64,000 nt of DNA from Flavobacterium jumunjinense (GTDB taxonomy: Bacteria > Bacteroidota > Bacteroidia > Flavobacteriales > Flavobacteriaceae), in the NCBI RefSeq assembly GCF_021650975.2, contig NZ_CP091285.1:2418001-2482000 (forward strand), written 5' to 3'. Made by a program: the position numbers and the translations under genes. The notes under the pieces are model-generated. The model had not been told where the DNA came from. It did not search any database and was given only the letters and a program-made list of their open reading frames with translations. This document shows positions 1-64,000 of the stretch, in pieces; position 1 is the first letter of the stretch, and each line of letters starts with the position of its first letter.

Positions 1-876
1 GAAAGAGGAAGTAAAATTGCATTTGTAGGTCAAAATGGTCAAGGAAAATCTACATTCATTAAAGCAATTGTTGATGAATTTGAATATGATGGTACAATTA
101 AATTAGGACATAATGTTCAGTTAGGCTATTTTGCTCAAAATCAGGCGGAATATTTAGATGGAGAAAAAACCTTATTAGATACAATGTTGGAAGCTGCTTT
201 AGATTCAAATCGTTCTAAAGTTAGAGACATGTTAGGTTCATTTTTGTTTAGAGGCGATGATGTTGAAAAGAAAGTAAAGGTGCTTTCTGGGGGTGAAAGG
301 AATCGTTTAGCCTTGTGTAAGTTGCTTTTACAGCCAATAAATGTTCTTCTAATGGATGAGCCAACAAATCACTTAGACATTAAGTCTAAGAATGTTTTAA
401 AGGCTGCTTTGTGTAATTATGAAGGAACTTTGTTACTTGTTTCACATGATAGAGATTTTCTTCAAGGTTTAGCAAATGTTACCTACGAATTTAAAGATCA
501 AAAAATTAAACAATATTTAGGAGATATCAATTTCTTTTTGGAACAACGTAATGCAAACGACATGCGTGCTTTTGAAACTAAAGATGTGCCTAAAGCTTCA
601 AAAAATGTATCTGCAAACCAAGTTGAAAAGAAAGCCCTTTCTTATGAAGAGCAAAAAAAGCAAAAATCATTGCAGAATAGATTAAGTAAAGTAGAGAGCC
701 AAATTAAACAATTGGAAAATGATATTCAGAAAGATGATAAAGAATTGGCTTCTAATTATGATAAATTAATAGAAAATGCTTCTTTCTTTATAGCTTATGA
801 AAAGAAAAAGAAAGAATTGGATCAGTTATTAGAGAGCTGGGAGAATGTACAATTAGAGTTAGAAGGTTTGAATTAG
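1..876 (+). CDS. ABC-F family ATPase, 5' end outside window
   Basis: The reading frame is open from the first base, so this is the second ABC domain of an ABC-F protein (cytosolic, ribosome-associated, no membrane domain). Seen: Walker A GQNGQGKST about 10 residues into the fragment, signature LSGGERNRL, Walker B VLLMDEPTNHLD, an H-loop in LLVSHDRDFL, then a charged coiled-coil tail ending in a leucine-rich stretch. Known of the family: ATP-driven rescue or tuning of translating ribosomes (EttA/Uup type) and sometimes antibiotic resistance; which subfamily applies cannot be decided from half a protein. It overlaps the end of the broken methyltransferase on the other strand by a few bases. Confidence 0.93.
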   Translation, partial: ERGSKIAFVGQNGQGKSTFIKAIVDEFEYDGTIKLGHNVQLGYFAQNQAEYLDGEKTLLDTMLEAALDSNRSKVRDMLGSFLFRGDDVEKKVKVLSGGERNRLALCKLLLQPINVLLMDEPTNHLDIKSKNVLKAALCNYEGTLLLVSHDRDFLQGLANVTYEFKDQKIKQYLGDINFFLEQRNANDMRAFETKDVPKASKNVSANQVEKKALSYEEQKKQKSLQNRLSKVESQIKQLENDIQKDDKELASNYDKLIENASFFIAYEKKKKELDQLLESWENVQLELEGLN

Positions 877-1542
877 ATTTTTTCTAATTGCCCAATAATA
901 AAATCACGTTGTACCAAAGTACCTAGTTTACTATTGATTGTTTCCGATTTAGTTTGAATGGTTGTGAGCTTAAAATCTGATTTTTCAATAAAAGATATAA
1001 ATTTGGATTCATTATATTTAGTGAATCCAAATTCTGTAAAAGGAAGATTCTTCATAGACTCTTCTGTAACAAAAGTAATGTAGCATTTCCCTTTTTTCTT
1101 AAGTATTCTGAATATTTCATTTAATAAATAATCAGGTTCATCCCAAAAATAAAGAGTGTTTACAGTGAATATTTTATCTACTTAATTAGAAGCTAATGGA
1201 ATGGTTTTTCCATCATATAAATAAAAAGAAGTCTGATTGATAAGTTCATTTTTTTGACAAAATTTTTCAGACTCTTGTTTCATTCATTAAAGGTGAAATA
1301 TCTAAGCCGATATAAGATAGATTTGTTGCTTGAGTCAATAGATCTTTAATGTGATGTCCGTTTCCGTGACCTAATTCTAAAACGATGTCATTATCAACCA
1401 AAGATAGATTTGAGATTGTTTCTTTTGTCATGGTCATGTTTGTTTCATTCATTACATGTCCCATTTCAGTTCCGTTTTCTCCACTTGGATTTCTTAGCTG
1501 TGAAGCTAATTCTTTATAATCTTCTTTAGATAATTCTTTCAT
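873..1542 (-). pseudogene. broken class I SAM-dependent methyltransferase
   Basis: Two minus-strand pieces belong to one gene. The 5' piece (1267-1542) holds the SAM motif VLELGHGNGHHIKDLL and YIGLDIS. The 3' piece (873-1055, in frame back to about 1180) reads VNTLYFWDEPDYLLNEIFR, typical of post-motif-III sequence in this family. Between them I see two lesions: a one-base frameshift near 1285, after which the other frame resumes with QESEKFCQKNEL, and an in-frame TAA near 1181 just before VDKIFTV. Both would have to be repaired to give a full-length protein of about 220 residues. The gene is probably a recent loss. Substrate unknown. Confidence 0.8.
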
Positions 1543-1554
1543 CTTAACAATTAA

Positions 1555-2700
1555 TTATTTAAAAGGATGTCTTGGTTGCCAAATAACTTCAGGCTCTAAC
1601 TTGTTGAATATTTTGGGTAATATTTTATTTATTAAACTATTAGTATGATAGATAAAACCTGTCATAATTACTGGTTTTGCACCTATTGAACTTTTTATTT
1701 CTAAAGCAGTTCTACCAAATGTAATCTTCTTAAAATTGTTTTCAATTCCAAATTCAGTCATGTTATAGATCATATTTAAATACAACATGTGTTCTTTCTG
1801 GAATTTTTCATCATAACCTAGAAAATAGGTTTCAAGCATTTCTTCATTTAAAAGAAGGGTGTGGAATCCAATAAGTATATCATTTTTATAATATCCGAAT
1901 AATTTAAACCTTTTACCACATTGCTTTTTGAAAAAAGAAAAATGATTTTTAGAAAGGAAAAAAGTATTGAAAGGAGCGTTTAGCGCTACATAATGATACA
2001 ATTCATAGATTCGTTCTTCTTCTTTCAGAATTTCTTCAAGAGATAATTCTTTTGTAGTTATTCCTTCAATTTTTTTATGAGCTCTTTTATATTGATCACG
2101 ATATTTCTTTGTGAAATCACCAACATAATCGGCACTAGTTTTCCATTCATCAGATAAATGAAAAATCATATTAGGTTGCGTGTTGAATTCATATATCCGA
2201 TTAAACTCATAACGTTTTAAGTCTTCAGTAAAATCTTTGTAGAAATCTTTATATGTAACAATATGAATTTTAACTTTCTTCTTTTTGAAATAATCAATTA
2301 AATGATCGGTACAATCGATAAGAATTCTACTAATTATTTTTGTGCTAACTTCTTTTTTAAAGGTAAAGCTATTTTCTCCAGTAATCATGTTGTTACCAAG
2401 AAATAGAACGTGGGAACAAAAGGACTTGAAAATAAAATTCCTTATATATGTTTTTAAACAATGATCTCTTTCTCCAAAAGATTCTAATTGATTTATATTT
2501 AAGTATTGAGCAATTGAAACACCAATTAGTTCAGACTTTTCAAAAATGCCTATAAAAAAACACTGCATATTTATTGGTGCGGAGTTTTGTAGAACACATA
2601 AATAGGGTCTTTGTAAAAAGTGATTCGATGAGGCAACACTATCCCAATTATCGGGTAATGTAGCAACATCTTTGTATATTCTAAAAGTAATGTTTTCCAA
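1555..2700 (-). CDS. GNAT/FemAB-like acyltransferase (Acetyltransf_6 type)
   Basis: 381 residues, soluble, with no signal peptide. The C-terminal half has the features of peptidoglycan-bridge/BioF2-like GNAT proteins: a basic helix (KKYRDQYKRAHKKI), LFGYYKNDILIGFHTLLL, then YLGYDE-like and LYLNMIYNMTEFGIENNFKKITFGRTALEIK, the pattern of double-GNAT enzymes. It ends 12 bases from the methyltransferase pseudogene on the same strand, so the two may have formed an operon. Acceptor unknown; a lipid, sugar or peptide amine is usual for the family. Confidence 0.7.
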   Translation of the reverse strand: MENITFRIYKDVATLPDNWDSVASSNHFLQRPYLCVLQNSAPINMQCFFIGIFEKSELIGVSIAQYLNINQLESFGERDHCLKTYIRNFIFKSFCSHVLFLGNNMITGENSFTFKKEVSTKIISRILIDCTDHLIDYFKKKKVKIHIVTYKDFYKDFTEDLKRYEFNRIYEFNTQPNMIFHLSDEWKTSADYVGDFTKKYRDQYKRAHKKIEGITTKELSLEEILKEEERIYELYHYVALNAPFNTFFLSKNHFSFFKKQCGKRFKLFGYYKNDILIGFHTLLLNEEMLETYFLGYDEKFQKEHMLYLNMIYNMTEFGIENNFKKITFGRTALEIKSSIGAKPVIMTGFIYHTNSLINKILPKIFNKLEPEVIWQPRHPFK

Positions 2701-2776
2701 TGTTAAAAAAATCGTCTCGCAAAAATAGGACGATTGATATATAATTAAATGTTAATTGATGAACAATTTTATTTTT

Positions 2777-3247
2777 TTATTGCCAAGCAGAAAGTATTCC
2801 ACCCATGATAATCAAACTTGCAGTCCAGTATCCTGCATTAATAAAGATGTATTTCCAACTGCGTTGTTCGAAAAGGGAATTAGTTCCTAATACAGGTAAA
2901 ACAAAAAACACACCCAATACTGCACCATGTAGCGCACCGTGTTTGAATGAAGAGAACTTACCACCATGTGCTTTTAAAAACGCTAAAACGTGTGGATCCA
3001 TTCTGTCACCACCAGCTGCTTGTATAACACCAGTTTCGTGAATGACTAATGTTGGCATAATAAAAGCAAGGAGAATAGCAAATAGGAAAGCAAAACCGAA
3101 AATTTTTGCCATGTTACCTTTTTTTGCTTTTTCTTCAGTCATGCCAGATTCTTGCATCCAAGCAGTACCAAATACTTTTGGATTGTACCAAATTGCTCCA
3201 AGAGCAAACGTACTTAGTGCTGCAACTAAAATTGCTAAAAAATTCAT
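2777..3247 (-). CDS. DUF1761 family membrane protein
   Basis: 156 residues, four predicted membrane segments (about 1-22, 48-68, 105-125, 134-152). The N-terminal pattern FALGAIWYNPKVFGTAWMQESG matches the DUF1761 family of small inner-membrane proteins of unknown function. An extended loop with LKAHGGKFSSFKHGALHGA sits between segments 2 and 3. It is divergent from the gene at 3479, with a paired TACGTA regulatory site between them; that promoter faces the other way. Confidence 0.8.
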   Translation of the reverse strand: MNFLAILVAALSTFALGAIWYNPKVFGTAWMQESGMTEEKAKKGNMAKIFGFAFLFAILLAFIMPTLVIHETGVIQAAGGDRMDPHVLAFLKAHGGKFSSFKHGALHGAVLGVFFVLPVLGTNSLFEQRSWKYIFINAGYWTASLIIMGGILSAWQ

Positions 3248-3358
3248 AATTATAGTTTTTACTGGGTTAATTATATCAAATATAAGAAAAATTATTCATG
3301 AAAAAATGAGTGTTTTTTTTATGGTTTTCTTACAAGAAAAAAAGGAAAAAGAGCCAAT

Positions 3359-3438
3359 TTCGTATTTATACGTACAAAATACCCTCAAAAATACGTATTT
3401 ATACGTATTGATTTGTATTGATATTGTAACTAGATTTG
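3359..3438 (+). promoter_or_regulatory. paired TACGTA dyads plus promoter (site 1)
   Basis: Distal dyad TTCGTATTTATACGTA (3359-3374, one mismatch) and proximal dyad TACGTATTTATACGTA (3392-3407), centres 33 bp apart. TTG follows at once (3408-3410), then 20 bp, then TAGATTTG (3431-3438), the Bacteroidota -7 element. This puts the proximal dyad near -42 and the distal one near -75, classic activator positions. The promoter faces the membrane-protein gene starting at 3479. Confidence 0.7.
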
Positions 3439-3478
3439 AAAAGTTGATAATTTAAAATAAAGTAGAAAATAAATAAAA

Positions 3479-3949
3479 ATGAATTTCATTTCAATAATTA
3501 GAGAGTTGCAAATTGGTAAGAGAACAATATTTTTTTCCGTATTAGGTCAAACTTATTATTTTCTTATTGCATTTTTCCTTTTTAAATCAGAATTAATAAA
3601 TAGACTAGATGAGAATTTTATTTTTGATATCAAATTTTATTACATGATAGGAATAAGTTTCTTAATGTCTAGTATTTGGTTTTTCATAAACGTGGGGATT
3701 TCTTCATTTGTATTAATGTTTCATCCTTCAAGTATAAAATATATTGATAATCCATCAGGTGTGTTTATCAACTCTATGATTTCATCAATTGGATACTTAA
3801 GTTGTGCCATGTTATTGAATTTTATTCTAGATTATGATTTTAAACATTTTTTAGCCTATGCTTTTAGCTTTATAGCAATTAAAATTTTGTGGGTAATAGG
3901 AAAAAATCTATTTACGAGACGAAATTATAGGTTAGACAATACTATTTAA
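3479..3949 (+). CDS. small integral membrane protein, function unknown
   Basis: 156 residues with four hydrophobic segments (about 18-38, 54-80, 98-125, 128-145) and a basic C-terminus FTRRNYRLD. I do not recognise the family. It is the first gene behind promoter site 1 (start codon about 40 bases downstream of the -7 element), so it is a likely direct target of whatever protein binds the TACGTA dyads. Confidence 0.6.
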   Translation: MNFISIIRELQIGKRTIFFSVLGQTYYFLIAFFLFKSELINRLDENFIFDIKFYYMIGISFLMSSIWFFINVGISSFVLMFHPSSIKYIDNPSGVFINSMISSIGYLSCAMLLNFILDYDFKHFLAYAFSFIAIKILWVIGKNLFTRRNYRLDNTI

Positions 3950-4062
3950 TAATGTTTAATGCTTATAAATTGTAAGTAAAATTACAATAAATGAGTTACA
4001 ATATTTTAAATGTTAAAGAAAAATGAATAACTTAGAGGCATTAACCCAAAACTTTTAATAAT

Positions 4063-4383
4063 ATGTCGATAAACAAAAATTCAGGTTCTGAAATTTCTTT
4101 GAGTGATGCTGTAGAACTAACGAAACAATTCCAAAATAAATTCCCTAAGGAAATTAAAGCTTCATTTGTGGGTGTAAATAGTTTAAATCTAATTCTAAAG
4201 CAAGAAGGCTGTGTAGGTATTCGTGTTTATAATGGTTATGATGTTGATTTAGAAAGGTTTGCTCCTGTTTTGGTAGGTGTGAATGCTGAGGGTAATGATA
4301 TGACCGACGGTGTTATTTTAGATAAAATGAATCCATGTCCACAATATTGTGATCCTGAAAGTCCATTAGGAGGTGATAAATAA
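4063..4383 (+). CDS. conserved-looking hypothetical protein
   Basis: 106 residues, soluble, no signal peptide. Mixed alpha/beta start (ISLSDAVELTKQFQNKFP), a central beta-rich part (IRVYNGYDVD) and a tail with CPQYCDPES. No function recognised. A strong rho-independent terminator follows directly, so it is probably a single-gene transcript or the end of the one starting near 3440. Confidence 0.55.
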   Translation: MSINKNSGSEISLSDAVELTKQFQNKFPKEIKASFVGVNSLNLILKQEGCVGIRVYNGYDVDLERFAPVLVGVNAEGNDMTDGVILDKMNPCPQYCDPESPLGGDK

Positions 4384-4387
4384 GAAT

Positions 4388-4416
4388 AAAAAAGAGAGCA
4401 AAGTGTTCTCTTTTTT
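4388..4416 (+). terminator. rho-independent terminator
   Basis: AAAAGAGAG / TTCTCTTTT hairpin followed by a T tract, directly after the 106-residue gene. Confidence 0.75.
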
Positions 4417-4450
4417 ATTGATTGTTTAATGAAATTTATAAAATTGATTT

Positions 4451-5095
4451 ATGATTAATGACAACCTAATGAATTTTATTTATGTGCTAGGTATAATTCC
4501 ATTATTTTTATATATAATAAATAGAAAAGTTGGAGTTGCTACTTATTATTTCTTGCCTTTTTTGTCTTTGTTAGCATTAGCGAGTTTATATGAGTATGTT
4601 GGAACTTATTTATTAAGGTTAAATACGGGGTATTGGTTTAGAATATACTCTTTACTTGAGTTTTACGTTGTTTGGTATTTTTATTATAAAATTTTAGAAT
4701 TTAAAAAATGCTATATAATCTATGGAAGTCTTTATTTATTGCTTTACGGTTACTTATTGATTGATTGGTCACCAAAAAATAAGATAATAGAAGACTTACC
4801 ATTAACGATTGCTATAACACTTATGGTGGTAGTAAGTAGTTTTTTATGGTTTGTAGATGTTTTTAAGAAAATGGAAGACAAAGCATTATACCGTAGAACC
4901 GAGTTTTATTATATCTCAAGTCTTTTAATATACTTCACAGGAACTTTTTTAGTCTTTCTAATGGCTGACTATATTATAAATAATGATTCAATAAAATTAC
5001 TTGATTATTGGGTTTTAATCATTATTTTTAACCTCATTCTTAGGGTTACATTAATATTTACAGTTTGGAAAGCACGAATCAAGTCGGAACATTAA
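4451..5095 (+). CDS. multi-pass membrane protein upstream of a histidine kinase
   Basis: 214 residues with six or seven hydrophobic segments, starting MINDNLMNFIYVLGIIPLFLY and ending with a basic RIKSEH. Family not recognised. Its last 31 bases overlap the kinase gene, so the two are translationally coupled; it may be the membrane sensor partner of a kinase that has only one short membrane anchor of its own. Confidence 0.6.
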   Translation: MINDNLMNFIYVLGIIPLFLYIINRKVGVATYYFLPFLSLLALASLYEYVGTYLLRLNTGYWFRIYSLLEFYVVWYFYYKILEFKKCYIIYGSLYLLLYGYLLIDWSPKNKIIEDLPLTIAITLMVVVSSFLWFVDVFKKMEDKALYRRTEFYYISSLLIYFTGTFLVFLMADYIINNDSIKLLDYWVLIIIFNLILRVTLIFTVWKARIKSEH

Positions 5096-5829
5096 TTCTT
5101 ATTGGAACAGGACTAATTACTTTATTAGTATTGTTTGTATTGTTTTTAGCCGTTTTTTATCAAACTAATATGATGAAAGTTAAGCGGAAAGAAGCAGAAT
5201 TGTTACTTAAAACATCTTTAGAATCTGAAAAGATGGAACGTAAGCGAATTGCTGCAGATATTCACGATGGAGTATCAGGAGACTTAAATGCAATTCGTAA
5301 TTTTTTATCTGTTTTGTATAAAACAGAACAAGATGAAGAAAAAAAATCCTTGTTTGAAGAAATAAAATCAGGAGTAGAAGCTGCTCTTGAAAATACAAGA
5401 CTTGTTTCTTATAAATTAATGCCGCCTTTATTAGAATCTTCAGGTTTTATAGTCGCTCTTCAAGACTATTTTGACAGAATAAACAGTAAAACAATTGCAA
5501 ATTTCTCTTTAGAAACGGATCTTGTTTTTTTTGATGTATCTAATGAAATATCCTACGAATTGTTTCGAATCATACAAGAATTCACTACAAATATGATTAA
5601 ATACGGTAATATAACTAAATGTAGTATTGGTATAACTTTTGAAGAAAAAGTATATAATATTATAATTACCGATGATGGAACACCTTATAATTTTAAAGAA
5701 TTATACCAAGTATCGAAAGGAACTGGGCTTAAAAATATTAATTCAAGGTTAAAAGTAATTGAGTCAGTTTTGAAACAAAAAAACGTAAGTGACGGAAATC
5801 AATTTTTGATATCTATTAAAAAAGTATAG
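5065..5829 (+). CDS. NarX/DesK-type sensor histidine kinase
   Basis: 254 residues. One N-terminal membrane segment (about 8-30), then a HisKA_3 helix with ERKRIAADIHDGVSGDL (phospho-acceptor His67) and a C-terminal HATPase domain (N-box near EFTTNMIKYG, G1 ITDDGTPYN, G2 KGTGLKNINSRL). The start is TTG at 5065, inside the previous gene; no better in-frame ATG precedes the membrane segment. There is no periplasmic sensor domain, so sensing may lie in the co-encoded membrane protein. Two bases separate it from the response regulator gene, its expected partner. Confidence 0.85.
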   Translation: MESTNQVGTLILIGTGLITLLVLFVLFLAVFYQTNMMKVKRKEAELLLKTSLESEKMERKRIAADIHDGVSGDLNAIRNFLSVLYKTEQDEEKKSLFEEIKSGVEAALENTRLVSYKLMPPLLESSGFIVALQDYFDRINSKTIANFSLETDLVFFDVSNEISYELFRIIQEFTTNMIKYGNITKCSIGITFEEKVYNIIITDDGTPYNFKELYQVSKGTGLKNINSRLKVIESVLKQKNVSDGNQFLISIKKV

Positions 5830-5831
5830 AA

Positions 5832-6497
5832 ATGAAAGTAGCAATTGTAGATGATCATCAGCTTTTTAGAAAAAGTTTAGCACATTTGTTGAACTCTTTT
5901 GACGATATAGAAGTAGTTTTTCAAGCCAATAATGGTAGAGATTTTTTAGATAAGCTAAATGAATTTAAAATTGATTTAGTATTATTAGATATTCAAATGC
6001 CTGAAATGGACGGATATCAAACCTGTAGAGTACTTAGAGATAAATACCCAGACATTTTTGTGTTAATCATTTCTCAGTTAACTACTAAAGAAAGTATTCA
6101 TAAAGTAATGGAGCTTGGTGCACATGGTTTCTTTACCAAAAATTCAGATCCAGAACAATTACAGGGTGCAATTCTGAGTGTTAAAGAAAACGGATATTAT
6201 TTTGGTCAAGAGTTAGGAAATATTATTAGAGAGGTGATGCTTTGGGAGAATAAAAAGCCCGAAGAAAACGGATCAATAGTTATAGATGAAGATTTATTAA
6301 CGACTCGTGAAATAGAAATTATAAAATTCGTGTCGAATGGAAGTAGTAGTAAAGAAATTTCCGATATGTTAAAGATTAATGTTCGAACAGTTGAATCGCA
6401 CAGAAGACACATTTTAGAAAAAACAAAAGCAAAGAATTTTATCGGAGTTGTAATTTTCGCATTGAAACATCAACTCATTGCAATCGATGAAATTTAG
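5832..6497 (+). CDS. NarL/LuxR-family response regulator
   Basis: 221 residues. Receiver domain at 1-120 with acidic pocket D7/D8, phospho-acceptor D53 in VLLDIQMPEMDG, a switch Ser near LIISQLT and a Lys near FFTKNSD. LuxR/GerE HTH at about 150-210 (LTTREIEIIKFVSNGSSSKEISDML, recognition helix RTVESHRRHILEK). Partner of the kinase directly upstream. Paired TACGTA dyads of NarL-type geometry lie 26 bases after the stop codon and also 2.4 kb upstream, which makes this protein the local candidate for binding them; that link is inference. Confidence 0.9.
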   Translation: MKVAIVDDHQLFRKSLAHLLNSFDDIEVVFQANNGRDFLDKLNEFKIDLVLLDIQMPEMDGYQTCRVLRDKYPDIFVLIISQLTTKESIHKVMELGAHGFFTKNSDPEQLQGAILSVKENGYYFGQELGNIIREVMLWENKKPEENGSIVIDEDLLTTREIEIIKFVSNGSSSKEISDMLKINVRTVESHRRHILEKTKAKNFIGVVIFALKHQLIAIDEI

Positions 6498-6522
6498 AAA
6501 AAAGACATCTTATTTCCAAAAC

Positions 6523-6602
6523 TACGTATTTATACGTACAAAAAAAGGCTAAAAATACGTATAAATACGTATTGCACGGGTGAATTATTGTTCTTATATT
6601 TG
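6523..6602 (+). promoter_or_regulatory. paired TACGTA dyads plus promoter (site 2)
   Basis: TACGTATTTATACGTA (6523-6538) and TACGTATAAATACGTA (6556-6571), centres 33 bp apart, then TTG (6572-6574), 20 bp, TATATTTG (6595-6602). Spacing is identical to site 1. No protein gene follows; the transcript would be about 90 nt and end at a strong terminator. Confidence 0.75.
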
Positions 6603-6606
6603 GAGT

Positions 6607-6695
6607 GATAGTTAAGTGTTTTTAGCAGTGGTTTAAGATGTTTTATAAAATAAGCTGCTACAAGAGTCCAACTCGTAAAGAGTTGGGCTTTTTTG
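6607..6695 (+). ncRNA. candidate small RNA downstream of response regulator
   Basis: The predicted start lies a few bases after the TATATTTG element. The transcript contains one long-range stem (TAGCAG 6623-6628 with CTGCTA 6655-6660) and ends in a GC-containing terminator (CCAACTC 6668-6674 with GAGTTGG 6680-6686) followed by a T tract. No convincing ORF fits: the only ATG (6637) reads through the terminator. The architecture is that of a regulated small RNA of about 90 nt. Confidence 0.5.
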
Positions 6696-6916
6696 TTTTT
6701 TATAAAGTATTGTAAATTTGAAAGTTAAATGAAATACCAAAGAGAATAGGTATTATCACTTCTTAACTTTATTAATAGAAAGAATATACTTACGGAACTT
6801 GATTTGTATGGAGTGACCTTGATTTAATGACATTTTTTTATTCTGATTTTTTAAGAATCTGCGTTTTTTCTTATAAAGATCAAATAGTATTTAATAAATT
6901 ATCAAAATAGAATATA

Positions 6917-6946
6917 AAAAAAACCTCATGCAATATGAGGTTTTTA
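6917..6946. terminator. bidirectional terminator hairpin
   Basis: AAACCTCAT / ATGAGGTTT hairpin with an A tract on one side and a T tract on the other. It ends the SPFH gene on the minus strand and could stop rightward read-through. The stretch 6700-6916 between the small RNA and this hairpin holds nothing I recognise. Confidence 0.75.
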
Positions 6947-6976
6947 ATATCTAAACGTAGCGTTTTGGTAATGTGA

Positions 6977-8353
6977 TTATTTTTGCTTCTTCGTAATATC
7001 GTCTAATAATTTAATTTGTAATAAAGATTCTGTCGAATTACCTCCATTACCACCTATAATCATATTAGTAGGAACTTGCATTTTCGATAACTCATGAGCC
7101 ACTCCAATTCGCGTTTCTTTTTCAATTTGTGCTCTTTCTTGAGGTGTTAAACCAGCGTTTACTTTTAAACGGTTAGCATCAGCTTCTGCTTTTTCTTTAA
7201 TTAATAAAGCTCTCGCTTCTAATTCGGCAGTTTTAACAGCAATTTCTGCTAATTGCCTGTTCGATTCTTCTTCTTTAACTCTAGTTTCTATCGCAATTAA
7301 AGTGTTTACCTGCATTTTCTCTTGTTTAACTCGTTCAGCTGCTTTGTCTCTTTCACCTTCAGCAACAATACGTTGTTGTGCTGCTCTAGCAGTTTCTACT
7401 TTTTGAATTTCAATAATTTTTTCAGCAGAAATATCACGTTGTTGTTTTAGTTTGTCTTCAAAGGCTTTGTTTAAGTCTACATCATCAATAATTACTTGTG
7501 CAGTAATAATCTTATTTACATTAATTTCATGTGGAATTCTTTTAGGAATGCCGTTTACAAAGATTTTTTCGTTACGAATGAACTTATTAATCTCCTTAAT
7601 TCCTCTTTTCTTTTTAAGAACAGAATCTACTCCAACTTCATTATAGATAGTATCTCTAACTTCTACTTTTTTAACGACAAAACCGCCATTTTTTAAAGCG
7701 TCTTCAATTGTCATTCTATAATCGGTTGCTGAACCTGAAACGTAATCTTCAGCTGAATACATAAACGTTACATTCTTAAGTTGCTCAGAAACCGTTGGAA
7801 GCAAAGTGTTGTTAATTAAGTTAGAAGGTTGTCTGTAGGTTTCAACTAATTTAATAAATGCGATATCATCACTTGGCATTTCGAATCGTACGGATGCATA
7901 AACATTGGCATCTACTTTATCTATAAATCGAACGTTAATACCGTTTGGAATAATTCCTTCAATGCCTGTAACATCTTGTTTGTAGTTCCCTTTTTTGTCT
8001 AAAGCAACACATTTAATATCAATAAACTTTTCCCATTCTTGAATTTTACTAAAAGGGACAATGAACTTAATTCCAGGAGACATTATTGTTGAACGAGCAC
8101 CCGTAGGACTTAAGATGTAATATTGATGTCCTTCTTTTGCAAAAATTACAGATTCTGCTAATAGTAACATAAATAATCCAAATCCAAAAAGAGCAGATCT
8201 TAATTTAAGATCCCACATGGCAATAAACCCAATATAAGGAGGAATTTTACTTCCGTTTTTAATTAGATCGTCATGTTTTTTACGAATAAATGGTTGAACA
8301 AATGTTATTGTAATTGCAAGAATTACAAATAAAAAGCCTAAAAATGTTAGCAT
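6977..8353 (-). CDS. SPFH/Band 7 domain membrane protein
   Basis: 458 residues. Two N-terminal membrane segments (about 2-20 and 50-72), then an SPFH core (about 80-280, with MSPGIKFIVPFSKIQEWEKF), then a long Ala/Glu/Lys-rich coiled coil (about 285-400, with VETARAAQQRIVAEGERDKAAERV) and a flexible tail. Known of the family: prohibitin/flotillin/HflK-like proteins build large ring cages in the inner membrane that organise lipids or control proteases such as FtsH. No protease gene is adjacent. Length and layout are normal. Confidence 0.88.
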   Translation of the reverse strand: MLTFLGFLFVILAITITFVQPFIRKKHDDLIKNGSKIPPYIGFIAMWDLKLRSALFGFGLFMLLLAESVIFAKEGHQYYILSPTGARSTIMSPGIKFIVPFSKIQEWEKFIDIKCVALDKKGNYKQDVTGIEGIIPNGINVRFIDKVDANVYASVRFEMPSDDIAFIKLVETYRQPSNLINNTLLPTVSEQLKNVTFMYSAEDYVSGSATDYRMTIEDALKNGGFVVKKVEVRDTIYNEVGVDSVLKKKRGIKEINKFIRNEKIFVNGIPKRIPHEINVNKIITAQVIIDDVDLNKAFEDKLKQQRDISAEKIIEIQKVETARAAQQRIVAEGERDKAAERVKQEKMQVNTLIAIETRVKEEESNRQLAEIAVKTAELEARALLIKEKAEADANRLKVNAGLTPQERAQIEKETRIGVAHELSKMQVPTNMIIGGNGGNSTESLLQIKLLDDITKKQK

Positions 8354-8773
8354 GGTTAATAAATTAAATTAATACTATTGAGTTTGTTTTTGTAATTAGA
8401 ACATTTTATTGGTGCTTGATTAGTTCTTTGCTAATTCAAGCTGGGTTTAAAACGAATTATTGTTTTAAATCTATTAGTTTTTTATGGACCGGTATTAAAA
8501 ACTAGTTTAGATTTGTTCTATAGTAATTGTACGTTAAGTTATGTTAAAAAGTTACAAAAAAAGTTAAATATTTTTTAGAAGAATAATTTAAATTGCTAGT
8601 TATTAATGTTTTGAATCTTTTTTTCGAATTGATATTTTATGATGTATTTTGATAAAAAGAGTTGGAAATAAGTATAGAATGAATATATTTTTCGCAAAAA
8701 ATATTTAAAAAAAATAAAGATTGAAGTATAGGGAGAGGTTAAATAAGCAGTAAAAAAAACACTCATTGCATGT
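8354..8773. other. 420-bp intergenic region, no feature recognised
   Basis: AT-rich spacer between the start of the SPFH gene and the end of the peptide gene, both on the minus strand. It must hold the SPFH promoter and the peptide gene terminator, but I see neither clearly. No ORF of note. Confidence 0.5.
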
Positions 8774-8962
8774 TTAGCAAGCTTTCCAAGTGTTGTTCAC
8801 GCAACAGTAAGCAATGTCAGTAATACAGTTTACAGGAATCATTGCTGCATCATTTGGACAATAATTACCTGGTGTTGGGCAAATAGAGCGGATACCTCCA
8901 AAAACCACTTTTTGTTCAGACTTGTTTAAAACATGACCGAATTTCGAAACTTTTTTCAACAT
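8774..8962 (-). CDS. GG-leader secreted peptide (bacteriocin-like, six Cys)
   Basis: 62 residues from the ATG at 8962 (an in-frame ATG ten codons upstream gives an implausible leader). The leader MLKKVSKFGHVLNKSEQKVVFGG ends in a double glycine, the cleavage signal for peptidase-containing ABC transporters. The predicted 39-residue mature peptide has six cysteines (ICPTPGNYC, VNC, YCCVNN, KAC), suggesting three disulfides. Two other GG-leader genes lie at 12650 and 18367. No transporter gene is nearby. It could be a bacteriocin or a signal; the sequence does not say which. Confidence 0.7.
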   Translation of the reverse strand: MLKKVSKFGHVLNKSEQKVVFGGIRSICPTPGNYCPNDAAMIPVNCITDIAYCCVNNTWKAC

Positions 8963-9102
8963 AATTTTATAATTTAAGATTAATACCAACAATATACAAA
9001 AAGTTGCGATAACGATTTGTAAAATTCTAATGAATAATAGATGAAATTATAAAAACAAACTAGTTTTTCTTTGTTTTAAATAAAGTAGTAGGTTAAACAA
9101 AA

Positions 9103-9151
9103 TACGTATTTATACGTATAAAAAACAGCTTGAATTACGTATAAATACGTA
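9103..9151. promoter_or_regulatory. paired TACGTA dyads (site 3), promoter unclear
   Basis: TACGTATTTATACGTA (9103-9118) and TACGTATAAATACGTA (9136-9151), centres 33 bp apart. Unlike sites 1 and 2, no perfect TTG-N20-TAnnTTTG follows in either direction; rightwards AAGATTTG lies at 9179-9186. The site is about 140 bp upstream of the GG-peptide gene at 8962. A 30-codon ORF at 9187-9279 starts one base after that -7-like element; I do not call it. Confidence 0.55.
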
Positions 9152-9300
9152 CGAATTACATAAAATCAGTTTCTTTTAAAGATTTGATGAATAAAAACTT
9201 ATTTATTTTAAAAATAGAATTAATCTTGCTTTTTTATTGGTTACATAAGTTTTCTAAGGTATTCGTTTCTGCGTTTTAATGATTATAAAATGAAAGTTTA

Positions 9301-9933
9301 CTATCTTATTTTCCTAAAAATATATAAATCTGCTGTTGTTGTGTATCCAATTCCTTTTTGAGAATTAATTAACGATGTTATTGTAATGTTTTGTTTCTTT
9401 TTTGGAATGAAATAAGAGGAGAGATTTTCTTCAGAAATTTTATTTTTTCTATCACAATTTATTGTTGCAATAAGTGTAAAATTGTCATCTAAATACGCTA
9501 CTCCTGCATCTGCATGGCTGTTATTTACTAATAAAAGGCCTCCTATTTTTAAATATTTTTTGCACGGTTGGGAAATGATTCCTCCATAATGGGATATTAA
9601 TAAATCAAAAGACTCTTTTGCTAAAGGTAATGGACTGTTGTAGTTTTGGCCAAAAAACTGAATAGTAGTATCTTCTTGATACTTTTTTCTATTTATTGCC
9701 ATCTCATTAACAAATTCCATCTCTTCAAAAAAAGATAATGCTCCCTTGTCACTATCTATATATGTAGTTTTTGGAAAAATAAAAGAAGGTGTAATATGTG
9801 CAAAACTACCAGGATATAAAACACTTTCAATAGCATACTTTGCCTTTAATGCTGTAAAAATCTCTTCTCTTTCAAAGTTACGGTCAATATAATATTTTTT
9901 ATAGAGCGCTTCCATTTTGTCTTTTTTAATCAT
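9301..9933 (-). CDS. methyltransferase-like protein, function unknown
   Basis: 210 residues from the ATG at 9933 (MIKKDKMEALYKKYYI). A longer in-frame start at 9987 would overlap the inverted repeat in the divergent promoter region and is less likely. YPGSFAHITPSFIFPKTTYIDSDKG, SFDLLISHYGG and KYLKIGGLLLVNNSH resemble motifs I, IV and V of class I SAM-dependent methyltransferases, but the glycine-rich loop is atypical. Divergent from the TetR gene, which may control it. Confidence 0.55.
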   Translation of the reverse strand: MIKKDKMEALYKKYYIDRNFEREEIFTALKAKYAIESVLYPGSFAHITPSFIFPKTTYIDSDKGALSFFEEMEFVNEMAINRKKYQEDTTIQFFGQNYNSPLPLAKESFDLLISHYGGIISQPCKKYLKIGGLLLVNNSHADAGVAYLDDNFTLIATINCDRKNKISEENLSSYFIPKKKQNITITSLINSQKGIGYTTTADLYIFRKIR

Positions 9934-9962
9934 AATAATACTTTTTAGTTTGAAAAATAACA

Positions 9963-9985
9963 TATATTTGTCGCAAAAATACGAC
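9963..9985 (+). promoter_or_regulatory. promoter and inverted-repeat operator of the TetR gene
   Basis: TATATTTG (9963-9970) is a -7 element pointing at the TetR gene. It overlaps the inverted repeat GTCGCAAAAATACGAC (9970-9985, arms GTCG/CGAC), well placed for autoregulation and for control of the divergent gene. Confidence 0.55.
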
Positions 9986-10005
9986 ATTAGTCTTTAAATT
10001 GAGAA

Positions 10006-10542
10006 ATGAAAACAAAAAATATTTTAATCGAATCGGCTATCGAAGCGCTAAATGAAGATCAATCATGTAATATGGATGTAATTGCTGATAAAGCGAGGGT
10101 GTCGAGGAGAACACTTCATCGTTATTTTAGTTCCAGAGAACAAATGATTAAAGAATGTGTAGCAACTATTATGTCGAATATGCTTGTTGATGTAAAAAGA
10201 GTTCTTGAAACTGAGAAAACGGCAATTAATCAACTACAACAAATGTTTGAAGACGATATTAAGAAAGGGCAACATTTTGAGTTTTGTAAAAAATTTGCAG
10301 ATGAATTCATGGAAGAAAAAACAAAAGCAGAATTTAAAGAAATGGGAATCTTGTTTTATAAACTTTTAGATAAATTGAAATCACTAGGAATTATTGATGT
10401 GCAACTTTCTAATGAATGGTTGTCTTATGTCTGGATGGGAATAGTAAGAAGTACTAATCAAGCATTAAAAGATGGAATTATTGCTCCAAAAAAAGCGAAT
10501 GAGTTAGCATGGAAAGCTTTTTCTAGTGGAGTTGTAATTTAG
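10006..10542 (+). CDS. TetR/AcrR-family transcriptional regulator
   Basis: 178 residues. N-terminal HTH at about 3-48 (IESAIEALNEDQSCNMDVIADKARVS with recognition helix RRTLHRYFSSREQMI), followed by an all-helical ligand-binding domain. A flavoprotein gene follows 55 bases downstream on the same strand and is a plausible target. The ligand cannot be inferred. Confidence 0.88.
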   Translation: MKTKNILIESAIEALNEDQSCNMDVIADKARVSRRTLHRYFSSREQMIKECVATIMSNMLVDVKRVLETEKTAINQLQQMFEDDIKKGQHFEFCKKFADEFMEEKTKAEFKEMGILFYKLLDKLKSLGIIDVQLSNEWLSYVWMGIVRSTNQALKDGIIAPKKANELAWKAFSSGVVI

Positions 10543-10597
10543 TAGAACATTAGTGAATAGTAATTGGTTTAAGTTCGATTTTTTGTTTGTATAAAAT

Positions 10598-11539
10598 GTG
10601 AAAAATAATGATAACATGATAAATAATATAGAATTAGATGTAGTTATTGTTGGTGGTGGACCAGCAGGAATGAGCGCAGCCTTAGTATTGGGAAGAGGGT
10701 TGATGAAAACGGTTATAATAAATGAAGAGAAACCAAGAAATTTAATCACGCAAGCATCTCACGGAATTCTTACTCGCGACGGATTTCATCCAAGTGAGTT
10801 TCTTGAAATTGCAAAAAGGCAATTGGAGCAATACAAAACTGTGACATATAAAAAAGATAGTGTTGTTCAAGTTAAAAAAAATGAATTGGGTTATAAAGTA
10901 AAGACAAATGAGGGTGATGTTTTTGTTGCTAAACGAATTTTATTCGCAACTGGGTATAAAGATAATTTAGCAGCTATTAATCTTAATGGAATAGAAGCGG
11001 TATATGGAAAAACAGTATTTCCATGTCCTTTTTGTGATGGATGGGAAAGAAAAAATGAATCATTAGCCTTGTTTGGAAGTGAAGAAGGAGTAGGGCATTT
11101 TGCAAAAATAATTAGTAATTGGACAAACGATTTAATTGTATTTACTAACGATAAAAAACCAATTGGTAGTGCAGAGAAAGAGACTTTAAAGAGAAATAAT
11201 ATTAAGGTTGTAGAAGAGAAAATAGAAACATTAATTTCAGAAAATGGATGTCTTAAAGAAGTAAGGCTTATTAATGGAGAAAGTATAAAAAGAACAGGTG
11301 GATTTCTGTTTAGTACAGGTGAAAAGCAAGCAACAGATATTCCTGAAAAATTAGGGGTAGAAGTATCTGAAATAAGAACGTATCAAGCAAACGATTGGGG
11401 AAAAACAACAATTGAGGGGATTTATGTAATTGGAGATGCAAAAAATAATTTTACAGGAATCATTGGTGCTGCATCAGAAGGTTCTCTAGTTGCGGAAATG
11501 ATTATATATGAAATTATTGAAGAACGCTGGTTGAGTTAA
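10598..11539 (+). CDS. thioredoxin-reductase-like NAD(P)/FAD oxidoreductase
   Basis: 313 residues from GTG at 10598; the ATG at 10616 (codon 7) is an equally good start. FAD-binding GGGPAG near residues 19-24, redox pair CPFC (Cys143, Cys146) in the thioredoxin-reductase position, a second nucleotide-binding part around ALFGSEEGVG, and a C-terminal FAD motif IYVIGDAKNN. The family includes oxidoreductases without thioredoxin activity, so the substrate is open. It is probably co-regulated with the TetR gene upstream. It is the last intact host gene before element A. Confidence 0.88.
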   Translation: MKNNDNMINNIELDVVIVGGGPAGMSAALVLGRGLMKTVIINEEKPRNLITQASHGILTRDGFHPSEFLEIAKRQLEQYKTVTYKKDSVVQVKKNELGYKVKTNEGDVFVAKRILFATGYKDNLAAINLNGIEAVYGKTVFPCPFCDGWERKNESLALFGSEEGVGHFAKIISNWTNDLIVFTNDKKPIGSAEKETLKRNNIKVVEEKIETLISENGCLKEVRLINGESIKRTGGFLFSTGEKQATDIPEKLGVEVSEIRTYQANDWGKTTIEGIYVIGDAKNNFTGIIGAASEGSLVAEMIIYEIIEERWLS

Positions 11540-11639
11540 CAGTAGGAGATAGTGTTTTTTAGTATTTCATAAGCTTTAATAATTAGAATTATGTGAGTAG
11601 CTTTTTTTAGTTAATCTAGAGTTTCTAAATTCTCTTCCT

Positions 11640-11800
11640 CCATACTTTCTTTTTTTTACTTTGTAGAAAGTAATCAAATCATCTCTTGTTTTATCTCTTT
11701 TGCAACAAACATTGAATAAGAATAAAACTGAAAAATATGAATAAAGCCATTCCAATGATTAGCTTATATCGCTTTGCGATGCTAATTTTTATAAACCATT
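11640..11800. pseudogene. fragments of repressor and early genes
   Basis: 11660-11712 matches the minus-strand repressor gene at about 19393-19445 (shared words TTTGTAGAAAG and ATCTCTTTTGCAACA). 11737-11800 matches the start of the gene at 20105 (ATTCCAAT, then a shared ATCGCTTTG) but its frame is broken after about 24 codons. These remnants show that element A once had the same control region as element B. Confidence 0.65.
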
Positions 11801-11814
11801 TAAATTTATAAACC

Positions 11815-12012
11815 ATGTTTGCAGAAACCGTATATACTATATATAAAAGCTTGCCCGAAGCAGAGAAGACACGCTTTATTGCGATGTTGAAAAAAGAATT
11901 GAAAGTAAAAGAAAAACCAAGGAAAAAGAAAGCGAGTGATGTTAAGAGTAAAGAGGAGTATTTAGATATTGTCTATAGAATTTTGTCAAACAGAAAAAAA
12001 CGCACTAACTAA
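11815..12012 (+). CDS. small helical early protein, element A copy
   Basis: 65 residues, MFAETVYTIYKSLPEAEKTR..., clearly homologous to the 67-residue protein at 20675-20878 (same MFAETV.TIYKSLP start, KEKPRKKKASDV middle and EEYLDI end). Charged, probably helical; function unknown. It still has an intact frame although the element around it is degraded. Confidence 0.6.
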   Translation: MFAETVYTIYKSLPEAEKTRFIAMLKKELKVKEKPRKKKASDVKSKEEYLDIVYRILSNRKKRTN

Positions 12013-12137
12013 TAATGCACACCCTAACGATTCGTAAGTTTTTTTGTGTTTATTTCCTTGACGTTGAGGATACATAATTTGAGCTAATTAGTTTTTACTT
12101 CCGAAAATCAATCATCAATCAAAAAACGTAATCAATT

Positions 12138-12284
12138 ATGAGTATAAAACGAGTAAGTAAAAAAGAAGCATTAACCTCATGCGGAACAAAACTAAAGAAA
12201 GGCTACAAATATGTAAAAGGTGGAGGTGTGGTTAAAGTAACCGCTAAAAAGAAAGCCAAATCTAAGAAAAGTAAATTTTCTTAA
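12138..12284 (+). CDS. small basic protein, element A copy
   Basis: 48 residues, MSIKRVSKKEALTSCGT..., Lys-rich, nearly identical to the 45-residue last gene of the intact element at 38024-38161. Likely nucleic-acid binding by composition only. Followed by the same type of terminator as in element B. Confidence 0.6.
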   Translation: MSIKRVSKKEALTSCGTKLKKGYKYVKGGGVVKVTAKKKAKSKKSKFS

Positions 12285-12288
12285 TGCT

Positions 12289-12327
12289 AAAAAAACTGTT
12301 GCAATTTTTGTTGCAACGGTTTTTTTG
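12289..12327 (+). terminator. terminator built from GTTGCAA arms
   Basis: AAACTGTTGCAA / TTGCAACGGTTT hairpin plus T tract, the counterpart of the one at 38178-38214. From 12328 to 12649 I see nothing beyond AT-rich sequence and the upstream region of the next peptide gene. Confidence 0.8.
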
Positions 12328-12649
12328 TTAAGTTGGATTTAGAATTAGTTACTTTTTAGTGGTTGTTGTGTATTATACCTTGTACTAATAAGATTTAAGT
12401 TGTAAAATTTTGTAGGTAGCCTTTTAAATAGTTTGCAAAATCCGAAGGATAAAACTTTTAAAAATAGTGATTATTAGAAACGTTAATATTTTTGGTGTTA
12501 AAAGCGCCTATTTTGTTAAATATCAGAAGTTTAATGGTGGTATTGATTTAGTTTTATTATTTTTATAACTATACATTCCCTGTACAGGAGCAGTCTAAAT
12601 CTCAACAGACTTTACTATTTTGAGAATAATAATAAAAAAATAAAATATC

Positions 12650-12877
12650 ATGTTAAATAAAATTTCTGAGTTATCGGGAGTAAAAGTCCTTGATAAAAGT
12701 AAACAAAAAAACATATTAGGTGGAGACCCCATTTTTATACCAGCAAAGCGTTGTGCTTATGATAATTATAGTGCACTTATTGAAGGTTGTGCAGTACAAC
12801 CGCCTGATAATTCTACTCAGCTGCCCACTTGTATTTATATTTGTGAGAACGGACGATGGGTAAAACATCCCTATTGA
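12650..12877 (+). CDS. GG-leader secreted peptide
   Basis: 75 residues. Leader MLNKISELSGVKVLDKSKQKNILGG with double glycine at 24-25; mature part of about 50 residues with four cysteines (RCAYD, GCAV, TCIYICENG makes five in all counting both of the last pair). Leader similar to the peptide at 8962 (LNKSEQKVVFGG versus LDKSKQKNILGG). Probably exported and cleaved by a peptidase-containing ABC transporter not present here. It sits as cargo within element A. Confidence 0.65.
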   Translation: MLNKISELSGVKVLDKSKQKNILGGDPIFIPAKRCAYDNYSALIEGCAVQPPDNSTQLPTCIYICENGRWVKHPY

Positions 12878-13229
12878 TATAGATTAATTAATTAAGACTT
12901 GTGAGTACGATTTTGTATTCATAAGCCTTTTTGTAGTTAAAAAGTATTCTAATTTGCTAGTTAATTTAGTTAGTTATATGTGACCCTAGCAACACTATGT
13001 TTTATAAAATTCATAGCTTGAATATAATTTTTCAATATTTTCAGAACTGTATTTTTCGATTTCTATATTTTGTTTTAAAAAATATTCAAAATCAAGTTCT
13101 GAAATAACTCTTTTGTAGCTTTATCTTCAAAGTTTAGTTTTCATTTAGAGAGGGTTTACGTCTATAAATAATACTTTTACGGTTTTTAGTAATGAGGCTG
13201 AAAAGTTTTGAATTTGTCGTTATGAAGTT
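12878..13229. other. intergenic, no gene recognised
   Basis: Several hundred AT-rich bases with no credible ORF. A phrase 'ttacggtttttagtaatg' at about 13178 recurs at 15400 and 41770 near the integrase ends, so it is element sequence. Confidence 0.5.
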
Positions 13230-13356
13230 ATGTTTAAAGATAATGGGTGTTTCATTCAACCTAACTCATCTTTTTGCAAACCACCGAGTACGTGAACCGT
13301 ACGCTTGGTGGTGTGATGCGTACTCTGTCAGTTACTAACAGAGCCGTCTACTCATA
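13230..13356 (+). ncRNA. group II intron 3' end relic (domains V-VI), element A copy
   Basis: 13280-13312 folds as a domain V: lower stem ACCACCGA/TTGGTGGT, two-base bulge GC, upper stem GTACG/CGTAC with loop TGAAC. 13313-13355 follows as a domain VI-like hairpin (CTCTGT/ACAGAG) ending CGTCTACTC, the typical 3' end. In this copy the catalytic triad is CAC rather than CGC, which suggests decay. No reverse transcriptase or 5' intron half is present. Confidence 0.5.
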
Positions 13357-13433
13357 TCTTTGTGAGTAATATAAATCTATAAGCGGAAGCAATAAATCTA
13401 AATAGGGTAGGAAACTGTCTAAATGATTATAAC

Positions 13434-13467
13434 AAAAAGACTTATTGCGTGAGCAATAAGTCTTTTT
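13434..13467. terminator. strong bidirectional terminator
   Basis: AAAAAGACTTATTGC / GCAATAAGTCTTTTT, 15-bp perfect stem with loop GTGA. 13468-13627 holds a cassette-junction-like stretch (TAGCAATTAATTATACAC at about 13593) and no gene. Confidence 0.8.
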
Positions 13468-13627
13468 GTTTTTAACTTTTTTTGAACATTTTATAAATTA
13501 TACTTACGCTTCTTTAAACTTTATGCCACTAAATTGATTGTATTACGGACTATTAGAATATTCCGCAGGAATGTTCGTAAGTCGGCAGTGACCTAGCAAT
13601 TAATTATACACGGCTTGTGTGTAGGCT

Positions 13628-15183
13628 TTACTTTATTATTTTAATTGTTTGTATTAAATCGTCTTTTTCAATCTTTAAAAAATATACTCCTTTTGATAAT
13701 TCTTCTAAATTTATTGTATTCAAATTGTTTTTTAAATTTCCTGTCTTACTAGTTTTTCCACTAATTTGGAATATTGAAAACTTACTATTCTTTAGTTTAT
13801 CTTTAATTTTTATATTTAAATAATTGTTAACTGGATTTGGATAAAATTGAATATTTATATCAACGAAATTGTTTTCATCTGTACTTAATGATTGATTATA
13901 GAGTTTAGCTAAACCATTAAAAGCTCCAATCCACTTTATTCCATTATTATCAATATTTAGAGATAAAATGCTATTGTCTGGTAAATCAGAATTTGATGTT
14001 AGATATGAATTGCATTCGCTGAAATTCAGTAAGCCACCATTACTACATTCTTGATTAGCACCAATCCAAATATTACTATTTACATCTATTGCTAAAGAAG
14101 TTGTTTGACAGTCAAGTAAGCAAGAATTATTAGAGCCTAAATAGTTGAAGTATTCCCAATTACTGCCATCAAAACTTTTTATACCATATCCAGCACTCAT
14201 CCATTTTTTATTGTTGCTATCAATTCTTAATGAATTTGAACCACCAAACCAATTTCCAACTGAATTGTCATTATAGATGTTCCAAGTATTACCAGTAAAT
14301 TCTACTAATTCATTTGCTGTTGCTAACCAAACATTGTTATTGTGGTCGATTGCGATTGAAACAATTGAATTAGTTGGTAAATTTGAGTTAGTTGTATTAT
14401 AATTAGTCCAATTAGTTCCGTCAAATTTTGTTAGACCTGACGATGTTCCAATCCAAACATTTCCATTATTATCATTAGTAACACAATTAATTTGGTTGTT
14501 TGGTAAATCAGAATTTGATGTTGTAAAATTTACCCAATCTGTATCATCAAATTTTATTATACCATTTTGCCAAATTCCAAGCCATTTATTATTGAGATTA
14601 TCAATGGAAATATCAATAATATGGTCTGTGAAAATATTTGTATAAAAAGTATAATCATAATTAAAATCCATTTGTCCTGAAAATGTTTCTTGATGAACTA
14701 TATCACTTGTATTTGAATTATAAAAAATCATATCGACAGAAGATGAATCTTCAATATAATATTCTATTTGAAAGTCAGTCGCATTACTTGGTATTTCTAT
14801 AGTAAGTAAGTTAGTTGAATAGTCGTGATCTGAATTTATAGTTCTTTTGAGCCATCTGAAAAATGAATTAAAGTTGTTGCATAAACAGAAACCCAACTTT
14901 GTAAAACTCCTGTTGTGAATTCTATTTTATGAATATCAGTTGTGCCTTGTGAATTAGTAGTGTTAAATATTGTCCAATTTGTATCATCAAATTTTGCAAT
15001 TCCAGCACTACCATTGTTAAACCAAGAAGCAATCCATTTATTTCCTTCGCTATCAAATTCAATATCACTGATAACATTGAATGATAAATCAGAATTTAAG
15101 GTATTGTAAATAGTCCAATTTTCTTGTGATAACACAGAATTTGAAATAATGAATATTAAAATAATTAAGTAATTTTTGTTCAT
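13628..15183 (-). pseudogene. secreted T9SS propeller protein with one frameshift
   Basis: The N-terminal part (14836-15183) has a signal peptide and 'W..Y.T.NS.L' regulator-propeller repeats. The C-terminal part (13628-14896) continues these repeats (for example NSDLPNNQINCVTNDNNGNVWIG) and ends in a type A T9SS sorting domain (FYPNPVNNYLNIK ... GVYFLKI). The two frames meet near 14840: HFSDGSK in one frame is followed by RTINSDHDYSTN in the other, so a single-base change splits a gene of about 515 residues. It could be a mutation, a phase-variable A run or a sequencing error. Cargo of element A. Confidence 0.75.
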
Positions 15184-15274
15184 AGTACGTTTTTTTTTTT
15201 AGCTTACACACAACTTGTTTATATGTATGACAAGCGTCATTCTTTATTTTAAACTATCCTTTTAAAACTTGCAA

Positions 15275-15323
15275 TGCGTATAAATACGTAATTTTGCCTG
15301 TTTTTCGTACGTATTTATTCGTA
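15275..15323 (-). promoter_or_regulatory. paired TACGTA dyads (site 4), promoter decayed
   Basis: TGCGTATAAATACGTA (15275-15290) and TACGTATTTATTCGTA (15308-15323), each with one mismatch, centres 33 bp apart. Leftwards a TTG abuts the dyad, but the -7 element present in the right copy (TAAATTTG) is changed here. It faces the frameshifted T9SS gene. Confidence 0.6.
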
Positions 15324-15440
15324 GAGAAGGTTTATTTATTTAAAAAGTACTGTTTTGCTTTTATTGTTTTTGTAAAAATAAAGAGAAAGTAAATAGTAAT
15401 TTTACGGTTTTTAGTAATGGGGTTAAAAAAATAACTTTTT

Positions 15441-16658
15441 TTACATTTTATCAAGAAGTTCACTGTAGTCATCAGGTAAAGCGGCATCGATATCTCTAAG
15501 GTACTTATCAAGAGCTGTCATCGTAGTGTGCCCAGTAATAAGCATCAATTTGCTTTTTGCTTCAAATGGAGTTGAATCTTTTACTAACTCGTTGTATAGT
15601 TTAGTAATATAAGTATGTCTGAAGGAGTAGAGTCCGTAATCTTTTCCAAGTCCTAGGGGTTTCTATACAACATCATTAAAACGTTTAGAAAAATAATCTC
15701 TTTTGTTTGTTTCTTTAGTGTCCCAAGTATCTCCAATTTTATTAGGAGTAAATAAAAAAATAATTTTGATCCAGGTCTTTTAAGTCAGGTAGTCTTTTAA
15801 TAAGGATTTCAGGAATTATTTTTACTTTATCAATTTTGTTTTTAGCTTTCACGAAAAGCTTTTGTTCTTCAATATTGATGTCTTTTAGTCTTAAGCGTAC
15901 TACTTCTACAGGTCTAAGGAAGTTAAAAGAAATAAATTGAACAAAAAGTTTTAAAATAGGATCTTCATTGAGTTTCTCAAATATTGCAGCTTCTTGTTTT
16001 TTAGAGTAAGTTTTGTTTCTTTCTGGAGTTGCTTTAAGAACGTTTATTTTACTTATGAAATTTATTGTTACAATTTCATTATCTTCTAATGTTTTGTAAA
16101 GCATTGATAAGCAAATTCTCGTGTTGTTTCTGTTTCTAGGGGAACTTTCTTCAAGAACATGATTTAAGTAAACAATGACTATCTTTTTTGTAATAAAATT
16201 GATAGTACTGTTTTCGTTGAGTCCTGTGTTTTCAAACAGCCATTTTTTAAATCGAGTAACCCTGCTTTTAAAGTCGGAGAAACTTTTTTCGGCCAATACT
16301 GATTTTTTTATCTCAAGTACTAAATCGAAAGATTCTTTTATGGTGTGTTTGTTTTTATTTTCGAGAATGTCAGAGTAGGGGTTAAATCCGTTTTTAAGGA
16401 TCTTCTCTATTGCTATACAAAGATTTTAGCGGCTTCTTTTCGTTCTCTTAAGGTATTGTATTTGTTTATACCAACATAAACAGGAGTTTGTCTTTCGAGT
16501 TTATTTGTAATAGGGTTTCTGAAGGAGTAATAGATATACCAGCGTTTATTTAAATCGCCTTTAGCATTGTAAATTTTTGGTTCTGTGTAGTCTTTCAAAA
16601 TTTTAAAATCGTATGCATTTTTGTATGCATTTTGTAAAATCTCTTTAGTAATAGACAT
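15441..16658 (-). pseudogene. broken tyrosine recombinase (integrase) of element A
   Basis: Aligns along its whole length with the intact integrase at 41809-43026. Three lesions are visible: one base missing at about 16427 (after AAKIFV), one extra A at about 15757, and a TAG at about 15667 where the intact copy has AAG (DVVKKPLG). The catalytic tail ending LLDKM is still recognisable. It is certainly non-functional. Confidence 0.93.
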
Positions 16659-16664
16659 AAAAAA

Positions 16665-16690
16665 GCGGTTTTAAATTGCTTTAAAACCGC
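16665..16690 (-). terminator. hairpin between tRNA-fMet genes and integrase (left copy)
   Basis: GCGGTTTTAA / TTAAAACCGC with six T on the minus strand, directly before the integrase ATG at 16658. Same as at 43033-43058. Confidence 0.75.
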
Positions 16691-16721
16691 ATAAAATTTA
16701 TTTTTTTTTGCCTTTGCTTAG

Positions 16722-16794
16722 TAGCGGGAACAGGACTCGAACCTGTGACCTTTGGGTTATGAGCCCAACGAGCTGCCTACTGCTCTATCCCGCG
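16722..16794 (-). tRNA. initiator tRNA-Met (CAU)
   Basis: 73 nt without CCA. Anticodon loop CTCATAA, three G-C pairs next to it (GGG/CCC) and an unpaired first base pair (C1 opposite T72), the marks of an initiator tRNA. First of two intact copies left of element B. Confidence 0.92.
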
Positions 16795-16823
16795 ATATAC
16801 TTGCGTTTCAATAAATAACTTAG

Positions 16824-16896
16824 TAGCGGGAACAGGACTCGAACCTGTGACCTTTGGGTTATGAGCCCAACGAGCTGCCTACTGCTCTATCCCGCG
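16824..16896 (-). tRNA. initiator tRNA-Met (CAU)
   Basis: Second intact left copy, identical to the first by eye. Confidence 0.92.
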
Positions 16897-16929
16897 ATGT
16901 ACGTTTTGTATTCTCAATAAATAACTTAG

Positions 16930-16971
16930 TAGCGGGAACAGGACTCGAACCTGTGACCTTCGGGTTATGAG
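16930..16971 (-). pseudogene. 3' half of a tRNA-fMet gene: left attachment junction
   Basis: Matches the third tRNA of the right array (TTCGGG variant) from its 3' end to the anticodon loop and stops at GGGTTATGAG; 16972 onward is unrelated element sequence. This places the crossover in or near the anticodon loop, as for many tRNA-targeting tyrosine recombinases. Confidence 0.85.
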
Positions 16972-17166
16972 AGATACTATAGTTTGTTAAGTATTGAAAA
17001 CACTAGAGTTTTTAATCGCAATATGTCAATAAAAATAAAAAAAGTATGCGTTTTAGTATGCAATAATTTTTTCAAATATAGGATAATTTTTTCGGATTAA
17101 CTTCTTTGAATAAAACAGTAAAAAAAGCAGTCTGTTTTTTGGTAGTTAATTCTGTAAATCTTCGTA

Positions 17167-17337
17167 CTACTTTTTTTTATTCTCAAAAAAATATAATACG
17201 AAGATATATATCCAACCTAAAATAATTACTATAATATATGGAATATGTGTATCACCTAGAATACCGCTAATTGCTACTAAAGTGATAAGTAAAATTATAA
17301 TTAGGGTATATTTTTTAATAATTTTTTCGTTTTTCAT
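17167..17337 (-). CDS. small two-segment membrane protein
   Basis: 56 residues from the ATG at 17337 (MKNEKIIKKYTLIII...). A longer in-frame start would run back through the terminator of the upstream gene, so I reject it. Two membrane segments separated by GDTHIP. Function unknown; left accessory end of element B. Confidence 0.5.
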   Translation of the reverse strand: MKNEKIIKKYTLIIILLITLVAISGILGDTHIPYIIVIILGWIYIFVLYFFENKKK

Positions 17338-17382
17338 TTTTCGAATATTTCTTGATTTGCATTTTTCTAAATTACTAGTTTT

Positions 17383-17418
17383 AAAAAAAAAAGGCTTTCT
17401 AGTTAAAGAGAGCCTTCT
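17383..17418 (-). terminator. terminator of the outer-membrane-like gene
   Basis: AAGGCT / AGCCTT stem with a long T tract in the minus direction. Confidence 0.65.
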
Positions 17419-17438
17419 TTTAGTATATCTTAATTTTT

Positions 17439-17993
17439 TTAAAACTGATAACCTAATCTTAAACCTAATCTTGGTTGCCAAACATCTACATTAACATTGT
17501 CTATGTCTCCTTTTCCTTTAATTTGCCATTGCCACATAATGCCAGCAAATGGATCTATTGCAAAATTCTTTACTTTGAATTTATATCCAATTTCTGGACT
17601 GAATAATGAGAAATAAGAAAATGTACCTTTAAAACTGCTGAATAAAAAAAGTTTTTCATATTTAATATTACCATAGCTAATATAGTTACCTAAATAAAGA
17701 CCTTTGTTTTCTTGTTTGTTGTTTAAATAGCTTTTTATTCCTGTTTCAATTACAAAACCAGTTCCGTTATCTTTAAAGCTACCTATTTCGTAATCCATAT
17801 TTGCAAAACCTACATTTAGTATATAGCTAGTAAAATGCTTTTTGTCTTCTTTTGATCTTCCTCTTTCAAGGCTTAATCCTAGAGTATTAATGTTTCCTCC
17901 AGAGAAATAGGTTGAAATTGTTATTGGTTCTCTTTTTTGAGCAAAAAATAAAGTTGAGAATAATAGCGTTGTAATAAGTAAAATTTTTTTCAT
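17439..17993 (-). CDS. predicted small outer-membrane beta-barrel protein
   Basis: 184 residues. Signal peptide MKKILLITTLLFSTLFFAQ, then alternating amphipathic strands (GLYLGNYISYGNIKYEKLF, FSPEIGYKFKV) and a C-terminal strand ending in Phe (GLRLGYQF), typical of small DUF3575-like barrels. Its promoter carries paired TACGTA dyads, and the start codon lies about 35 bases after the -7 element. Accessory gene of the element's left end. Confidence 0.65.
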   Translation of the reverse strand: MKKILLITTLLFSTLFFAQKREPITISTYFSGGNINTLGLSLERGRSKEDKKHFTSYILNVGFANMDYEIGSFKDNGTGFVIETGIKSYLNNKQENKGLYLGNYISYGNIKYEKLFLFSSFKGTFSYFSLFSPEIGYKFKVKNFAIDPFAGIMWQWQIKGKGDIDNVNVDVWQPRLGLRLGYQF

Positions 17994-18024
17994 TGTTTTT
18001 GAATATTTATTGATTTGTATTTTT

Positions 18025-18105
18025 CAAAATTACTAGTTTTTATTACTATGAGTCAATACGTATTTATACGTAATTTTCATTGTTTTTTGTACGTATAAAT
18101 ACGTA
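18025..18105 (-). promoter_or_regulatory. paired TACGTA dyads plus promoter (site 5)
   Basis: TACGTATAAATACGTA-type dyads at 18090-18105 (distal) and 18057-18072 (proximal), centres 33 bp apart. On the minus strand TTG abuts the proximal dyad, followed by 21 bp and TAATTTTG (18025-18032). Faces the gene starting at 17993. The rest of 17994-18366 holds only AT-rich spacer and the upstream region of the next peptide gene. Confidence 0.7.
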
Positions 18106-18366
18106 GTTTCCTAAAAAAGAAGTCTGCAAACTTAATTTTTCATTTTAAAATAGCTGTACGTTTTCTCGCAATGAATAGTAGTTTTAACAAAATATACAGT
18201 TTATCTGTAAAATTAATTTTTATACGAATAACCTTAATTTTAACATATTTTGCAGAAAAAATGTAACGTGTTTAACATTTGAATTTAGTTACTTTGGGTT
18301 TCTGAACCGATTAAATTTTTAAATGAGTAATTTTATACTATTATTAATAAATAAATTTTAAGTAAA

Positions 18367-18519
18367 ATGAAACATTTTAAAAGTTTTAAATCAGAAAAAA
18401 ATCTATTAACAGTTAAGCAGCTAAGAGCTATTAACGGAGGTGATGATGCTCCAACAACTACTGAACAAGAAGAATTAGAAAAAGATAGAGGCGGAGGGCG
18501 TCCAAAAACAAATGGTTAA
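18367..18519 (+). CDS. short GG-leader peptide
   Basis: 50 residues. Leader MKHFKSFKSEKNLLTVKQLRAINGG with double glycine at 24-25, then a 25-residue acidic/Gly-rich peptide (DDAPTTTEQEELEKDRGGGRPKTNG) with no cysteine, unlike the other two GG peptides of the window. Three bases separate it from the membrane protein gene downstream, so the two form an operon; the neighbour could be an immunity or sensor protein. Confidence 0.6.
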   Translation: MKHFKSFKSEKNLLTVKQLRAINGGDDAPTTTEQEELEKDRGGGRPKTNG

Positions 18520-18522
18520 AAC

Positions 18523-18972
18523 ATGATTAAAAGATTAATTCCTTCATTCCTGGTAATTTTATCAGGAATGATTTTATTAGGTGATATTTTTATAGATCAT
18601 TATCAAATTGAATTTGATAATCTATACGGTTATAATTCAACCTCTAATTTTGTTTATTGGTTGTCTATGATGGTAAGTCAGGTTATATTAATTATAGCAT
18701 CTCAATTTAGACCTTATAGAATTAGTTATTTATCTCCTTTGTATATTCTTTTTCTCAATATGTATTGGATTTTTATTTCAGATGATTACAACGATAAATC
18801 ATATTTTAACATTGGTGTTTTGGGGATTTCTTTTGCAATATTAGTTGCTGTTTCTTTAATCACTATGATAATAAATAAAGAAAAACAAGAAGCTATTGCT
18901 ACTAGTTCCCGTATGGAATTATTGGAAAGGGTTTTTGATTTAACGGTTTTAAAAATCAAAAAAAAGCAATAG
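18523..18972 (+). CDS. membrane protein in the GG-peptide operon
   Basis: 149 residues, four membrane segments (about 4-25, 42-62, 70-88, 98-120), then a cytoplasmic basic helix ending KIKKKQ. Family unknown. Position between a GG-leader peptide and a 69-residue protein suggests one functional unit, perhaps peptide immunity. Confidence 0.55.
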   Translation: MIKRLIPSFLVILSGMILLGDIFIDHYQIEFDNLYGYNSTSNFVYWLSMMVSQVILIIASQFRPYRISYLSPLYILFLNMYWIFISDDYNDKSYFNIGVLGISFAILVAVSLITMIINKEKQEAIATSSRMELLERVFDLTVLKIKKKQ

Positions 18973-18978
18973 GAATTA

Positions 18979-19188
18979 ATGAGATCTGAAAAATCAAAAA
19001 AAGCTGTAGCTACTTATTCAAAATTAAATTTCATTGTTGCTGAAGCAATAGACAGGGTTCATAATGGTCTGTTAACTGAAGAGGAATACAATGAAATAAT
19101 TTTAAATGTAGAAATGGAAATGAAAAAAACGGAAAGAACCAAACAGGGCATTCCGTTTAAAGATTTTTTATACAGAATTATAAACTAA
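18979..19188 (+). CDS. small hypothetical protein
   Basis: 69 residues, helical and charged (MRSEKSKKAVATYSKLNFIVAEAI...). Last gene of the 18367-19188 operon; ends 10 bases from the convergent repressor gene. Confidence 0.5.
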   Translation: MRSEKSKKAVATYSKLNFIVAEAIDRVHNGLLTEEEYNEIILNVEMEMKKTERTKQGIPFKDFLYRIIN

Positions 19189-19198
19189 TCCAGAAGTA

Positions 19199-19714
19199 TT
19201 ATTTTTTGCTTTTGTGGTGTGTTTCTATATTTTTTGCTTTTTCTAAATTCTCTTTCAATTTCATTAATTCAAAATATTCTTCAATTTCACTAAAAAGAGT
19301 TTTGTTTGTTTCTAATGAAGTATCAAGCTTGTTTTCTATCCTAGTAATTATCTCTAAAGTGTTTTTCTCTTTCTCGTAACTTTCTACTTTCTCTTTGTAG
19401 AAAGCAATCAATTCGTCTCTTATTTCAATCTCTTTTGCAACAACATCAATATTTGTTGCAACATTTGTTGCAATGTCATTTTTAACAAACTTTCCACTTT
19501 TAGTTTCTTCTAAAGATGTGTTTATAAATGCATCAATTGTAATGTCAAAATATTCACAGATTCTTTGTATCGTGTCTATTTTAGGTTGTGCTTTTTTAGA
19601 AATATAAGTATTTATTGTACCTCTTTTTAAATCAAAGATTGCACCTAATTCATCTTGTGAACTTCTCATTCTAGTAACTAAATAAGAAATATTTTCAGAA
19701 ATATAATTTTCCAT
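19199..19714 (-). CDS. XRE-family repressor of element B (CI-like)
   Basis: 171 residues from the ATG at 19714 (MENYISENISYLVTRMR); the ORF extends upstream to 19750 but that would overlap operator sequence. HTH at about 8-58 (SQDELGAIFDLKRGTINTYISKKAQPKIDTIQRICEYF), then NDIATNVATNIDVV and a long coiled coil for oligomerisation. No protease-like S24 domain, so induction would not be by RecA-stimulated self-cleavage. Divergent from the early operon across a region with three operator-like repeats. A fragment of its homologue survives in element A. Confidence 0.8.
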   Translation of the reverse strand: MENYISENISYLVTRMRSSQDELGAIFDLKRGTINTYISKKAQPKIDTIQRICEYFDITIDAFINTSLEETKSGKFVKNDIATNVATNIDVVAKEIEIRDELIAFYKEKVESYEKEKNTLEIITRIENKLDTSLETNKTLFSEIEEYFELMKLKENLEKAKNIETHHKSKK

Positions 19715-19765
19715 GTAAAAAATACGAGTTTTTAAAATACTGATTATCAAATAAATATAAATTAT

Positions 19766-19846
19766 AACGCATTTTATATGATATTTTAATCGTAAAATAT
19801 GCGAGATATCAAAAAATATATGTAATATTGTCGTATCAAAATACGA
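19766..19846. promoter_or_regulatory. divergent control region with three operator-like repeats
   Basis: Three related palindromes: AACGCATTTTATATGA (about 19766-19780, degenerate), TCGTAAAATATGCGA (19790-19804) and the perfect TCGTATCAAAATACGA (19831-19846). A half site ATACGA also lies at 19722-19727 near the repressor start. The layout resembles a lambda-type switch between repressor and early genes. Confidence 0.6.
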
Positions 19847-19850
19847 AAAA

Positions 19851-20087
19851 ATGATAAGTGTAGCAGAATTTAAAAAGGAAAGAGATGCGAAAGTAAAATC
19901 GCGTTATGAGGAGAAAAAGGAAATTTCTGGAAGAGTGGCTGCTCTTTCAGAAACTGCTACCGAGTTCGGTTTATCCAAACATACAGTAGATAGTATTATC
20001 TATCCTAGAAATAAAAAGAAAACCAATATCGTGCCAAAACTGGAACAGCTTGCAACAAATGTTGCAACAAATATTGAACAACAATAA
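19851..20087 (+). CDS. small HTH-like protein, Cro-position
   Basis: 78 residues. Charged N-terminus, then ETATEFGLSKHTVDSIIYPRNKKK, which reads like a helix-turn-helix, and a C-terminus LATNVATNIEQQ encoded by GTTGCAAC repeats. First gene of the early operon, starting four bases after the perfect operator. Role in the lysis/lysogeny decision is inferred from position. Confidence 0.55.
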   Translation: MISVAEFKKERDAKVKSRYEEKKEISGRVAALSETATEFGLSKHTVDSIIYPRNKKKTNIVPKLEQLATNVATNIEQQ

Positions 20088-20104
20088 ATCTAATACTAAA
20101 AAAT

Positions 20105-20287
20105 ATGAGTACACCAATTCCAATAGTTGAGCTTGCATCGCTTTGTAAAGTCAACTTTGATAAGCCACTTAAAATAAATGTTACTGTTGAAATAACGCTA
20201 CCCAATGGGGAAATATATTTGGGAAGAGGTGAAAGCGAAGAAGAAGCTGCACAATATGCAGCAATTGAAGCTTTAAAAGAAATCTAG
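20105..20287 (+). CDS. 60-residue protein resembling a double-stranded-RNA-binding fold
   Basis: The middle and end (LKINVTVEITLPNGEIYLGRG ... SEEEAAQYAAIEALKEI) match the second half of dsRBD domains: three strands, a Gly-rich turn and an Ala-rich helix (usual pattern G.G.SKKEAK..AA..AL). The first helix is shortened (IPIVELASLCKVNF), as the dsRBD start 'P...L.E......' would be. Element A keeps a broken copy. Function unknown. Confidence 0.5.
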   Translation: MSTPIPIVELASLCKVNFDKPLKINVTVEITLPNGEIYLGRGESEEEAAQYAAIEALKEI

Positions 20288-20309
20288 TTACAAACAAACA
20301 AATATAAAC

Positions 20310-20456
20310 ATGGAAGAAATAATGAAATCACAAGAAAAATACATTAAAAGAAGCTCGTTCTTTTTTGGGTGTTTTATAGGGTTAACGGTTGGTTTACTTG
20401 TTTTTTGGCTGCTTACTTATTTAATAGTTACAGGAAGTTTAAGCTTTAAATTTTAG
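20310..20456 (+). CDS. small single-pass membrane protein
   Basis: 48 residues (MEEIMKSQEKYIKRSSF...). Basic N-terminus, one long membrane segment (about 17-42) and a short tail. Compact early operon spacing (3 bases to the next gene) supports it being a gene. Function unknown. Confidence 0.5.
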   Translation: MEEIMKSQEKYIKRSSFFFGCFIGLTVGLLVFWLLTYLIVTGSLSFKF

Positions 20457-20459
20457 AAC

Positions 20460-20663
20460 ATGACGAACCAAATTATTGAAAACACAAAAGCATTCCAGGA
20501 ACTAGCTCCATTAACAAAGGCAATCTATCGTCAAAAGACAATGATGAACAGGGTTAAAAGCGAGCTTGAAATAGCAAGAGAAATTGGGATTGAAGAATAT
20601 AACAATTTATACAATCCAAGACCATATACATTAAAAGTTATCACAGAATTATTATCTATCTAA
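20460..20663 (+). CDS. small helical early protein
   Basis: 67 residues, charged and helical, no motif recognised (MTNQIIENTKAFQELAPLTK...). Tight operon spacing on both sides. Confidence 0.5.
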   Translation: MTNQIIENTKAFQELAPLTKAIYRQKTMMNRVKSELEIAREIGIEEYNNLYNPRPYTLKVITELLSI

Positions 20664-20674
20664 GTTAAAAAACA

Positions 20675-20878
20675 ATGTTTGCAGAAACCGTACATACTAT
20701 CTATAAAAGCTTGCCCGATGCAGAGAGGGAACGCTTTATGGTTATGATGCAAAAGGAGATGCAAGCAAGAGAAAAACCTAAGAAGAAAGTTAGAGTAAGT
20801 AATGTTCCAACGGTAGAAGAATACATAGACATTGCTTATGCAGTAATGAACAGAAGAAAAACCAGCATTAAACAATAA
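20675..20878 (+). CDS. small helical early protein, conserved in element A
   Basis: 67 residues, MFAETVHTIYKSLPDAERER..., homologous to 11815-12012. Helical N-terminus, a basic middle (KPKKKVRVSN) and an EEYIDIAY helix. Survival in a heavily deleted relative suggests it has its own selective value. Downstream of both copies lies a matching stretch (TAATGCACACCCTA). Confidence 0.55.
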   Translation: MFAETVHTIYKSLPDAERERFMVMMQKEMQAREKPKKKVRVSNVPTVEEYIDIAYAVMNRRKTSIKQ

Positions 20879-20991
20879 TGCACACCCTACCAATTCGCAA
20901 GTTTTCTTGCATTTATTCCCTTGAAGTTGAGGACGCACAATTTGGGTTAATTAGTGTCCTCTTCCGATAGGTTAACTACAAACTTTATAGC

Positions 20992-21192
20992 ATGAAAGGA
21001 AGTCCAAAATACAGAACCATTCAATCCGATTTAGATAAAATTGGATTAATGACCGCCATAGTAAGAGAAGGAGCAAAGACCTATACTTTCATTATTAACG
21101 GACAAGTTATAAAGTGTTTTAAAAGAAGAGATTCTATAAACAGAAGGCTCTTAAAACTTCATAAAAAGCATATAAAAACGCAAAGTAATTAA
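20992..21192 (+). CDS. small basic early protein
   Basis: 66 residues, beta-hairpin-like middle (TYTFIINGQVIKCF) and strongly basic helical end (KRRDSINRRLLKLHKKHIK). Possibly nucleic-acid binding; no family recognised. Confidence 0.45.
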   Translation: MKGSPKYRTIQSDLDKIGLMTAIVREGAKTYTFIINGQVIKCFKRRDSINRRLLKLHKKHIKTQSN

Positions 21193-21203
21193 AAATCAAA
21201 GCT

Positions 21204-21410
21204 ATGAAAAACGTACTATCAAAAATCAAATGGAAATTACTTTTAATTTCTTCAACGATCACATTTATACTGTTAACGCCACTATTATATCAATTGGCAT
21301 TGTCCTATAAATCACAATCCATGATTAACGATGTTTTGGTGTTTTCTAAGTCTTTTATAGTTGCACTTGTGCTGTTGTTTTTTATCACTTTTTTAAATAA
21401 AAACAAATAG
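21204..21410 (+). CDS. small two-segment membrane protein
   Basis: 68 residues with two membrane segments (about 10-32 and 45-64) and basic ends. One base separates it from the replication-like gene. Function unknown. Confidence 0.5.
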   Translation: MKNVLSKIKWKLLLISSTITFILLTPLLYQLALSYKSQSMINDVLVFSKSFIVALVLLFFITFLNKNK

Positions 21411-21411
21411 C

Positions 21412-23127
21412 ATGCAAGATTCAAACCCACTTGGTGCATTATTTAAAAGTTCTATTTTTGGTAAGATTACACCAGTAAACAACGGAAATAATGTTCCCAC
21501 TATCTCGTTGCAACATTCATTGCAACAACAATCGAAAAGCGTTAAAACGAATAAATCAAAACCTACAATATACGTTCCTTCTAGTAGAAACGAACGCCCT
21601 TTGTATGCTGTTTATCCCAACATAAACAACGAAGCATTTACTGCAACAATGAATTGTTTTAGAGTCTTTGTTGCAAAACTAAACGACTACAGAAGAGACG
21701 AAAACATATTGATTGACAACTACAACGAAGAAGTGAAAAAGATTGAATTAAACAGCAATCAAATCACGTTGAAAAAGCTATTCATTAAAAAACATAAAAC
21801 CCTATGTGCAACGCAATACAACAAAGAAGTTGCTGCTTTTTTCGATACGCATAAATTTAAACTTCCAAAGAAGAAATTACACATTGTAAAATACCAAACA
21901 GAGCTTGTTTTTCAGCAGTTTTTGCATGAATATGCTACGCAGTTAAAGGAAAACACAAAAGTATTCAAACAGTTAGGCATTGAAGAGAAAAGACCATTAA
22001 AACAGCTTGAAATCAATTCGTTTAAAATTGTTTCGTTGCAACGTAATGGCGTGAAAAGTATTGATGTTTCTAAAGAGACAATAAAGAACCATAGAAGGCA
22101 TTTAGTAGAAGCAGGAGTATTGTTTGATTATACCTTTTGCGGACACAAAAGAGGTGTTAAATGCCACATAAATAGCGAAATTTTGACGGTTTTAGACCTC
22201 AAAACCCAGCAATTAACCACTATTGAAAATCAGTTAGTTAAGGAGAGAACCGCTAAAAATTTTGGTAATAACAAAGAGGTTACCGTAACAGAATTAAAGA
22301 ATAATAACATAAAAGAGAATGTTGAAAACATTTCTCTTGGAAAAGGAACGGCTTCGCCTGATAATTCATTTGTTTTTTACGGTAACACCAATTCGCAAGA
22401 TGAAAAAAAGCAAACTGGGGCGGCCGCGAAAAATGTTAAACTTTCTGAAAGTTTACTAAAACTAATCGAAAACGAGTACGATTTGTGTAATAATCTAGCA
22501 GCAGGGAAGTACAACAACTATAAACCTATCGATATTCGTGCTTTATACCAAGAATCTTTAAACGGAACCACAACTCGAGAACAGTTTAAAGAATTGGTTA
22601 TTCAAGATTTTTTCAAAAATGCAGCTCGACTGTACAGAAACTCAACTCCCTATTTTGGTTCTTGGTTAAAAGCTTACTTATCGTGGATGCAACGAAAATT
22701 CTTAGTCAATGGGAATTTATACCGCAAGGATTTAATGGTAGAGAAGCTGCAAGAGTTCCGCTGGAGATTGAACCATGCAACAAAATGGTTTCAAGCAAAA
22801 GGAGTGCGCCCATTATTCCCAAACCAATATTTTGACTTTACAAGAACGACTTCAAAGGAAATTGGTTTTGAGTTTACTAAAAACGCATACACAAGAAGTC
22901 AAAACTCATTAACCAACAAAGCAAAGCAAGAAAACAAGATGTTAGCCGATGCTAAAAAGCGAAAAGAACGCATCAACCATGCAAAGAAATTCGATTTAGC
23001 TTTTAAACGTTTTACCAACAATAGAGCAACGCTTAATGATACGTTAGACTACATCAAAAACAACTTACCTGAAAACTTCAGGGATAAGTTTAGCGAACGA
23101 TTAATTGAATATTCAACTAAAAAATAA
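21412..23127 (+). CDS. large early protein, candidate replication initiator
   Basis: 571 residues, the biggest early gene. A winged-helix-like segment lies at about 205-255 (VSKETIKNHRRHLVEAGVLFDYTFCGHKRGVKCHIN, split here by commas in function only: HTH followed by wing). The C-terminal half has a conserved-looking helical part (TPYFGSWLKAYLSWMQRKF) and a basic end. The layout resembles plasmid/phage replication proteins with an N-terminal winged helix, but I see no HUH motif, helicase P-loop or primase motif. It contains several GTTGCAAC sites and a GCGGCCGC. Confidence 0.5.
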   Translation: MQDSNPLGALFKSSIFGKITPVNNGNNVPTISLQHSLQQQSKSVKTNKSKPTIYVPSSRNERPLYAVYPNINNEAFTATMNCFRVFVAKLNDYRRDENILIDNYNEEVKKIELNSNQITLKKLFIKKHKTLCATQYNKEVAAFFDTHKFKLPKKKLHIVKYQTELVFQQFLHEYATQLKENTKVFKQLGIEEKRPLKQLEINSFKIVSLQRNGVKSIDVSKETIKNHRRHLVEAGVLFDYTFCGHKRGVKCHINSEILTVLDLKTQQLTTIENQLVKERTAKNFGNNKEVTVTELKNNNIKENVENISLGKGTASPDNSFVFYGNTNSQDEKKQTGAAAKNVKLSESLLKLIENEYDLCNNLAAGKYNNYKPIDIRALYQESLNGTTTREQFKELVIQDFFKNAARLYRNSTPYFGSWLKAYLSWMQRKFLVNGNLYRKDLMVEKLQEFRWRLNHATKWFQAKGVRPLFPNQYFDFTRTTSKEIGFEFTKNAYTRSQNSLTNKAKQENKMLADAKKRKERINHAKKFDLAFKRFTNNRATLNDTLDYIKNNLPENFRDKFSERLIEYSTKK

Positions 23128-23131
23128 CGAT

Positions 23132-23356
23132 ATGGCATTTTGGAGTAAAGACAAAAGTAAAATTAAACTAGCAGTTATGTTTCCGCATGGACAGAAAAAC
23201 CAAAACTGGTATTCGCCTATAAAGTATAATAACTGGACCAATGAAAGAATCATTCAAAAGACATTGAACAACGTACAAGAAAAGATAAAAGGCTTTTCTA
23301 AAATTCAAGTCTATGACGTTGCAACGGACACGCTAATTTATATAATTGAACCATGA
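23132..23356 (+). CDS. small hypothetical early protein
   Basis: 74 residues from the ATG at 23132 (MAFWSKDKSKIKLAVMF); an upstream TTG at 23105 inside the previous gene is less likely. Overlaps the next gene by four bases. No motif recognised. Confidence 0.5.
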   Translation: MAFWSKDKSKIKLAVMFPHGQKNQNWYSPIKYNNWTNERIIQKTLNNVQEKIKGFSKIQVYDVATDTLIYIIEP

Positions 23357-23691
23357 AAAAGATTGTTATTAAAAACGTATCAGCAGACGAACTATTAACG
23401 TTGCAACAAGAAATGTACGATTATCATAATGCGCTAGAGAAAACGTTTAAAAAGGCATCAAATCTATTAGATGCGATTATTACATTAGACATTGCTTTTC
23501 GATTATGGTTCTTGTTTAGAACAAAGATTGAAAGGCAAACACCAAAGAACGGTTTTCAGATTTCTTTAAATGCATCGGAAGCTGCCGTATTATTAAAAGT
23601 ATGCCTTTGGAGTCATAAAATTGGAGACTATGAGAGAAACGTAAAATTGAAATACTCTAATTACCTGGACCAACAAATAAAGAGTTTGTAA
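23353..23691 (+). CDS. hypothetical early protein
   Basis: 112 residues, helical, with a Leu-rich middle (NLLDAIITLDIAFRLWFLF). ATGA overlap with the previous gene and one base to the methylase gene. Function unknown. Confidence 0.5.
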   Translation: MKKIVIKNVSADELLTLQQEMYDYHNALEKTFKKASNLLDAIITLDIAFRLWFLFRTKIERQTPKNGFQISLNASEAAVLLKVCLWSHKIGDYERNVKLKYSNYLDQQIKSL

Positions 23692-23692
23692 A

Positions 23693-24469
23693 ATGATATT
23701 AACGAGATTAGGCAACAAAAGAAAAATGAAAGAGCATTTATATAGTTATTTCCCTGAACACAAAATGAGAATCGAATTGTTTTTTGGTGCAGGTGGTTCT
23801 TACTTCTATTTGCCAGAACCAAAATACTCAATTCTTAATGACCTTGATGATGATGTTACAAATCTATACCATGTAATTAAGACTGATAGAAAAGAGTTTG
23901 AAAAGGAAATTTTAATGATGCCAATTACTCAAAATTTAATTAAGTATTGGAAGAATAATCAAGAAAGTGATCCTATTAAAAAAGCCTTACGTTTTATTTT
24001 ACTATCTAATTTTACTTATTTAGGTAAAGGAGATACGTTGCGTTTAGGATTGGATAACACAAAGAGAGTGTTAATTAAGAATATTGAGCCTACTTTTTTA
24101 AAACTTCAAAATACCAAAATTACAAATGATGATTTTAGAAATGTGATACCTAAAATTTCCTTCAGTAAAAAGTTGCTTACAAAAAAGCAGTCTTTTGTTT
24201 ACCTAGATCCAGTTTATTTGGATACTGAACATTATTATAAAGTTCCAAAATGGACTGAAACAGATACTTTAGATTGTTTTAAAATAATGCAAAATTCAGG
24301 TATTAATTGCGCAATGAGTGAATTTGACAATGAAATGATTTTAGACTTTGCAAGCGATTTTAAAATGAAAGTTAATTATCTAAAAAATAGAACTAATATT
24401 AGAAACAGAAGAAATGAAATTTTAATAACTAATTATAATAATACACCTCAATTAAAAATTGAATTATAA
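23693..24469 (+). CDS. D12-class DNA adenine N6-methyltransferase
   Basis: 258 residues. N-terminal LTRLGNKRKMKEHLYSYFP and FFGAGGSYFYLPEPKYSILND form the SAM pocket (FxGxG). The catalytic motif reads DPVY (YLDPVYLDTEHYY) instead of the usual DPPY, and the C-terminus has the class end RRNEILITNYN. Orphan enzyme without a restriction partner, as in many phages, where it protects DNA or times replication. Its target site cannot be read from the sequence. Confidence 0.8.
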   Translation: MILTRLGNKRKMKEHLYSYFPEHKMRIELFFGAGGSYFYLPEPKYSILNDLDDDVTNLYHVIKTDRKEFEKEILMMPITQNLIKYWKNNQESDPIKKALRFILLSNFTYLGKGDTLRLGLDNTKRVLIKNIEPTFLKLQNTKITNDDFRNVIPKISFSKKLLTKKQSFVYLDPVYLDTEHYYKVPKWTETDTLDCFKIMQNSGINCAMSEFDNEMILDFASDFKMKVNYLKNRTNIRNRRNEILITNYNNTPQLKIEL

Positions 24470-24492
24470 CCTACCTTAACTATCCCGTTGCA

Positions 24493-24930
24493 ATGAGTCA
24501 AACAAAGCCAATCCCTTTTTTAGTAGACAAAAAAAAACTTAGAACAATGTATAACGATCTTCCCAGTGGAGAAGTTATTGGAGCTTTAAAATTTATTGTA
24601 GAAAAGACAATTTTGAAAACTCCTTTTTCTAAACGAACAATTAAATGTCAAAGCTTGAATCATTTAGAATTTGCCGAATTCGTTGCAATGTACGGTACAC
24701 CAAAAGGTTATTTTATCACCAAAGAGTTTGAACAAACCTTGCAACAATTAAAAGCAGACAACACAAAAGAAACCGCTTCTAGGATTGAAAAATGCATCGC
24801 AGAAATTAGAAAGAAGTTCACAGAATTAAACACACCTGAAGAGAAACTAAAAGCGTTGCAACAAAGTTGTTTTGCTTACAACTTGGATGCAACGTTTATT
24901 AAGAAAATTATAGGATTTAAAAATGATTAG
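24493..24930 (+). CDS. hypothetical early protein
   Basis: 145 residues, helical, starts in the ...GTTGCAATGAG context. A Leu/Lys-rich coiled-coil part at about 85-120. No family recognised. Confidence 0.5.
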   Translation: MSQTKPIPFLVDKKKLRTMYNDLPSGEVIGALKFIVEKTILKTPFSKRTIKCQSLNHLEFAEFVAMYGTPKGYFITKEFEQTLQQLKADNTKETASRIEKCIAEIRKKFTELNTPEEKLKALQQSCFAYNLDATFIKKIIGFKND

Positions 24931-24932
24931 TT

Positions 24933-25160
24933 ATGAGAACAAAAATTATTTATAAAAAGGGTTGGTATCATTTAATTAGAATAAGATTTTTTATAAATGA
25001 AGAAATAGACTATTCTAAAAATTTAGAATGGATAAAAAATAAACAACAGAAATATCACTTTTTTTTTGAAGAACAGTTAAGAATAAAAAAGAAATTTAAA
25101 CCAATTTTTTTAGAGAGTAAAAAAAATAATAACGCAACACAATTATGGCAAAAGCTTTAA
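24933..25160 (+). CDS. small basic hypothetical protein
   Basis: 75 residues, Lys/Phe-rich, AT-richer than its neighbours. Two bases after the previous gene and 16 bases overlap with the next. Function unknown. Confidence 0.45.
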   Translation: MRTKIIYKKGWYHLIRIRFFINEEIDYSKNLEWIKNKQQKYHFFFEEQLRIKKKFKPIFLESKKNNNATQLWQKL

Positions 25161-25396
25161 AATCGGATAAACCATTATATGCCCTAATCAATAAAAATTT
25201 CATTATTAGAGTATTAGAAAATCCAAAGGAAAACCCGCTAAAAAACACCAAATTAACCTCTGCAAACAAGCTTTCAAACTATTTGCAAGACGAACCGCTT
25301 AAAATGAAGCTTTTTAACAAAGCTTTAGATGGTGGAAAAGATAAATACACGTTTTTAATACGAAGTAGGCTTAAAATTGAATTTCATGCAAAATAA
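25145..25396 (+). CDS. small basic hypothetical protein, last early gene
   Basis: 83 residues (MAKALKSDKPLYALINKNF...), basic, ends in a shared terminator. Function unknown. Confidence 0.5.
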   Translation: MAKALKSDKPLYALINKNFIIRVLENPKENPLKNTKLTSANKLSNYLQDEPLKMKLFNKALDGGKDKYTFLIRSRLKIEFHAK

Positions 25397-25415
25397 CTTT
25401 TTTTTAAAGTTATTT
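25391..25415. terminator. bidirectional terminator between early operon and PLD cargo
   Basis: AAATAACTTT / AAAGTTATTT with a T tract; it overlaps the stop codon of the zinc-ribbon gene on the minus strand. Confidence 0.75.
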
Positions 25416-25556
25416 TATCTTTCTTTTAAATAGGTTTTTAAAAATGGAAAATAGTTTTCTTTTTTCAAAGTATATTCCACACCCCTCGCAAAGTATTGGG
25501 TAATCTTCTTTTTCAAAGCCATATCTTTTTCTACAGTTATCACAGAATTCAGCCAT
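25410..25556 (-). CDS. zinc-ribbon miniprotein in the PLD operon
   Basis: 48 residues, MAEFCDNCRKRYGFEKEDYP... with two CxxC knuckles (CDNC and CEGC) 18 residues apart and a basic C-terminal helix. Starts two bases after the stop codon of the PLD gene, so the two form an operon. It may be a nucleic-acid-binding or zinc-structured partner. Not seen in element A. Confidence 0.6.
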   Translation of the reverse strand: MAEFCDNCRKRYGFEKEDYPILCEGCGIYFEKRKLFSIFKNLFKRKIK

Positions 25557-25558
25557 AA

Positions 25559-26422
25559 TTATACTTCATTTATTAATTTAAAAACTGTATCAATTATATT
25601 AATTTTTTTTGTTACTATTTTTTCTAACCCATTTAAGTTAATATCTACTTCAAAGCCTCGTTCTAAATAGATGTTTATTTGCTTGTGATTCCAGTAAAAT
25701 CTAATTTCAGGTAATAATTTTTTAAGATTTTCTTCTTGTCTTTTCTTAATTTGTTCAAAATTTTCTTTGCTGTTAAATTTGAAATCAATTCGACCGTTTA
25801 TAATTAAATCAATTCCTTTATATGGGAAATCAATAACTGTTACATGATCTTTAAAACTGATATCATATGATGGGTATCTTGTTTGTAATATTTTTTCAAT
25901 AGATGGAAGGTAAAAGTTCCATTGTTCATTATATTTAGAAGTAAGTTTTAAATGCTTTTCAATTAAGTTATTTTCATTTATTAGACTAAAATCTTTTTCA
26001 ATCATTGATGAATTCTTGATTGATTCAACTTCTTTTAATGTATCATTAAATATTTGTAAATCATTTTCTTTATCAATTAAAATCCCCATTTCCCTATTAT
26101 TTCTTTCTGAAAATTCATATAGATTCATTGAAGTAATTATCATTGAACTTTCATTGAAATAACATTTTGCATGTAGGTTTTCGCAATAGAGAATTTCTAT
26201 GTTTTTCAATGAGTAAAGTTTTTCTTTCTCGCTATTAGCTAATTGATTTTTGCCATAAATTAAAGTTATTCTAATGTTTTCTTTGTCAGCATCATAAATT
26301 CTTTCTAATAGATTTCTACTTAATTTTAAATATGGAGTAACAAGAGTAAGAGAGTTTATAGAATTTAGAATAATTTGTTCAATATAAAATGAGTTACCTA
26401 CAGTAGTTAAAAATTTTGCCAT
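25559..26422 (-). CDS. phospholipase-D-fold nuclease-like protein (cargo)
   Basis: 287 residues from the ATG at 26422 (MAKFLTTVGNSFYIEQII, the usual start of this family); an in-frame ATG at 26506 lies only about 14 bases after the predicted transcript start. One HKD-type motif: His84 and Lys86 in LHAKCYFNE, then TSMNLYEFSERNNREMGI. A single motif implies a dimer. The C-terminal half (about 150-287) is a separate alpha/beta domain with no recognised motif. Known: such proteins act as nucleases or phosphodiesterases, often in defence. Transcribed against the phage genes from a TACGTA promoter. Confidence 0.75.
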   Translation of the reverse strand: MAKFLTTVGNSFYIEQIILNSINSLTLVTPYLKLSRNLLERIYDADKENIRITLIYGKNQLANSEKEKLYSLKNIEILYCENLHAKCYFNESSMIITSMNLYEFSERNNREMGILIDKENDLQIFNDTLKEVESIKNSSMIEKDFSLINENNLIEKHLKLTSKYNEQWNFYLPSIEKILQTRYPSYDISFKDHVTVIDFPYKGIDLIINGRIDFKFNSKENFEQIKKRQEENLKKLLPEIRFYWNHKQINIYLERGFEVDINLNGLEKIVTKKINIIDTVFKLINEV

Positions 26423-26526
26423 TACGTTTAAAATAATTCTTTTGAAATTCACTTCTGCGAATATAAAGGGTTTCGTATTCAACTTAAATACATTTTTTAT
26501 GTACATTTTGTTAAAATTTTCACTTC

Positions 26527-26574
26527 CAAATCTAAACTATTTTTTTTCATGTTTGCAATGCGTATAAATACGCA
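26527..26574 (-). promoter_or_regulatory. single TACGTA-type dyad plus promoter (site 6)
   Basis: TGCGTATAAATACGCA (26559-26574), symmetric variant of the dyad. On the minus strand TTG abuts it, then 21 bp, then TAGATTTG (26527-26534). No second dyad at 33 bp. Faces the PLD gene. Confidence 0.65.
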
Positions 26575-26727
26575 GAAAATAAAAAACAGCCTCTTTTTTT
26601 AGGTTTCACTTGCTATCACTTATAACGTGTTGCCCTCTCTTGTTGTCTCTTGTTCCCACTTGTGTTTTTGTTGCAACGCCTTGTTGCAATTTTGTGTCAA
26701 TCAATCAGCAAATCAATCTAACAACAA

Positions 26728-28173
26728 GTGAGCAATTCATTATTTAGAAATTTGAAAAACGGTGCTAAGTATAACGCCCTTATCAAAACAAATAACTGTA
26801 ACAAAGTTTATGAAGGTAAGGGCAATACTTTCTTCACTATCGAGCTAATGATTAAAAATATTCAAGAAAATTACAAACAAGCGGTTTTGTTAGCTCCTGA
26901 ATTTAAAAAACAATCATTAAAAGAAACGTGTCAATCAATACATTCTTTTTTGTATTGGCATTTTCAATACAAGCAAGATGAGAAGCCTCAAATGGTTCGT
27001 TCACTCAATTGCTCATGGCTTGAAAGATTTACGGGAATTGATTGTAAAAGCTATTCAGTTAATGGAGGGATAATTTTAAAGCAATTAGGAATAAAATTCT
27101 ATATCAGAAAAATAATTCAGGAGGTTAAAAAGCATGATATAGGATTAGGTAATTATTCTCATGTTTATTTAATAGTTCCATTAAATCAAACAACAGGTTC
27201 TTTAAATCAAGGCTATTATACGATTGATGGAACATTACCACACACAACCGAACCATTTTACATTAAAGAAAAATCATTTTTTATGGATAATAATTTACCA
27301 CATTATAGTTTAAATGGTCCATCAGGTTTGCATGGAGAAGAAGCAGAAGAAAACACATGGTTAGATAATAACTGGGAAAGTATAAAATCAAAACTAAGCT
27401 GTTGGGGTGGTTCTGCGTATGATTTAAACAGAGCCAAAAGTGACATGGAAGGCATTTTGGGGATTCTTCATACTCATTTAGAAAACATCAACACTTCGTT
27501 AGCATCTGACAATATGCAAGCATTAGCAACATCGGTCAACCGATTTATAGGTATTGCTGCTTGGAACGCTTCGCTTGTTGGCACAAAAAGAAGTCATTCT
27601 TGGCCAAGTGATTGCACGAAAAACAATTTAAAAATCACACATGAAGCGTATAACTTTTATAGATATGAAGTCACCAACGCATTGATGATTTACTTGGATA
27701 CTTACTTTACAGGCATTCAAAATGGTAGTGTTGTATATGGTAGAGTTTCCCGCTCAGGAGAAGGCGTTCAAGAAGCGTATACTGGAGAATGGGCGACATG
27801 GGAAGACCAAGACATTGTTTTTGACATTCCTTTTGTAAAGTACACACCCAAACCCAATATAAATATTCCCGCTTTTGAAATCACGCCTTATGTAGGACAA
27901 ACAAATACTTCCAATTTTGATGTAGGCACTTTTTTACAAGGCTTGTCCAATATCATTAAAACCATTGGAGGTTCTTCAGGAGGAGGTTCAACAGGTTCGG
28001 GAACAGGCACGGGGAGTGGCTTTGAATATGACAATAACAATCCTGATAATCCCACTTACAAACCATCAACCAGTAAAGCAGTTTTAGGATGGAGCGCAGC
28101 GCTTGTATTAGGTGGAATAGCCTTTACTAAAATGAAAGACAAACCAAAAGTAAAACCAAAAACAGAAAAATAA
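26728..28173 (+). CDS. transglutaminase-like protein with C-terminal membrane anchor
   Basis: 481 residues from GTG at 26728; first gene of the late operon. Papain/transglutaminase-like triad: Cys106 in TGIDCKSYS, His145 in GNYSHVYLIV, Asp167 in YYTIDGT, in the right order and spacing. Middle domain of unknown fold, then a Gly/Ser/Thr-rich linker (about 405-430), then a membrane segment (about 450-467) and a Lys-rich tail. In tailed phages related domains act in head or tail morphogenesis; here it is probably a virion or maturation protein. TAATG coupling to the next gene. Confidence 0.6.
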   Translation: MSNSLFRNLKNGAKYNALIKTNNCNKVYEGKGNTFFTIELMIKNIQENYKQAVLLAPEFKKQSLKETCQSIHSFLYWHFQYKQDEKPQMVRSLNCSWLERFTGIDCKSYSVNGGIILKQLGIKFYIRKIIQEVKKHDIGLGNYSHVYLIVPLNQTTGSLNQGYYTIDGTLPHTTEPFYIKEKSFFMDNNLPHYSLNGPSGLHGEEAEENTWLDNNWESIKSKLSCWGGSAYDLNRAKSDMEGILGILHTHLENINTSLASDNMQALATSVNRFIGIAAWNASLVGTKRSHSWPSDCTKNNLKITHEAYNFYRYEVTNALMIYLDTYFTGIQNGSVVYGRVSRSGEGVQEAYTGEWATWEDQDIVFDIPFVKYTPKPNINIPAFEITPYVGQTNTSNFDVGTFLQGLSNIIKTIGGSSGGGSTGSGTGTGSGFEYDNNNPDNPTYKPSTSKAVLGWSAALVLGGIAFTKMKDKPKVKPKTEK

Positions 28174-29111
28174 TGTATCAAGATAATTACAGCATAGAAG
28201 AAGAAAATCAAGGCTTAAACGGTTGGTTTGGTAGATTTTTAAAAGGAGTAATTGTTCGAGCTGCGGCAATGGTAGATTCTTATTTGTCAGTTCAAACAGC
28301 AGGTCTTTCGGCAGAAATAGGAAGTTTTGCTTCATGGGCTGATACTATTGGAACAGGTTCAGGAAATAATGGATGGTGGCAAAAAGGAGCATTACCGATT
28401 TACAATATTGAAGATGACCCAAGGGCACAATATGAACCCAACAGTATTGAAGAAACCGTTTTAACAGCATTTGCTGATAATTTGGCTAAGATTGTAGGAT
28501 TAGTTAGTGAAGATGCGATTAATAAAGTACAACAGCTTCCTTTTTCAAATCAGAAAATTGCGAACGCCAACGCTTTGTTGCAACGCATTGCAACAGTGAA
28601 AGGCTATTATCAATTTCACGAAATGGAAAGGCTGTCTTATGCAGCGGTACAATTGAGAAACTTACTTATTGAAAGTTTATTTATCCCCGTTGAAAAGTTA
28701 TTGCAACAGCAAATGGAAAAGGATGCTTCTTCATTTTTTCAAACCAATGTTGTAGTGAGTATTCCATCAAAAACAATGATAACCGATATAGCACCTTTTC
28801 AAAAAGTGTCTGTTATTCCGATTAAAGCGAGTTTTAAAATTTACGAATTGCACCCAAAATTAGATTTACCACCTGATGATGTGATTGTGGTAGATAACCC
28901 ACCAAAAGGAGATGAAGGCATTGAAATTTCACCACCACCCAATGATGATGATGTCGTGATTACAGTTCCCGATCCAACGGATCCAATTCAAACGACAGTT
29001 CCCGATTTAAGCGTAACTCCAGAAGGTTCAGGATTGCCTTGGTTATTGTTAATCGGAGGCAGTGTCTTAGTGGTTTGGGCAACAAAGAAAAAGAAGAAAG
29101 AAAAGAAATAA
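28173..29111 (+). CDS. late protein with Pro/Asp-rich stalk and C-terminal membrane anchor
   Basis: 312 residues. Helical N-terminal part, a low-complexity Pro/Asp/Thr linker (about 230-280), one membrane segment (about 285-302, LPWLLLIGGSVLVVWA) and a tail KKKKKEKK. Same plan as the preceding protein: ectodomain, stalk, anchor, basic tail. A virion spike or membrane protein is plausible. No family recognised. Confidence 0.5.
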   Translation: MYQDNYSIEEENQGLNGWFGRFLKGVIVRAAAMVDSYLSVQTAGLSAEIGSFASWADTIGTGSGNNGWWQKGALPIYNIEDDPRAQYEPNSIEETVLTAFADNLAKIVGLVSEDAINKVQQLPFSNQKIANANALLQRIATVKGYYQFHEMERLSYAAVQLRNLLIESLFIPVEKLLQQQMEKDASSFFQTNVVVSIPSKTMITDIAPFQKVSVIPIKASFKIYELHPKLDLPPDDVIVVDNPPKGDEGIEISPPPNDDDVVITVPDPTDPIQTTVPDLSVTPEGSGLPWLLLIGGSVLVVWATKKKKKEKK

Positions 29112-29133
29112 TATTAATCAAAAATCGAATACA

Positions 29134-29631
29134 ATGGAATTAAAACCAATAAAAACGGAGCAGTTAAGCTCGGGAGTTGTTAATGTTGTTGGAGCAGGAG
29201 CAGGCTTTATGCTTCCGGGCGCTTTAGCCAATATGGTTGCTAAAGTAAAAGCGGAAACAGTAGTAACTGAAGCCCAAAAGAAAAAGAAATTAATGGTTAA
29301 TGCAGCCTGTATTTTAGCGGGTATCGCAGGAAGTTTAGCAGTAAGCGGAAAAGATACTGTAGCAGAAGGTGTAAGAGCTTTATGTACAGGTATTGCAGGA
29401 GGTGGAATTAAAGGCGTTGCTTCTCATTTACTTGAAAAAGAAGTAGCCAAAACAGATGCAGCAAGCAACAAAGGAATGCTTTTACGTGGTGCACTTGGTT
29501 GTCCACAGCCAACAATGAACCAAAGTAGAATTACACATTATCCAACCTTAAATCGACCAGGGCGATTAAGACAACCAATTTTTCAAAGCAACCCTAGTTT
29601 AGAAATAGGAACAAACGACCCATTATCGTAA
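29134..29631 (+). CDS. late membrane protein
   Basis: 165 residues. Two or three Gly/Ala-rich hydrophobic segments (about 14-35, 52-68, 82-100) with basic loops, then a polar tail. Compact Gly/Ala-rich segments are typical of small virion membrane proteins. Directly upstream of the candidate capsid gene. Confidence 0.5.
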   Translation: MELKPIKTEQLSSGVVNVVGAGAGFMLPGALANMVAKVKAETVVTEAQKKKKLMVNAACILAGIAGSLAVSGKDTVAEGVRALCTGIAGGGIKGVASHLLEKEVAKTDAASNKGMLLRGALGCPQPTMNQSRITHYPTLNRPGRLRQPIFQSNPSLEIGTNDPLS

Positions 29632-29691
29632 GTCGTAATTAAGAGTACAAGAATTTTAAAATAGAATCAAACCAAAATAAAAAAGAACAAG

Positions 29692-30252
29692 ATGCAAAGT
29701 ATCACATTAGAACAAGCTGTAAGAACAGCACAACAATTAAAAACAGGAGAAGCTTTACCTTCTGTAATGATTTTAAATACAGAATATTTTCCTAGAAAAG
29801 CGGTGAAATTCACATCGGGATTGTCTAATAAAATAGAGAATACCGAGCTTATTTTACCAAAGCACGTTAAAGAAGTAGGGGTAAGGAACATCGATAAGGA
29901 TCAGTTGGATTATCCTTTTTTACCAACAGGAATAAGATTGGTGTTTGACACAACAACAGCAGATGTTACTCCTAATGTTGCGGACTATAAAGACAATGCA
30001 CCTGTGTATTGGGCAAATGGAGAAATCACTATTTTTCAAGATGGTGTGTTAGCAGAGCTTCCTGTTTCTGTCTTAGCAAACAACTTTAATCCGTTGACTA
30101 CTACGGATGATTTTTTCCCATTAGCTCCTTTTTTAATTCGTCCAAATAAATCCTTTAAAATCAGTACATCACTTGCAGGTGTTGCACAAGCAGGTCATGC
30201 TTATAGAATTGAAATTCTAGGAATTGAGTTTGTAAAGAATTCAAGAAACTAA
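29692..30252 (+). CDS. candidate major capsid protein (beta-rich)
   Basis: 186 residues, no signal or membrane segment. After a helical start, strand-rich: GIRLVFDTTTADVTP, VYWANGEITIFQDGVLAELPVSVL, FFPLAPFLIRPNKSFKISTSL, AYRIEILGIEFV. It is set apart by its own spacing (60 bases upstream) and followed by a strong terminator hairpin, an arrangement often found around highly expressed capsid genes. Size would suit a single jelly-roll. No sequence family recognised, so this is inference. Confidence 0.4.
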   Translation: MQSITLEQAVRTAQQLKTGEALPSVMILNTEYFPRKAVKFTSGLSNKIENTELILPKHVKEVGVRNIDKDQLDYPFLPTGIRLVFDTTTADVTPNVADYKDNAPVYWANGEITIFQDGVLAELPVSVLANNFNPLTTTDDFFPLAPFLIRPNKSFKISTSLAGVAQAGHAYRIEILGIEFVKNSRN

Positions 30253-30264
30253 TTAATCAAACCC

Positions 30265-30295
30265 AAAAGACTGCAAGTTTTTTGCAGTCTTTTTT
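30265..30295 (+). terminator. internal terminator/attenuator after the candidate capsid gene
   Basis: AAAGACTGCAA / TTGCAGTCTTT, 11-bp stem plus T tract, within the late operon. It would give more transcript for the upstream genes than for the downstream ones. Confidence 0.85.
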
Positions 30296-30307
30296 AACTC
30301 TTTTCAA

Positions 30308-30676
30308 ATGGAAATAACATACATAGAAGAAGTAAAAGACATTACTGTTTTAAATGGAAAAACAGGAGCTGTTGTTGATGAAGCAACCGATGTTGATGGT
30401 TCATTAATTGTTGGAGTTGTCATTTATCACGATGCTTTATCAGTGAATCCAAGCATGATAAAAGCGTCATTATATGGCAATCAAAAAGAACTGTCAAAGA
30501 TGCAACATATTGACAATTATAGAAGTAGAGAAGCATCTTACAGCGAAGGATTTAAGCCTGTAGAACCGATGGAATCAGGAAAGAGAATTCGTTTTGAAAT
30601 TCGTGCTGATAGTGCATTCACAGCAGATTTTAAAGCGCAATTAATTTTAATAAAAGAGAAAAGAAAAAACTGTTAA
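30308..30676 (+). CDS. small beta-rich late protein, possible minor capsid protein
   Basis: 122 residues, strand-rich (SLIVGVVIYHDALS, RIRFEIRADSAFTADFKAQLILI), no membrane segment. Could be a second small jelly-roll. Two bases before the next gene. Confidence 0.45.
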   Translation: MEITYIEEVKDITVLNGKTGAVVDEATDVDGSLIVGVVIYHDALSVNPSMIKASLYGNQKELSKMQHIDNYRSREASYSEGFKPVEPMESGKRIRFEIRADSAFTADFKAQLILIKEKRKNC

Positions 30677-30678
30677 TT

Positions 30679-30978
30679 ATGGCAAAGGTTGTACTAACAT
30701 CAAAGGAAATATTTAGAAAAGACAAGGTTCGAGAGCATAACGTAACAAGTCTTGTTATTTCAAATCTTGATACTAAAGAAGCGCGTTTTTTATACAATGG
30801 TGTACCAAGAATAATCCCTCCATTTGATGCGATGTACAATGTGCCAGTTGGCAGTTTTGAATTCTCCAATTACGGACATCACTTTGATATTGACATTCAA
30901 TTTGATAGTGATACTTATAATCTGGTGGTTGATTATTCAATACTACTAGAAGCTACTAACCCTAACAATTGTAGATAA
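30679..30978 (+). CDS. small beta-rich late protein, possible capsid or vertex protein
   Basis: 99 residues with alternating strands (VTSLVISNLDTKEARFLYNG, GHHFDIDIQFDSDTYNLVVDYSILLEA). Third of three consecutive beta-rich proteins. TAATG coupling to the next gene. Confidence 0.45.
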   Translation: MAKVVLTSKEIFRKDKVREHNVTSLVISNLDTKEARFLYNGVPRIIPPFDAMYNVPVGSFEFSNYGHHFDIDIQFDSDTYNLVVDYSILLEATNPNNCR

Positions 30979-31736
30979 TGAGGCAAGAATTTATACAATT
31001 AGTTCAAAAGTTACAGACAGATGCTTTGGCAGCGGTTTCTGTTTCCAATAAGAACAACTATCAGGAAATTTTAAAAAGTACCTACGGGCATGAACTAATT
31101 CAAAAATATGGTTCGGTTCAAAATTACTTTGAAAAGTTGAACCAAGAAGGACATACTGATTTAATTATTCAAGAATGGCGAAAAAACGGAAATACTAAGG
31201 TGCGAAAAAACAATCCTTTTGAAGTTTCTTTTTTAGAAAAGCCACAACCGACACAAGTGAAACCACAAGAACCCACAGGAAATATGTTTCAAGGATTAAA
31301 AGGAACAGGATTAGGCTTTACCGATGTTCTGACAATGAACACTAATTCAGAGTTGAAAATTCGATATGAAATTGAAAATGAATTCTTAAAAAAGGAAAAC
31401 AAGAAACTTCAAGATGAAGTTTTACAGTTAAAAGAGAATTCATTAAAAGACAAATACGCAGGAGATAAGAAAAACCAAACTGGAGAAGCCGTTAATAATG
31501 CCATTAACCAACTTGGTCCAATTGTACAATCTTTTTTCCAACCTAGAGAAGCACCCACCGCATTAAATGCACCTGTGCAAAATTTATCAGAAATAAAAAG
31601 CCAGTTGCAACAATTATTGCAACACACGCAATTTTCAGATGCAATGGCAGAATTACTGCTATTAGTGAATAATAAAATCAATGATGATGACGGATTTTAT
31701 GACAAGCTAGTGCAATTATTAGAACAACAACCTTAA
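30978..31736 (+). CDS. late coiled-coil protein
   Basis: 252 residues. Helical N-terminus, a linker with PQPTQVKPQEPTG, a coiled coil at about 125-160 (ENEFLKKENKKLQDEVLQLKE), then a Gln-rich helical end. Plausible scaffold or structural spacer protein. Confidence 0.5.
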   Translation: MRQEFIQLVQKLQTDALAAVSVSNKNNYQEILKSTYGHELIQKYGSVQNYFEKLNQEGHTDLIIQEWRKNGNTKVRKNNPFEVSFLEKPQPTQVKPQEPTGNMFQGLKGTGLGFTDVLTMNTNSELKIRYEIENEFLKKENKKLQDEVLQLKENSLKDKYAGDKKNQTGEAVNNAINQLGPIVQSFFQPREAPTALNAPVQNLSEIKSQLQQLLQHTQFSDAMAELLLLVNNKINDDDGFYDKLVQLLEQQP

Positions 31737-31748
31737 AAAAAACACAAG

Positions 31749-31940
31749 ATGCAAAAACAAATCTCATTAACAGTACAGCCTTCCAATGCAGTTGATTTAA
31801 AGGCAAAGCAAAAAGCGTTAGAAGCTATTGCTTTATTAGAAACAGACACATTAACCTTTTTAGGCGAGTTAGCCAATTCACCCAAAGCGGTTAAGAAATT
31901 AAAAGACAATAAAAAGCTCATTAAAACAATGGTCATGTAG
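31749..31940 (+). CDS. small late protein
   Basis: 63 residues, mostly helical, basic end (VKKLKDNKKLIKTMVM). Ends just before a terminator. Function unknown. Confidence 0.5.
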   Translation: MQKQISLTVQPSNAVDLKAKQKALEAIALLETDTLTFLGELANSPKAVKKLKDNKKLIKTMVM

Positions 31941-31953
31941 TTTGTGTTGTGTC

Positions 31954-31993
31954 AACCACACTTTGCACTTGCCTTGCGGGTGTGGTTTTTTTT
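31954..31993 (+). terminator. second internal terminator in the late operon
   Basis: AACCACAC / GTGTGGTT stem and T8 tract. Confidence 0.8.
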
Positions 31994-32017
31994 GAATCAT
32001 TAAAACAATAAAATAGT

Positions 32018-32563
32018 ATGTCCAAAATAGTTGATAAAGCCAAAAAAGGTCTTGAAAAAACAGGAGAAGCCGTAAAGAAAAATAAGACCCTACTGCTCAT
32101 TGTAGGCAGTGTAGCGGTGTATTCCATTTATAAAATAGTATCCAATACCACCTCGGCAGTTGATGATATTTTTAATCCTGATATTGACAATGAAGTAGAA
32201 GGTACTGGAGGAAGTACACAAGGCGCATCGATTAGCAACCAACAAGCAACCAATTATGCGCAACAACTTTTAGATGCTATGAATTATAATCCGTGTTGGA
32301 TTTGCTACGGAACCGATGAAGAAAAGATTTTAGCTGTTTTTCAGAGGCTAAAAAACACAGGCGATTTTATCAAAGTCTATAATGCTTTTGGTAAAAAAGA
32401 TTACAACGGTTATAACTCACCTCCCGATGGAATTTTAGCCAATTTAGATAGTTATGAGCCGCGTAATTTGGTCTATTGGTTAAAATCAGAATTAGAGCCG
32501 AAGGATGGCGATGTGTATGACATCGTTAAAGAAAGAGTAGAGTTAGCAGGTTTCACATTTTAA
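32018..32563 (+). CDS. late protein with N-terminal membrane anchor
   Basis: 181 residues. Basic amphipathic start, membrane segment at about 23-42 (TLLLIVGSVAVYSIYKIV), then a soluble domain with NPCWICYGTDEEKILAVFQRL, which looks like an annexin-like or EF-like helical repeat (IL..F..L..TGDF..V). No family named with confidence. Confidence 0.5.
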   Translation: MSKIVDKAKKGLEKTGEAVKKNKTLLLIVGSVAVYSIYKIVSNTTSAVDDIFNPDIDNEVEGTGGSTQGASISNQQATNYAQQLLDAMNYNPCWICYGTDEEKILAVFQRLKNTGDFIKVYNAFGKKDYNGYNSPPDGILANLDSYEPRNLVYWLKSELEPKDGDVYDIVKERVELAGFTF

Positions 32564-32573
32564 TTCAAAAGCA

Positions 32574-32945
32574 ATGTTAGTAAAAGGAAAAATAACAGAT
32601 TATGAAGGCTTCCCCATTTTTGATGCAACGGTAGTTATTAAAGGAAGCGATCCTATAATTGGAGCAACAGCCAATTTTGATGGGAATTACGCCATTAATG
32701 TAAATAGAGGCGATATACTGAAATTCTCTCATGTGGGTACAAACCAAATCATTGAAAGAAATGTAACCGCTTCAATGACAACATTAGATATTGCCATGCC
32801 GAACGAATTGCAATTGGATGAAACGGTTGTAATAGGAAAGAAACGCACCAATTGGTTTTGGTTACCTCTTGTTATTGTTGGTGGTGCTATTGCTGTGAAT
32901 CAGTCCAGAAAAGAGAAAGCAACACCCAAAAAAATCAAAATCTAA
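32574..32945 (+). CDS. carboxypeptidase-regulatory-like domain on a membrane anchor
   Basis: 123 residues. Residues 2-85 form a CarboxypepD_reg-like beta-sandwich (VKGKITDYEGFPIFDATVVIKGS ... GNYAINVNRGDILKFSHVG), the domain usually found at the N-terminus of SusC-type receptors. It is followed by a membrane segment (about 92-108) and tail SRKEKATPKKIKI. Unusual in a phage-like operon: it may be a virion surface domain borrowed from the host. Ends one base into the next gene. Confidence 0.65.
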   Translation: MLVKGKITDYEGFPIFDATVVIKGSDPIIGATANFDGNYAINVNRGDILKFSHVGTNQIIERNVTASMTTLDIAMPNELQLDETVVIGKKRTNWFWLPLVIVGGAIAVNQSRKEKATPKKIKI

Positions 32946-33403
32946 TGACTTCTTATCTAAATAGTACGCTCCCCAATTTACCTAGAGGTTTACGCAACAA
33001 TAACCCGGGCAATTTGATACAAACAAATATTCCCTGGAATGGTAAAGTGCCACTATCTCAAAACACCGATACGCGTTTTGAACAATTCTACGAATTACGC
33101 TATGGTATAAGAGCTTTGATGTTGGACTTGTATAATGATTTTTACAAAGGAAAAAACACAGTCACGCAATTAATATCAGAGTTTGCGCCCCATTTTGAAA
33201 ACAATACCGATGCTTATATCCGTTCGGTTATTAGTGGCATCGGTTCTAATGTGATTGGAACACTTACTGAAGAAAAACTAATCGGATTATCCAAAGCCAT
33301 TGTTTTAATGGAAAACGGAGTGAAGTATAAAAACTACATCACCGATAACGATTACAAACAAGCGGTAGCCATTTTAGGAAAACCCCTTAAAAAAAAAGCA
33401 TAG
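32945..33403 (+). CDS. virion-type lysozyme-like protein (P5-like, NNPGN motif)
   Basis: 152 residues from the ATG at 32945. Starts with RGLRNNNPGNLI, followed by W.G, FEQFYELRYGIRALMLDLYND and a helical core, the pattern of small transglycosylase-like proteins annotated as structural protein P5 in Bacteroidota prophages. Known role of relatives: local peptidoglycan cleavage during entry. No signal peptide, so it is probably carried in the virion or membrane-delivered. Confidence 0.7.
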   Translation: MTSYLNSTLPNLPRGLRNNNPGNLIQTNIPWNGKVPLSQNTDTRFEQFYELRYGIRALMLDLYNDFYKGKNTVTQLISEFAPHFENNTDAYIRSVISGIGSNVIGTLTEEKLIGLSKAIVLMENGVKYKNYITDNDYKQAVAILGKPLKKKA

Positions 33404-33463
33404 GAATTTTGCCAGTTTTGGCACTCTCAACGGCTATAATTTTAATGATTAAGAAACTAAAAC

Positions 33464-33970
33464 ATGATCGGAAATAAACCTTTTTCACGCCCAGCACTTG
33501 ACGAATTAAAAGACAAATTACTGGATAGTTATAACGGAGTAAGAGCCGAACCAGTTGATACAACTTTAAACGGTTTTCATATTGAGAAAACAGAAAATAA
33601 AAGCATTGGATTTTCGGTAGTCAATAATGATAATTCGGGCAATGCAGCGCAAGCTAACATTATGGTTAAAGGAAGTGGAAAACTCTATTCCAATTATGTT
33701 GGATTAAGTTATTACAACAACAATTATTATGTAGCTGCTTTTAGAAATAGCGGTTTATTGTTTTCTGATAAAACCTTGAATTTAGCAACATGGTATAACA
33801 ATCCTATTGTTTTTAGAACAGGTGCTACCTTTTCAGGAACAACACCAAAATTTACCATTCATGGCAACGGACAACTTCAATTGGGCGTTCAACCGACATT
33901 AAATAATGCAGTTACTAAACTTTTAGCCATTGATGAACTTGGAAACATTGTAACTGTCGATAAACCTTAA
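33464..33970 (+). CDS. candidate receptor-binding/fibre-tip protein
   Basis: 168 residues. Short helical start, then long Gly/Asn/Tyr-rich beta stretches (GKLYSNYVGLSYYNNNYYVAAF, PKFTIHGNGQLQLGVQPTLNN) and an end like LLAIDELGNIVTVDKP, common at the ends of phage fibre or spike proteins. Preceded by a 60-base spacer. Function inferred from composition. Confidence 0.5.
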   Translation: MIGNKPFSRPALDELKDKLLDSYNGVRAEPVDTTLNGFHIEKTENKSIGFSVVNNDNSGNAAQANIMVKGSGKLYSNYVGLSYYNNNYYVAAFRNSGLLFSDKTLNLATWYNNPIVFRTGATFSGTTPKFTIHGNGQLQLGVQPTLNNAVTKLLAIDELGNIVTVDKP

Positions 33971-33981
33971 AAAAAATAGAT

Positions 33982-34224
33982 ATGCAGCTTTCAGAATTAC
34001 TCAATTACATACTTGGTGGAACAAACCTTGCAACAATTATTTTAGGATGGAGAACCCGCAAAACAGATGCAGTGGATAAGATGGCTGATGTCTATAAAAA
34101 AATGTCGGAACAAACAGAAAAACGATTGAACGAAATGCAAAAAACATTAGACGAATACCGTACAGAATTAAACCAGTATATCAATCAATGTTCTAAATGT
34201 TCCAATAACAAACTAAGAAAATGA
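33982..34224 (+). CDS. small coiled-coil protein, possible spanin or holin partner
   Basis: 80 residues. Weakly hydrophobic start (LLNYILGGTNLATIILGW) then a coiled coil (KMADVYKKMSEQTEKRLNEMQK) and two Cys near the end. Next to a lipoprotein gene, with an ATGA overlap, which is the arrangement of i-spanin/o-spanin pairs; tentative. Confidence 0.45.
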   Translation: MQLSELLNYILGGTNLATIILGWRTRKTDAVDKMADVYKKMSEQTEKRLNEMQKTLDEYRTELNQYINQCSKCSNNKLRK

Positions 34225-34799
34225 AACTACTAAAAACACTCTTAGCAATGCTATTGCTCTTGTTTGTTTCTTGCGCTGTCAAGCACAAAGAAAAGCAATA
34301 TGAAAAAGAAACAGTACAACTAAAAAGCACTACCCATTCTAAAAGCACAGCTTTAAAAGAAACACTTGCAACAAAAGCAATTGCTACTAAAAAAGAAGTG
34401 GAGTTTGAAGTGTCAAATATAAGCTATCAAGGCAATAAAGGCGATTCGTTAGTTATTACAGAAACCAATTTGAATACTGGAGTAACAACCAAGAAAACGT
34501 ATCAAGGTTCGGGAACATTCACCCAAACCAAAACAAAAGGAAGTACTTCAGAAAACATAAAATCGACAACAAGAAATCAAACTTCACAAAACAAAGCAGC
34601 AGAAAATCAAAACCATTTGGATGCTAAAATACAACGATCCAAATCTAAAAAGTTAGTGGATAAACAAACCTTTTTTAACTGGTGGTTACTATTGCTTTTA
34701 GTAGTAATTGCAATTGCTTGGTATTTGAACAAAGAATTCAATTGGGTTTTCAAATTGTACAGTCAAATTAAGAAAGTTGCAAGTCTAATTTTTAAATAA
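34221..34799 (+). CDS. lipoprotein with C-terminal membrane segment
   Basis: 192 residues. Lipobox LLFVSC with Cys18, a long Lys/Thr/Ser-rich disordered middle, then one membrane segment (about 155-172) and an amphipathic basic end. A lipid anchor at one end and a membrane span at the other could bridge two membranes, as unimolecular spanins do. Placed next to hydrolase genes, which fits a lysis role. Confidence 0.55.
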   Translation: MKLLKTLLAMLLLLFVSCAVKHKEKQYEKETVQLKSTTHSKSTALKETLATKAIATKKEVEFEVSNISYQGNKGDSLVITETNLNTGVTTKKTYQGSGTFTQTKTKGSTSENIKSTTRNQTSQNKAAENQNHLDAKIQRSKSKKLVDKQTFFNWWLLLLLVVIAIAWYLNKEFNWVFKLYSQIKKVASLIFK

Positions 34800-34807
34800 T
34801 TGAACCC

Positions 34808-35290
34808 ATGAAAAAAAGTACCTGGTACATCATCGGAACAACAACATTATTATTTCTAATTATGGGAACAAAAAAAGCATTCGCAAAAATAACAGCCAAT
34901 CAAAACCTAAGAACCTGCGATTCGCATGGGTGCGGTTCTTTTGGAGCAAGTAGAGGCAACAGAAAACATAATGGTATTGATATTATAACAGTACCAGGAG
35001 AAAAAATCATGAGTCCAATTTCGGGAACAGTAACGCGCTATCCTTATCCGTATGGGAACGATTTAAGTTATACAGGCATTGAAATTGTAAATTCAGAATA
35101 CAAAATAAAAATGTTCTATTTAAAACCAATTGCACCAATAGGAAGCAGTGTATTTGCAGGTAAAATAATTGGTGTTTCTCAAAATATAGCTGCTAAATAC
35201 AGTGCAGCAATGACCAATCATGTGCATTTAGAAGTGTATAAAAAGCAAGGAACTAACTGGATTTTAATCGATCCTACAAACTTATTTTAA
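34808..35290 (+). CDS. M23-family peptidoglycan endopeptidase
   Basis: 160 residues. N-terminal membrane segment or signal anchor (about 5-20), then a LytM core: zinc ligands His54 and Asp58 (HNGID) and the HxH motif His138/His140 (NHVHLEV). All four metal/catalytic positions are present. Cleaves stem-peptide cross-links in related enzymes. Role in entry or lysis. Confidence 0.85.
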   Translation: MKKSTWYIIGTTTLLFLIMGTKKAFAKITANQNLRTCDSHGCGSFGASRGNRKHNGIDIITVPGEKIMSPISGTVTRYPYPYGNDLSYTGIEIVNSEYKIKMFYLKPIAPIGSSVFAGKIIGVSQNIAAKYSAAMTNHVHLEVYKKQGTNWILIDPTNLF

Positions 35291-35291
35291 T

Positions 35292-35759
35292 ATGAAACCA
35301 ATCCTAAAAAAAGCAATATTAATTTCAGGTGTTTCTTTTGCAATAGTAGGTGTTTTAGCCTACAACAAAGTGCAGAAACTAAAACGTGTTTTTGAGAAAC
35401 TAGAAATTAAACCCGTAAGCGTTCGAAATCTAAAAGTATCATTTACAGCCATCACTTTTACAACCGATATTCTATTTGTTAATCCAACCTCAGAAGAATT
35501 TTCTGTGAGTGGTTATGTGGCTTCTTTAAAGCGATTGAACTTCTTTTATTCAGGGAAATATATAGCAACCATTCGCCCAGTAATAAATGAAATCGAAATT
35601 CCAGCCAATAACAAATTACTGTTTAAAAACTTACCTGTAGAATTGCCTTCAGGAGAAATTTTAGGTTCAATAATGGAACTTACCTCATTCGATATTAACA
35701 AGCTAAGTATTGAAGCTTTTATTGATGTTGCAGGTTCAGAATATAGTATAAAAGGATAA
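35292..35759 (+). CDS. LEA-type (WHy-like) beta-sandwich protein with membrane anchor
   Basis: 155 residues. N-terminal membrane segment (about 7-24), then a domain like LEA_2/WHy proteins: VRNLKVSFTAITFTTDILFVNPTSEEFSVSGYVASL (strand, NP turn, strand) and IEIPANNKLLFKNLPVEL. The VxNPT turn is the family hallmark. Known relatives are stress or secretion-associated; presence in a phage-like operon is unusual and suggests a virion or injection component. Confidence 0.55.
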   Translation: MKPILKKAILISGVSFAIVGVLAYNKVQKLKRVFEKLEIKPVSVRNLKVSFTAITFTTDILFVNPTSEEFSVSGYVASLKRLNFFYSGKYIATIRPVINEIEIPANNKLLFKNLPVELPSGEILGSIMELTSFDINKLSIEAFIDVAGSEYSIKG

Positions 35760-35760
35760 T

Positions 35761-37992
35761 ATGAGTAAATCGATAGCACAATTTAACGCACTTAACGGAG
35801 TTGTTGCAACACGAGAAGACTTGTTGCAAATTATTAAACTCGCAAAAAACGAAGAACAAAAACACCTTGTTCGAAAACTAGAAAATATCTTAATCACGCA
35901 TTCCGACAATGAATTTGAAATAGAATTAAAAGAAAACGCTTTTGAAGTTGTACCCAAAAGTTGGTTGTCAGGCATTGAGTTTGACGATGCTGTAGACGAA
36001 GATTTTACAGGGTTGAATAAGGCAGTTTCTCCTTCAGATATTTATCAAATGATTTCAGATAGAATGGTCAAGATGATAAAAGAAGCGAGCGGGAGTGGTT
36101 ATCAAAAGAAATGGAAAAGAACGGAAGACCAGTATTTAATACCGTTTAATTTTGATACTAAAAAACGATATAGAGGTGTAAACTCTTTGTTGCTTACTGA
36201 GTTTGGAAGTTTACCTAACCCTTACTTTATGACATTTAAGCAGATTGAAAAACATAACGGATTTTTAAAGAAAGGTTCTAAAGGTTATCCAGTAATTTAT
36301 TTCACTAAGTTGTATAAAGTTGATGACAAAAAGAATGACTATACTTTTGGTTCTTATGATAAAAAGAAAGTGATTGATTATGCAAAAAAGAAAGGTATTG
36401 ATATTGCTAACATTTATTATCTACCAATACTTAAATATTACAATGTTTTCAACGGTCAGGATATAACTGGGATTGATTTTGATTTGAAGAATTTTAAGAT
36501 TGGTTATTTAGCTCCTGAAATGAAAATTGATAAAACGAAGGAAGTAGAGCGATTAATAATTGCAGATGAAATTATCAATAATTATCCTTCTCCAGCTCCA
36601 AAGTATATTGAAAAAGGGAATGATGCTTTTTTTGATCCTAATAGAGATTCGGTAACAATGCCACCAATTCAATCTTTTGAAACCTTACAGGATTATTATA
36701 GAACAAAGTTTCATGAATACGCACATAGTACAGGACACTTTAAAAGATTGAATAGAGATTTTTCAGGTAAGTTTGGTTCTAAACCCTATGCTTTTGAAGA
36801 ATTGGTAGCAGAATGGGGCGCTACTTTTTTAAGTGCTGAAGCAGGTATTATTTGGCATAATAATACAAACCATGCTGAATATTTAAAGAACTGGAATAAC
36901 GCTTTAACGTATATTAAAGAGGATACAAAATTTGTTATGCGAGCTTGTACAAAAGCGCAAGAGCTAACCGATTTTATATTGCAATTTGATGAGTCGAGTA
37001 CGCCTAAGTATTTAAAGAACGTTGTTCAGAAAAGCGAAAAACCAACTGAAGAAAAAGAGCCTTTAACTAAGAAAAAGCCAAAAAAGAAAACCGTTAAAAA
37101 GCCAGTTGGAGCCAAAGAAGAACCAACCAAAGAAGAAATAAAAGAAGCATCAGTAAAGCCTGTAAAAGTCGATAAAAATGGACAATACGGATTGTTTGGT
37201 GCAAAAAAGAAACCCAAAGCAAAACTTTCAGGAGTTCCCATTATTGAAGAACAAGAAGCAGAAAATCCCGTTGCAACAAACAAATTAATGCAAATGCAAT
37301 TTGATTCCTTACCTATCAATGAAGAGTGGCAGGAACTCATGCAGCACCCAGCAGCTAATTTGAAAATTGCGATTTGGGGAAAACCAAAAAATGGTAAAAC
37401 TTCGGCATCCTTACAAATGGCAAATTATTTCACCAACTTCGGGAATGTGCTTTATAATTTCGCAGACCAGGGCTTTAATAAATCAACACAAGATTTATGG
37501 ATTAACTCAGGGTTAGCAGACAATTCAAATGCCTTTCCTGATGATTCCGATACCATAGAAGCACTTGAAAAAGAAATTGCAACTGGGAAATATAAGTTCG
37601 TTTTTATAGACATGATTTCCGATTACATACGATTAGAAAAAATTAAGCCGGAAGACTTCAAAAAACGATTCATTAAAAAATACCCTAGTGTATCCTTCAT
37701 TTTAATTTTTGAAGTTACCAAAAGTGGCAACTTCAAAGGGGATCAAGGTTGGACACATTTAGTCGATGCAATAATGACCGTTGAAGATTTCTTAATTGAA
37801 AACAGAGGTCGCTATGGAATGGGGGAGCGTGTCGTTTGGGAAGAGGGCTTTAAAAAGGTCAACCCTAAGAAATATCAAGAATACTTAGAAAGCAAAACAA
37901 CCGATACAACGGAAGTAATAGAAGAAGAACAAACTGAAAATATACCTGGTCCCGTAACTAACGTTCCAGAATTTTCATTTCAAATACAATAA
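35761..37992 (+). CDS. ArdC-like metallopeptidase fused to RecA-like ATPase
   Basis: 743 residues, largest gene of the element. About 95-220: ArdC N-terminal/DUF1738 ssDNA-binding domain (KKRYRGVNSLLLTEFG, MTFKQIEKHNGFLKKGSKGYPVIYF). About 290-400: zincin with HEYAHSTGH (His318, Glu319, His322) and EELVAEWGA. About 425-500: Lys/Pro/Glu-rich linker. About 535-700: P-loop ATPase with Walker A GKPKNGKTS near 540 and Walker B KFVFIDMISDY near 615. Known: ArdC proteins bind incoming ssDNA and block restriction. The ATPase could serve packaging or DNA handling; no terminase nuclease is attached. Confidence 0.75.
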   Translation: MSKSIAQFNALNGVVATREDLLQIIKLAKNEEQKHLVRKLENILITHSDNEFEIELKENAFEVVPKSWLSGIEFDDAVDEDFTGLNKAVSPSDIYQMISDRMVKMIKEASGSGYQKKWKRTEDQYLIPFNFDTKKRYRGVNSLLLTEFGSLPNPYFMTFKQIEKHNGFLKKGSKGYPVIYFTKLYKVDDKKNDYTFGSYDKKKVIDYAKKKGIDIANIYYLPILKYYNVFNGQDITGIDFDLKNFKIGYLAPEMKIDKTKEVERLIIADEIINNYPSPAPKYIEKGNDAFFDPNRDSVTMPPIQSFETLQDYYRTKFHEYAHSTGHFKRLNRDFSGKFGSKPYAFEELVAEWGATFLSAEAGIIWHNNTNHAEYLKNWNNALTYIKEDTKFVMRACTKAQELTDFILQFDESSTPKYLKNVVQKSEKPTEEKEPLTKKKPKKKTVKKPVGAKEEPTKEEIKEASVKPVKVDKNGQYGLFGAKKKPKAKLSGVPIIEEQEAENPVATNKLMQMQFDSLPINEEWQELMQHPAANLKIAIWGKPKNGKTSASLQMANYFTNFGNVLYNFADQGFNKSTQDLWINSGLADNSNAFPDDSDTIEALEKEIATGKYKFVFIDMISDYIRLEKIKPEDFKKRFIKKYPSVSFILIFEVTKSGNFKGDQGWTHLVDAIMTVEDFLIENRGRYGMGERVVWEEGFKKVNPKKYQEYLESKTTDTTEVIEEEQTENIPGPVTNVPEFSFQIQ

Positions 37993-38023
37993 ATCAATCA
38001 TCAATCAAAAAACGTAATCAATT

Positions 38024-38161
38024 ATGAGTACAAAACGAGTAAGTAAGAAAGAAGCATTAACCTCATGCGGAACAAAACTAAAGAAAGGCTACAAATATGT
38101 AAAAGGTGGAGCTGTGGTTAAAGTAACCGCCAAGAAGAAAGCCAAATCGAAGAAAAAGTAA
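38024..38161 (+). CDS. small basic protein, last gene of the late operon
   Basis: 45 residues, MSTKRVSKKEALTSCGT..., about one third Lys/Arg; near-identical to the element A copy at 12138. May condense or bind the genome, by composition only. The upstream 35 bases are also conserved between the two elements. Confidence 0.6.
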   Translation: MSTKRVSKKEALTSCGTKLKKGYKYVKGGAVVKVTAKKKAKSKKK

Positions 38162-38177
38162 ATTTTCTTAATGCTAA

Positions 38178-38214
38178 AAAAACCGTTGCAATTTTTGTTG
38201 CAACGGTTTTTTTG
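38178..38214 (+). terminator. late operon terminator containing GTTGCAAC
   Basis: AAACCGTTGCAA / TTGCAACGGTTT, 12-bp perfect stem, T7 tract. Confidence 0.9.
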
Positions 38215-38221
38215 TGGTTTT

Positions 38222-38350
38222 ATGTTTAAAGATAACGGATGTTTATATCGAGCTTAACCCATCTTTTTGCGAACCGCCGAGTACGTGAACTGTACGCTTG
38301 GTGGTGTGATGCGCACTCTGTCAGTTATTTGCGGAGCTGTCTACTAGATT
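38222..38350 (+). ncRNA. group II intron 3' end relic (domains V-VI), element B copy
   Basis: Domain V at 38273-38305: lower stem ACCGCCGA/TTGGTGGT with catalytic-triad-like CGC opposite GTG (central G-T wobble, as expected), bulge GC, upper stem GTAC/GTAC. Domain VI-like hairpin follows (CTCTG/CGGAG) and the end CTGTCTACTAGAT resembles group II 3' ends. Upper-stem difference between the two copies (G-C versus G-T) keeps pairing. No reverse transcriptase gene in the window. Confidence 0.55.
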
Positions 38351-38363
38351 GTGGGTAGTTGTT

Positions 38364-39131
38364 TTACTTTTCCCAGCTTATTCTATAATAAAATCCAATT
38401 TCAGGATTTAATAGATGATATTCGTAACTTTTAGTATTGCGATCAAAAGGTATTTCACGTATCTTATCAAAAGTAGCAGATACATCAGAGTCAATTTTTC
38501 TTTTTTCTAAATTAGCATTCTGACAAAATTCGGGCGATTTGTTTTTTAAAATAATTCTGTAATGGATAATGTCAATTTCACTTACTACTCTTGTTTCAAC
38601 ATGAGACAAAGAAACCTTATCAACATCGTCTAATTCAGCTTTAAAATGAAGTACAAGGTTTTGATTAAAGTATACTGGTTTTTTAAACTTTAATAAGGCA
38701 CGGTCATATTTTAATGGATTTTGTTCGTCAACAATGTTTATTACGTTTTGTAGATTTGAGGTTACAACAGGCATGTGAGTACCAGTCCATTTAAAATGGT
38801 ATTCCATTTCAGTTAATACTGGTTTTTTTACTTGTATTAGCTTATAAGTTTCATAAAATATTTTATTCCCGTCTATATTTTCATATTTAATGAAAGTAGA
38901 CCTATTCGCATGGTCAGTTTGTTTGGTGTTTAGTACCTTATAAAGATTATATACTAAATATGAAGTAAAAATAAATAACATTAAGCAAAAGAAAGATAAT
39001 GCTATTATAATTGAAAAATTATCATTTGCAATCAATACTAAAAGGCCTAGTATTGACGCTAATGAACCAAAAAAAGCAAATTTACCTGAAAATAAAGAGC
39101 TTAAATTATTGAATAAGTTTTTTTTACTCAT
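38364..39131 (-). CDS. two-segment membrane protein with cytoplasmic beta-rich domain (cargo)
   Basis: 255 residues. Two adjacent membrane segments (about 17-35 and 39-62), then a 190-residue soluble domain rich in strands (YRIILKNKSPEF, KSYEYHLLNPEIGFYYRISWEK). This plan, two spans plus a beta-rich sensor, is found in membrane effectors of several anti-phage systems, but I cannot assign a family. It may form a unit with the two genes upstream on the same strand, although a 324-base gap separates them. Confidence 0.55.
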   Translation of the reverse strand: MSKKNLFNNLSSLFSGKFAFFGSLASILGLLVLIANDNFSIIIALSFFCLMLFIFTSYLVYNLYKVLNTKQTDHANRSTFIKYENIDGNKIFYETYKLIQVKKPVLTEMEYHFKWTGTHMPVVTSNLQNVINIVDEQNPLKYDRALLKFKKPVYFNQNLVLHFKAELDDVDKVSLSHVETRVVSEIDIIHYRIILKNKSPEFCQNANLEKRKIDSDVSATFDKIREIPFDRNTKSYEYHLLNPEIGFYYRISWEK

Positions 39132-39455
39132 TTAAAATATAATTTATATAAAACTACATTTTTTGCTATGTTATGCATCTCCTCCCATAATATTATTATT
39201 ATAAATTACTAATTATACAAATGTACAATAATTTTTATTTTCTAGTATAATATTAAGTTAAATTTTTAATATGAGTTTCGGATTTACAATTAGCAACAAC
39301 GTTTTGCGATGTTGCATTAGTGGCTTGTAATTCAAGGCTGACTATAACAAATATAGAAAAAATTTCGATTCGTAGAGGTTTTTCTGAAGGGAAAAATAAG
39401 CCGAACTATTGATTAAAACAGTTATGCAATAAGCACCATTGTTGGAAGCAGTATT
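39132..39455. other. 324-bp gap with cassette-junction-like hairpin
   Basis: Contains GCAACA...TGTTGC (about 39293-39315) and, near 39430-39450, ATGCAATAAGCACCATTGTTGG, imperfectly complementary to each other. The pattern resembles junctions between exchangeable cassettes. A promoter for the membrane-protein gene should lie near 39135-39180; I see no clear one. Confidence 0.4.
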
Positions 39456-40634
39456 TTATTCACCTTCAGCCGTATAAATCATAACATTTTTAACAAATGT
39501 GTCTTTAATAATTTTGTTTAATTCTCTCATATTTTCAAATTGCTCAACTTTAATCTGATTACAAATAATATTATGAATCTCTTTCGGTAATTCTGTAGAA
39601 TAACCTCTATTAAATTTTTTAATAATGTCTGTAACTCGGAATTCAACAAACTTCTTTTTATCTTTTACACTCAATAAAGTGAAGAATCCTTTGTAATCGA
39701 ACCTAGACCTTAATTCAGGTGATATTCTCTTAGGAAAATCTTCTTTACTTATGTTTGAAGTAAAAATTATAATAAATCCATTTAAGTCAATATCTTCTGA
39801 TAGAGAGCTTCTCATTTTTCCGTTTTCCAATACGTCTAGAAAATAATTAAATAAAGTTGCATTAGATTTTTCAAACTCATCAATTAATATCAATCCAGTA
39901 TCTGAATCATTTACCCTAATGAATAATTCTCCTGTATCACTCCCAATATAACCTCTTGGACTTCCAATTAATGAGTTCAATGAATTGTCACTACTATAGT
40001 TACCAAAATTTACTTTAGCTAGTTTTTCTTTTCCTTTTAATGATTTATGTATTGCTCTTGCAACCTCTGTTTTTCCAACACCTGAATCTCCCATTAGGAA
40101 TATGGAAAGAACTTTATGTTCTCCTAACTTATTGAAAACACGAAAATTTCTAATTAATTCTTCAAAATCTGCTTTAAACTTATCATGTCCATAAATCTTT
40201 TCCGCAAATGACTTTGTGAAATCTGAAATTTCATCGTTGCTTAAATCTATTATTTTTTTGTGTTCTAATTTCTTAAGTTTTCCAGAAATTTCCTGATCAT
40301 CGATTACTTCAAATTCATCAACAATATCAAGTTCTTTAAATTCTTCAAAGCAAAACCTAAGTTCATATTCAAATAGCTTTTTGAAATTATTATCTGCTAT
40401 AAATTTCGTTTTTTGTGGAAAGAGAGGAAATACAGATTCAGAATTATATTGAATACCATTTATGTGTGCTAAAGAACTTATGTCTATTATTTGATAGTAC
40501 TCATTTATTTCTGAAGCATTATCAAAATTACGTAAGCTATCTGTAATTGAAATTATTTTTATTCCTTCTTTAGCTTTTAGTCGTTTATAAAAATCAAAGT
40601 AATTTTTATTATAAAATAATAGTTTATCAATCAT
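39456..40634 (-). CDS. AAA+ ATPase of the ClpA/B D2 type (cargo)
   Basis: 392 residues. N-terminal 140 residues unrecognised, probably a partner-binding domain. AAA_2 core: Walker A GDSGVGKTE (182-190), pore-region GSPRGYIGSDTG, Walker B LILIDEFE (247-254), sensor 1 IIFTSN (Asn294), arginine finger ELRSRFD (309-311), then the small helical lid. A single ring domain without ClpP-binding loop evident. One base separates it from the upstream gene, so they are co-translated. Confidence 0.8.
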   Translation of the reverse strand: MIDKLLFYNKNYFDFYKRLKAKEGIKIISITDSLRNFDNASEINEYYQIIDISSLAHINGIQYNSESVFPLFPQKTKFIADNNFKKLFEYELRFCFEEFKELDIVDEFEVIDDQEISGKLKKLEHKKIIDLSNDEISDFTKSFAEKIYGHDKFKADFEELIRNFRVFNKLGEHKVLSIFLMGDSGVGKTEVARAIHKSLKGKEKLAKVNFGNYSSDNSLNSLIGSPRGYIGSDTGELFIRVNDSDTGLILIDEFEKSNATLFNYFLDVLENGKMRSSLSEDIDLNGFIIIFTSNISKEDFPKRISPELRSRFDYKGFFTLLSVKDKKKFVEFRVTDIIKKFNRGYSTELPKEIHNIICNQIKVEQFENMRELNKIIKDTFVKNVMIYTAEGE

Positions 40635-40635
40635 T

Positions 40636-41487
40636 TTACTCTGGAAGTGTTACGTTTTGAACTATTGCTAATAAATCTATATAATGAAAAACTTTATTTT
40701 CTTGATTTGAACTAAAGAATAAATTACTTGGATTTTCTGTTTTTGTTGTGTATTGGCTATCTTGAATTTCTTGATTGTCATTTTTTTGAATACTATTTAG
40801 ATTTTGCAAATTTCCAACTTCTTGGAAGAATTCAAAAGAATTTTTTAAAGAATCAACTTTAATTTTTCCTTTATATAGACCAACAACCGAAACTTTGCCA
40901 ATAAATAAATCGTCAACGCTATAAGAACTTTCAAATTCACTTTCAAAAGTATGTGGGATTTTAACTAATAACTCTTCTTCTGAATCATCAATTGTTCCTC
41001 TTATTTTGTAAGCATAATCTTTAAACATCGAATTAAAAAGGTTGTTTATGTCAAAACCATCAGCTCCAGGAATATTCATTCCTTTAAAAGTGCCACTCGC
41101 AAATAGCTTTACTGTTCTTAATTCTGCTTCATTCTCTAGAGAAAGATTAACGTTATCTATTTTAATCAATTTTCCTTCTTTCAATTGAGAAAAGTCAGTA
41201 ACAGTTTGGCTTTTTTCAATAATCTCATTTAGAATGATTGATTTAGTAGTTTTTATTTCGAATGTTTCAAGTACTTTCTGAGAGTCCGATTTGATGTTTT
41301 TACTTCCTGCTTCAATTCCAGTATTGAAAAAGGTTAAAAAATTAGCACCTAATTTTACTCGATAATCAATATCTTTCACTTTAGTCTGGTCTGTTTGTTC
41401 CTCTCTACTTAATGCAATAACGTTACCGAGCATCATTTTAATCTCATAAACTTTCGGGAAGTTGATGTAGTATATGTTGAATATCAT
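40636..41487 (-). CDS. DUF6414-like protein (cargo operon first gene)
   Basis: 283 residues. Start IYYINFPKVYEI, then RVKLGANFLTFFNTGIEAGSK and IIEKSQTVTDFSQLKEGKLIKIDNVNLSLENEAELR resemble the DUF6414 family as I recall it (an 'I(Y/F)LD...V.SL' start and '.EGsyIki...' centre). Soluble. First gene behind the TACGTA promoter site 7. Known DUF6414 members occur in defence neighbourhoods; the function is not established. Confidence 0.5.
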   Translation of the reverse strand: MIFNIYYINFPKVYEIKMMLGNVIALSREEQTDQTKVKDIDYRVKLGANFLTFFNTGIEAGSKNIKSDSQKVLETFEIKTTKSIILNEIIEKSQTVTDFSQLKEGKLIKIDNVNLSLENEAELRTVKLFASGTFKGMNIPGADGFDINNLFNSMFKDYAYKIRGTIDDSEEELLVKIPHTFESEFESSYSVDDLFIGKVSVVGLYKGKIKVDSLKNSFEFFQEVGNLQNLNSIQKNDNQEIQDSQYTTKTENPSNLFFSSNQENKVFHYIDLLAIVQNVTLPE

Positions 41488-41540
41488 TTAATTCTGTTTT
41501 TCTATTACTGATTTTTTTTGCATTACACACAACTTGTTTA

Positions 41541-41604
41541 TATGTATGACTGAATCATACAAAGTCATCCAAAATTGGTTAGATATGTATGACAATCGTC
41601 ATAC
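41541..41604 (-). promoter_or_regulatory. two GTATGAC palindromes in the leader of the cargo operon
   Basis: GTATGACAATCGTCATAC (41587-41604) lies at the predicted transcript start; GTATGACTGAATCATAC (41541-41557) lies 47 bp further downstream. The left copy of the repeat keeps only one, imperfect. They could be operators or leader hairpins. Confidence 0.5.
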
Positions 41605-41610
41605 TTTTTT

Positions 41611-41690
41611 CAAATTTAAACTTTCCTTTTCAAACTTGCAATACGTATAAATACGTATTTTTAACTGTTTTTTGTACGTATTTATACGTA
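41611..41690 (-). promoter_or_regulatory. paired TACGTA dyads plus promoter (site 7)
   Basis: Distal dyad TACGTATTTATACGTA (41675-41690), proximal TACGTATAAATACGTA (41642-41657), centres 33 bp apart. On the minus strand TTG abuts, then 20 bp, then TAAATTTG (41611-41618). Faces the DUF6414-like/AAA+ operon, leader about 115 nt. The remaining 41691-41808 is spacer before the integrase end. Confidence 0.75.
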
Positions 41691-41808
41691 GAGAAGGATT
41701 ATTTCTGTAAAAAAGTGTTTTTTACTTTCATTGTGTTGGTAAAATTAAGGAGAAAGTAAATAGCTTTTTTACGGTTTTTAGTAATGGAGTGAAAAAAAAT
41801 AACTTTTT

Positions 41809-43026
41809 TTATATTTTATCAAGAAGTTCACTGTAGTCATCAGGCAAAACAGCATCAATATCTCTAAGGTATTTATCAAGTGCTGTCATTGTAGAATGTC
41901 CGGTAATAAGCATCAATTTGCTTTTTGCTTCAAATGGAGTTGAATCTTTTGCTAACTCGTTATATAGCTTAGTAATATAAGTATGCCTGAAGGAATAGAG
42001 ACCGTAATCTTTTCCGAGCCCTAGGGGTTTCTTTACAACATCATTAAAACGTTTAGAAAAATAATCTCTTTTGTTTGTTTCTTTAGTGTCCCAAGTATCT
42101 CCAATTTTATTAGGAGTAAATAAAAAATAATTTTGATCCAGGTCTTTTAAGTCAGGTAGTCTTTTAATAAGGATTTCAGGAATTATTTTTACTTTATCAA
42201 TTTTGTTTTTAGCTTTCACGAAAAGCTTTTGTTCTTCAATATTGATGTCTTTTAGTCTTAAGCGTACTACTTCTACAGGTCTAAGGAAGTTAAAAGAAAT
42301 AAATTGAACAAAAAGTTTTAAAATAGGATCTTCATTGAGTTTCTCAAATATTTCAGCTTCTTGTTTTTTAGAGTAGGTTTTGTTTCTTTCTGGAGTTGCT
42401 TTAAGAACGTTTATTTTACTTATGAAATTTATTGTTACAATTTCATTATCTTCTAATGTTTTGTAAAGCATTGATAAGCAAATTCTCGTGTTGTTTCTAT
42501 TTCTAGGAGAACTTTCTTCAAGGACATGATTTAGATATACAATGATTATCTTTTTTGTAATAAAATCGATAGTACTGTTTTCGTTGAGTCCTGTGTTTTC
42601 AAACAGCCATTTTTTAAATCGAGTAACCCTGCTTTTAAAGTCGGAGAAACTTTTTTCGGCCAATACTGATTTTTTTATCTCAAGTACTAAATCGAAAGAT
42701 TCTTTTATGGTGTGTTTGTTTTTATTTTCGAGAATGTCAGAGTAGGGGTTAAATCCGTTTTTAAGGATCTTCTCTATTGCTATACAAAGATTTTTTGCGG
42801 CTTCTTTTCGTTCTCTTAAGGTATTGTATTTATTTATACCAACATAAACAGGAGTTTGTCTTTCGAGTTTATTTGTAATAGGGTTTCTGAAGGAGTAATA
42901 GATATACCAGCGTTTATTTAAATCGCCTTTAGCATTGTAAATTTTTGGTTCTGTGTAGTCTTTCAAAATTTTAAAATCGTATGCATTTTTGTATGCATTT
43001 TGTAAAATCTCTTTAGTGATAGACAT
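41809..43026 (-). CDS. tyrosine recombinase (integrase) of element B
   Basis: 405 residues. N-terminal arm-binding part, SAM-like core-binding domain (about 110-200), catalytic domain with Arg in FNFLRPVEVVRLRL, box II YSFRHTYIT (Arg347, His348; the usual first His is Tyr), His377 in TGHST and the nucleophile Tyr386 in LDKYL. Typical of Bacteroidota phage and ICE integrases. The start codon follows a terminator-like hairpin and T6 tract directly; the only upstream transcription source visible is the tRNA-fMet array. A broken copy lies at 15441-16658. Confidence 0.93.
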   Translation of the reverse strand: MSITKEILQNAYKNAYDFKILKDYTEPKIYNAKGDLNKRWYIYYSFRNPITNKLERQTPVYVGINKYNTLRERKEAAKNLCIAIEKILKNGFNPYSDILENKNKHTIKESFDLVLEIKKSVLAEKSFSDFKSRVTRFKKWLFENTGLNENSTIDFITKKIIIVYLNHVLEESSPRNRNNTRICLSMLYKTLEDNEIVTINFISKINVLKATPERNKTYSKKQEAEIFEKLNEDPILKLFVQFISFNFLRPVEVVRLRLKDINIEEQKLFVKAKNKIDKVKIIPEILIKRLPDLKDLDQNYFLFTPNKIGDTWDTKETNKRDYFSKRFNDVVKKPLGLGKDYGLYSFRHTYITKLYNELAKDSTPFEAKSKLMLITGHSTMTALDKYLRDIDAVLPDDYSELLDKI

Positions 43027-43032
43027 AAAAAA

Positions 43033-43058
43033 GCGGTTTTAAATTGCTTTAAAACCGC
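43033..43058 (-). terminator. tRNA operon terminator abutting the integrase start
   Basis: GCGGTTTTAA / TTAAAACCGC stem, then T6 (43032-43027 on the minus strand), then the integrase ATG (43026). It should end the tRNA transcript; partial read-through would express the integrase. Confidence 0.75.
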
Positions 43059-43088
43059 ATAAAATTTATTTTTTTTGCCTTTGCTTAG

Positions 43089-43161
43089 TAGCGGGAACAG
43101 GACTCGAACCTGTGACCTTTGGGTTATGAGCCCAACGAGCTGCCTACTGCTCTATCCCGCG
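43089..43161 (-). tRNA. initiator tRNA-Met (CAU)
   Basis: First of four in the right array; same sequence as the left copies. CTCATAA loop, GGG/CCC pairs, C1-T72 mismatch. Confidence 0.92.
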
Positions 43162-43190
43162 ATATACTTGCGTTTCAATAAATAACTTAG

Positions 43191-43263
43191 TAGCGGGAAC
43201 AGGACTCGAACCTGTGACCTTTGGGTTATGAGCCCAACGAGCTGCCTACTGCTCTATCCCGCG
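43191..43263 (-). tRNA. initiator tRNA-Met (CAU)
   Basis: Second copy, identical by eye. Confidence 0.92.
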
Positions 43264-43296
43264 ATGTGCGTTTTGTATTCTCAATAAATAACTTAG

Positions 43297-43369
43297 TAGC
43301 GGGAACAGGACTCGAACCTGTGACCTTCGGGTTATGAGCCCGACGAGCTGCCTACTGCTCTATCCCGCG
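43297..43369 (-). tRNA. initiator tRNA-Met (CAU), attachment-site copy
   Basis: Third copy with a C-G instead of T-A pair in the anticodon stem (CGGGTTATGAGCCCG). Its 3' half equals the half tRNA at 16930-16971, so it is the regenerated right junction of element B. Confidence 0.92.
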
Positions 43370-43402
43370 ATGTGTGTTTTGTATTTTCAATAAATAACTT
43401 AG

Positions 43403-43475
43403 TAGCGGGAACAGGACTCGAACCTGTGACCTTTGGGTTATGAGCCCAACGAGCTGCCTACTGCTCTATCCCGCG
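43403..43475 (-). tRNA. initiator tRNA-Met (CAU)
   Basis: Fourth copy, first in transcription order; host side of the array. Confidence 0.92.
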
Positions 43476-43590
43476 ATTTGTGAGTGCAAAGATATAACGA
43501 TTATATTGAAAAGCAAGACTTTTTTAAGGTAAAATTTAAATTTCTTCTATTCGTCTGATATGACTACCTTTGTACAATAAAATTTAACAT

Positions 43591-44475
43591 ATGGAACATA
43601 AAGCGGGATTTGTAAATATCATAGGAAATCCTAATGTGGGTAAGTCAACCTTGATGAATGCATTAGTAGGAGAGCGATTGTCTATTATTACGAGTAAAGC
43701 GCAAACGACTCGTCATAGAATCTTAGGAATTGTAAATGGAGATGATTTCCAAATGGTGTTATCAGATACTCCAGGAATTATAAAACCAGCATATGAGTTG
43801 CAAAGCTCGATGATGGGGTTTGTAAAAAATGCTTTTGAAGATGCAGACGTTTTAATTTATATGGTAGAAATAGGAGAGAAGGAGTTAAAAGATGAAGCTT
43901 TCTTTAATAAAATTATCCATTCTAAAATTCCTGTTCTATTATTATTGAATAAAATAGATAAATCAAACCAAGAAGAATTAGAAGAACAAGTAGCTTTGTG
44001 GACGGAAAAAGTGCCAAATGCAGAGATTTTTCCAATTTCAGCATTAGAAAATTTTAATGTGCAAATGGTTTTTGATAGAATTATAGAATTATTACCTGTC
44101 TCACCACCTTTCTATCCAAAAGATGCTTTAACAGATAAGCCTGAAAGATTTTTCGTAAATGAAACTATTCGCGAGAAAATCCTTTTAAACTATGAAAAAG
44201 AAATCCCTTATGCGGTAGAGATTGAAACAGAAGAATTTTTCGAAGATGAAAAAATAATACGAATTAGAGCAGTTATCATGGTAGAACGTGAAACGCAAAA
44301 AGGTATTATTATTGGACATAAAGGAGGTGCTTTAAAACGTGTAGGTATTCAGGCACGTGAAGATTTAGAAAAATTCTTTGGTAAGCAAATTTTTCTAGAA
44401 ACCTATGTAAAGGTGAATAAAGACTGGAGAAGTAGTGCGTTTCAATTACGCAGATTTGGGTATAACCAAAAATAA
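43591..44475 (+). CDS. era: GTPase Era
   Basis: 294 residues. G1 GNPNVGKST, G2 region TSKAQTTRHRILGI, G3 DTPGI, G4 NKID, G5 SALE, and a C-terminal KH domain with the GHKGGALKRVGIQAREDLEKF motif that binds 16S rRNA near its 3' end. Normal length. Promoter element TACCTTTG at 43565-43572. Ribosome assembly GTPase; der lies just downstream, a usual Flavobacteriaceae arrangement. Confidence 0.97.
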   Translation: MEHKAGFVNIIGNPNVGKSTLMNALVGERLSIITSKAQTTRHRILGIVNGDDFQMVLSDTPGIIKPAYELQSSMMGFVKNAFEDADVLIYMVEIGEKELKDEAFFNKIIHSKIPVLLLLNKIDKSNQEELEEQVALWTEKVPNAEIFPISALENFNVQMVFDRIIELLPVSPPFYPKDALTDKPERFFVNETIREKILLNYEKEIPYAVEIETEEFFEDEKIIRIRAVIMVERETQKGIIIGHKGGALKRVGIQAREDLEKFFGKQIFLETYVKVNKDWRSSAFQLRRFGYNQK

Positions 44476-44478
44476 AAA

Positions 44479-44970
44479 TTACGTAGTAATTACTTTCTTC
44501 ATTAATTCATCTAGTTTTTCCATTTGTGGAATTCCTCTTTTTCTGTTGTAACGTGCGAAAAAATAAAGTGCAAACCAAAAAATAACCATAGCCGTCATTA
44601 TTGTTACGTCTAAAAATATTTTTTGGTTTAATTTCCATTTTGAATAAGCAATTATTGAGAAAATGATAAAAATTCCAGCAATAATAAAATGTAAAAACAT
44701 AAAGAAAGTCCATAAGACGGGATCAGGGCCATACAAACCATTAATAGCTGTGTTCCCGTCTTCCATTTCTTCCATTTCAATATGTAAATGAGGAGAATAT
44801 TTCTCTCTTTTTAAAACATCTATGGTAAACCAAATGTGATTATCATGCATTTTTATTTTGTAATCGGGCTCAACCGTAGCTTTTAAATCTTCAAATTCTT
44901 TTTTAATTGTTGCAGTAGATTTGTTACAAACGCTATAAAAACGTAATCTAAGTTTAAGATTTTCACTCAT
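44479..44970 (-). CDS. hypothetical membrane protein between era and der
   Basis: 163 residues. Cytoplasmic N-terminal half, two membrane segments (about 85-108 and 118-138), basic tail. No motif recognised. Its location between era and der says little about function as it is on the other strand. Confidence 0.65.
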   Translation of the reverse strand: MSENLKLRLRFYSVCNKSTATIKKEFEDLKATVEPDYKIKMHDNHIWFTIDVLKREKYSPHLHIEMEEMEDGNTAINGLYGPDPVLWTFFMFLHFIIAGIFIIFSIIAYSKWKLNQKIFLDVTIMTAMVIFWFALYFFARYNRKRGIPQMEKLDELMKKVITT

Positions 44971-45122
44971 GGAATTTGGGATTTTTGGTACACTAAATTA
45001 CAAAATATTTTTTAAATTAACATTCTTTGTAGGTTTTTTATAGGTTTGATTAATAAACTTATAAATCTAACGTCAAATTTATAATTTCTAATCCTTATCT
45101 TTGTAGCTTCAAAAATATATGT

Positions 45123-46433
45123 ATGAATAATATTGTAGCCATAGTTGGAAGGCCAAATGTAGGTAAATCAACATTTTTCAATCGTTTAATAAAACGTAGA
45201 GATGCCATTGTTGATGCTGTAAGTGGAGTTACCCGCGACAGAAATTATGGAAAAAGCGAATGGAATGGAAAAGAATTTTCTGTAATTGATACAGGTGGTT
45301 ATATAAAAGGATCTGATGACGTTTTTGAAGGAGAAATTCGACGTCAAGTAGAATTAGCAATTGATGAAGCAGATGCGATAATTTTTGTAGTAGATGTAGA
45401 AGATGGTGTTACAGCTATGGATGCTGAAGTAGCTAAATTACTTAGAAAAGTAACAAAACCAATTTTATTAGCGGTTAATAAAGTAGATAATGGAGCACGT
45501 GAAAAAGATGCTGTAGAATTTTACGCTTTAGGATTGGGAGAATATTTCACAATTGCTGGAATGAACGGAAGTGGAACAGGAGAATTATTAGACGAATTAG
45601 TTCGTGTTTTACCTGAACTTCCTGAAGTTGTAGAAGAAGAAAATCCATTACCAAGATTTACTGTTGTAGGTCGTCCAAATGCAGGGAAATCATCATTTAT
45701 TAACGCATTAATTGGTGAAGAACGCTTTGTGGTTACCGATATTGCAGGAACAACGCGTGATGCTATCGATACTACCTATAATCGTTTTGGTTTTGAGTTC
45801 AAATTGGTAGATACTGCTGGAATTCGTAGAAAAGCAAAAGTAAAGGAAGATTTAGAATTCTATTCTGTAATGCGTTCTGTTAGAGCTATTGAACATAGTG
45901 ATGTTTGTATCTTGATGATAGATGCAACACGTGGTTTTGAAGGTCAAGATCAAAGTATTTTTTGGTTGGCTGAAAAAAACAGAAAAGGTATTGTGATTTT
46001 GGTAAATAAATGGGATTTAATTGAAAAAGATACCATGTCTACACGTGATTATGAAAGAAAAATACGTGAAGAATTACAACCTTTTACAGATGTGCCAATT
46101 TTGTTTGTTTCTACTTTGAGCAAACAACGTTTATTAAAAGCATTAGAAACAGCTGTTGAAGTATATGAAAATAGAAAACAACGTATTGCTACTTCTAAGT
46201 TTAATGATATGATGTTGCCAATTATAGAAGCAATGCCACCACCAGCATTAAAAGGTAAATATGTGAAAATTAAGTATTGTATGCAATTGCCTACACCAAC
46301 TCCACAGTTTGTATTTTTTGCTAATTTGCCACAATATGTTAAAGATCCATATAAACGATTTGTAGAAAATAAGTTAAGAGAGATTTATAACTTTTCAGGA
46401 GTTCCAATCGATATTTATTTTAGACAGAAATAA
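45123..46433 (+). CDS. der: GTPase Der (EngA)
   Basis: 436 residues with two tandem GTPase domains (G1 GRPNVGKST near 9 and GRPNAGKSS near 181; DTGG and DTAG; NKVD and NKWD) and a C-terminal KH-like domain. Acts in 50S subunit assembly. Promoter element TATCTTTG at 45096-45103. Complete and normal. Confidence 0.97.
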
Positions 46434-46470
46434 AAAAAATAGCTTCCAGTTTTTGGAAGCTATTTTTTTT
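46434..46470. terminator. terminator after der
   Basis: AAATAGCTTCCA / TGGAAGCTATTT with T tract; also usable by the convergent gene. Confidence 0.85.
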
Positions 46471-46484
46471 GCTTGAATAATTGC

Positions 46485-47375
46485 TTATTCAATTATGATT
46501 TTTTGAGTAATTGTTGAATTGTCATTTTTTACAATGTTAAGTACATAAATTCCTTTAGAAATAGTATTATTAATGTTGAAGCTTATTGTTTCAGAATCTA
46601 ATTTATCAAAATTGATTCTTTGTTTTTCTCCTGTTAAACTAAATAATGCAACTTCATTAACGTTTTTTGGGTTGGCAGAAATGTTTAAAAGTTGTCCTCT
46701 ATATATTGGATTAGGGAAAATGTTTTCTGTGATATTCTCTTCTTGATTGTCTTCAATTTCAATTGTAGTATTGAACGAACTGTTTTCTGAGGTATTAATT
46801 TCGATATCATCAATTTCCATTTGAGCTTTTATGTTTTTATTAAATTTTGAATTGGCTTTCATTGAAGGAAAAAACCAAAGTTGAGCATTGTTTTTTGTTG
46901 GTGTATATGTAATATGAATTGTTTCCCAATTTGAAATTTTATTAGAAACACTACTAGTCCAAACTAATTCACTTGTTTTTAGAGCTTCTTTTGTGTTTGC
47001 TATTGAAGAAGCAGTTAACTCATTTGTAGTTCTAATATTTGCTTTAGCTTTAGCCTTTCTTCTCTCTGAATAATTTGCATTAATATATGTTTTCATTTTA
47101 AATGAAATATGATAGGTTTTTCCTGCTATGAAATTATAATTTGTATAAATTCCTTCGCTTGTTTCACTATTTGCACTTAATAATGCCCAAGTATTATTGT
47201 TTGTATTCTTTAAAACGGTTGGAGTTCCGTGGCTAGCTGACCATCCTTTTATACAACTTGGAGCAACAAAACCATTACCAGAACAGTTTCCGTTTAAACT
47301 ACCGTTTGTTACTTGTTGTGCGTTTATTGAAATGAATAATAAGAATACTAGCGGAGTGAAGAATATTTTTTTCAT
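46485..47375 (-). CDS. T9SS-secreted protein with carbohydrate-binding-like domain
   Basis: 296 residues. Signal peptide ending INAQ, then a jelly-roll-like domain (about 22-200: GWSASHGTPTVL, YTNYNFIAGKTYHISFKMKT, AQMEIDDIEI) and a type A T9SS sorting domain (IFPNPIYRGQLLNIS ... GIYVLNIVKN). Paralogue of the N-terminus of the next gene; both share an upstream box at identical spacing. Confidence 0.75.
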   Translation of the reverse strand: MKKIFFTPLVFLLFISINAQQVTNGSLNGNCSGNGFVAPSCIKGWSASHGTPTVLKNTNNNTWALLSANSETSEGIYTNYNFIAGKTYHISFKMKTYINANYSERRKAKAKANIRTTNELTASSIANTKEALKTSELVWTSSVSNKISNWETIHITYTPTKNNAQLWFFPSMKANSKFNKNIKAQMEIDDIEINTSENSSFNTTIEIEDNQEENITENIFPNPIYRGQLLNISANPKNVNEVALFSLTGEKQRINFDKLDSETISFNINNTISKGIYVLNIVKNDNSTITQKIIIE

Positions 47376-47411
47376 TTTGAAAGATTTTTATAGTTTGATT
47401 TTTTAACACTA

Positions 47412-47485
47412 CAAAGATTCATGTTTTTGCAGAAAGAATATCAATGTAAAAGCTCCTTTTTGTAGGGGGAAAAACACCCTTTTTT
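47412..47485 (-). promoter_or_regulatory. promoter with GGGTGTTTTTCCCC box
   Basis: On the minus strand AAAAAGGGTGTTTTTCCCCC (47465-47485), then AATCTTTG (47412-47419), with 60 bases from box start to -7 start. Identical spacing recurs at 49490-49562. Confidence 0.6.
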
Positions 47486-47561
47486 CATCGAGAACATGTA
47501 TTTAATACAATAAAAGCTGCCTAAAAAGTTAGGCAGCTTTGTTTTATTACTGTGAATCTGA

Positions 47562-49439
47562 TTATTCTACAATTAATTTTTTAGTAGAAATGCTATTGTC
47601 TTTTTTAATAACTTTTATAATATATATACCTTTAGTTATTGAATTTTCTAATGGAAAAGAAATTGAGTTAGCATCTTTAATAGAGAAATTCAACGTACTT
47701 GACTTTCCTAATAGATCCATGATTATAACTTCGCTTACATTTTTAGAGTCAGTAGTGAAAGTACAACTATTTCCTTTTGCTACAGGGTTTGGTGATAATT
47801 GTTCAAGAAGAGTAGTATCGTCTAATTTGTTAAAAGTTTCTCCAAGAAATACTTCTTTTACATCTTTAGTTTCAATTGCATATACTGCACCATTTGCTGA
47901 TTTTCCTTGAATTACAATTCTAAATGCTTTTCTTGTTTCTCCCCAAGGAGCACAATCATTCCATGTTCCATGTTTAATGTAGTACCAAGTGTTTATTACT
48001 AAGTTAGTATTGAATGTTGCAGTTCCTCCATTGTTACTAACAGTTGGATTACTTCCTACAACTGGGCTATTTCCTGAAGTGTTTCCATTTGGAGCATAAG
48101 AAATTGACCAATGATGACTTACGAATACAGAATTAGGTGCAGCAATTGCTGTTACATTTACGTTGTTTCCAACATTAGATGCATTGATTGAAAAGTTTGT
48201 TGTATAACCTGTCCAAGCAGCAGTTTGAGGAAGTGCAGTTCTTGTCTCTCTCCAAGAAACACAGCTATTATATACACCATGCTTGATGTAGTAGTTTTTG
48301 TCTTTAGATAAACCTGTAAAAGTCGTTGTTGTACCACTTTGTATTGTTCCTACTAGTCCTGAACTATTAGCATCTGTTATTGAACCTGCAACTGAAGATT
48401 CAATTAATCCCCACCAGTGGTTTACTCCTGAAGAAGTATCATTAGCAGTAACCGTTACACTGATTGTTCCGTCTGGAGCACAAAATGAGTTAAAGGTAAA
48501 AAGTGATGATGCATTAGAATTTAAAACTCTAAACTCATGTGTTGTAGGCACCCATCCAACACAAGGAGGAGATGCAGTAGCTACTTTAATTTGATATTCA
48601 TACCCAGAAGCAAAAGCATAACCTTGACCATTAAATATAGAAGTCAAATTTAAAACACCTAATTGCCCTTGTGTCCATCCGTTACCAGCAATTTGTGTTT
48701 GCCATTGAAAAGCACCTGTTGTTCCAATTGGTCTTCTCCAAACATCAAGATAATATTGACTTTCTCCAAAAGATGCTGCTCCGTCTAATAAAATGCTTTC
48801 TCCTTCACAAAAATCTGTTTTCATATTATTATTTGCATCTTCAAAGTGAAACACTGAAGTTACAGGAGGTATAATTTGTATGTTATCTATCTCCATTTGA
48901 ACTTGAGCAGACCCATTTGTGGATGAGTTTGCAGCCATATAGGGGAAAAATGATAATTGTGTGTAATTTTGATTTGCGATAAAATTAACGGTAACAGTTA
49001 TCCAATTGCTACTACGATATGTAGCAATTGTACTTTGTAAGACAATTTGTCCATTATTAAGTAGCGTATTTATTCCAGCATTTTGGGATAAATTGTTAAG
49101 AGCTTTAACGTAAACCAATGAATTTAGTACAGTTTTATTAGGATTACTAATATTTGTTGAGGTTTTAATGTCAAAAGAAATTTGATAACTTTGTCCTTGT
49201 ACGAAATTATAATTAGTAAATATTCCTTCTCCTCCTCCAGAGTGAGACCACATCCAAACCCACGTGTTAGAATTTACTACTCCAGCAGTACTTGGAGTTC
49301 CATGAGATCCTTGCCAACCTTGTACGCTTGTAATGCCATTGTTACCTAGGCTAGTAGCATTCAAAGTTCCGTTTGTAACGCATTGCGCGCTTGTAATTCC
49401 CCAAATTAGGAATAGTAATTTTGTAAATAAATTTTTCAT
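47562..49439 (-). CDS. large T9SS-secreted multi-domain protein
   Basis: 625 residues. Signal peptide, an N-terminal jelly-roll-like domain similar to the preceding protein (GWQGSHGTPSTAG, FTNYNFVQGQSYQISFDIKT, VQMEIDNIQI), at least two repeated Trp/Cys-rich domains (HHWSISYAPNG, NTWYYIKHGTWNDC, NYYIKHGVYNSC), and a type A T9SS sorting domain (LSPNPVAKGNSCTF ... GIYIIKVIKK). Cell-surface or secreted; ligand unknown. Confidence 0.75.
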   Translation of the reverse strand: MKNLFTKLLFLIWGITSAQCVTNGTLNATSLGNNGITSVQGWQGSHGTPSTAGVVNSNTWVWMWSHSGGGEGIFTNYNFVQGQSYQISFDIKTSTNISNPNKTVLNSLVYVKALNNLSQNAGINTLLNNGQIVLQSTIATYRSSNWITVTVNFIANQNYTQLSFFPYMAANSSTNGSAQVQMEIDNIQIIPPVTSVFHFEDANNNMKTDFCEGESILLDGAASFGESQYYLDVWRRPIGTTGAFQWQTQIAGNGWTQGQLGVLNLTSIFNGQGYAFASGYEYQIKVATASPPCVGWVPTTHEFRVLNSNASSLFTFNSFCAPDGTISVTVTANDTSSGVNHWWGLIESSVAGSITDANSSGLVGTIQSGTTTTFTGLSKDKNYYIKHGVYNSCVSWRETRTALPQTAAWTGYTTNFSINASNVGNNVNVTAIAAPNSVFVSHHWSISYAPNGNTSGNSPVVGSNPTVSNNGGTATFNTNLVINTWYYIKHGTWNDCAPWGETRKAFRIVIQGKSANGAVYAIETKDVKEVFLGETFNKLDDTTLLEQLSPNPVAKGNSCTFTTDSKNVSEVIIMDLLGKSSTLNFSIKDANSISFPLENSITKGIYIIKVIKKDNSISTKKLIVE

Positions 49440-49489
49440 CTTAAATAAATTATTTGATTTTCTTAAATTGTTTTGTTGTGATCACATTG

Positions 49490-49562
49490 CAAAGATTAGA
49501 ACTTTGTAGAACAAAACGTTTTATGGATAAACCTTAGTTAATAGGGGAAAAACACCCTTTTT
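49490..49562 (-). promoter_or_regulatory. promoter with GGGTGTTTTTCCCC box, second copy
   Basis: AAAAGGGTGTTTTTCCCC on the minus strand (49544-49562) and AATCTTTG (49490-49497). Box start to -7 start is 60 bases, as at the other copy, while the sequence in between differs. Confidence 0.6.
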
Positions 49563-49598
49563 TAAAAATAACTTATTTAAGATGTTGTAAATCTGTGT

Positions 49599-51143
49599 TT
49601 AACGAATGCTATTTAATGCTTTTTTTTGAATAATTTCTAATATAGGTTTGTTATCTATTTTGCTTTCTAGCCAAGAAAGTATGTCTAAATAAAGAAAAGC
49701 ACGTTTTTCATAGGGATGATTTTCATATACTTTTAAACGAGCGTGTAATTTTTTAAACTCTCCTTTTAATTGATGCGGGTAAATTGAACCTAGTCCTTTT
49801 AGAAACTTAATCATTTCTCGTTGTACTTCATGAAGATCATTCATTTTTATTAAGAACTTATAGGTGCTTTTTAATTGAATTTCTAACTTATAATCTAAGC
49901 ATGCTTCATAATGTGCTACTAAACTTAAAACTCTTGCAAAGCACATTAAGTCTTCTCGCATGGATAGGTTTTTGTTATCTATAATTTTTTGAAGAAATTC
50001 AATGCATTTTACAGTATTGCCTAAACCAAAATACAAACAAGCAATTTTGTAATAAATAACCATGATATGGTGTTCATCAATTTTATCACGATTAATCTTT
50101 AATTTTTTTAATACTTCGTCTACTAAATATAATCCATCATTAAAATTACCTTCTAAAAAGTGCAAATTGAATTTACTGTTATATATACATAAAAAAGTTA
50201 GAATATTAATATTGTCATTCTTAGGGAAGGCTTCATGATTGATTGTTTCTTCTAACTTTTCAAGGCTTTCCTTGAAAAAAGTTTTATGTTTAATTAAATA
50301 TAAGCATTCCAATAAGTAATTTACACCTTTAATATACCAAACAGGATTCAAGTAGATCATCTTTGAATTGTCGTAGAACAAATCGACCCATTTTTTAGAA
50401 TATTTATAGCAAGCTAAAAAATCCTGAATTAGGAAACTGTGCCAAAGATGTGCTTTGTATAACCAAAGTTTTTCTCTAAAGTCTAAATCGGAAATTGAAT
50501 AATTAGGAAGCTCATTATTGAAAAATTCGGTAATCGATTTCATCTCATCATCACTTTTTGCATAACCACTTTTTAGCATTATACTATACAGCTGTAATGA
50601 TAAATTTGATAGTTTACTAGCAATAACATTCTGTTTGCTCAATTCTTTTGCTTGTAATGTCAATTCATCTGCTCTTCCAACAATACTTCTAGTGATGTAT
50701 TGAGATTCAATTACTTTTTCAAGCTCAACAATTTCATAGGCTATGTTTTTTTCTTGGTTCTCAAGCGCAATAACTTTTGCTTTTTCTAAAATTTTCAAAC
50801 TTTGTTTGTATAAGCCTTTATGATATAGAATAGTAGCAAAATCCAATTGTTCTCTAATTAAAATGCGAATGTTCTGATTTACAGGATTCATTCGTAAACT
50901 AATTAAAATTTGTTTGTATAAATGTGCCTTCAAATTGGATAATTGTAGTTTAGTTACAATTCTACTTTTTAAAATCATGTCTTCGTTATAATCATCCGTT
51001 TTATCCAATAAATTGAATAATAATAAAAATTTAGCATTTTCATTTACATCAAGGCGATTAGCATAAAGCTTAAACTGTCTTTTTTCAGACCTAGAAAGCG
51101 ACTTGATTAATATGAATAAATTGTCTTTATGTGCGTTAGCCAT
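49599..51143 (-). CDS. TPR-like helical protein, Flavobacteriaceae type
   Basis: 514 residues, almost all helical, with weak TPR-like repeats (for example ATILYHKGLYKQSLKILEKAK and IACLYFGLGNTVKCIEFLQKI). Starts LFILIKSLSRSEKRQFKLYANR, a recognisable start of a conserved but uncharacterised flavobacterial family. No DNA-binding domain seen. Divergent from leuA. Confidence 0.6.
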   Translation of the reverse strand: MANAHKDNLFILIKSLSRSEKRQFKLYANRLDVNENAKFLLLFNLLDKTDDYNEDMILKSRIVTKLQLSNLKAHLYKQILISLRMNPVNQNIRILIREQLDFATILYHKGLYKQSLKILEKAKVIALENQEKNIAYEIVELEKVIESQYITRSIVGRADELTLQAKELSKQNVIASKLSNLSLQLYSIMLKSGYAKSDDEMKSITEFFNNELPNYSISDLDFREKLWLYKAHLWHSFLIQDFLACYKYSKKWVDLFYDNSKMIYLNPVWYIKGVNYLLECLYLIKHKTFFKESLEKLEETINHEAFPKNDNINILTFLCIYNSKFNLHFLEGNFNDGLYLVDEVLKKLKINRDKIDEHHIMVIYYKIACLYFGLGNTVKCIEFLQKIIDNKNLSMREDLMCFARVLSLVAHYEACLDYKLEIQLKSTYKFLIKMNDLHEVQREMIKFLKGLGSIYPHQLKGEFKKLHARLKVYENHPYEKRAFLYLDILSWLESKIDNKPILEIIQKKALNSIR

Positions 51144-51298
51144 TGTAAAATTTTATTTTTTAATCTATTGATTTTAAATCTTTTAGTTGTTTTTTAATTG
51201 GTTTTAATACCGTAAAACAAGATTTTAAAAACCCTTTTTACAGTAAGCAAAGTATAAATTTGTCTTCATTAATTAAAATTAAGTTTAATAAATCTTTT

Positions 51299-52465
51299 AT
51301 GGAGAATCAGAAAGTACAAATCTTCGACACTACACTTCGTGATGGTGAACAAGTACCTGGTTGCAAACTAAACAAAGAGCAGAAGTTAAAAATTGCAAGA
51401 CGTTTAGATGAATTAGGTGTAGATGTGATAGAAGCAGGGTTCCCAGTTTCTAGTCCAGGTGATTTTGAAGCAGTAGAAGCTATTGCTAAGAATGTAAATA
51501 ATGCAACAGTTTGTGGACTTACAAGAGCTGTTAAAAATGATATTGAAGTAGCGGCTAAAGCACTCAGAAAAGCAAAAAAACCAAGGATTCATACCGGAAT
51601 AGGAACATCTGACTCTCATATAAAATATAAATTTAACGCATCTAAAGATGAAATTATAGAACGAGCTGTTAACGCTGTTGCTTATGCAAAAACATTTGTA
51701 GATGATGTAGAGTTTTATGCAGAAGACGCAGGAAGAACAGATAATGAATTTTTAGCACAAGTTTGTACAGAAGTTATTAAAGCAGGAGCAACAGTGCTTA
51801 ATATTCCTGATACTACGGGTTATTGTTTGCCAGAAGAATATGGAGCAAAAATAAAATACCTAACAGAAAATGTTATTGGAATCGAAAAGGCAATACTTTC
51901 TTGTCATTGTCATAACGATTTAGGGTTAGCTACTGCAAACTCTATTGCAGGTGTTATTAACGGAGCACGTCAAATAGAATGTACGATTAATGGTATTGGA
52001 GAAAGAGCAGGAAATACTTCGCTAGAGGAAGTTGTTATGATATTAAGACAGCATCCAACATTAGGTTTAGATACGAATGTAAATGCAAAATTATTGAATG
52101 AAATGAGTAGAATGGTTTCAGAGAGCATGGGAATGTTAGTGCAACCTAATAAAGCTATTGTTGGCGCAAATGCTTTTGCGCATAGTTCTGGAATTCATCA
52201 AGATGGAGTTATAAAAAACAGAGAAACGTATGAGATTATTGATCCTGCCGATGTGGGTGTAAATGAATCATCAATTATATTAACGGCAAGAAGTGGAAGA
52301 GCAGCTTTGGCTTATAGAGCAAAAAAAATCGGATATGAACTAACAAAACTTCAGTTGGATGTAGTGTATCAAGAGTTTTTGAGATTAGCCGACAGAAAAA
52401 AAGAAGTAATTGACGACGATGTACACCGTATTATTGAAGTTAGTAAAATTGGAATTTTAGTATAA
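51299..52465 (+). CDS. leuA: 2-isopropylmalate synthase (short form)
   Basis: 388 residues from the ATG at 51299; the upstream in-frame TTG (51260) overlaps the -7 element TAAATTTG (51255-51262) and is rejected. TIM barrel with [13 protein letters not shown], metal ligands in CHCHNDLG, and GIGERAGN. The C-terminal LeuA_dimer regulatory domain of the about 510-residue enzymes is absent, so leucine feedback inhibition may be lost or differ. First gene of leuACDB, which argues for isopropylmalate rather than homocitrate synthesis. Confidence 0.9.
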
Positions 52466-52470
52466 GTAAA

Positions 52471-53856
52471 ATGGAAAAGAAAACCTTATTTGATAAAGTT
52501 TGGGACAGTCATGTAGTCAGTGAAGTGCCAAATGGACCACAAGTTTTATATATAGACAAGCATTTAATTCATGAAGTAACAAGTCCGCAAGCATTTGCAG
52601 AGTTAGAAGAAAGAAATATTCCTGTTTTTCGTCCGAATCAAATTGTTGCTACTGCCGATCATAATGTACCAACAATAAATCAGCATTTACCAATAGAAGA
52701 CGAATTATCGAAAAATCAATTGGAACAGTTAACAAAAAACTGTGCTAAAAATAATATAGAGCTTTACGATTTAGGACATGAATACCAAGGAATTGTTCAT
52801 GTTATAGCTCCTGAGTTAGGAATTACTTTACCAGGGATGACAATGGTTTGTGGAGACAGTCATACGTCAACACATGGTGCATTTGGAACGATTGCATTTG
52901 GAATAGGAACAAGCCAAGTAGCTCAAGTTTTTGCAAGTCAATGCTTATTGTTAAATAAGCCTAAGAGTCTACGCGTAAATGTTGAAGGGAAATTAGGAAA
53001 AGGAGTAACGCCAAAAGATGTTATTTTATATATTATTTCTAAAATAGGAACCAATTCTGGAACGGGATATTTCTGTGAATATGCAGGAAATGTGTTTCAA
53101 GAAATGTCTATGGAAGGAAGAATGACGGTTTGTAATATGAGCATCGAAATGGGTGCTCGTGGAGGAATGATAGCACCAGATGAGGTTACTTTTGACTATG
53201 TTAAAGGAAAGAAATTTGCACCAAAAGGAGCTGTTTTAGAAGAAAAAATAGCCTACTGGAAAACATTACCTACAGATGAAGGAGCTGTTTTTGATAAAGA
53301 ATATCATTTTAAAGCAGAAGATATTGCACCAATGATTACGTATGGAACTAATCCCGGAATGGGGATAAAAATCAGTGAAAATATTCCCAACTTAGAAGAT
53401 GTTTCTTTTCAGAAAGCATTGGATTATATGGGATTTAAAAAAGGACAATCATTGATAGACAAACCTATTAATTATGTGTTTATAGGGAGCTGTACCAATT
53501 CTAGAATTGAAGATTTTAGAGTAGTGGCAGATTATATTCAAGGTAAACAAAAAGCCAAAAATGTAATTGCATTAATAGTTCCAGGATCACAACAAGTAGC
53601 GAAACAAATTAAAGAAGAAGGATTAACTACAATTTTTGAAACTGCAGGTTTTGAAATTCGTCAACCAGGATGTTCTGCTTGTTTAGCAATGAATGATGAT
53701 AAAATTCCAGCGGGTGAATATTGCGTTTCTACATCAAATAGAAATTTTGAAGGACGTCAAGGTCAAGGTTCAAAAACATTGCTTTCTAGTCCGTTAGTAG
53801 CTGCAGCAATTGCAGTAGAAGGAAAAATTATAGATATAACCAAACATTTAAATTAA
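52471..53856 (+). CDS. leuC: 3-isopropylmalate dehydratase large subunit
   Basis: 461 residues. 4Fe-4S ligands in [11 protein letters not shown] and GCSACLAMN, substrate-binding [18 protein letters not shown]. Isomerises 2- to 3-isopropylmalate with LeuD. Five bases after leuA, directly next to leuD. Confidence 0.97.
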
Positions 53857-54465
53857 ATGGAAAAGTTTATAAAATTAAAATCAACTGCGGTTCCTTTACC
53901 AGTTGAAAATATAGATACCGATCAAATTATACCCGCTCGTTTTTTAAAAGTAACAAATAAAATAGGTTTTGGAAATAATCTATTTAGAGATTGGAGATAT
54001 GATGATAAAGACCAACCGATTACCTCTTTTGTATTAAACAACACTTCTTTTTCAGGTACAATATTAGTTGCAGGAGATAATTTTGGGTGTGGAAGTAGTA
54101 GAGAGCATGCAGCTTGGGCATTAACCGATTACGGGTTTAAAGTTATTGTTTCTAGCTATTTTGCTGATATTTTTAAAGGAAATGCTCTAAATAATGGATT
54201 GTTACCTATTCAGGTTTCGCCAGAGTTTTTAAAAAATATTTTAAATCGTATTAAAGAGAATCCATTAATACAATTAATAATCGATTTAGAAGCACAAACG
54301 ATTTCTGTTGAAAAAATAGAATTAATTGAATCGTTTGAAATTGATGCTTATAAAAAGCTATGTATGATTAATGGTTATGATGATATTGATTTCTTGATTA
54401 GTAATAAAGAGAAAATTGAAACATTCGAAGCTAATAGGAATAAAGAAGAAGCAATAGTTAGTTAA
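53857..54465 (+). CDS. leuD: 3-isopropylmalate dehydratase small subunit
   Basis: 202 residues, [14 protein letters not shown] and the active-site loop [15 protein letters not shown]. Abuts leuC with no spacer, as expected for the two subunits. Confidence 0.97.
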
Positions 54466-54479
54466 AAAAAAGACACATT

Positions 54480-55601
54480 ATGAACTTAAAAATAGCAGTT
54501 TTATCTGGAGATGGAATAGGACCAGAAGTAACAAAAGAGTCTGTAAAAGTTTTAAAAGCTGTTGCAGAAGTCTATGGGCATACATTTGAATTTCAAGAGG
54601 CTTTAGTTGGAGCTATTGCAATATATGAAAAAGAAAACCCATTGCCAGAGGAAACATTAGCACTATGTAAATCGAGTGATGCAGTTTTGTTTGGAGCAAT
54701 TGGTGATCCAAAATATGATAATAATCCAGATGCAAAAGTGCGTCCAGAACAAGGTTTATTGAAGCTAAGAAAAGAATTAGGTTTGTTTGCAAATATTCGA
54801 CCAATAACGGCTTATGATTCTCTTTTAGAAAAATCCCCATTGAAAAAAGAAATCATTCAAGGAACAGATATGGTTATCTACAGAGAGCTTACTGGTGGAA
54901 TTTATTTTGGTGAGAAAAAGCTAAATGAAGACAAAACAATAGCTTCAGATTTATGTGAGTATTCACAAATTGAGATTGAACGAATTGCTCATTTGGCATT
55001 CAAAGCTGCACAAGTAAGAAGGAAAAAAGTAACTCTTGTAGATAAAGCCAATGTTTTGGAAACTTCAAGATTGTGGAGAAGAGTAGTAACAGCACTTTCA
55101 AAACAGTATCCAGATGTTACATTAGATTTCCTATTTGTAGATAATGCAGCAATGCAAATGATACTAAACCCAAGTCAGTTTGATGTTATTCTTACAGAAA
55201 ATATGTTTGGTGATATTATTTCGGATGAAGGGAGTGTTATTGGTGGTTCAATAGGATTGTTGGCTTCGGCATCTGTGGGAGATGGAACGGCATTGTTCGA
55301 ACCTATTCATGGTTCCTATCCTCAAGCAACAGGGAAAAACATAGCAAATCCTATTGCGTCAATTCTAAGTGCAGCAATGCTTTTAGGACATTTTGGATTA
55401 AATGAAGAGGCAAAAAGAATTCAAGAAGCAGTAGATAGAACGTTAAAAAATAATATAGTTTCTGTAGATATTAATAAAGAAAACCCTTCTTCGACAAGCT
55501 TAATTGGAGATGTAATTGCTGAAATGATTTTGGTTGATGACCAGTCGATTAGTAGTTCTTTTTTTGAAAATATTAAATTAGGGAAGTCTGTTTATATTTA
55601 A
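54480..55601 (+). CDS. leuB: 3-isopropylmalate dehydrogenase
   Basis: 373 residues. NAD-dependent decarboxylating dehydrogenase: GDGIGPEV start, substrate Arg in RPEQGLLKLRKELGLFANIRP, ELTGGIYFGEK, metal-binding DNAAMQM and FGDIISDE, GSAP-type NAD site as HGSYPQATGKNIANP. Last gene of the leu operon. Confidence 0.97.
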   Translation: MNLKIAVLSGDGIGPEVTKESVKVLKAVAEVYGHTFEFQEALVGAIAIYEKENPLPEETLALCKSSDAVLFGAIGDPKYDNNPDAKVRPEQGLLKLRKELGLFANIRPITAYDSLLEKSPLKKEIIQGTDMVIYRELTGGIYFGEKKLNEDKTIASDLCEYSQIEIERIAHLAFKAAQVRRKKVTLVDKANVLETSRLWRRVVTALSKQYPDVTLDFLFVDNAAMQMILNPSQFDVILTENMFGDIISDEGSVIGGSIGLLASASVGDGTALFEPIHGSYPQATGKNIANPIASILSAAMLLGHFGLNEEAKRIQEAVDRTLKNNIVSVDINKENPSSTSLIGDVIAEMILVDDQSISSSFFENIKLGKSVYI

Positions 55602-55689
55602 TTGTTAAAATAGTGTAAGATTTTTTCTATTTACAATTTAAAAGCTTTATTTCGCACTTTATTTGTAAATCGTTAAAAATTATTTCATT

Positions 55690-58473
55690 ATGTTCAAAAA
55701 GTACTATTTTTTTATAGTAATAATAAGCTCTTTGTTTAGTTTTGGTCAAAACAGCTATACTATTTCGGGTAAATTGCTAGACGAAAGTCTAAAATTGCCA
55801 TTAGAATCTGCTACGGTCTATTTTTCAAAAGCCAAAGACTCTTCAGTTGTTGATTATACCATTTCTGATAAGAATGGAAATTTCAAATTTAAATTAAAAG
55901 CGGTCGATTATCCTTTGTATTTAAAAGTTTCTTATTATGGTTTTTCAGATTATAAAAAGGAATTTAAAAACATAAGCAAAGATTTAGATTTAGGAACGAT
56001 TTATTTAGTAGAAAATGTGTCAACATTAAATGAGGTTATCGTGAAATCTGAGATACCACCAATTATAGTTAAAACAGATACATTAGAGTTTAATGCTTCT
56101 TCTTTTAAAGTAAGTCCAGATGCAAATGTAGAAGCATTGTTGAAACAATTACCTGGAGTAGAGATTGATGATGAAGGGAAAATAACGGTAAATGGAAAAG
56201 AAGTAAATAATATATTGGTAAACGGAAAACCATTTTTTGGGAAAGACGGAAAAATAGCTACTCAGAATCTACCTGCCGATATGATCGATAAGGTTCAGGT
56301 TACAGATACTAAAACAAAGCAAGAAGAGCTTTCTGGAGCGGCAGCTAGTGAAAATTCAAGTACTATAAATTTAACAATACAAGAAGACAAGAATAAAGGA
56401 CTCTTTGGAAAGGCAACAGTAGGATACGGTTCAGATGAAAGATATGAATCGAGTTTACTGTTTAATTATTTTAAAGATACTCAGAAAATTAGTGTCTTAG
56501 GTTCTTCAAACAATATTAACTCTACAGGGTTTTCAATGGACGAAATCTTTGATAATATGGGCGGTGGTCGAAGTCGTTCTATGTATATTAATGAGAATGG
56601 AAGTTTTGGGATTAATGGTATGCGTTTTGGTGGAAATACAGGAATTACAAAATCGAGTATGATTGGTTTTAATTTTTCTGATGAATGGTTTAATAAAAAA
56701 CTAGACCCTAATGGGAGTTATTATTTTTCTAACGCAATCACAGAAAATAAAAACAGAACTAGTAGAACGAATCTTTTACCAACAGGAAATACAAGTACGA
56801 ATTCTGAATCTAATTCAAAATCAGATGTTTTGGGGCATAATATTAGTTTAGATTTTGAAGTTAAAGTAGATTCAACTACAACATTTTATATTTCGCCAAG
56901 TGTATCGAAGAATAGAGTAGATAGTAAATTTTCTAGTAATGCAAGCTCTTTTGACGCTTCTAACAACTTACTGAATGAAAACACAAGTATAAACAGCAAC
57001 TCAGATGAGAGTACTAAGTTCAGTAATACGATATATTTTTATAAGAAATTAAAAAAGAAAGGAAGAGGTTTCAGCGTGTCCTTTAAAAATGATAATAGTA
57101 AAAATGAAAGTTTTTTAAATACTATAAATAATACTGTTTTTTATCAATCAGGAAACCCAAATGATTCGAGAGATCAAAATCAGTTTGATGAGGTAAAAAA
57201 AGAAGAGTATCAAGTAAAACTAGATTATACTGAACCTATTTCAGATTCTTTAACATTGTCTTTTGAAACTTCATTTAAAACAGAAAAAAGTAACAACGCA
57301 ACAAATACTTTCGATTTCGATACTTTTACAAATTCATATTCCAATTTTAACGGTCAGTTATCCAATACAATTGATGGCTTGAATAATACATTTAATTATG
57401 GAATTGGACTTCGCGTAAGAAAAAGTAAATTTAGAGGAAGCATAAAAATGGGAGCAGATTTCTTAAATTACGATAATCAATCCGAATATTTAGGTGTAAA
57501 TACAGTGGTTAAAAATAAGTATATTTATCCAAATTTAAATGGTTATTTTAGTTATGAAATAGGAAAGTCTAAATCTATATATAGTCAATATTCGTACAAC
57601 GCAAGCCTACCTTCTGCTCAGCAATTATTACCCTTCGAAAATTTAGCAAACCCATTAAATACTGTAATAGGTAATGCTTTTTTAAAACCGTCTGAAAATT
57701 ACAGTTTATATTTAAGTTTCAATAATTATGATTACGCAACTCGTTCTGGATTTTATACCTACGGAGGTGGAGATTTTGATAGAAATAAAATTGTAAGTTC
57801 AACCGTTTATGATAGCGATTTTAAAGCAAATACAACCTATCAAAACATTGATAATACCTATAATTTTTATGTCGGATTTAGTGTAAACAAATCGCATAAA
57901 AAAGAAAAAAGAACAATTAAGTATGGTTTTGGAATGAACTTAAACTATAATTTTGATCAAGGATTAACCAATGCTGTTTTGTATGAAGCTAAAGGAATTC
58001 AAATTAATCCTAAAGTTAATTTCTCGTGGGATATAGAAGATATGGTTACAATAGCTCCTTCTTATAGATATACGTATAATACAAGGTCATTTAAAAATTA
58101 TGTAATTGATAATACTAATAATTATAGGCATACATTTAAGGTTGAAGCAACAACCTATTGGCCAAAGAATATAGTGTTAGGGAATGATTTTGGATACACT
58201 TATAATTCAAATATAGCAAATGGCTTTCAAAAAGATTTTTATTTGTGGAATGTTAGTTTAGGCTATAACTTCTTTAATGAGCAATTACTAGCAAAAGTTA
58301 AAGTCTATGATTTATTAAATCAAAATGTAAACGCAACAAGAACGATTACACCAACTGCAATTACAGATACAGAGAATACAGTGTTACAACAATATGTAAT
58401 GTTTTCTTTAACCTATAAATTGGAAAAGTTTGGAGGCAAGAAGAAAAAACGCAATATGTTTTTTGTTAATTAG
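55690..58473 (+). CDS. outer-membrane beta-barrel protein with carboxypeptidase-regulatory domain
   Basis: 927 residues. Signal peptide, CarboxypepD_reg-like domain (about 22-110: YTISGKLLDESLKLPLESATV), a plug-like part (VEALLKQLPGVEIDDEGKITVNGKEVNNILVNGKPFFG), then a long beta-barrel (from about 220) of the TonB-dependent-receptor-like OMP_b-brl_3 family. No canonical TonB box seen. Substrate unknown. Confidence 0.85.
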   Translation: MFKKYYFFIVIISSLFSFGQNSYTISGKLLDESLKLPLESATVYFSKAKDSSVVDYTISDKNGNFKFKLKAVDYPLYLKVSYYGFSDYKKEFKNISKDLDLGTIYLVENVSTLNEVIVKSEIPPIIVKTDTLEFNASSFKVSPDANVEALLKQLPGVEIDDEGKITVNGKEVNNILVNGKPFFGKDGKIATQNLPADMIDKVQVTDTKTKQEELSGAAASENSSTINLTIQEDKNKGLFGKATVGYGSDERYESSLLFNYFKDTQKISVLGSSNNINSTGFSMDEIFDNMGGGRSRSMYINENGSFGINGMRFGGNTGITKSSMIGFNFSDEWFNKKLDPNGSYYFSNAITENKNRTSRTNLLPTGNTSTNSESNSKSDVLGHNISLDFEVKVDSTTTFYISPSVSKNRVDSKFSSNASSFDASNNLLNENTSINSNSDESTKFSNTIYFYKKLKKKGRGFSVSFKNDNSKNESFLNTINNTVFYQSGNPNDSRDQNQFDEVKKEEYQVKLDYTEPISDSLTLSFETSFKTEKSNNATNTFDFDTFTNSYSNFNGQLSNTIDGLNNTFNYGIGLRVRKSKFRGSIKMGADFLNYDNQSEYLGVNTVVKNKYIYPNLNGYFSYEIGKSKSIYSQYSYNASLPSAQQLLPFENLANPLNTVIGNAFLKPSENYSLYLSFNNYDYATRSGFYTYGGGDFDRNKIVSSTVYDSDFKANTTYQNIDNTYNFYVGFSVNKSHKKEKRTIKYGFGMNLNYNFDQGLTNAVLYEAKGIQINPKVNFSWDIEDMVTIAPSYRYTYNTRSFKNYVIDNTNNYRHTFKVEATTYWPKNIVLGNDFGYTYNSNIANGFQKDFYLWNVSLGYNFFNEQLLAKVKVYDLLNQNVNATRTITPTAITDTENTVLQQYVMFSLTYKLEKFGGKKKKRNMFFVN

Positions 58474-58477
58474 AATT

Positions 58478-58518
58478 AAAAAAGCGTGGTTTTCAAATGA
58501 AGGAAACCACGCTTTTTT
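58478..58518. terminator. bidirectional terminator
   Basis: AAAAAAGCGTGGTTT / AAACCACGCTTTTTT, perfect 15-bp stem between convergent genes. Confidence 0.9.
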
Positions 58519-58536
58519 GATATTAGATTGTTGTAA

Positions 58537-60261
58537 TTAGTTGAACGAAGTGGTAATAGACATACCTAAACCTGTGCTTGGAGGAACAAATCTACATACA
58601 CCACCGGCACAAACTAAACCACCTCTTTGTCTACCATAATTAATAGCAAATCGAGTACTTCCTTTTTTGTAAGCACCACCAAAGTTATAGAAATGAATAT
58701 CGAAAGGATCAGTTTCATGGTCAATTAGGTTCGCATCTTTATCATAGCCATAATTATACATATCCGAAGCAAAAACAGAAAATCGTGTGTTGATGTTATA
58801 TTCAAATAACATAGCAATCCAATTCTTTCTGTCATTATCAGCCCACATATGTTCAATAGCTAATTTAGCAGCTCTACCTTTTGATAAATTATAATCAAAT
58901 TCAGCGGCTAAGATATTTGCTTTTATAACAGTATTGGCAGCCCCAGTGATTAGTCTGTTGTTGTAATATTGATTAATGAAAGCAAAAGTTGAACTGAATT
59001 TCTTGCTGAATTTTTTATTTATTTCAAGGTTGAAATCTGAAAAATATTTTTCTCCAGCCCCTAAGAAATCTGTTTTATATTCTGGAGGAAAGAGGTTGTA
59101 ATCTCCTTTAAGATTGTTCCAATTACTGAAATTTGCAGAAATTTTTGTTCCATATTTTCCACCTAGTGCAGTTTCCTTTGGAAAATCATAATAAATGTCA
59201 ATTTGCCCACCAATCTCTCCTGCTTTCGCAATACCATTGTCAAAATCTAAAGAAACGCGAGCTTGTGCTTGATAAACGTAAATGTTTGCTAAATTAAAAT
59301 GATGTTGTTTTGTTAAGCTAGGAACAAAATTCATTAACCTGTCATTATAATAGATACTCGTTTTTTCAGGAGAAAAAACTTCAGGCTCTCTTTCAGAATA
59401 AAAACTCATGTTTTCAAGTCTTCTAAGGGTTACATCTAGTCCAAAACCTTTTTTAGAATAACCTCCGTTTAGGAGTAATGCAGATCCAGGTTTTACAAAG
59501 TCATTATAAACCGTTTTGGAGTCATACAAAATACCATCTTCTGTTTTGAAATTATATTCAGCGGAAAAATAGAAGCTGTTTTTTGAGAAATTTAATCTCC
59601 CAGCAAATCCATTCGTTAATTCATTAAAATTAGGATTTATTATTGTGGTTGTTTCTTTTCTTCCAACATAACTGAAACCTAATGACAAATCGGAGCTTTC
59701 AATTTTTAACATTCTGAAAAGATTAATCTCAGAATTAAATCCAAAAACGTCTCCATTTGCTATATCAAACCCTGTTCTTTGTCTTCCGTATAAGGCAGTA
59801 AAAGATAGATTGTCTGTTGGTGTATATTTAATTTTACCACCACGAAGTGCATTGTTTATTCCTAATGATCGATCTTCCCAACTTCTTAAAAGTAAGCCAC
59901 TTCCGAATTGTTCGTAAAAATAACCAGCTGTTGCATTAATCTTACTAGATCTATAATTTAAATAGTAAGTTGCAACGTTTGCTTTTTCGTATTTAGGATT
60001 GTAATTTAATAAAGCATTAGGCAAATAACCTTCACCTTGAACGCCTGCAGTCCATTTTCCGTAATTATAATTAGCATTTAAATAATTGTTAGAACGAAAA
60101 GGGTCTTCTGGGTGATTAATTCCTCTATCTTTATCGTTAGTATACCATTGAGAATTTGACTCAAAGCCACCAAAAAAATTTCCTTTTATCTTTTCTTTAT
60201 CTTCTTGTGAAAAACTTATTATGCTAAAAAAGACAAAAGAGAGTATTGTAATTTTTTTCAT
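58537..60261 (-). CDS. DUF6029 family outer-membrane protein
   Basis: 574 residues, signal peptide MKKITILSFVFFSIISFSQ, then regular beta-barrel strands (for example NATAGYFYEQFGSGLLLRSWEDRSLGINNALRGG). GNFFGGFESNSQWY and GSGLLLR match the DUF6029 family, commonly next to a TlpA-like thioredoxin and an Omp28 lipoprotein, as here. Contains one GTTGCAAC, the only one I noticed outside the two elements. Confidence 0.8.
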   Translation of the reverse strand: MKKITILSFVFFSIISFSQEDKEKIKGNFFGGFESNSQWYTNDKDRGINHPEDPFRSNNYLNANYNYGKWTAGVQGEGYLPNALLNYNPKYEKANVATYYLNYRSSKINATAGYFYEQFGSGLLLRSWEDRSLGINNALRGGKIKYTPTDNLSFTALYGRQRTGFDIANGDVFGFNSEINLFRMLKIESSDLSLGFSYVGRKETTTIINPNFNELTNGFAGRLNFSKNSFYFSAEYNFKTEDGILYDSKTVYNDFVKPGSALLLNGGYSKKGFGLDVTLRRLENMSFYSEREPEVFSPEKTSIYYNDRLMNFVPSLTKQHHFNLANIYVYQAQARVSLDFDNGIAKAGEIGGQIDIYYDFPKETALGGKYGTKISANFSNWNNLKGDYNLFPPEYKTDFLGAGEKYFSDFNLEINKKFSKKFSSTFAFINQYYNNRLITGAANTVIKANILAAEFDYNLSKGRAAKLAIEHMWADNDRKNWIAMLFEYNINTRFSVFASDMYNYGYDKDANLIDHETDPFDIHFYNFGGAYKKGSTRFAINYGRQRGGLVCAGGVCRFVPPSTGLGMSITTSFN

Positions 60262-60263
60262 TA

Positions 60264-60737
60264 TTATAATCCTTTGAGTGTTTCTAATAATTCATCTTCA
60301 GCTCCAGGTGTGTGACCGTTTTGGATATAAACAATTTTACCATTTTTAACCACAACTAAATAGGGGATATTTGCTATAGATAATTTTCTTTTTAAATCTT
60401 GATTTGTATCTAAAAGAAAAGTATACTCCCAACCTTTACCGTTTATCATTGGTTTAACTCTTTTTTCTGTTCTCGAATCGTCTGTAGCAACAGCAATAAT
60501 TTCTAAGTCCAGTTCTGATTTCCAATCGTCATACACATCACTGATTGATTCTAACTCTTGGATGCAAGGAGCGCACCAAGTTGCCCAAAAAGAATATACA
60601 TATAATCTATCATTTTTGTTAAAATCAGAGGTGTTAATGTTTTGATTGTTAAGGTTTTTTAAAGTGATTTTAGGGAAATCCTGTTGCGCAAGGCTTATGT
60701 TTGCTGTGAAAAGGATAAAAAGCAAAAATTTATTCAT
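60264..60737 (-). CDS. TlpA-like periplasmic thioredoxin
   Basis: 157 residues. Signal peptide ending ISLAQ, thioredoxin fold with the redox motif WCAPC (Cys55, Cys58), cis-Pro in ANIPYLVVVKNG. Two bases upstream of the DUF6029 gene on the same strand, so probably one operon. Likely disulfide chemistry in the periplasm. Confidence 0.88.
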   Translation of the reverse strand: MNKFLLFILFTANISLAQQDFPKITLKNLNNQNINTSDFNKNDRLYVYSFWATWCAPCIQELESISDVYDDWKSELDLEIIAVATDDSRTEKRVKPMINGKGWEYTFLLDTNQDLKRKLSIANIPYLVVVKNGKIVYIQNGHTPGAEDELLETLKGL

Positions 60738-60840
60738 TTTTTTGAGAATTAATTAGTTATTTTGCAAATAAAATAAAATTAATCCAATTTTTAATCTTTA
60801 AAACTATTTTTTATTAAATTAAACTAAAACAAGCAACATT

Positions 60841-61905
60841 ATGAAAAAAATTCTTTTAGTATTAACTGTAGTCAGTTCTTTTTTTTACACCTCATGTAGT
60901 AGTGATGAAAAAAATGATGGAGATGGAGACTCATCAACAACTCCATTAACAAGCATTACTGCATCATCTAACTTGTCAATTGTTGATAAGGGAGATACTG
61001 TTATTTTTTCTGCAACAGGAAATAACGGTGTTAATTTGACACCTAACGCTACTTTTTATGTAGATGGAGTTCAGATATCTGGAAATACTTATGTTACGTC
61101 TACAGTTGGAACAATAGATGTATACGCAACTCATACTCCTTCTGGAGGAACGATGATGACAGCTGCAACTATGCAAGTAACTATAAATAACGTTATTCGA
61201 TTCAATAAAAAAGTATTGATTGAAGACTTTACAGGAACATGGTGTGGTTATTGCCCAAGAGTTGCCCAAGCTATCGACTTGGTAAAAGCACAAACTTCTG
61301 ATGCAGTTGTAGTTGCAATTCATAGAGGTAATGATCCTTATAATTTTACAGGAGCAGGAGCATTAGAAAATCAAATTGGGTTAACAGGATATCCAACAGC
61401 AATGCTAAATAGAAACATTGATTGGGAATATCCAGAAACATCTACTTCGTCTGTAAATCAAGCAGTTGTAATGACTGTGGGAGCTAATCCAAAATTAGGA
61501 ATTGCAATGGAGACAACTACAGCAGGAACTACTTCTACAGTAGATGTGAAAGTGAAATTCGGTAGACCATTTACTAATTTAAAATTAGTTGTTTATGCAT
61601 TAGAAAACGGATTAATTTACGATCAAACGAATTATACTTCATATTTTGGAGGTAGTAGTACAATTGCTAATTTCGAGCATAATCATGTTTTAAGAAGTGT
61701 TTTAACAAGTAGTATTCTTGGAGAAGATATTACAGGAAATACTAATTTTGATGATAATTTTACTAAATCTTTTACTTACACTATACCTTCAAGTGTTAAT
61801 GCTTCAAATGTTCAATTTGTAGCTGTAGTTCTTGATTCATCTGGTAGAGCAGTAAACTCTAGATCAGTTGGAGCAAATGAAAATCAAACATTTGAGATAG
61901 AATAA
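60841..61905 (+). CDS. Omp28-related lipoprotein
   Basis: 354 residues. Lipobox FYTSC (Cys19), an Ig-like beta domain (about 35-120), then the Omp28 region with thioredoxin-like VLIEDFTGTWCGYCP (Cys135, Cys138) and GYPTAMLNR. Surface or periplasmic lipoprotein; divergent from the TlpA gene with which it probably works. Confidence 0.85.
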   Translation: MKKILLVLTVVSSFFYTSCSSDEKNDGDGDSSTTPLTSITASSNLSIVDKGDTVIFSATGNNGVNLTPNATFYVDGVQISGNTYVTSTVGTIDVYATHTPSGGTMMTAATMQVTINNVIRFNKKVLIEDFTGTWCGYCPRVAQAIDLVKAQTSDAVVVAIHRGNDPYNFTGAGALENQIGLTGYPTAMLNRNIDWEYPETSTSSVNQAVVMTVGANPKLGIAMETTTAGTTSTVDVKVKFGRPFTNLKLVVYALENGLIYDQTNYTSYFGGSSTIANFEHNHVLRSVLTSSILGEDITGNTNFDDNFTKSFTYTIPSSVNASNVQFVAVVLDSSGRAVNSRSVGANENQTFEIE

Positions 61906-61927
61906 TTTGGTTATTTTTTATATTTGA

Positions 61928-61962
61928 TAAAGAGAGCTTGATTACTCAAGCTCTCTTTTCTT
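61928..61962 (+). terminator. rho-independent terminator
   Basis: AGAGAGCTTG / CAAGCTCTCT stem and T-rich tail. Confidence 0.85.
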
Positions 61963-62010
61963 TTAAAATAGTATTTTGTTAATTATATCTATTTATTCAA
62001 GATGTATATT

Positions 62011-63075
62011 CTATCTAAATATAAAGCCATTTTTCATAGGATCTTTTGGGTCAATTAAAAAAGTATGCATTCCTGTTATATGAGCACTTCCAGATACTTC
62101 TGGAATTACTGCATTGTATTGACCATAAATAGTTTCTTCAATCATGGCACATTTAAAAACAGAATCAGTAATGCTTTCAATAGATAGTGTTTTGTTCTTT
62201 GATAATGAGTTTCGAGCATGTTCAATTGCTACTCTTCCTGAAACTCCTGAACCTGTGGGTGAACGATCAACTTCTCCATCTGCAAAAACACAAACATTTC
62301 TTAAATCATTGTTTTTGTTATTTGGAACATCTGAAAAAATAGTACCATATAAAAAACTTAAGTCCGATTCAAAGGGGTGCAGTATGTCTTTGTTACTTTC
62401 CATTACAGCGTGTTTAATCGTCATTCCTAGATCTATTATTTTTCGATAGTTTTGAGCGCTTAAAGAGAGGTTTAAATTGTTTTTGGTCAGATCAACATAA
62501 GCATAAAACGCACCACCATAAGCTAAATCATAAGTTAGCTTACCAAGTTCGGGTATAATAATAGAACAATCAAGTGCAACTACAAAGCTAGGAACACAAT
62601 GAAAACAGACGCTTTCAATACTACCATTTTTTACATTAACAAAAGATAGTATCCTTCCGCAAGGTGCATCAATCTTAAGTGTGTTTTTTCCTTCTTGTAC
62701 TTCAATCCATTTCATTTCTACAGCCAATGTACTGATTGCAATAATGGCATGTCCACACATTGTGCTATAGCCTTCATTGTGCATGAAAAGTATTCCAAAA
62801 TCGGCATCATCTTCATCGTTTGAAGGTAATAAAATACAACCATACATATCTGCATGACCTCTAGGTTCATACATTAAGCTAGTTCGTAAATAATCATAAT
62901 TATCTTTAATATATCTTCTGTATTCTAGAATTGAGTTTCCTTTTAATTCGGGGAAACCAGAAAGGATAACTCTAAGTGGTTCTCCTCCTGTATGCATATC
63001 GATAGTTTTGATAGCCAACCAATCTTTAGGCGTTTTAAATTCTTGTTGTAACATAATTTTTTGATAGACAGACAT
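62011..63075 (-). CDS. proline racemase family: trans-3-hydroxy-L-proline dehydratase
   Basis: 354 residues (an ATG at codon 8 is an alternative start). First catalytic Cys107 in STMCGHA is present; the second position, Cys in racemases and epimerases, is Thr274 in DRSPTGSG, the mark of trans-3-hydroxy-L-proline dehydratases. Also MHTGGEPLRV near the start. Would convert trans-3-hydroxyproline to a pyrroline product for catabolism. No other hydroxyproline genes adjacent. Confidence 0.85.
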   Translation of the reverse strand: MSVYQKIMLQQEFKTPKDWLAIKTIDMHTGGEPLRVILSGFPELKGNSILEYRRYIKDNYDYLRTSLMYEPRGHADMYGCILLPSNDEDDADFGILFMHNEGYSTMCGHAIIAISTLAVEMKWIEVQEGKNTLKIDAPCGRILSFVNVKNGSIESVCFHCVPSFVVALDCSIIIPELGKLTYDLAYGGAFYAYVDLTKNNLNLSLSAQNYRKIIDLGMTIKHAVMESNKDILHPFESDLSFLYGTIFSDVPNNKNNDLRNVCVFADGEVDRSPTGSGVSGRVAIEHARNSLSKNKTLSIESITDSVFKCAMIEETIYGQYNAVIPEVSGSAHITGMHTFLIDPKDPMKNGFIFR

Positions 63076-63230
63076 AGACTTGAAGTATTGGTGAGTTTTT
63101 TATGAAATTAGAATATAAAAATAAAAGAAACATATCATATAAAAGAAACTTCACTAGAAAGTGGTTAACTTTTAACAACTATTAGATAATATAGTATTGG
63201 TTTTGTCTGCATTTTGACTTTATTAAACTA

Positions 63231-63262
63231 AAAAAAGATGAACTGTTTAGCTCATCTTTTTT
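63231..63262. terminator. bidirectional terminator
   Basis: AAAAAAGATGA / TCATCTTTTTT hairpin between two same-strand genes. Confidence 0.8.
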
Positions 63263-63288
63263 TAGTTTTTATAATTAAAAGTAAGGTG

Positions 63289-64000
63289 TTACCAACTACC
63301 TCCTGCACCACCTCCAGAGAAGCCACCTCCTCCAAAACCGCCACCGAAGCCTCCGCCTCCAAAACCACCTCCAGAAGAACCACCACCAAAACTTCCTCCA
63401 CCGCTTCCACGACCTAGGCTACTTAGTATGATTATATCCATTAAGTCTGGTCCACCATGTCTTCCTCCAGAACCACCACCACGATTGTTTTTGTTTCGGG
63501 AAATCAGGATGATCAAGATGATGAAAAAGAGTATAAAAATAAAAATTGGAAAATTACTTCCTTTACTGTTTCGTTTCCTCTCTCCTTTGTAGGTTCCTTT
63601 AATGACTTCAAAAATAGCTGTTGTACCTTTATCTAGACCATTATAATAACTTCCAGCTTTGAACTCTGGGATTATTACATTTCGAATAAGTTCCCCGTTT
63701 ATACCAGCAGTTAGCTTGTGCTCTAAGCCATAACCAGGAGAAATCCATATTTTTCTATCTTTTTTTGATAATAAAACTAGAATTCCATTGTCGGTATCTG
63801 CTTGACCTATTCCCCATTTTTGTGCCCAATTAGGAGTAAGTAAGCCAATGTCTTCTCCTTTTAAATCGTTAATAGTAACGATAACGATTTGAGTTGTAGT
63901 AGAGTCAGAGAATTTAACTAATTTGTTTTCTAATTGCGCTTTTTCCGACTCACTTAAAACACCTGCATAGTCATAAACAGATGTTTGTGATGATGGTTTC
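63289..64000 (-). CDS. TPM-domain (YgcG-like) membrane protein, 5' end outside window
   Basis: The frame is open to the window edge. The visible part has a TPM domain (VYDYAGVLSESEKAQLENKL, IVIVTINDLKGEDIG, NGILVLLSKKDRKIWISPG), one membrane segment near the middle (IFILFFIILIILI) and a Gly/Ser-rich tail ending GGAGGSW, typical of YgcG proteins. Function in the family is uncertain; some members act on photosystem II or as phosphatases. Confidence 0.85.
   Translation of the reverse strand, partial: KPSSQTSVYDYAGVLSESEKAQLENKLVKFSDSTTTQIVIVTINDLKGEDIGLLTPNWAQKWGIGQADTDNGILVLLSKKDRKIWISPGYGLEHKLTAGINGELIRNVIIPEFKAGSYYNGLDKGTTAIFEVIKGTYKGERKRNSKGSNFPIFIFILFFIILIILISRNKNNRGGGSGGRHGGPDLMDIIILSSLGRGSGGGSFGGGSSGGGFGGGGFGGGFGGGGFSGGGAGGSW

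Follow-up and report, generated by a model that had tools for sequence, protein, structure and literature searches.

A Flavobacterium jumunjinense provirus with the late operon of a probable tailless virus distantly related to Salisaeta icosahedral phage 1

The provirus, its other copies and its late genes

We analysed a window of 64,000 nt from Flavobacterium jumunjinense (NZ_CP091285.1, 2,418,001-2,482,000, forward strand); all coordinates below are window positions. An element of 26.2 kb (16925-43130) was found in a tRNA-Met array, with two tRNA-Met genes at 16721-16896 and four at 43088-43475, and it is bounded by 47-bp att repeats (Table 1). The CI-type repressor is transcribed divergently from the early genes. 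Among the latter, the 571-aa protein was without a family match, and no replication protein was recognised in Pfam and PHROG scans. PHROG scans, which covered 40 ORFs of the element, detected neither a large terminase or portal nor a Rep protein or relaxase.

Table 1. Features of the provirus and its late operon (g1 to g17), in window positions.
Feature	Position	Strand	Evidence or remark
attL	16925..16971		47-bp tRNA-Met 3' part; 46/47 bases as in 43084-43130 (one mismatch)
CI/Cro-type HTH repressor	19199..19750	-	PF01381 E 5e-7; PHROG transcriptional regulator E 5e-9
Early genes	19851..25396	+	Small proteins; 571-aa protein at 21412; DNA methyltransferase at 23693
g1, transglutaminase-like, C-terminal membrane anchor, Lys-rich tail	26728..28173	+	Homologue of SSIP-1 structural protein gp34
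g2, 312 aa, C-terminal anchor and Lys tail	28173..29111	+	14/32 loci
g3, hydrophobic protein directly before capsid gene	29134..29631	+	Position as SSIP-1 gp44
g4, 186-aa putative single jelly-roll major capsid protein	29692..30252	+	Relative of SSIP-1 gp45/gp46 (profile level)
g5, beta-sandwich protein	30308..30676	+	Model pLDDT 78, pTM 0.70, 8 strands; 23/32 loci
g6, small beta-rich protein	30679..30978	+	HMM: 3/32 loci only
g7, coiled-coil protein	30978..31736	+	29/32 loci; hhalign with SSIP-1 gp33 79% over the coiled coil
g8, 63 aa	31749..31940	+	25/32 loci
g9, N-terminal membrane anchor, conserved C-terminal domain with GTDE motif	32018..32563	+	26/32 loci
g10, CarboxypepD_reg-like domain, C-terminal anchor, Lys tail	32574..32945	+	PF13715 E 9e-10; 22/32 loci
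g11, P5-like lysozyme	32945..33403	+	phrog_873 endolysin E 8e-28
g12, putative spike or fibre protein	33464..33970	+	Assigned from position alone
g13-g14, small coiled-coil protein and lipoprotein-like membrane protein	33982..34799	+	phrog_739 E 7e-4 (weak, Rz-like); phrog_19472 E 1.5e-11 (unknown function)
g15, M23 endopeptidase, N-terminal hydrophobic segment	34808..35290	+	PF01551 E 5e-7
g16, 155 aa, N-terminal anchor	35292..35759	+	24/32 loci
g17, ArdC-type antirestriction/zincin fused to RecA/KaiC-like ATPase, 743 aa	35761..37992	+	PF18818 E 4.5e-33; PF08401 E 9e-19
Terminator-like inverted repeat and T-run, end of late operon	38180..38213	+	Read from sequence
Candidate defence pair PDC-M37B / PDC-M37A (cargo)	39456..41487	-	PADLOC E 5e-150, 7e-112
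Tyrosine integrase	41809..43026	-	PHROG integrase E 1e-28; PF00589 E 2e-5, slightly under curated cut-off
attR	43084..43130		3' end of tRNA-Met (43088-43161)

Two further copies were detected in the same chromosome. The second copy of the late module (L010 and L011, counted as one locus; G000:C1 2589001-2629000) lies at about 2.59-2.62 Mb, in a stretch that includes a tRNA-Arg gene. Its late DNA is 92-96% identical to that of the window where aligned, with a gap within g17, and the shared early stretches are 84% and 92% identical. The third copy is an internally deleted remnant in the same tRNA-Met array (11600-16971), with 96% identity over 1.76 kb at the integrase end and an integrase that is present as two separate frames. 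Since the chromosome holds both a second copy of the element and a deleted remnant, it has been mobile on more than one occasion.

Several sequence repeats were also observed. The motif TTGTTGCAACR occurs 10 times (0.1 expected), always between 12308 and 38205, with nine sites in the provirus and one in the remnant; the rest of the window has none. The late operon is preceded by one site at a distance of 49 bp, another makes up its terminator-like repeat, and the motif is possibly an operator or a packaging site. The sequence TACGTATWWATACGTA gave 13 matches at up to two mismatches (0.07 expected) between 3359 and 41690; 12 of them form six pairs with 33 bp spacing, and they are found in host DNA, in the remnant and at both provirus ends. 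The arms of a 28-bp perfect inverted repeat lie within the repressor gene (19446-19473) and the first early gene (20050-20077), and both encode ATNVATNI. A leftward gene for a PLD-like nuclease with a weak DrmC-like match (25559-26506) separates the early from the late genes.

The late operon consists of 17 head-to-tail rightward ORFs (26728-37992). The initial annotation, made from the sequence of the window, had described a single rightward operon, which stood, with about 20 genes, which did not. The start of g11 was taken as 32945, and the program-made ORF list has 32852. None of the capsid-block proteins (26728-32563) had a PHROG match at E 1e-3 or a Pfam match above the cut-off. As first annotated, the operon encodes two peptidoglycan hydrolases (g11 and g15) and a P-loop ATPase, the latter being the C-terminal, AAA_24-like part of g17 behind the N-terminal ArdC domain and a zincin-like peptidase. 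In two other loci (L065:3415-7923 and L071:7666-12033) giant proteins of 1502 and 1455 aa with a virion-type ATPase domain replace the 743-aa ArdC-ATPase.

The initial annotation gave no name to g1. In the g1 family Cys106, His145 and Asp167 were invariant over 19 alignment rows; DUF553 was matched in 14 of the 19 members and Transglut_core in five, and the g1 protein of the window itself matched neither Pfam family. The three consecutive beta-rich proteins that had been noted at 29692, 30308 and 30679 were borne out by structure prediction for the first two, which both modelled as beta proteins. The g4 model was of middling confidence and resembled single jelly-roll capsid proteins. Of the two outcomes named at the outset as contrary to the virus reading, a terminase, portal or tail gene and folds unlike those of capsids, neither occurred. 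From its model, g5 is a putative minor capsid protein or second jelly-roll subunit. The positional equivalents of g6 in three loci (L007, L008, L009) were 16-22% identical to it. The C-terminal domain of g9 is one that we take to be annexin-like. For g12 no family match was found in Pfam or PHROGs, and its family has two members, from the window and the second copy. A possible role of g13 and g14 in lysis is suggested by their sequences.

With a threshold of 1.6 for mean hydropathy over 15 residues, nine of the 17 late proteins had a hydrophobic segment (26728, 28173, 29134, 30308, 32018, 32574, 34221, 34808 and 35292), and a stricter 19-residue scan gave a membrane segment in five. The segment at 30308 is probably false, because it is a beta-strand in the g5 model. 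The earlier figure of at least seven small membrane-anchored proteins is thus fair but soft, as the number varies with the hydropathy threshold, and the protein at 26728 is not small. Lys-rich tails had been noted as well, and strongly basic Lys/Arg-rich C-terminal tails after a membrane segment were most pronounced at 26728, 28173 and 32574.

Recurrence of the late module in Bacteroidota

Searching with the g4 protein gave matches in five of 397 genomes of Flavobacteriaceae, the family of the window, with its own genome included and one match doubtful. A profile of four g1 proteins matched 19 of these 397 genomes (16 at E <1e-42, three weak) and 11 of 395 genomes of a phylum sample (three weak), with three genomes common to both lists. 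Named carriers of related loci include Pustulibacterium marinum, Aurantibacter aestuarii and Capnocytophaga periodontitidis. In IMG/VR five contigs carried at least g1 and g4 (L012, L074-L077), and in another (L084) g1 only was seen.

In total 32 loci, with the window and the second copy counted, were compared for nine families (g1, g4, g5, g7, g8, g9, g10, g16 and g17). Loci at contig ends (L044, L045), on what are, by length, the same contigs as L009 and L007 (L013, L014), and L001-L006 with other short loci were kept outside this set. At least seven of the nine families were present on one strand and in the order of the window in 24 of the 32 loci, and the remaining eight had 6, 5, 5, 4, 3, 2, 2 and 0. 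The g1 family was found in 31 loci, a count biased by the selection of loci on a g1 or g4 match, followed by g4 and g7 (29 each), g9 (26), g8 (25), g16 (24), g5 (23), g10 (22), g17 (18), g2 (14), g6 (3) and g3 (2). A search for syntenic copies among Flavobacteriaceae had been suggested earlier, and the gene order did recur; since it is repeated in 24 of 32 loci from all sources, the late operon is beyond chance.

Relation to Salisaeta icosahedral phage 1

The g1 protein of contig L077 was compared with 50,697 phage records by tblastn, and its sole matches were both records of Salisaeta icosahedral phage 1 (SSIP-1; E 2e-4); three other queries gave no match in the same records. SSIP-1 has been described as a 100 nm, T=49 particle with a circular dsDNA genome of 44 kbp and an entry 'single jelly roll?' (PMC6260650), and as membrane-containing, with capsid proteins of two types and a genome with hardly any similarity in GenBank (PMC6356626). 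It was placed together with the sphaerolipoviruses on structure (PMC5332951, PMC4958249) and is still unclassified in the NCBI taxonomy. Its record annotates gp34, gp40 (ATPase) and gp45-gp48 as structural, and gp34 has a Transglut_core match (E 9e-7).

We searched all 389 six-frame SSIP-1 ORFs of at least 45 aa with profiles of the late proteins. The 19-row g1 profile, built from window-type g1 proteins only, without g2 proteins and the SSIP-1-type row L071, detected gp34 at E 1.5e-8, with the next ORF at 7.5 (hhalign 96.7%). The ATPase part of g17, with L071 left out, detected gp40 at E 5e-13 (next 24), in what is a common ATPase class; with L071 the value was 7e-20 among 26 SSIP-1 proteins, and an earlier g17 profile, for which L071 was admissible by the inclusion rule, gave 2e-7 with 27 of 57 SSIP-1 proteins compared. 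A direct HMM search with g4 did not detect gp45 or gp46, either among the 389 ORFs or, at E 3.6, among 27 of 57 proteins, and hhalign of g4 against single SSIP-1 proteins gave 32% for gp46, 23% for gp45 and less than 2% for others (26 proteins). Against a gp46 family built from SSIP-1-type proviruses, g4 reached 95.1% in profile-profile comparison (E 3e-8) and its 19-row alignment (A10) 95.3%; setting aside gp45, whose profile is near-identical, the runner-up among the SSIP-1 families had 4.3% or 2.9%, and eight other window families gave at most 0.4% with gp46. The match of g5 with gp47 was weak (8.9%), g3 had none with gp44 in profile comparison, and g7 is a possible relative of gp33, its match lying over a coiled coil. 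The BFVD entries I1ZBH9 and I1ZBI0 were taken to be gp46 and gp47 from their lengths (211, 256) and neighbouring accessions.

The SSIP-1-type proviruses were found in another class of the phylum (that of genome G648), where a gp34-type profile matched 25 of 244 genomes (20 at E <1e-32, five weak). Relatives of gp33, gp34, gp35, gp36, gp40, gp44, gp46, gp47 and gp48 were carried by 10 of the 11 loci read, the eleventh (L117) being a short contig, and by their predicted genes the ten (L071, L108-L116) are SSIP-1-syntenic proviruses. Among the matches listed in a search of open-licence papers no title or abstract opening described such proviruses, which is no proof of absence.

The initial annotation could name no known family, a statement now superseded, as SSIP-1 is the nearest known virus. 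Its transglutaminase-like gp34, virion ATPase gp40 and, at profile level, capsid-family gp45/gp46 are homologous to window proteins, and in both genomes the capsid gene directly follows one for a hydrophobic protein, and the ATPase has a large polyvalent protein in its vicinity. However, SSIP-1 has 43.8 kb as compared to 26.2 kb, two gp45/46-family genes as compared to one g4-family gene, and an ATPase in a separate gene (gp40, AAA_25-like), whereas that of the window is fused to ArdC (AAA_24-like). The gene order also differs, and most other compared late genes had no convincing match. Because of this order, and because only the coiled-coil gp33 is a further possible match, the provirus is a distant relative and not a member of the genus or family of SSIP-1.

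Nature of the element and capsid gene number

In our reading, to which we give a probability of about 0.87, the locus would hold the virion genes, as a late operon, of a temperate provirus (16925-43130), and the virus would be a distant relative of SSIP-1, tailless and icosahedral, with dsDNA and probably an internal membrane. Provirus and virus nature are strongly supported. The tailless character, already suggested by the initial annotation, is supported by the likeness of g1, the ATPase and, at profile level, the 186-aa protein to SSIP-1 structural proteins, and by the absence of terminase, portal and sheath or tube genes among the 17 late proteins in Pfam and PHROGs, also as first annotated. 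We infer the internal membrane. On its predicted proteins we class the element as a separate temperate lineage, new and distant, next to SSIP-1 and not within Helvetiavirae.

After induction the integrase would excise a circle. The anchored proteins (g1, g2, g9, g10 and others) would enter a membrane vesicle beneath the shell, with their Lys-rich tails facing the DNA, and g1, with its Cys-His-Asp residues, may process or crosslink some component of the virion or the wall. In g17, the ATPase half may serve in DNA packaging or translocation, and the ArdC half could be carried in the particle and block restriction at entry, when the P5-like lysozyme would open the wall. The M23 peptidase, the Rz-like protein and g14 would act in lysis.

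It is unlikely that the element is defective or domesticated, a gene-transfer or satellite-like remainder that kept its virion genes and no longer completes a cycle: the deleted remnant adjoins it, it is smaller than SSIP-1 and its early genes have no recognised replicase, but none of the 17 late frames is interrupted, the integrase and the att sites seem intact, and the late module of the other copy is 92-96% identical in DNA where aligned. An SSIP-1-related tailless virus without an internal membrane, with the anchored proteins acting at the host envelope in lysis and entry, is considerably less probable. In its favour, several anchored proteins (g13-g15) could be lysis factors; however, anchored families are conserved within the capsid block (g9 and g10, and g1, for which the loci were selected), and a membrane is described for SSIP-1, which has g1 in common with the provirus (PMC6356626). 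ArdC-type proteins are known from conjugative elements too. Together with the many membrane proteins this would fit a non-viral integrative element, ICE-like or a secreted surface apparatus with wall hydrolases, which is highly improbable given the homology to annotated SSIP-1 structural proteins and since Pfam and PHROG scans, like the initial annotation, gave no relaxase or conjugation gene.

Other identities were compared with the provirus as well. A tailed phage (Caudoviricetes) was rejected, with no large terminase, portal, HK97 capsid or tail gene in the same scans; tail- or head-named matches were limited to those caused by the M23 and lysozyme domains and to noise from the coiled coil at 33982 (E 0.06-0.12), and small-terminase matches were at E 0.02-0.09 only. 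An ICE was discarded on the scans for relaxase and conjugation genes. Finnlakeviridae (FLiP) and PhiCjT23 are described as lipid-containing Flavobacterium phages, and PhiCjT23-like prophages exist (PMC9719478). Their ssDNA genomes measure between 7.6 and about 9 kb and encode Rep and a capsid protein with a double jelly roll (239 residues in PhiCjT23), whereas the window has a 186-aa capsid candidate, a 26.2-kb element, a tyrosine integrase and no Rep match, and this type was dismissed. The Mu-like F. columnare myovirus fF4 (PMC7761591) was considered and rejected, as were the Charybdis elements, described as small and circular with other proteins (PMC12324425). Portogloboviridae (SPV1) differ as archaeal viruses presented in PMC8812541 as having no packaging ATPase. 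Helvetiavirae, for which the ICTV has since erected the realm Singelaviria (PMC12714852), have two capsid genes (SH1, HHIV-2, HCIV-1, P23-77), whereas the window has one g4-family gene, and g5 could, from its model, be a divergent second capsid subunit. An FtsK/HerA packaging ATPase is given as a trait of that group (PMC8328091); none was found in Pfam scans or PHROG scans of the 40 ORFs, which a very divergent one would escape.

One g4-family gene was present in 28 of 29 window-type loci, and L077 had two, which are sisters (99/96). Similarly, the gp45/46 family had one gene in 10 of 10 SSIP-1-type proviruses and two in SSIP-1; this duplication may be older with later losses, as several branches are long and the placement of gp45 versus gp46 is unsure. 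We tentatively propose, at rather less than even odds, that the proviruses belong together with SSIP-1 in a large and as yet undescribed group of high rank, made up of dsDNA viruses of ordinary Bacteroidota with a single jelly roll, with one capsid gene as the norm, a RecA/KaiC-like and not an FtsK/HerA ATPase, and capsid-gene duplication probably at least twice (SSIP-1, L077). In a proposal of Krupovic et al., SPV1 with its one capsid protein resembles the pre-duplication state of the Helvetiavirae line (PMC8812541). If one capsid gene is truly the norm in the group, cultivable bacteria would have kept the state with one capsid protein from which viruses with two are proposed to descend. The window-type and SSIP-1-type group provides numerous one-gene relatives from bacteria, although g5 may be a second jelly-roll subunit, and with this state the duplication proposed for the evolution of jelly-roll viruses becomes testable.

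Such proviruses readily escape notice, as in the window, where no capsid-block protein has a PHROG match at E 1e-3 or a Pfam match above the cut-off, yet IMG/VR includes five such contigs. Relatives of SSIP-1 as proviruses in many Bacteroidota would make this orphan a virus group with cultivable lysogens.
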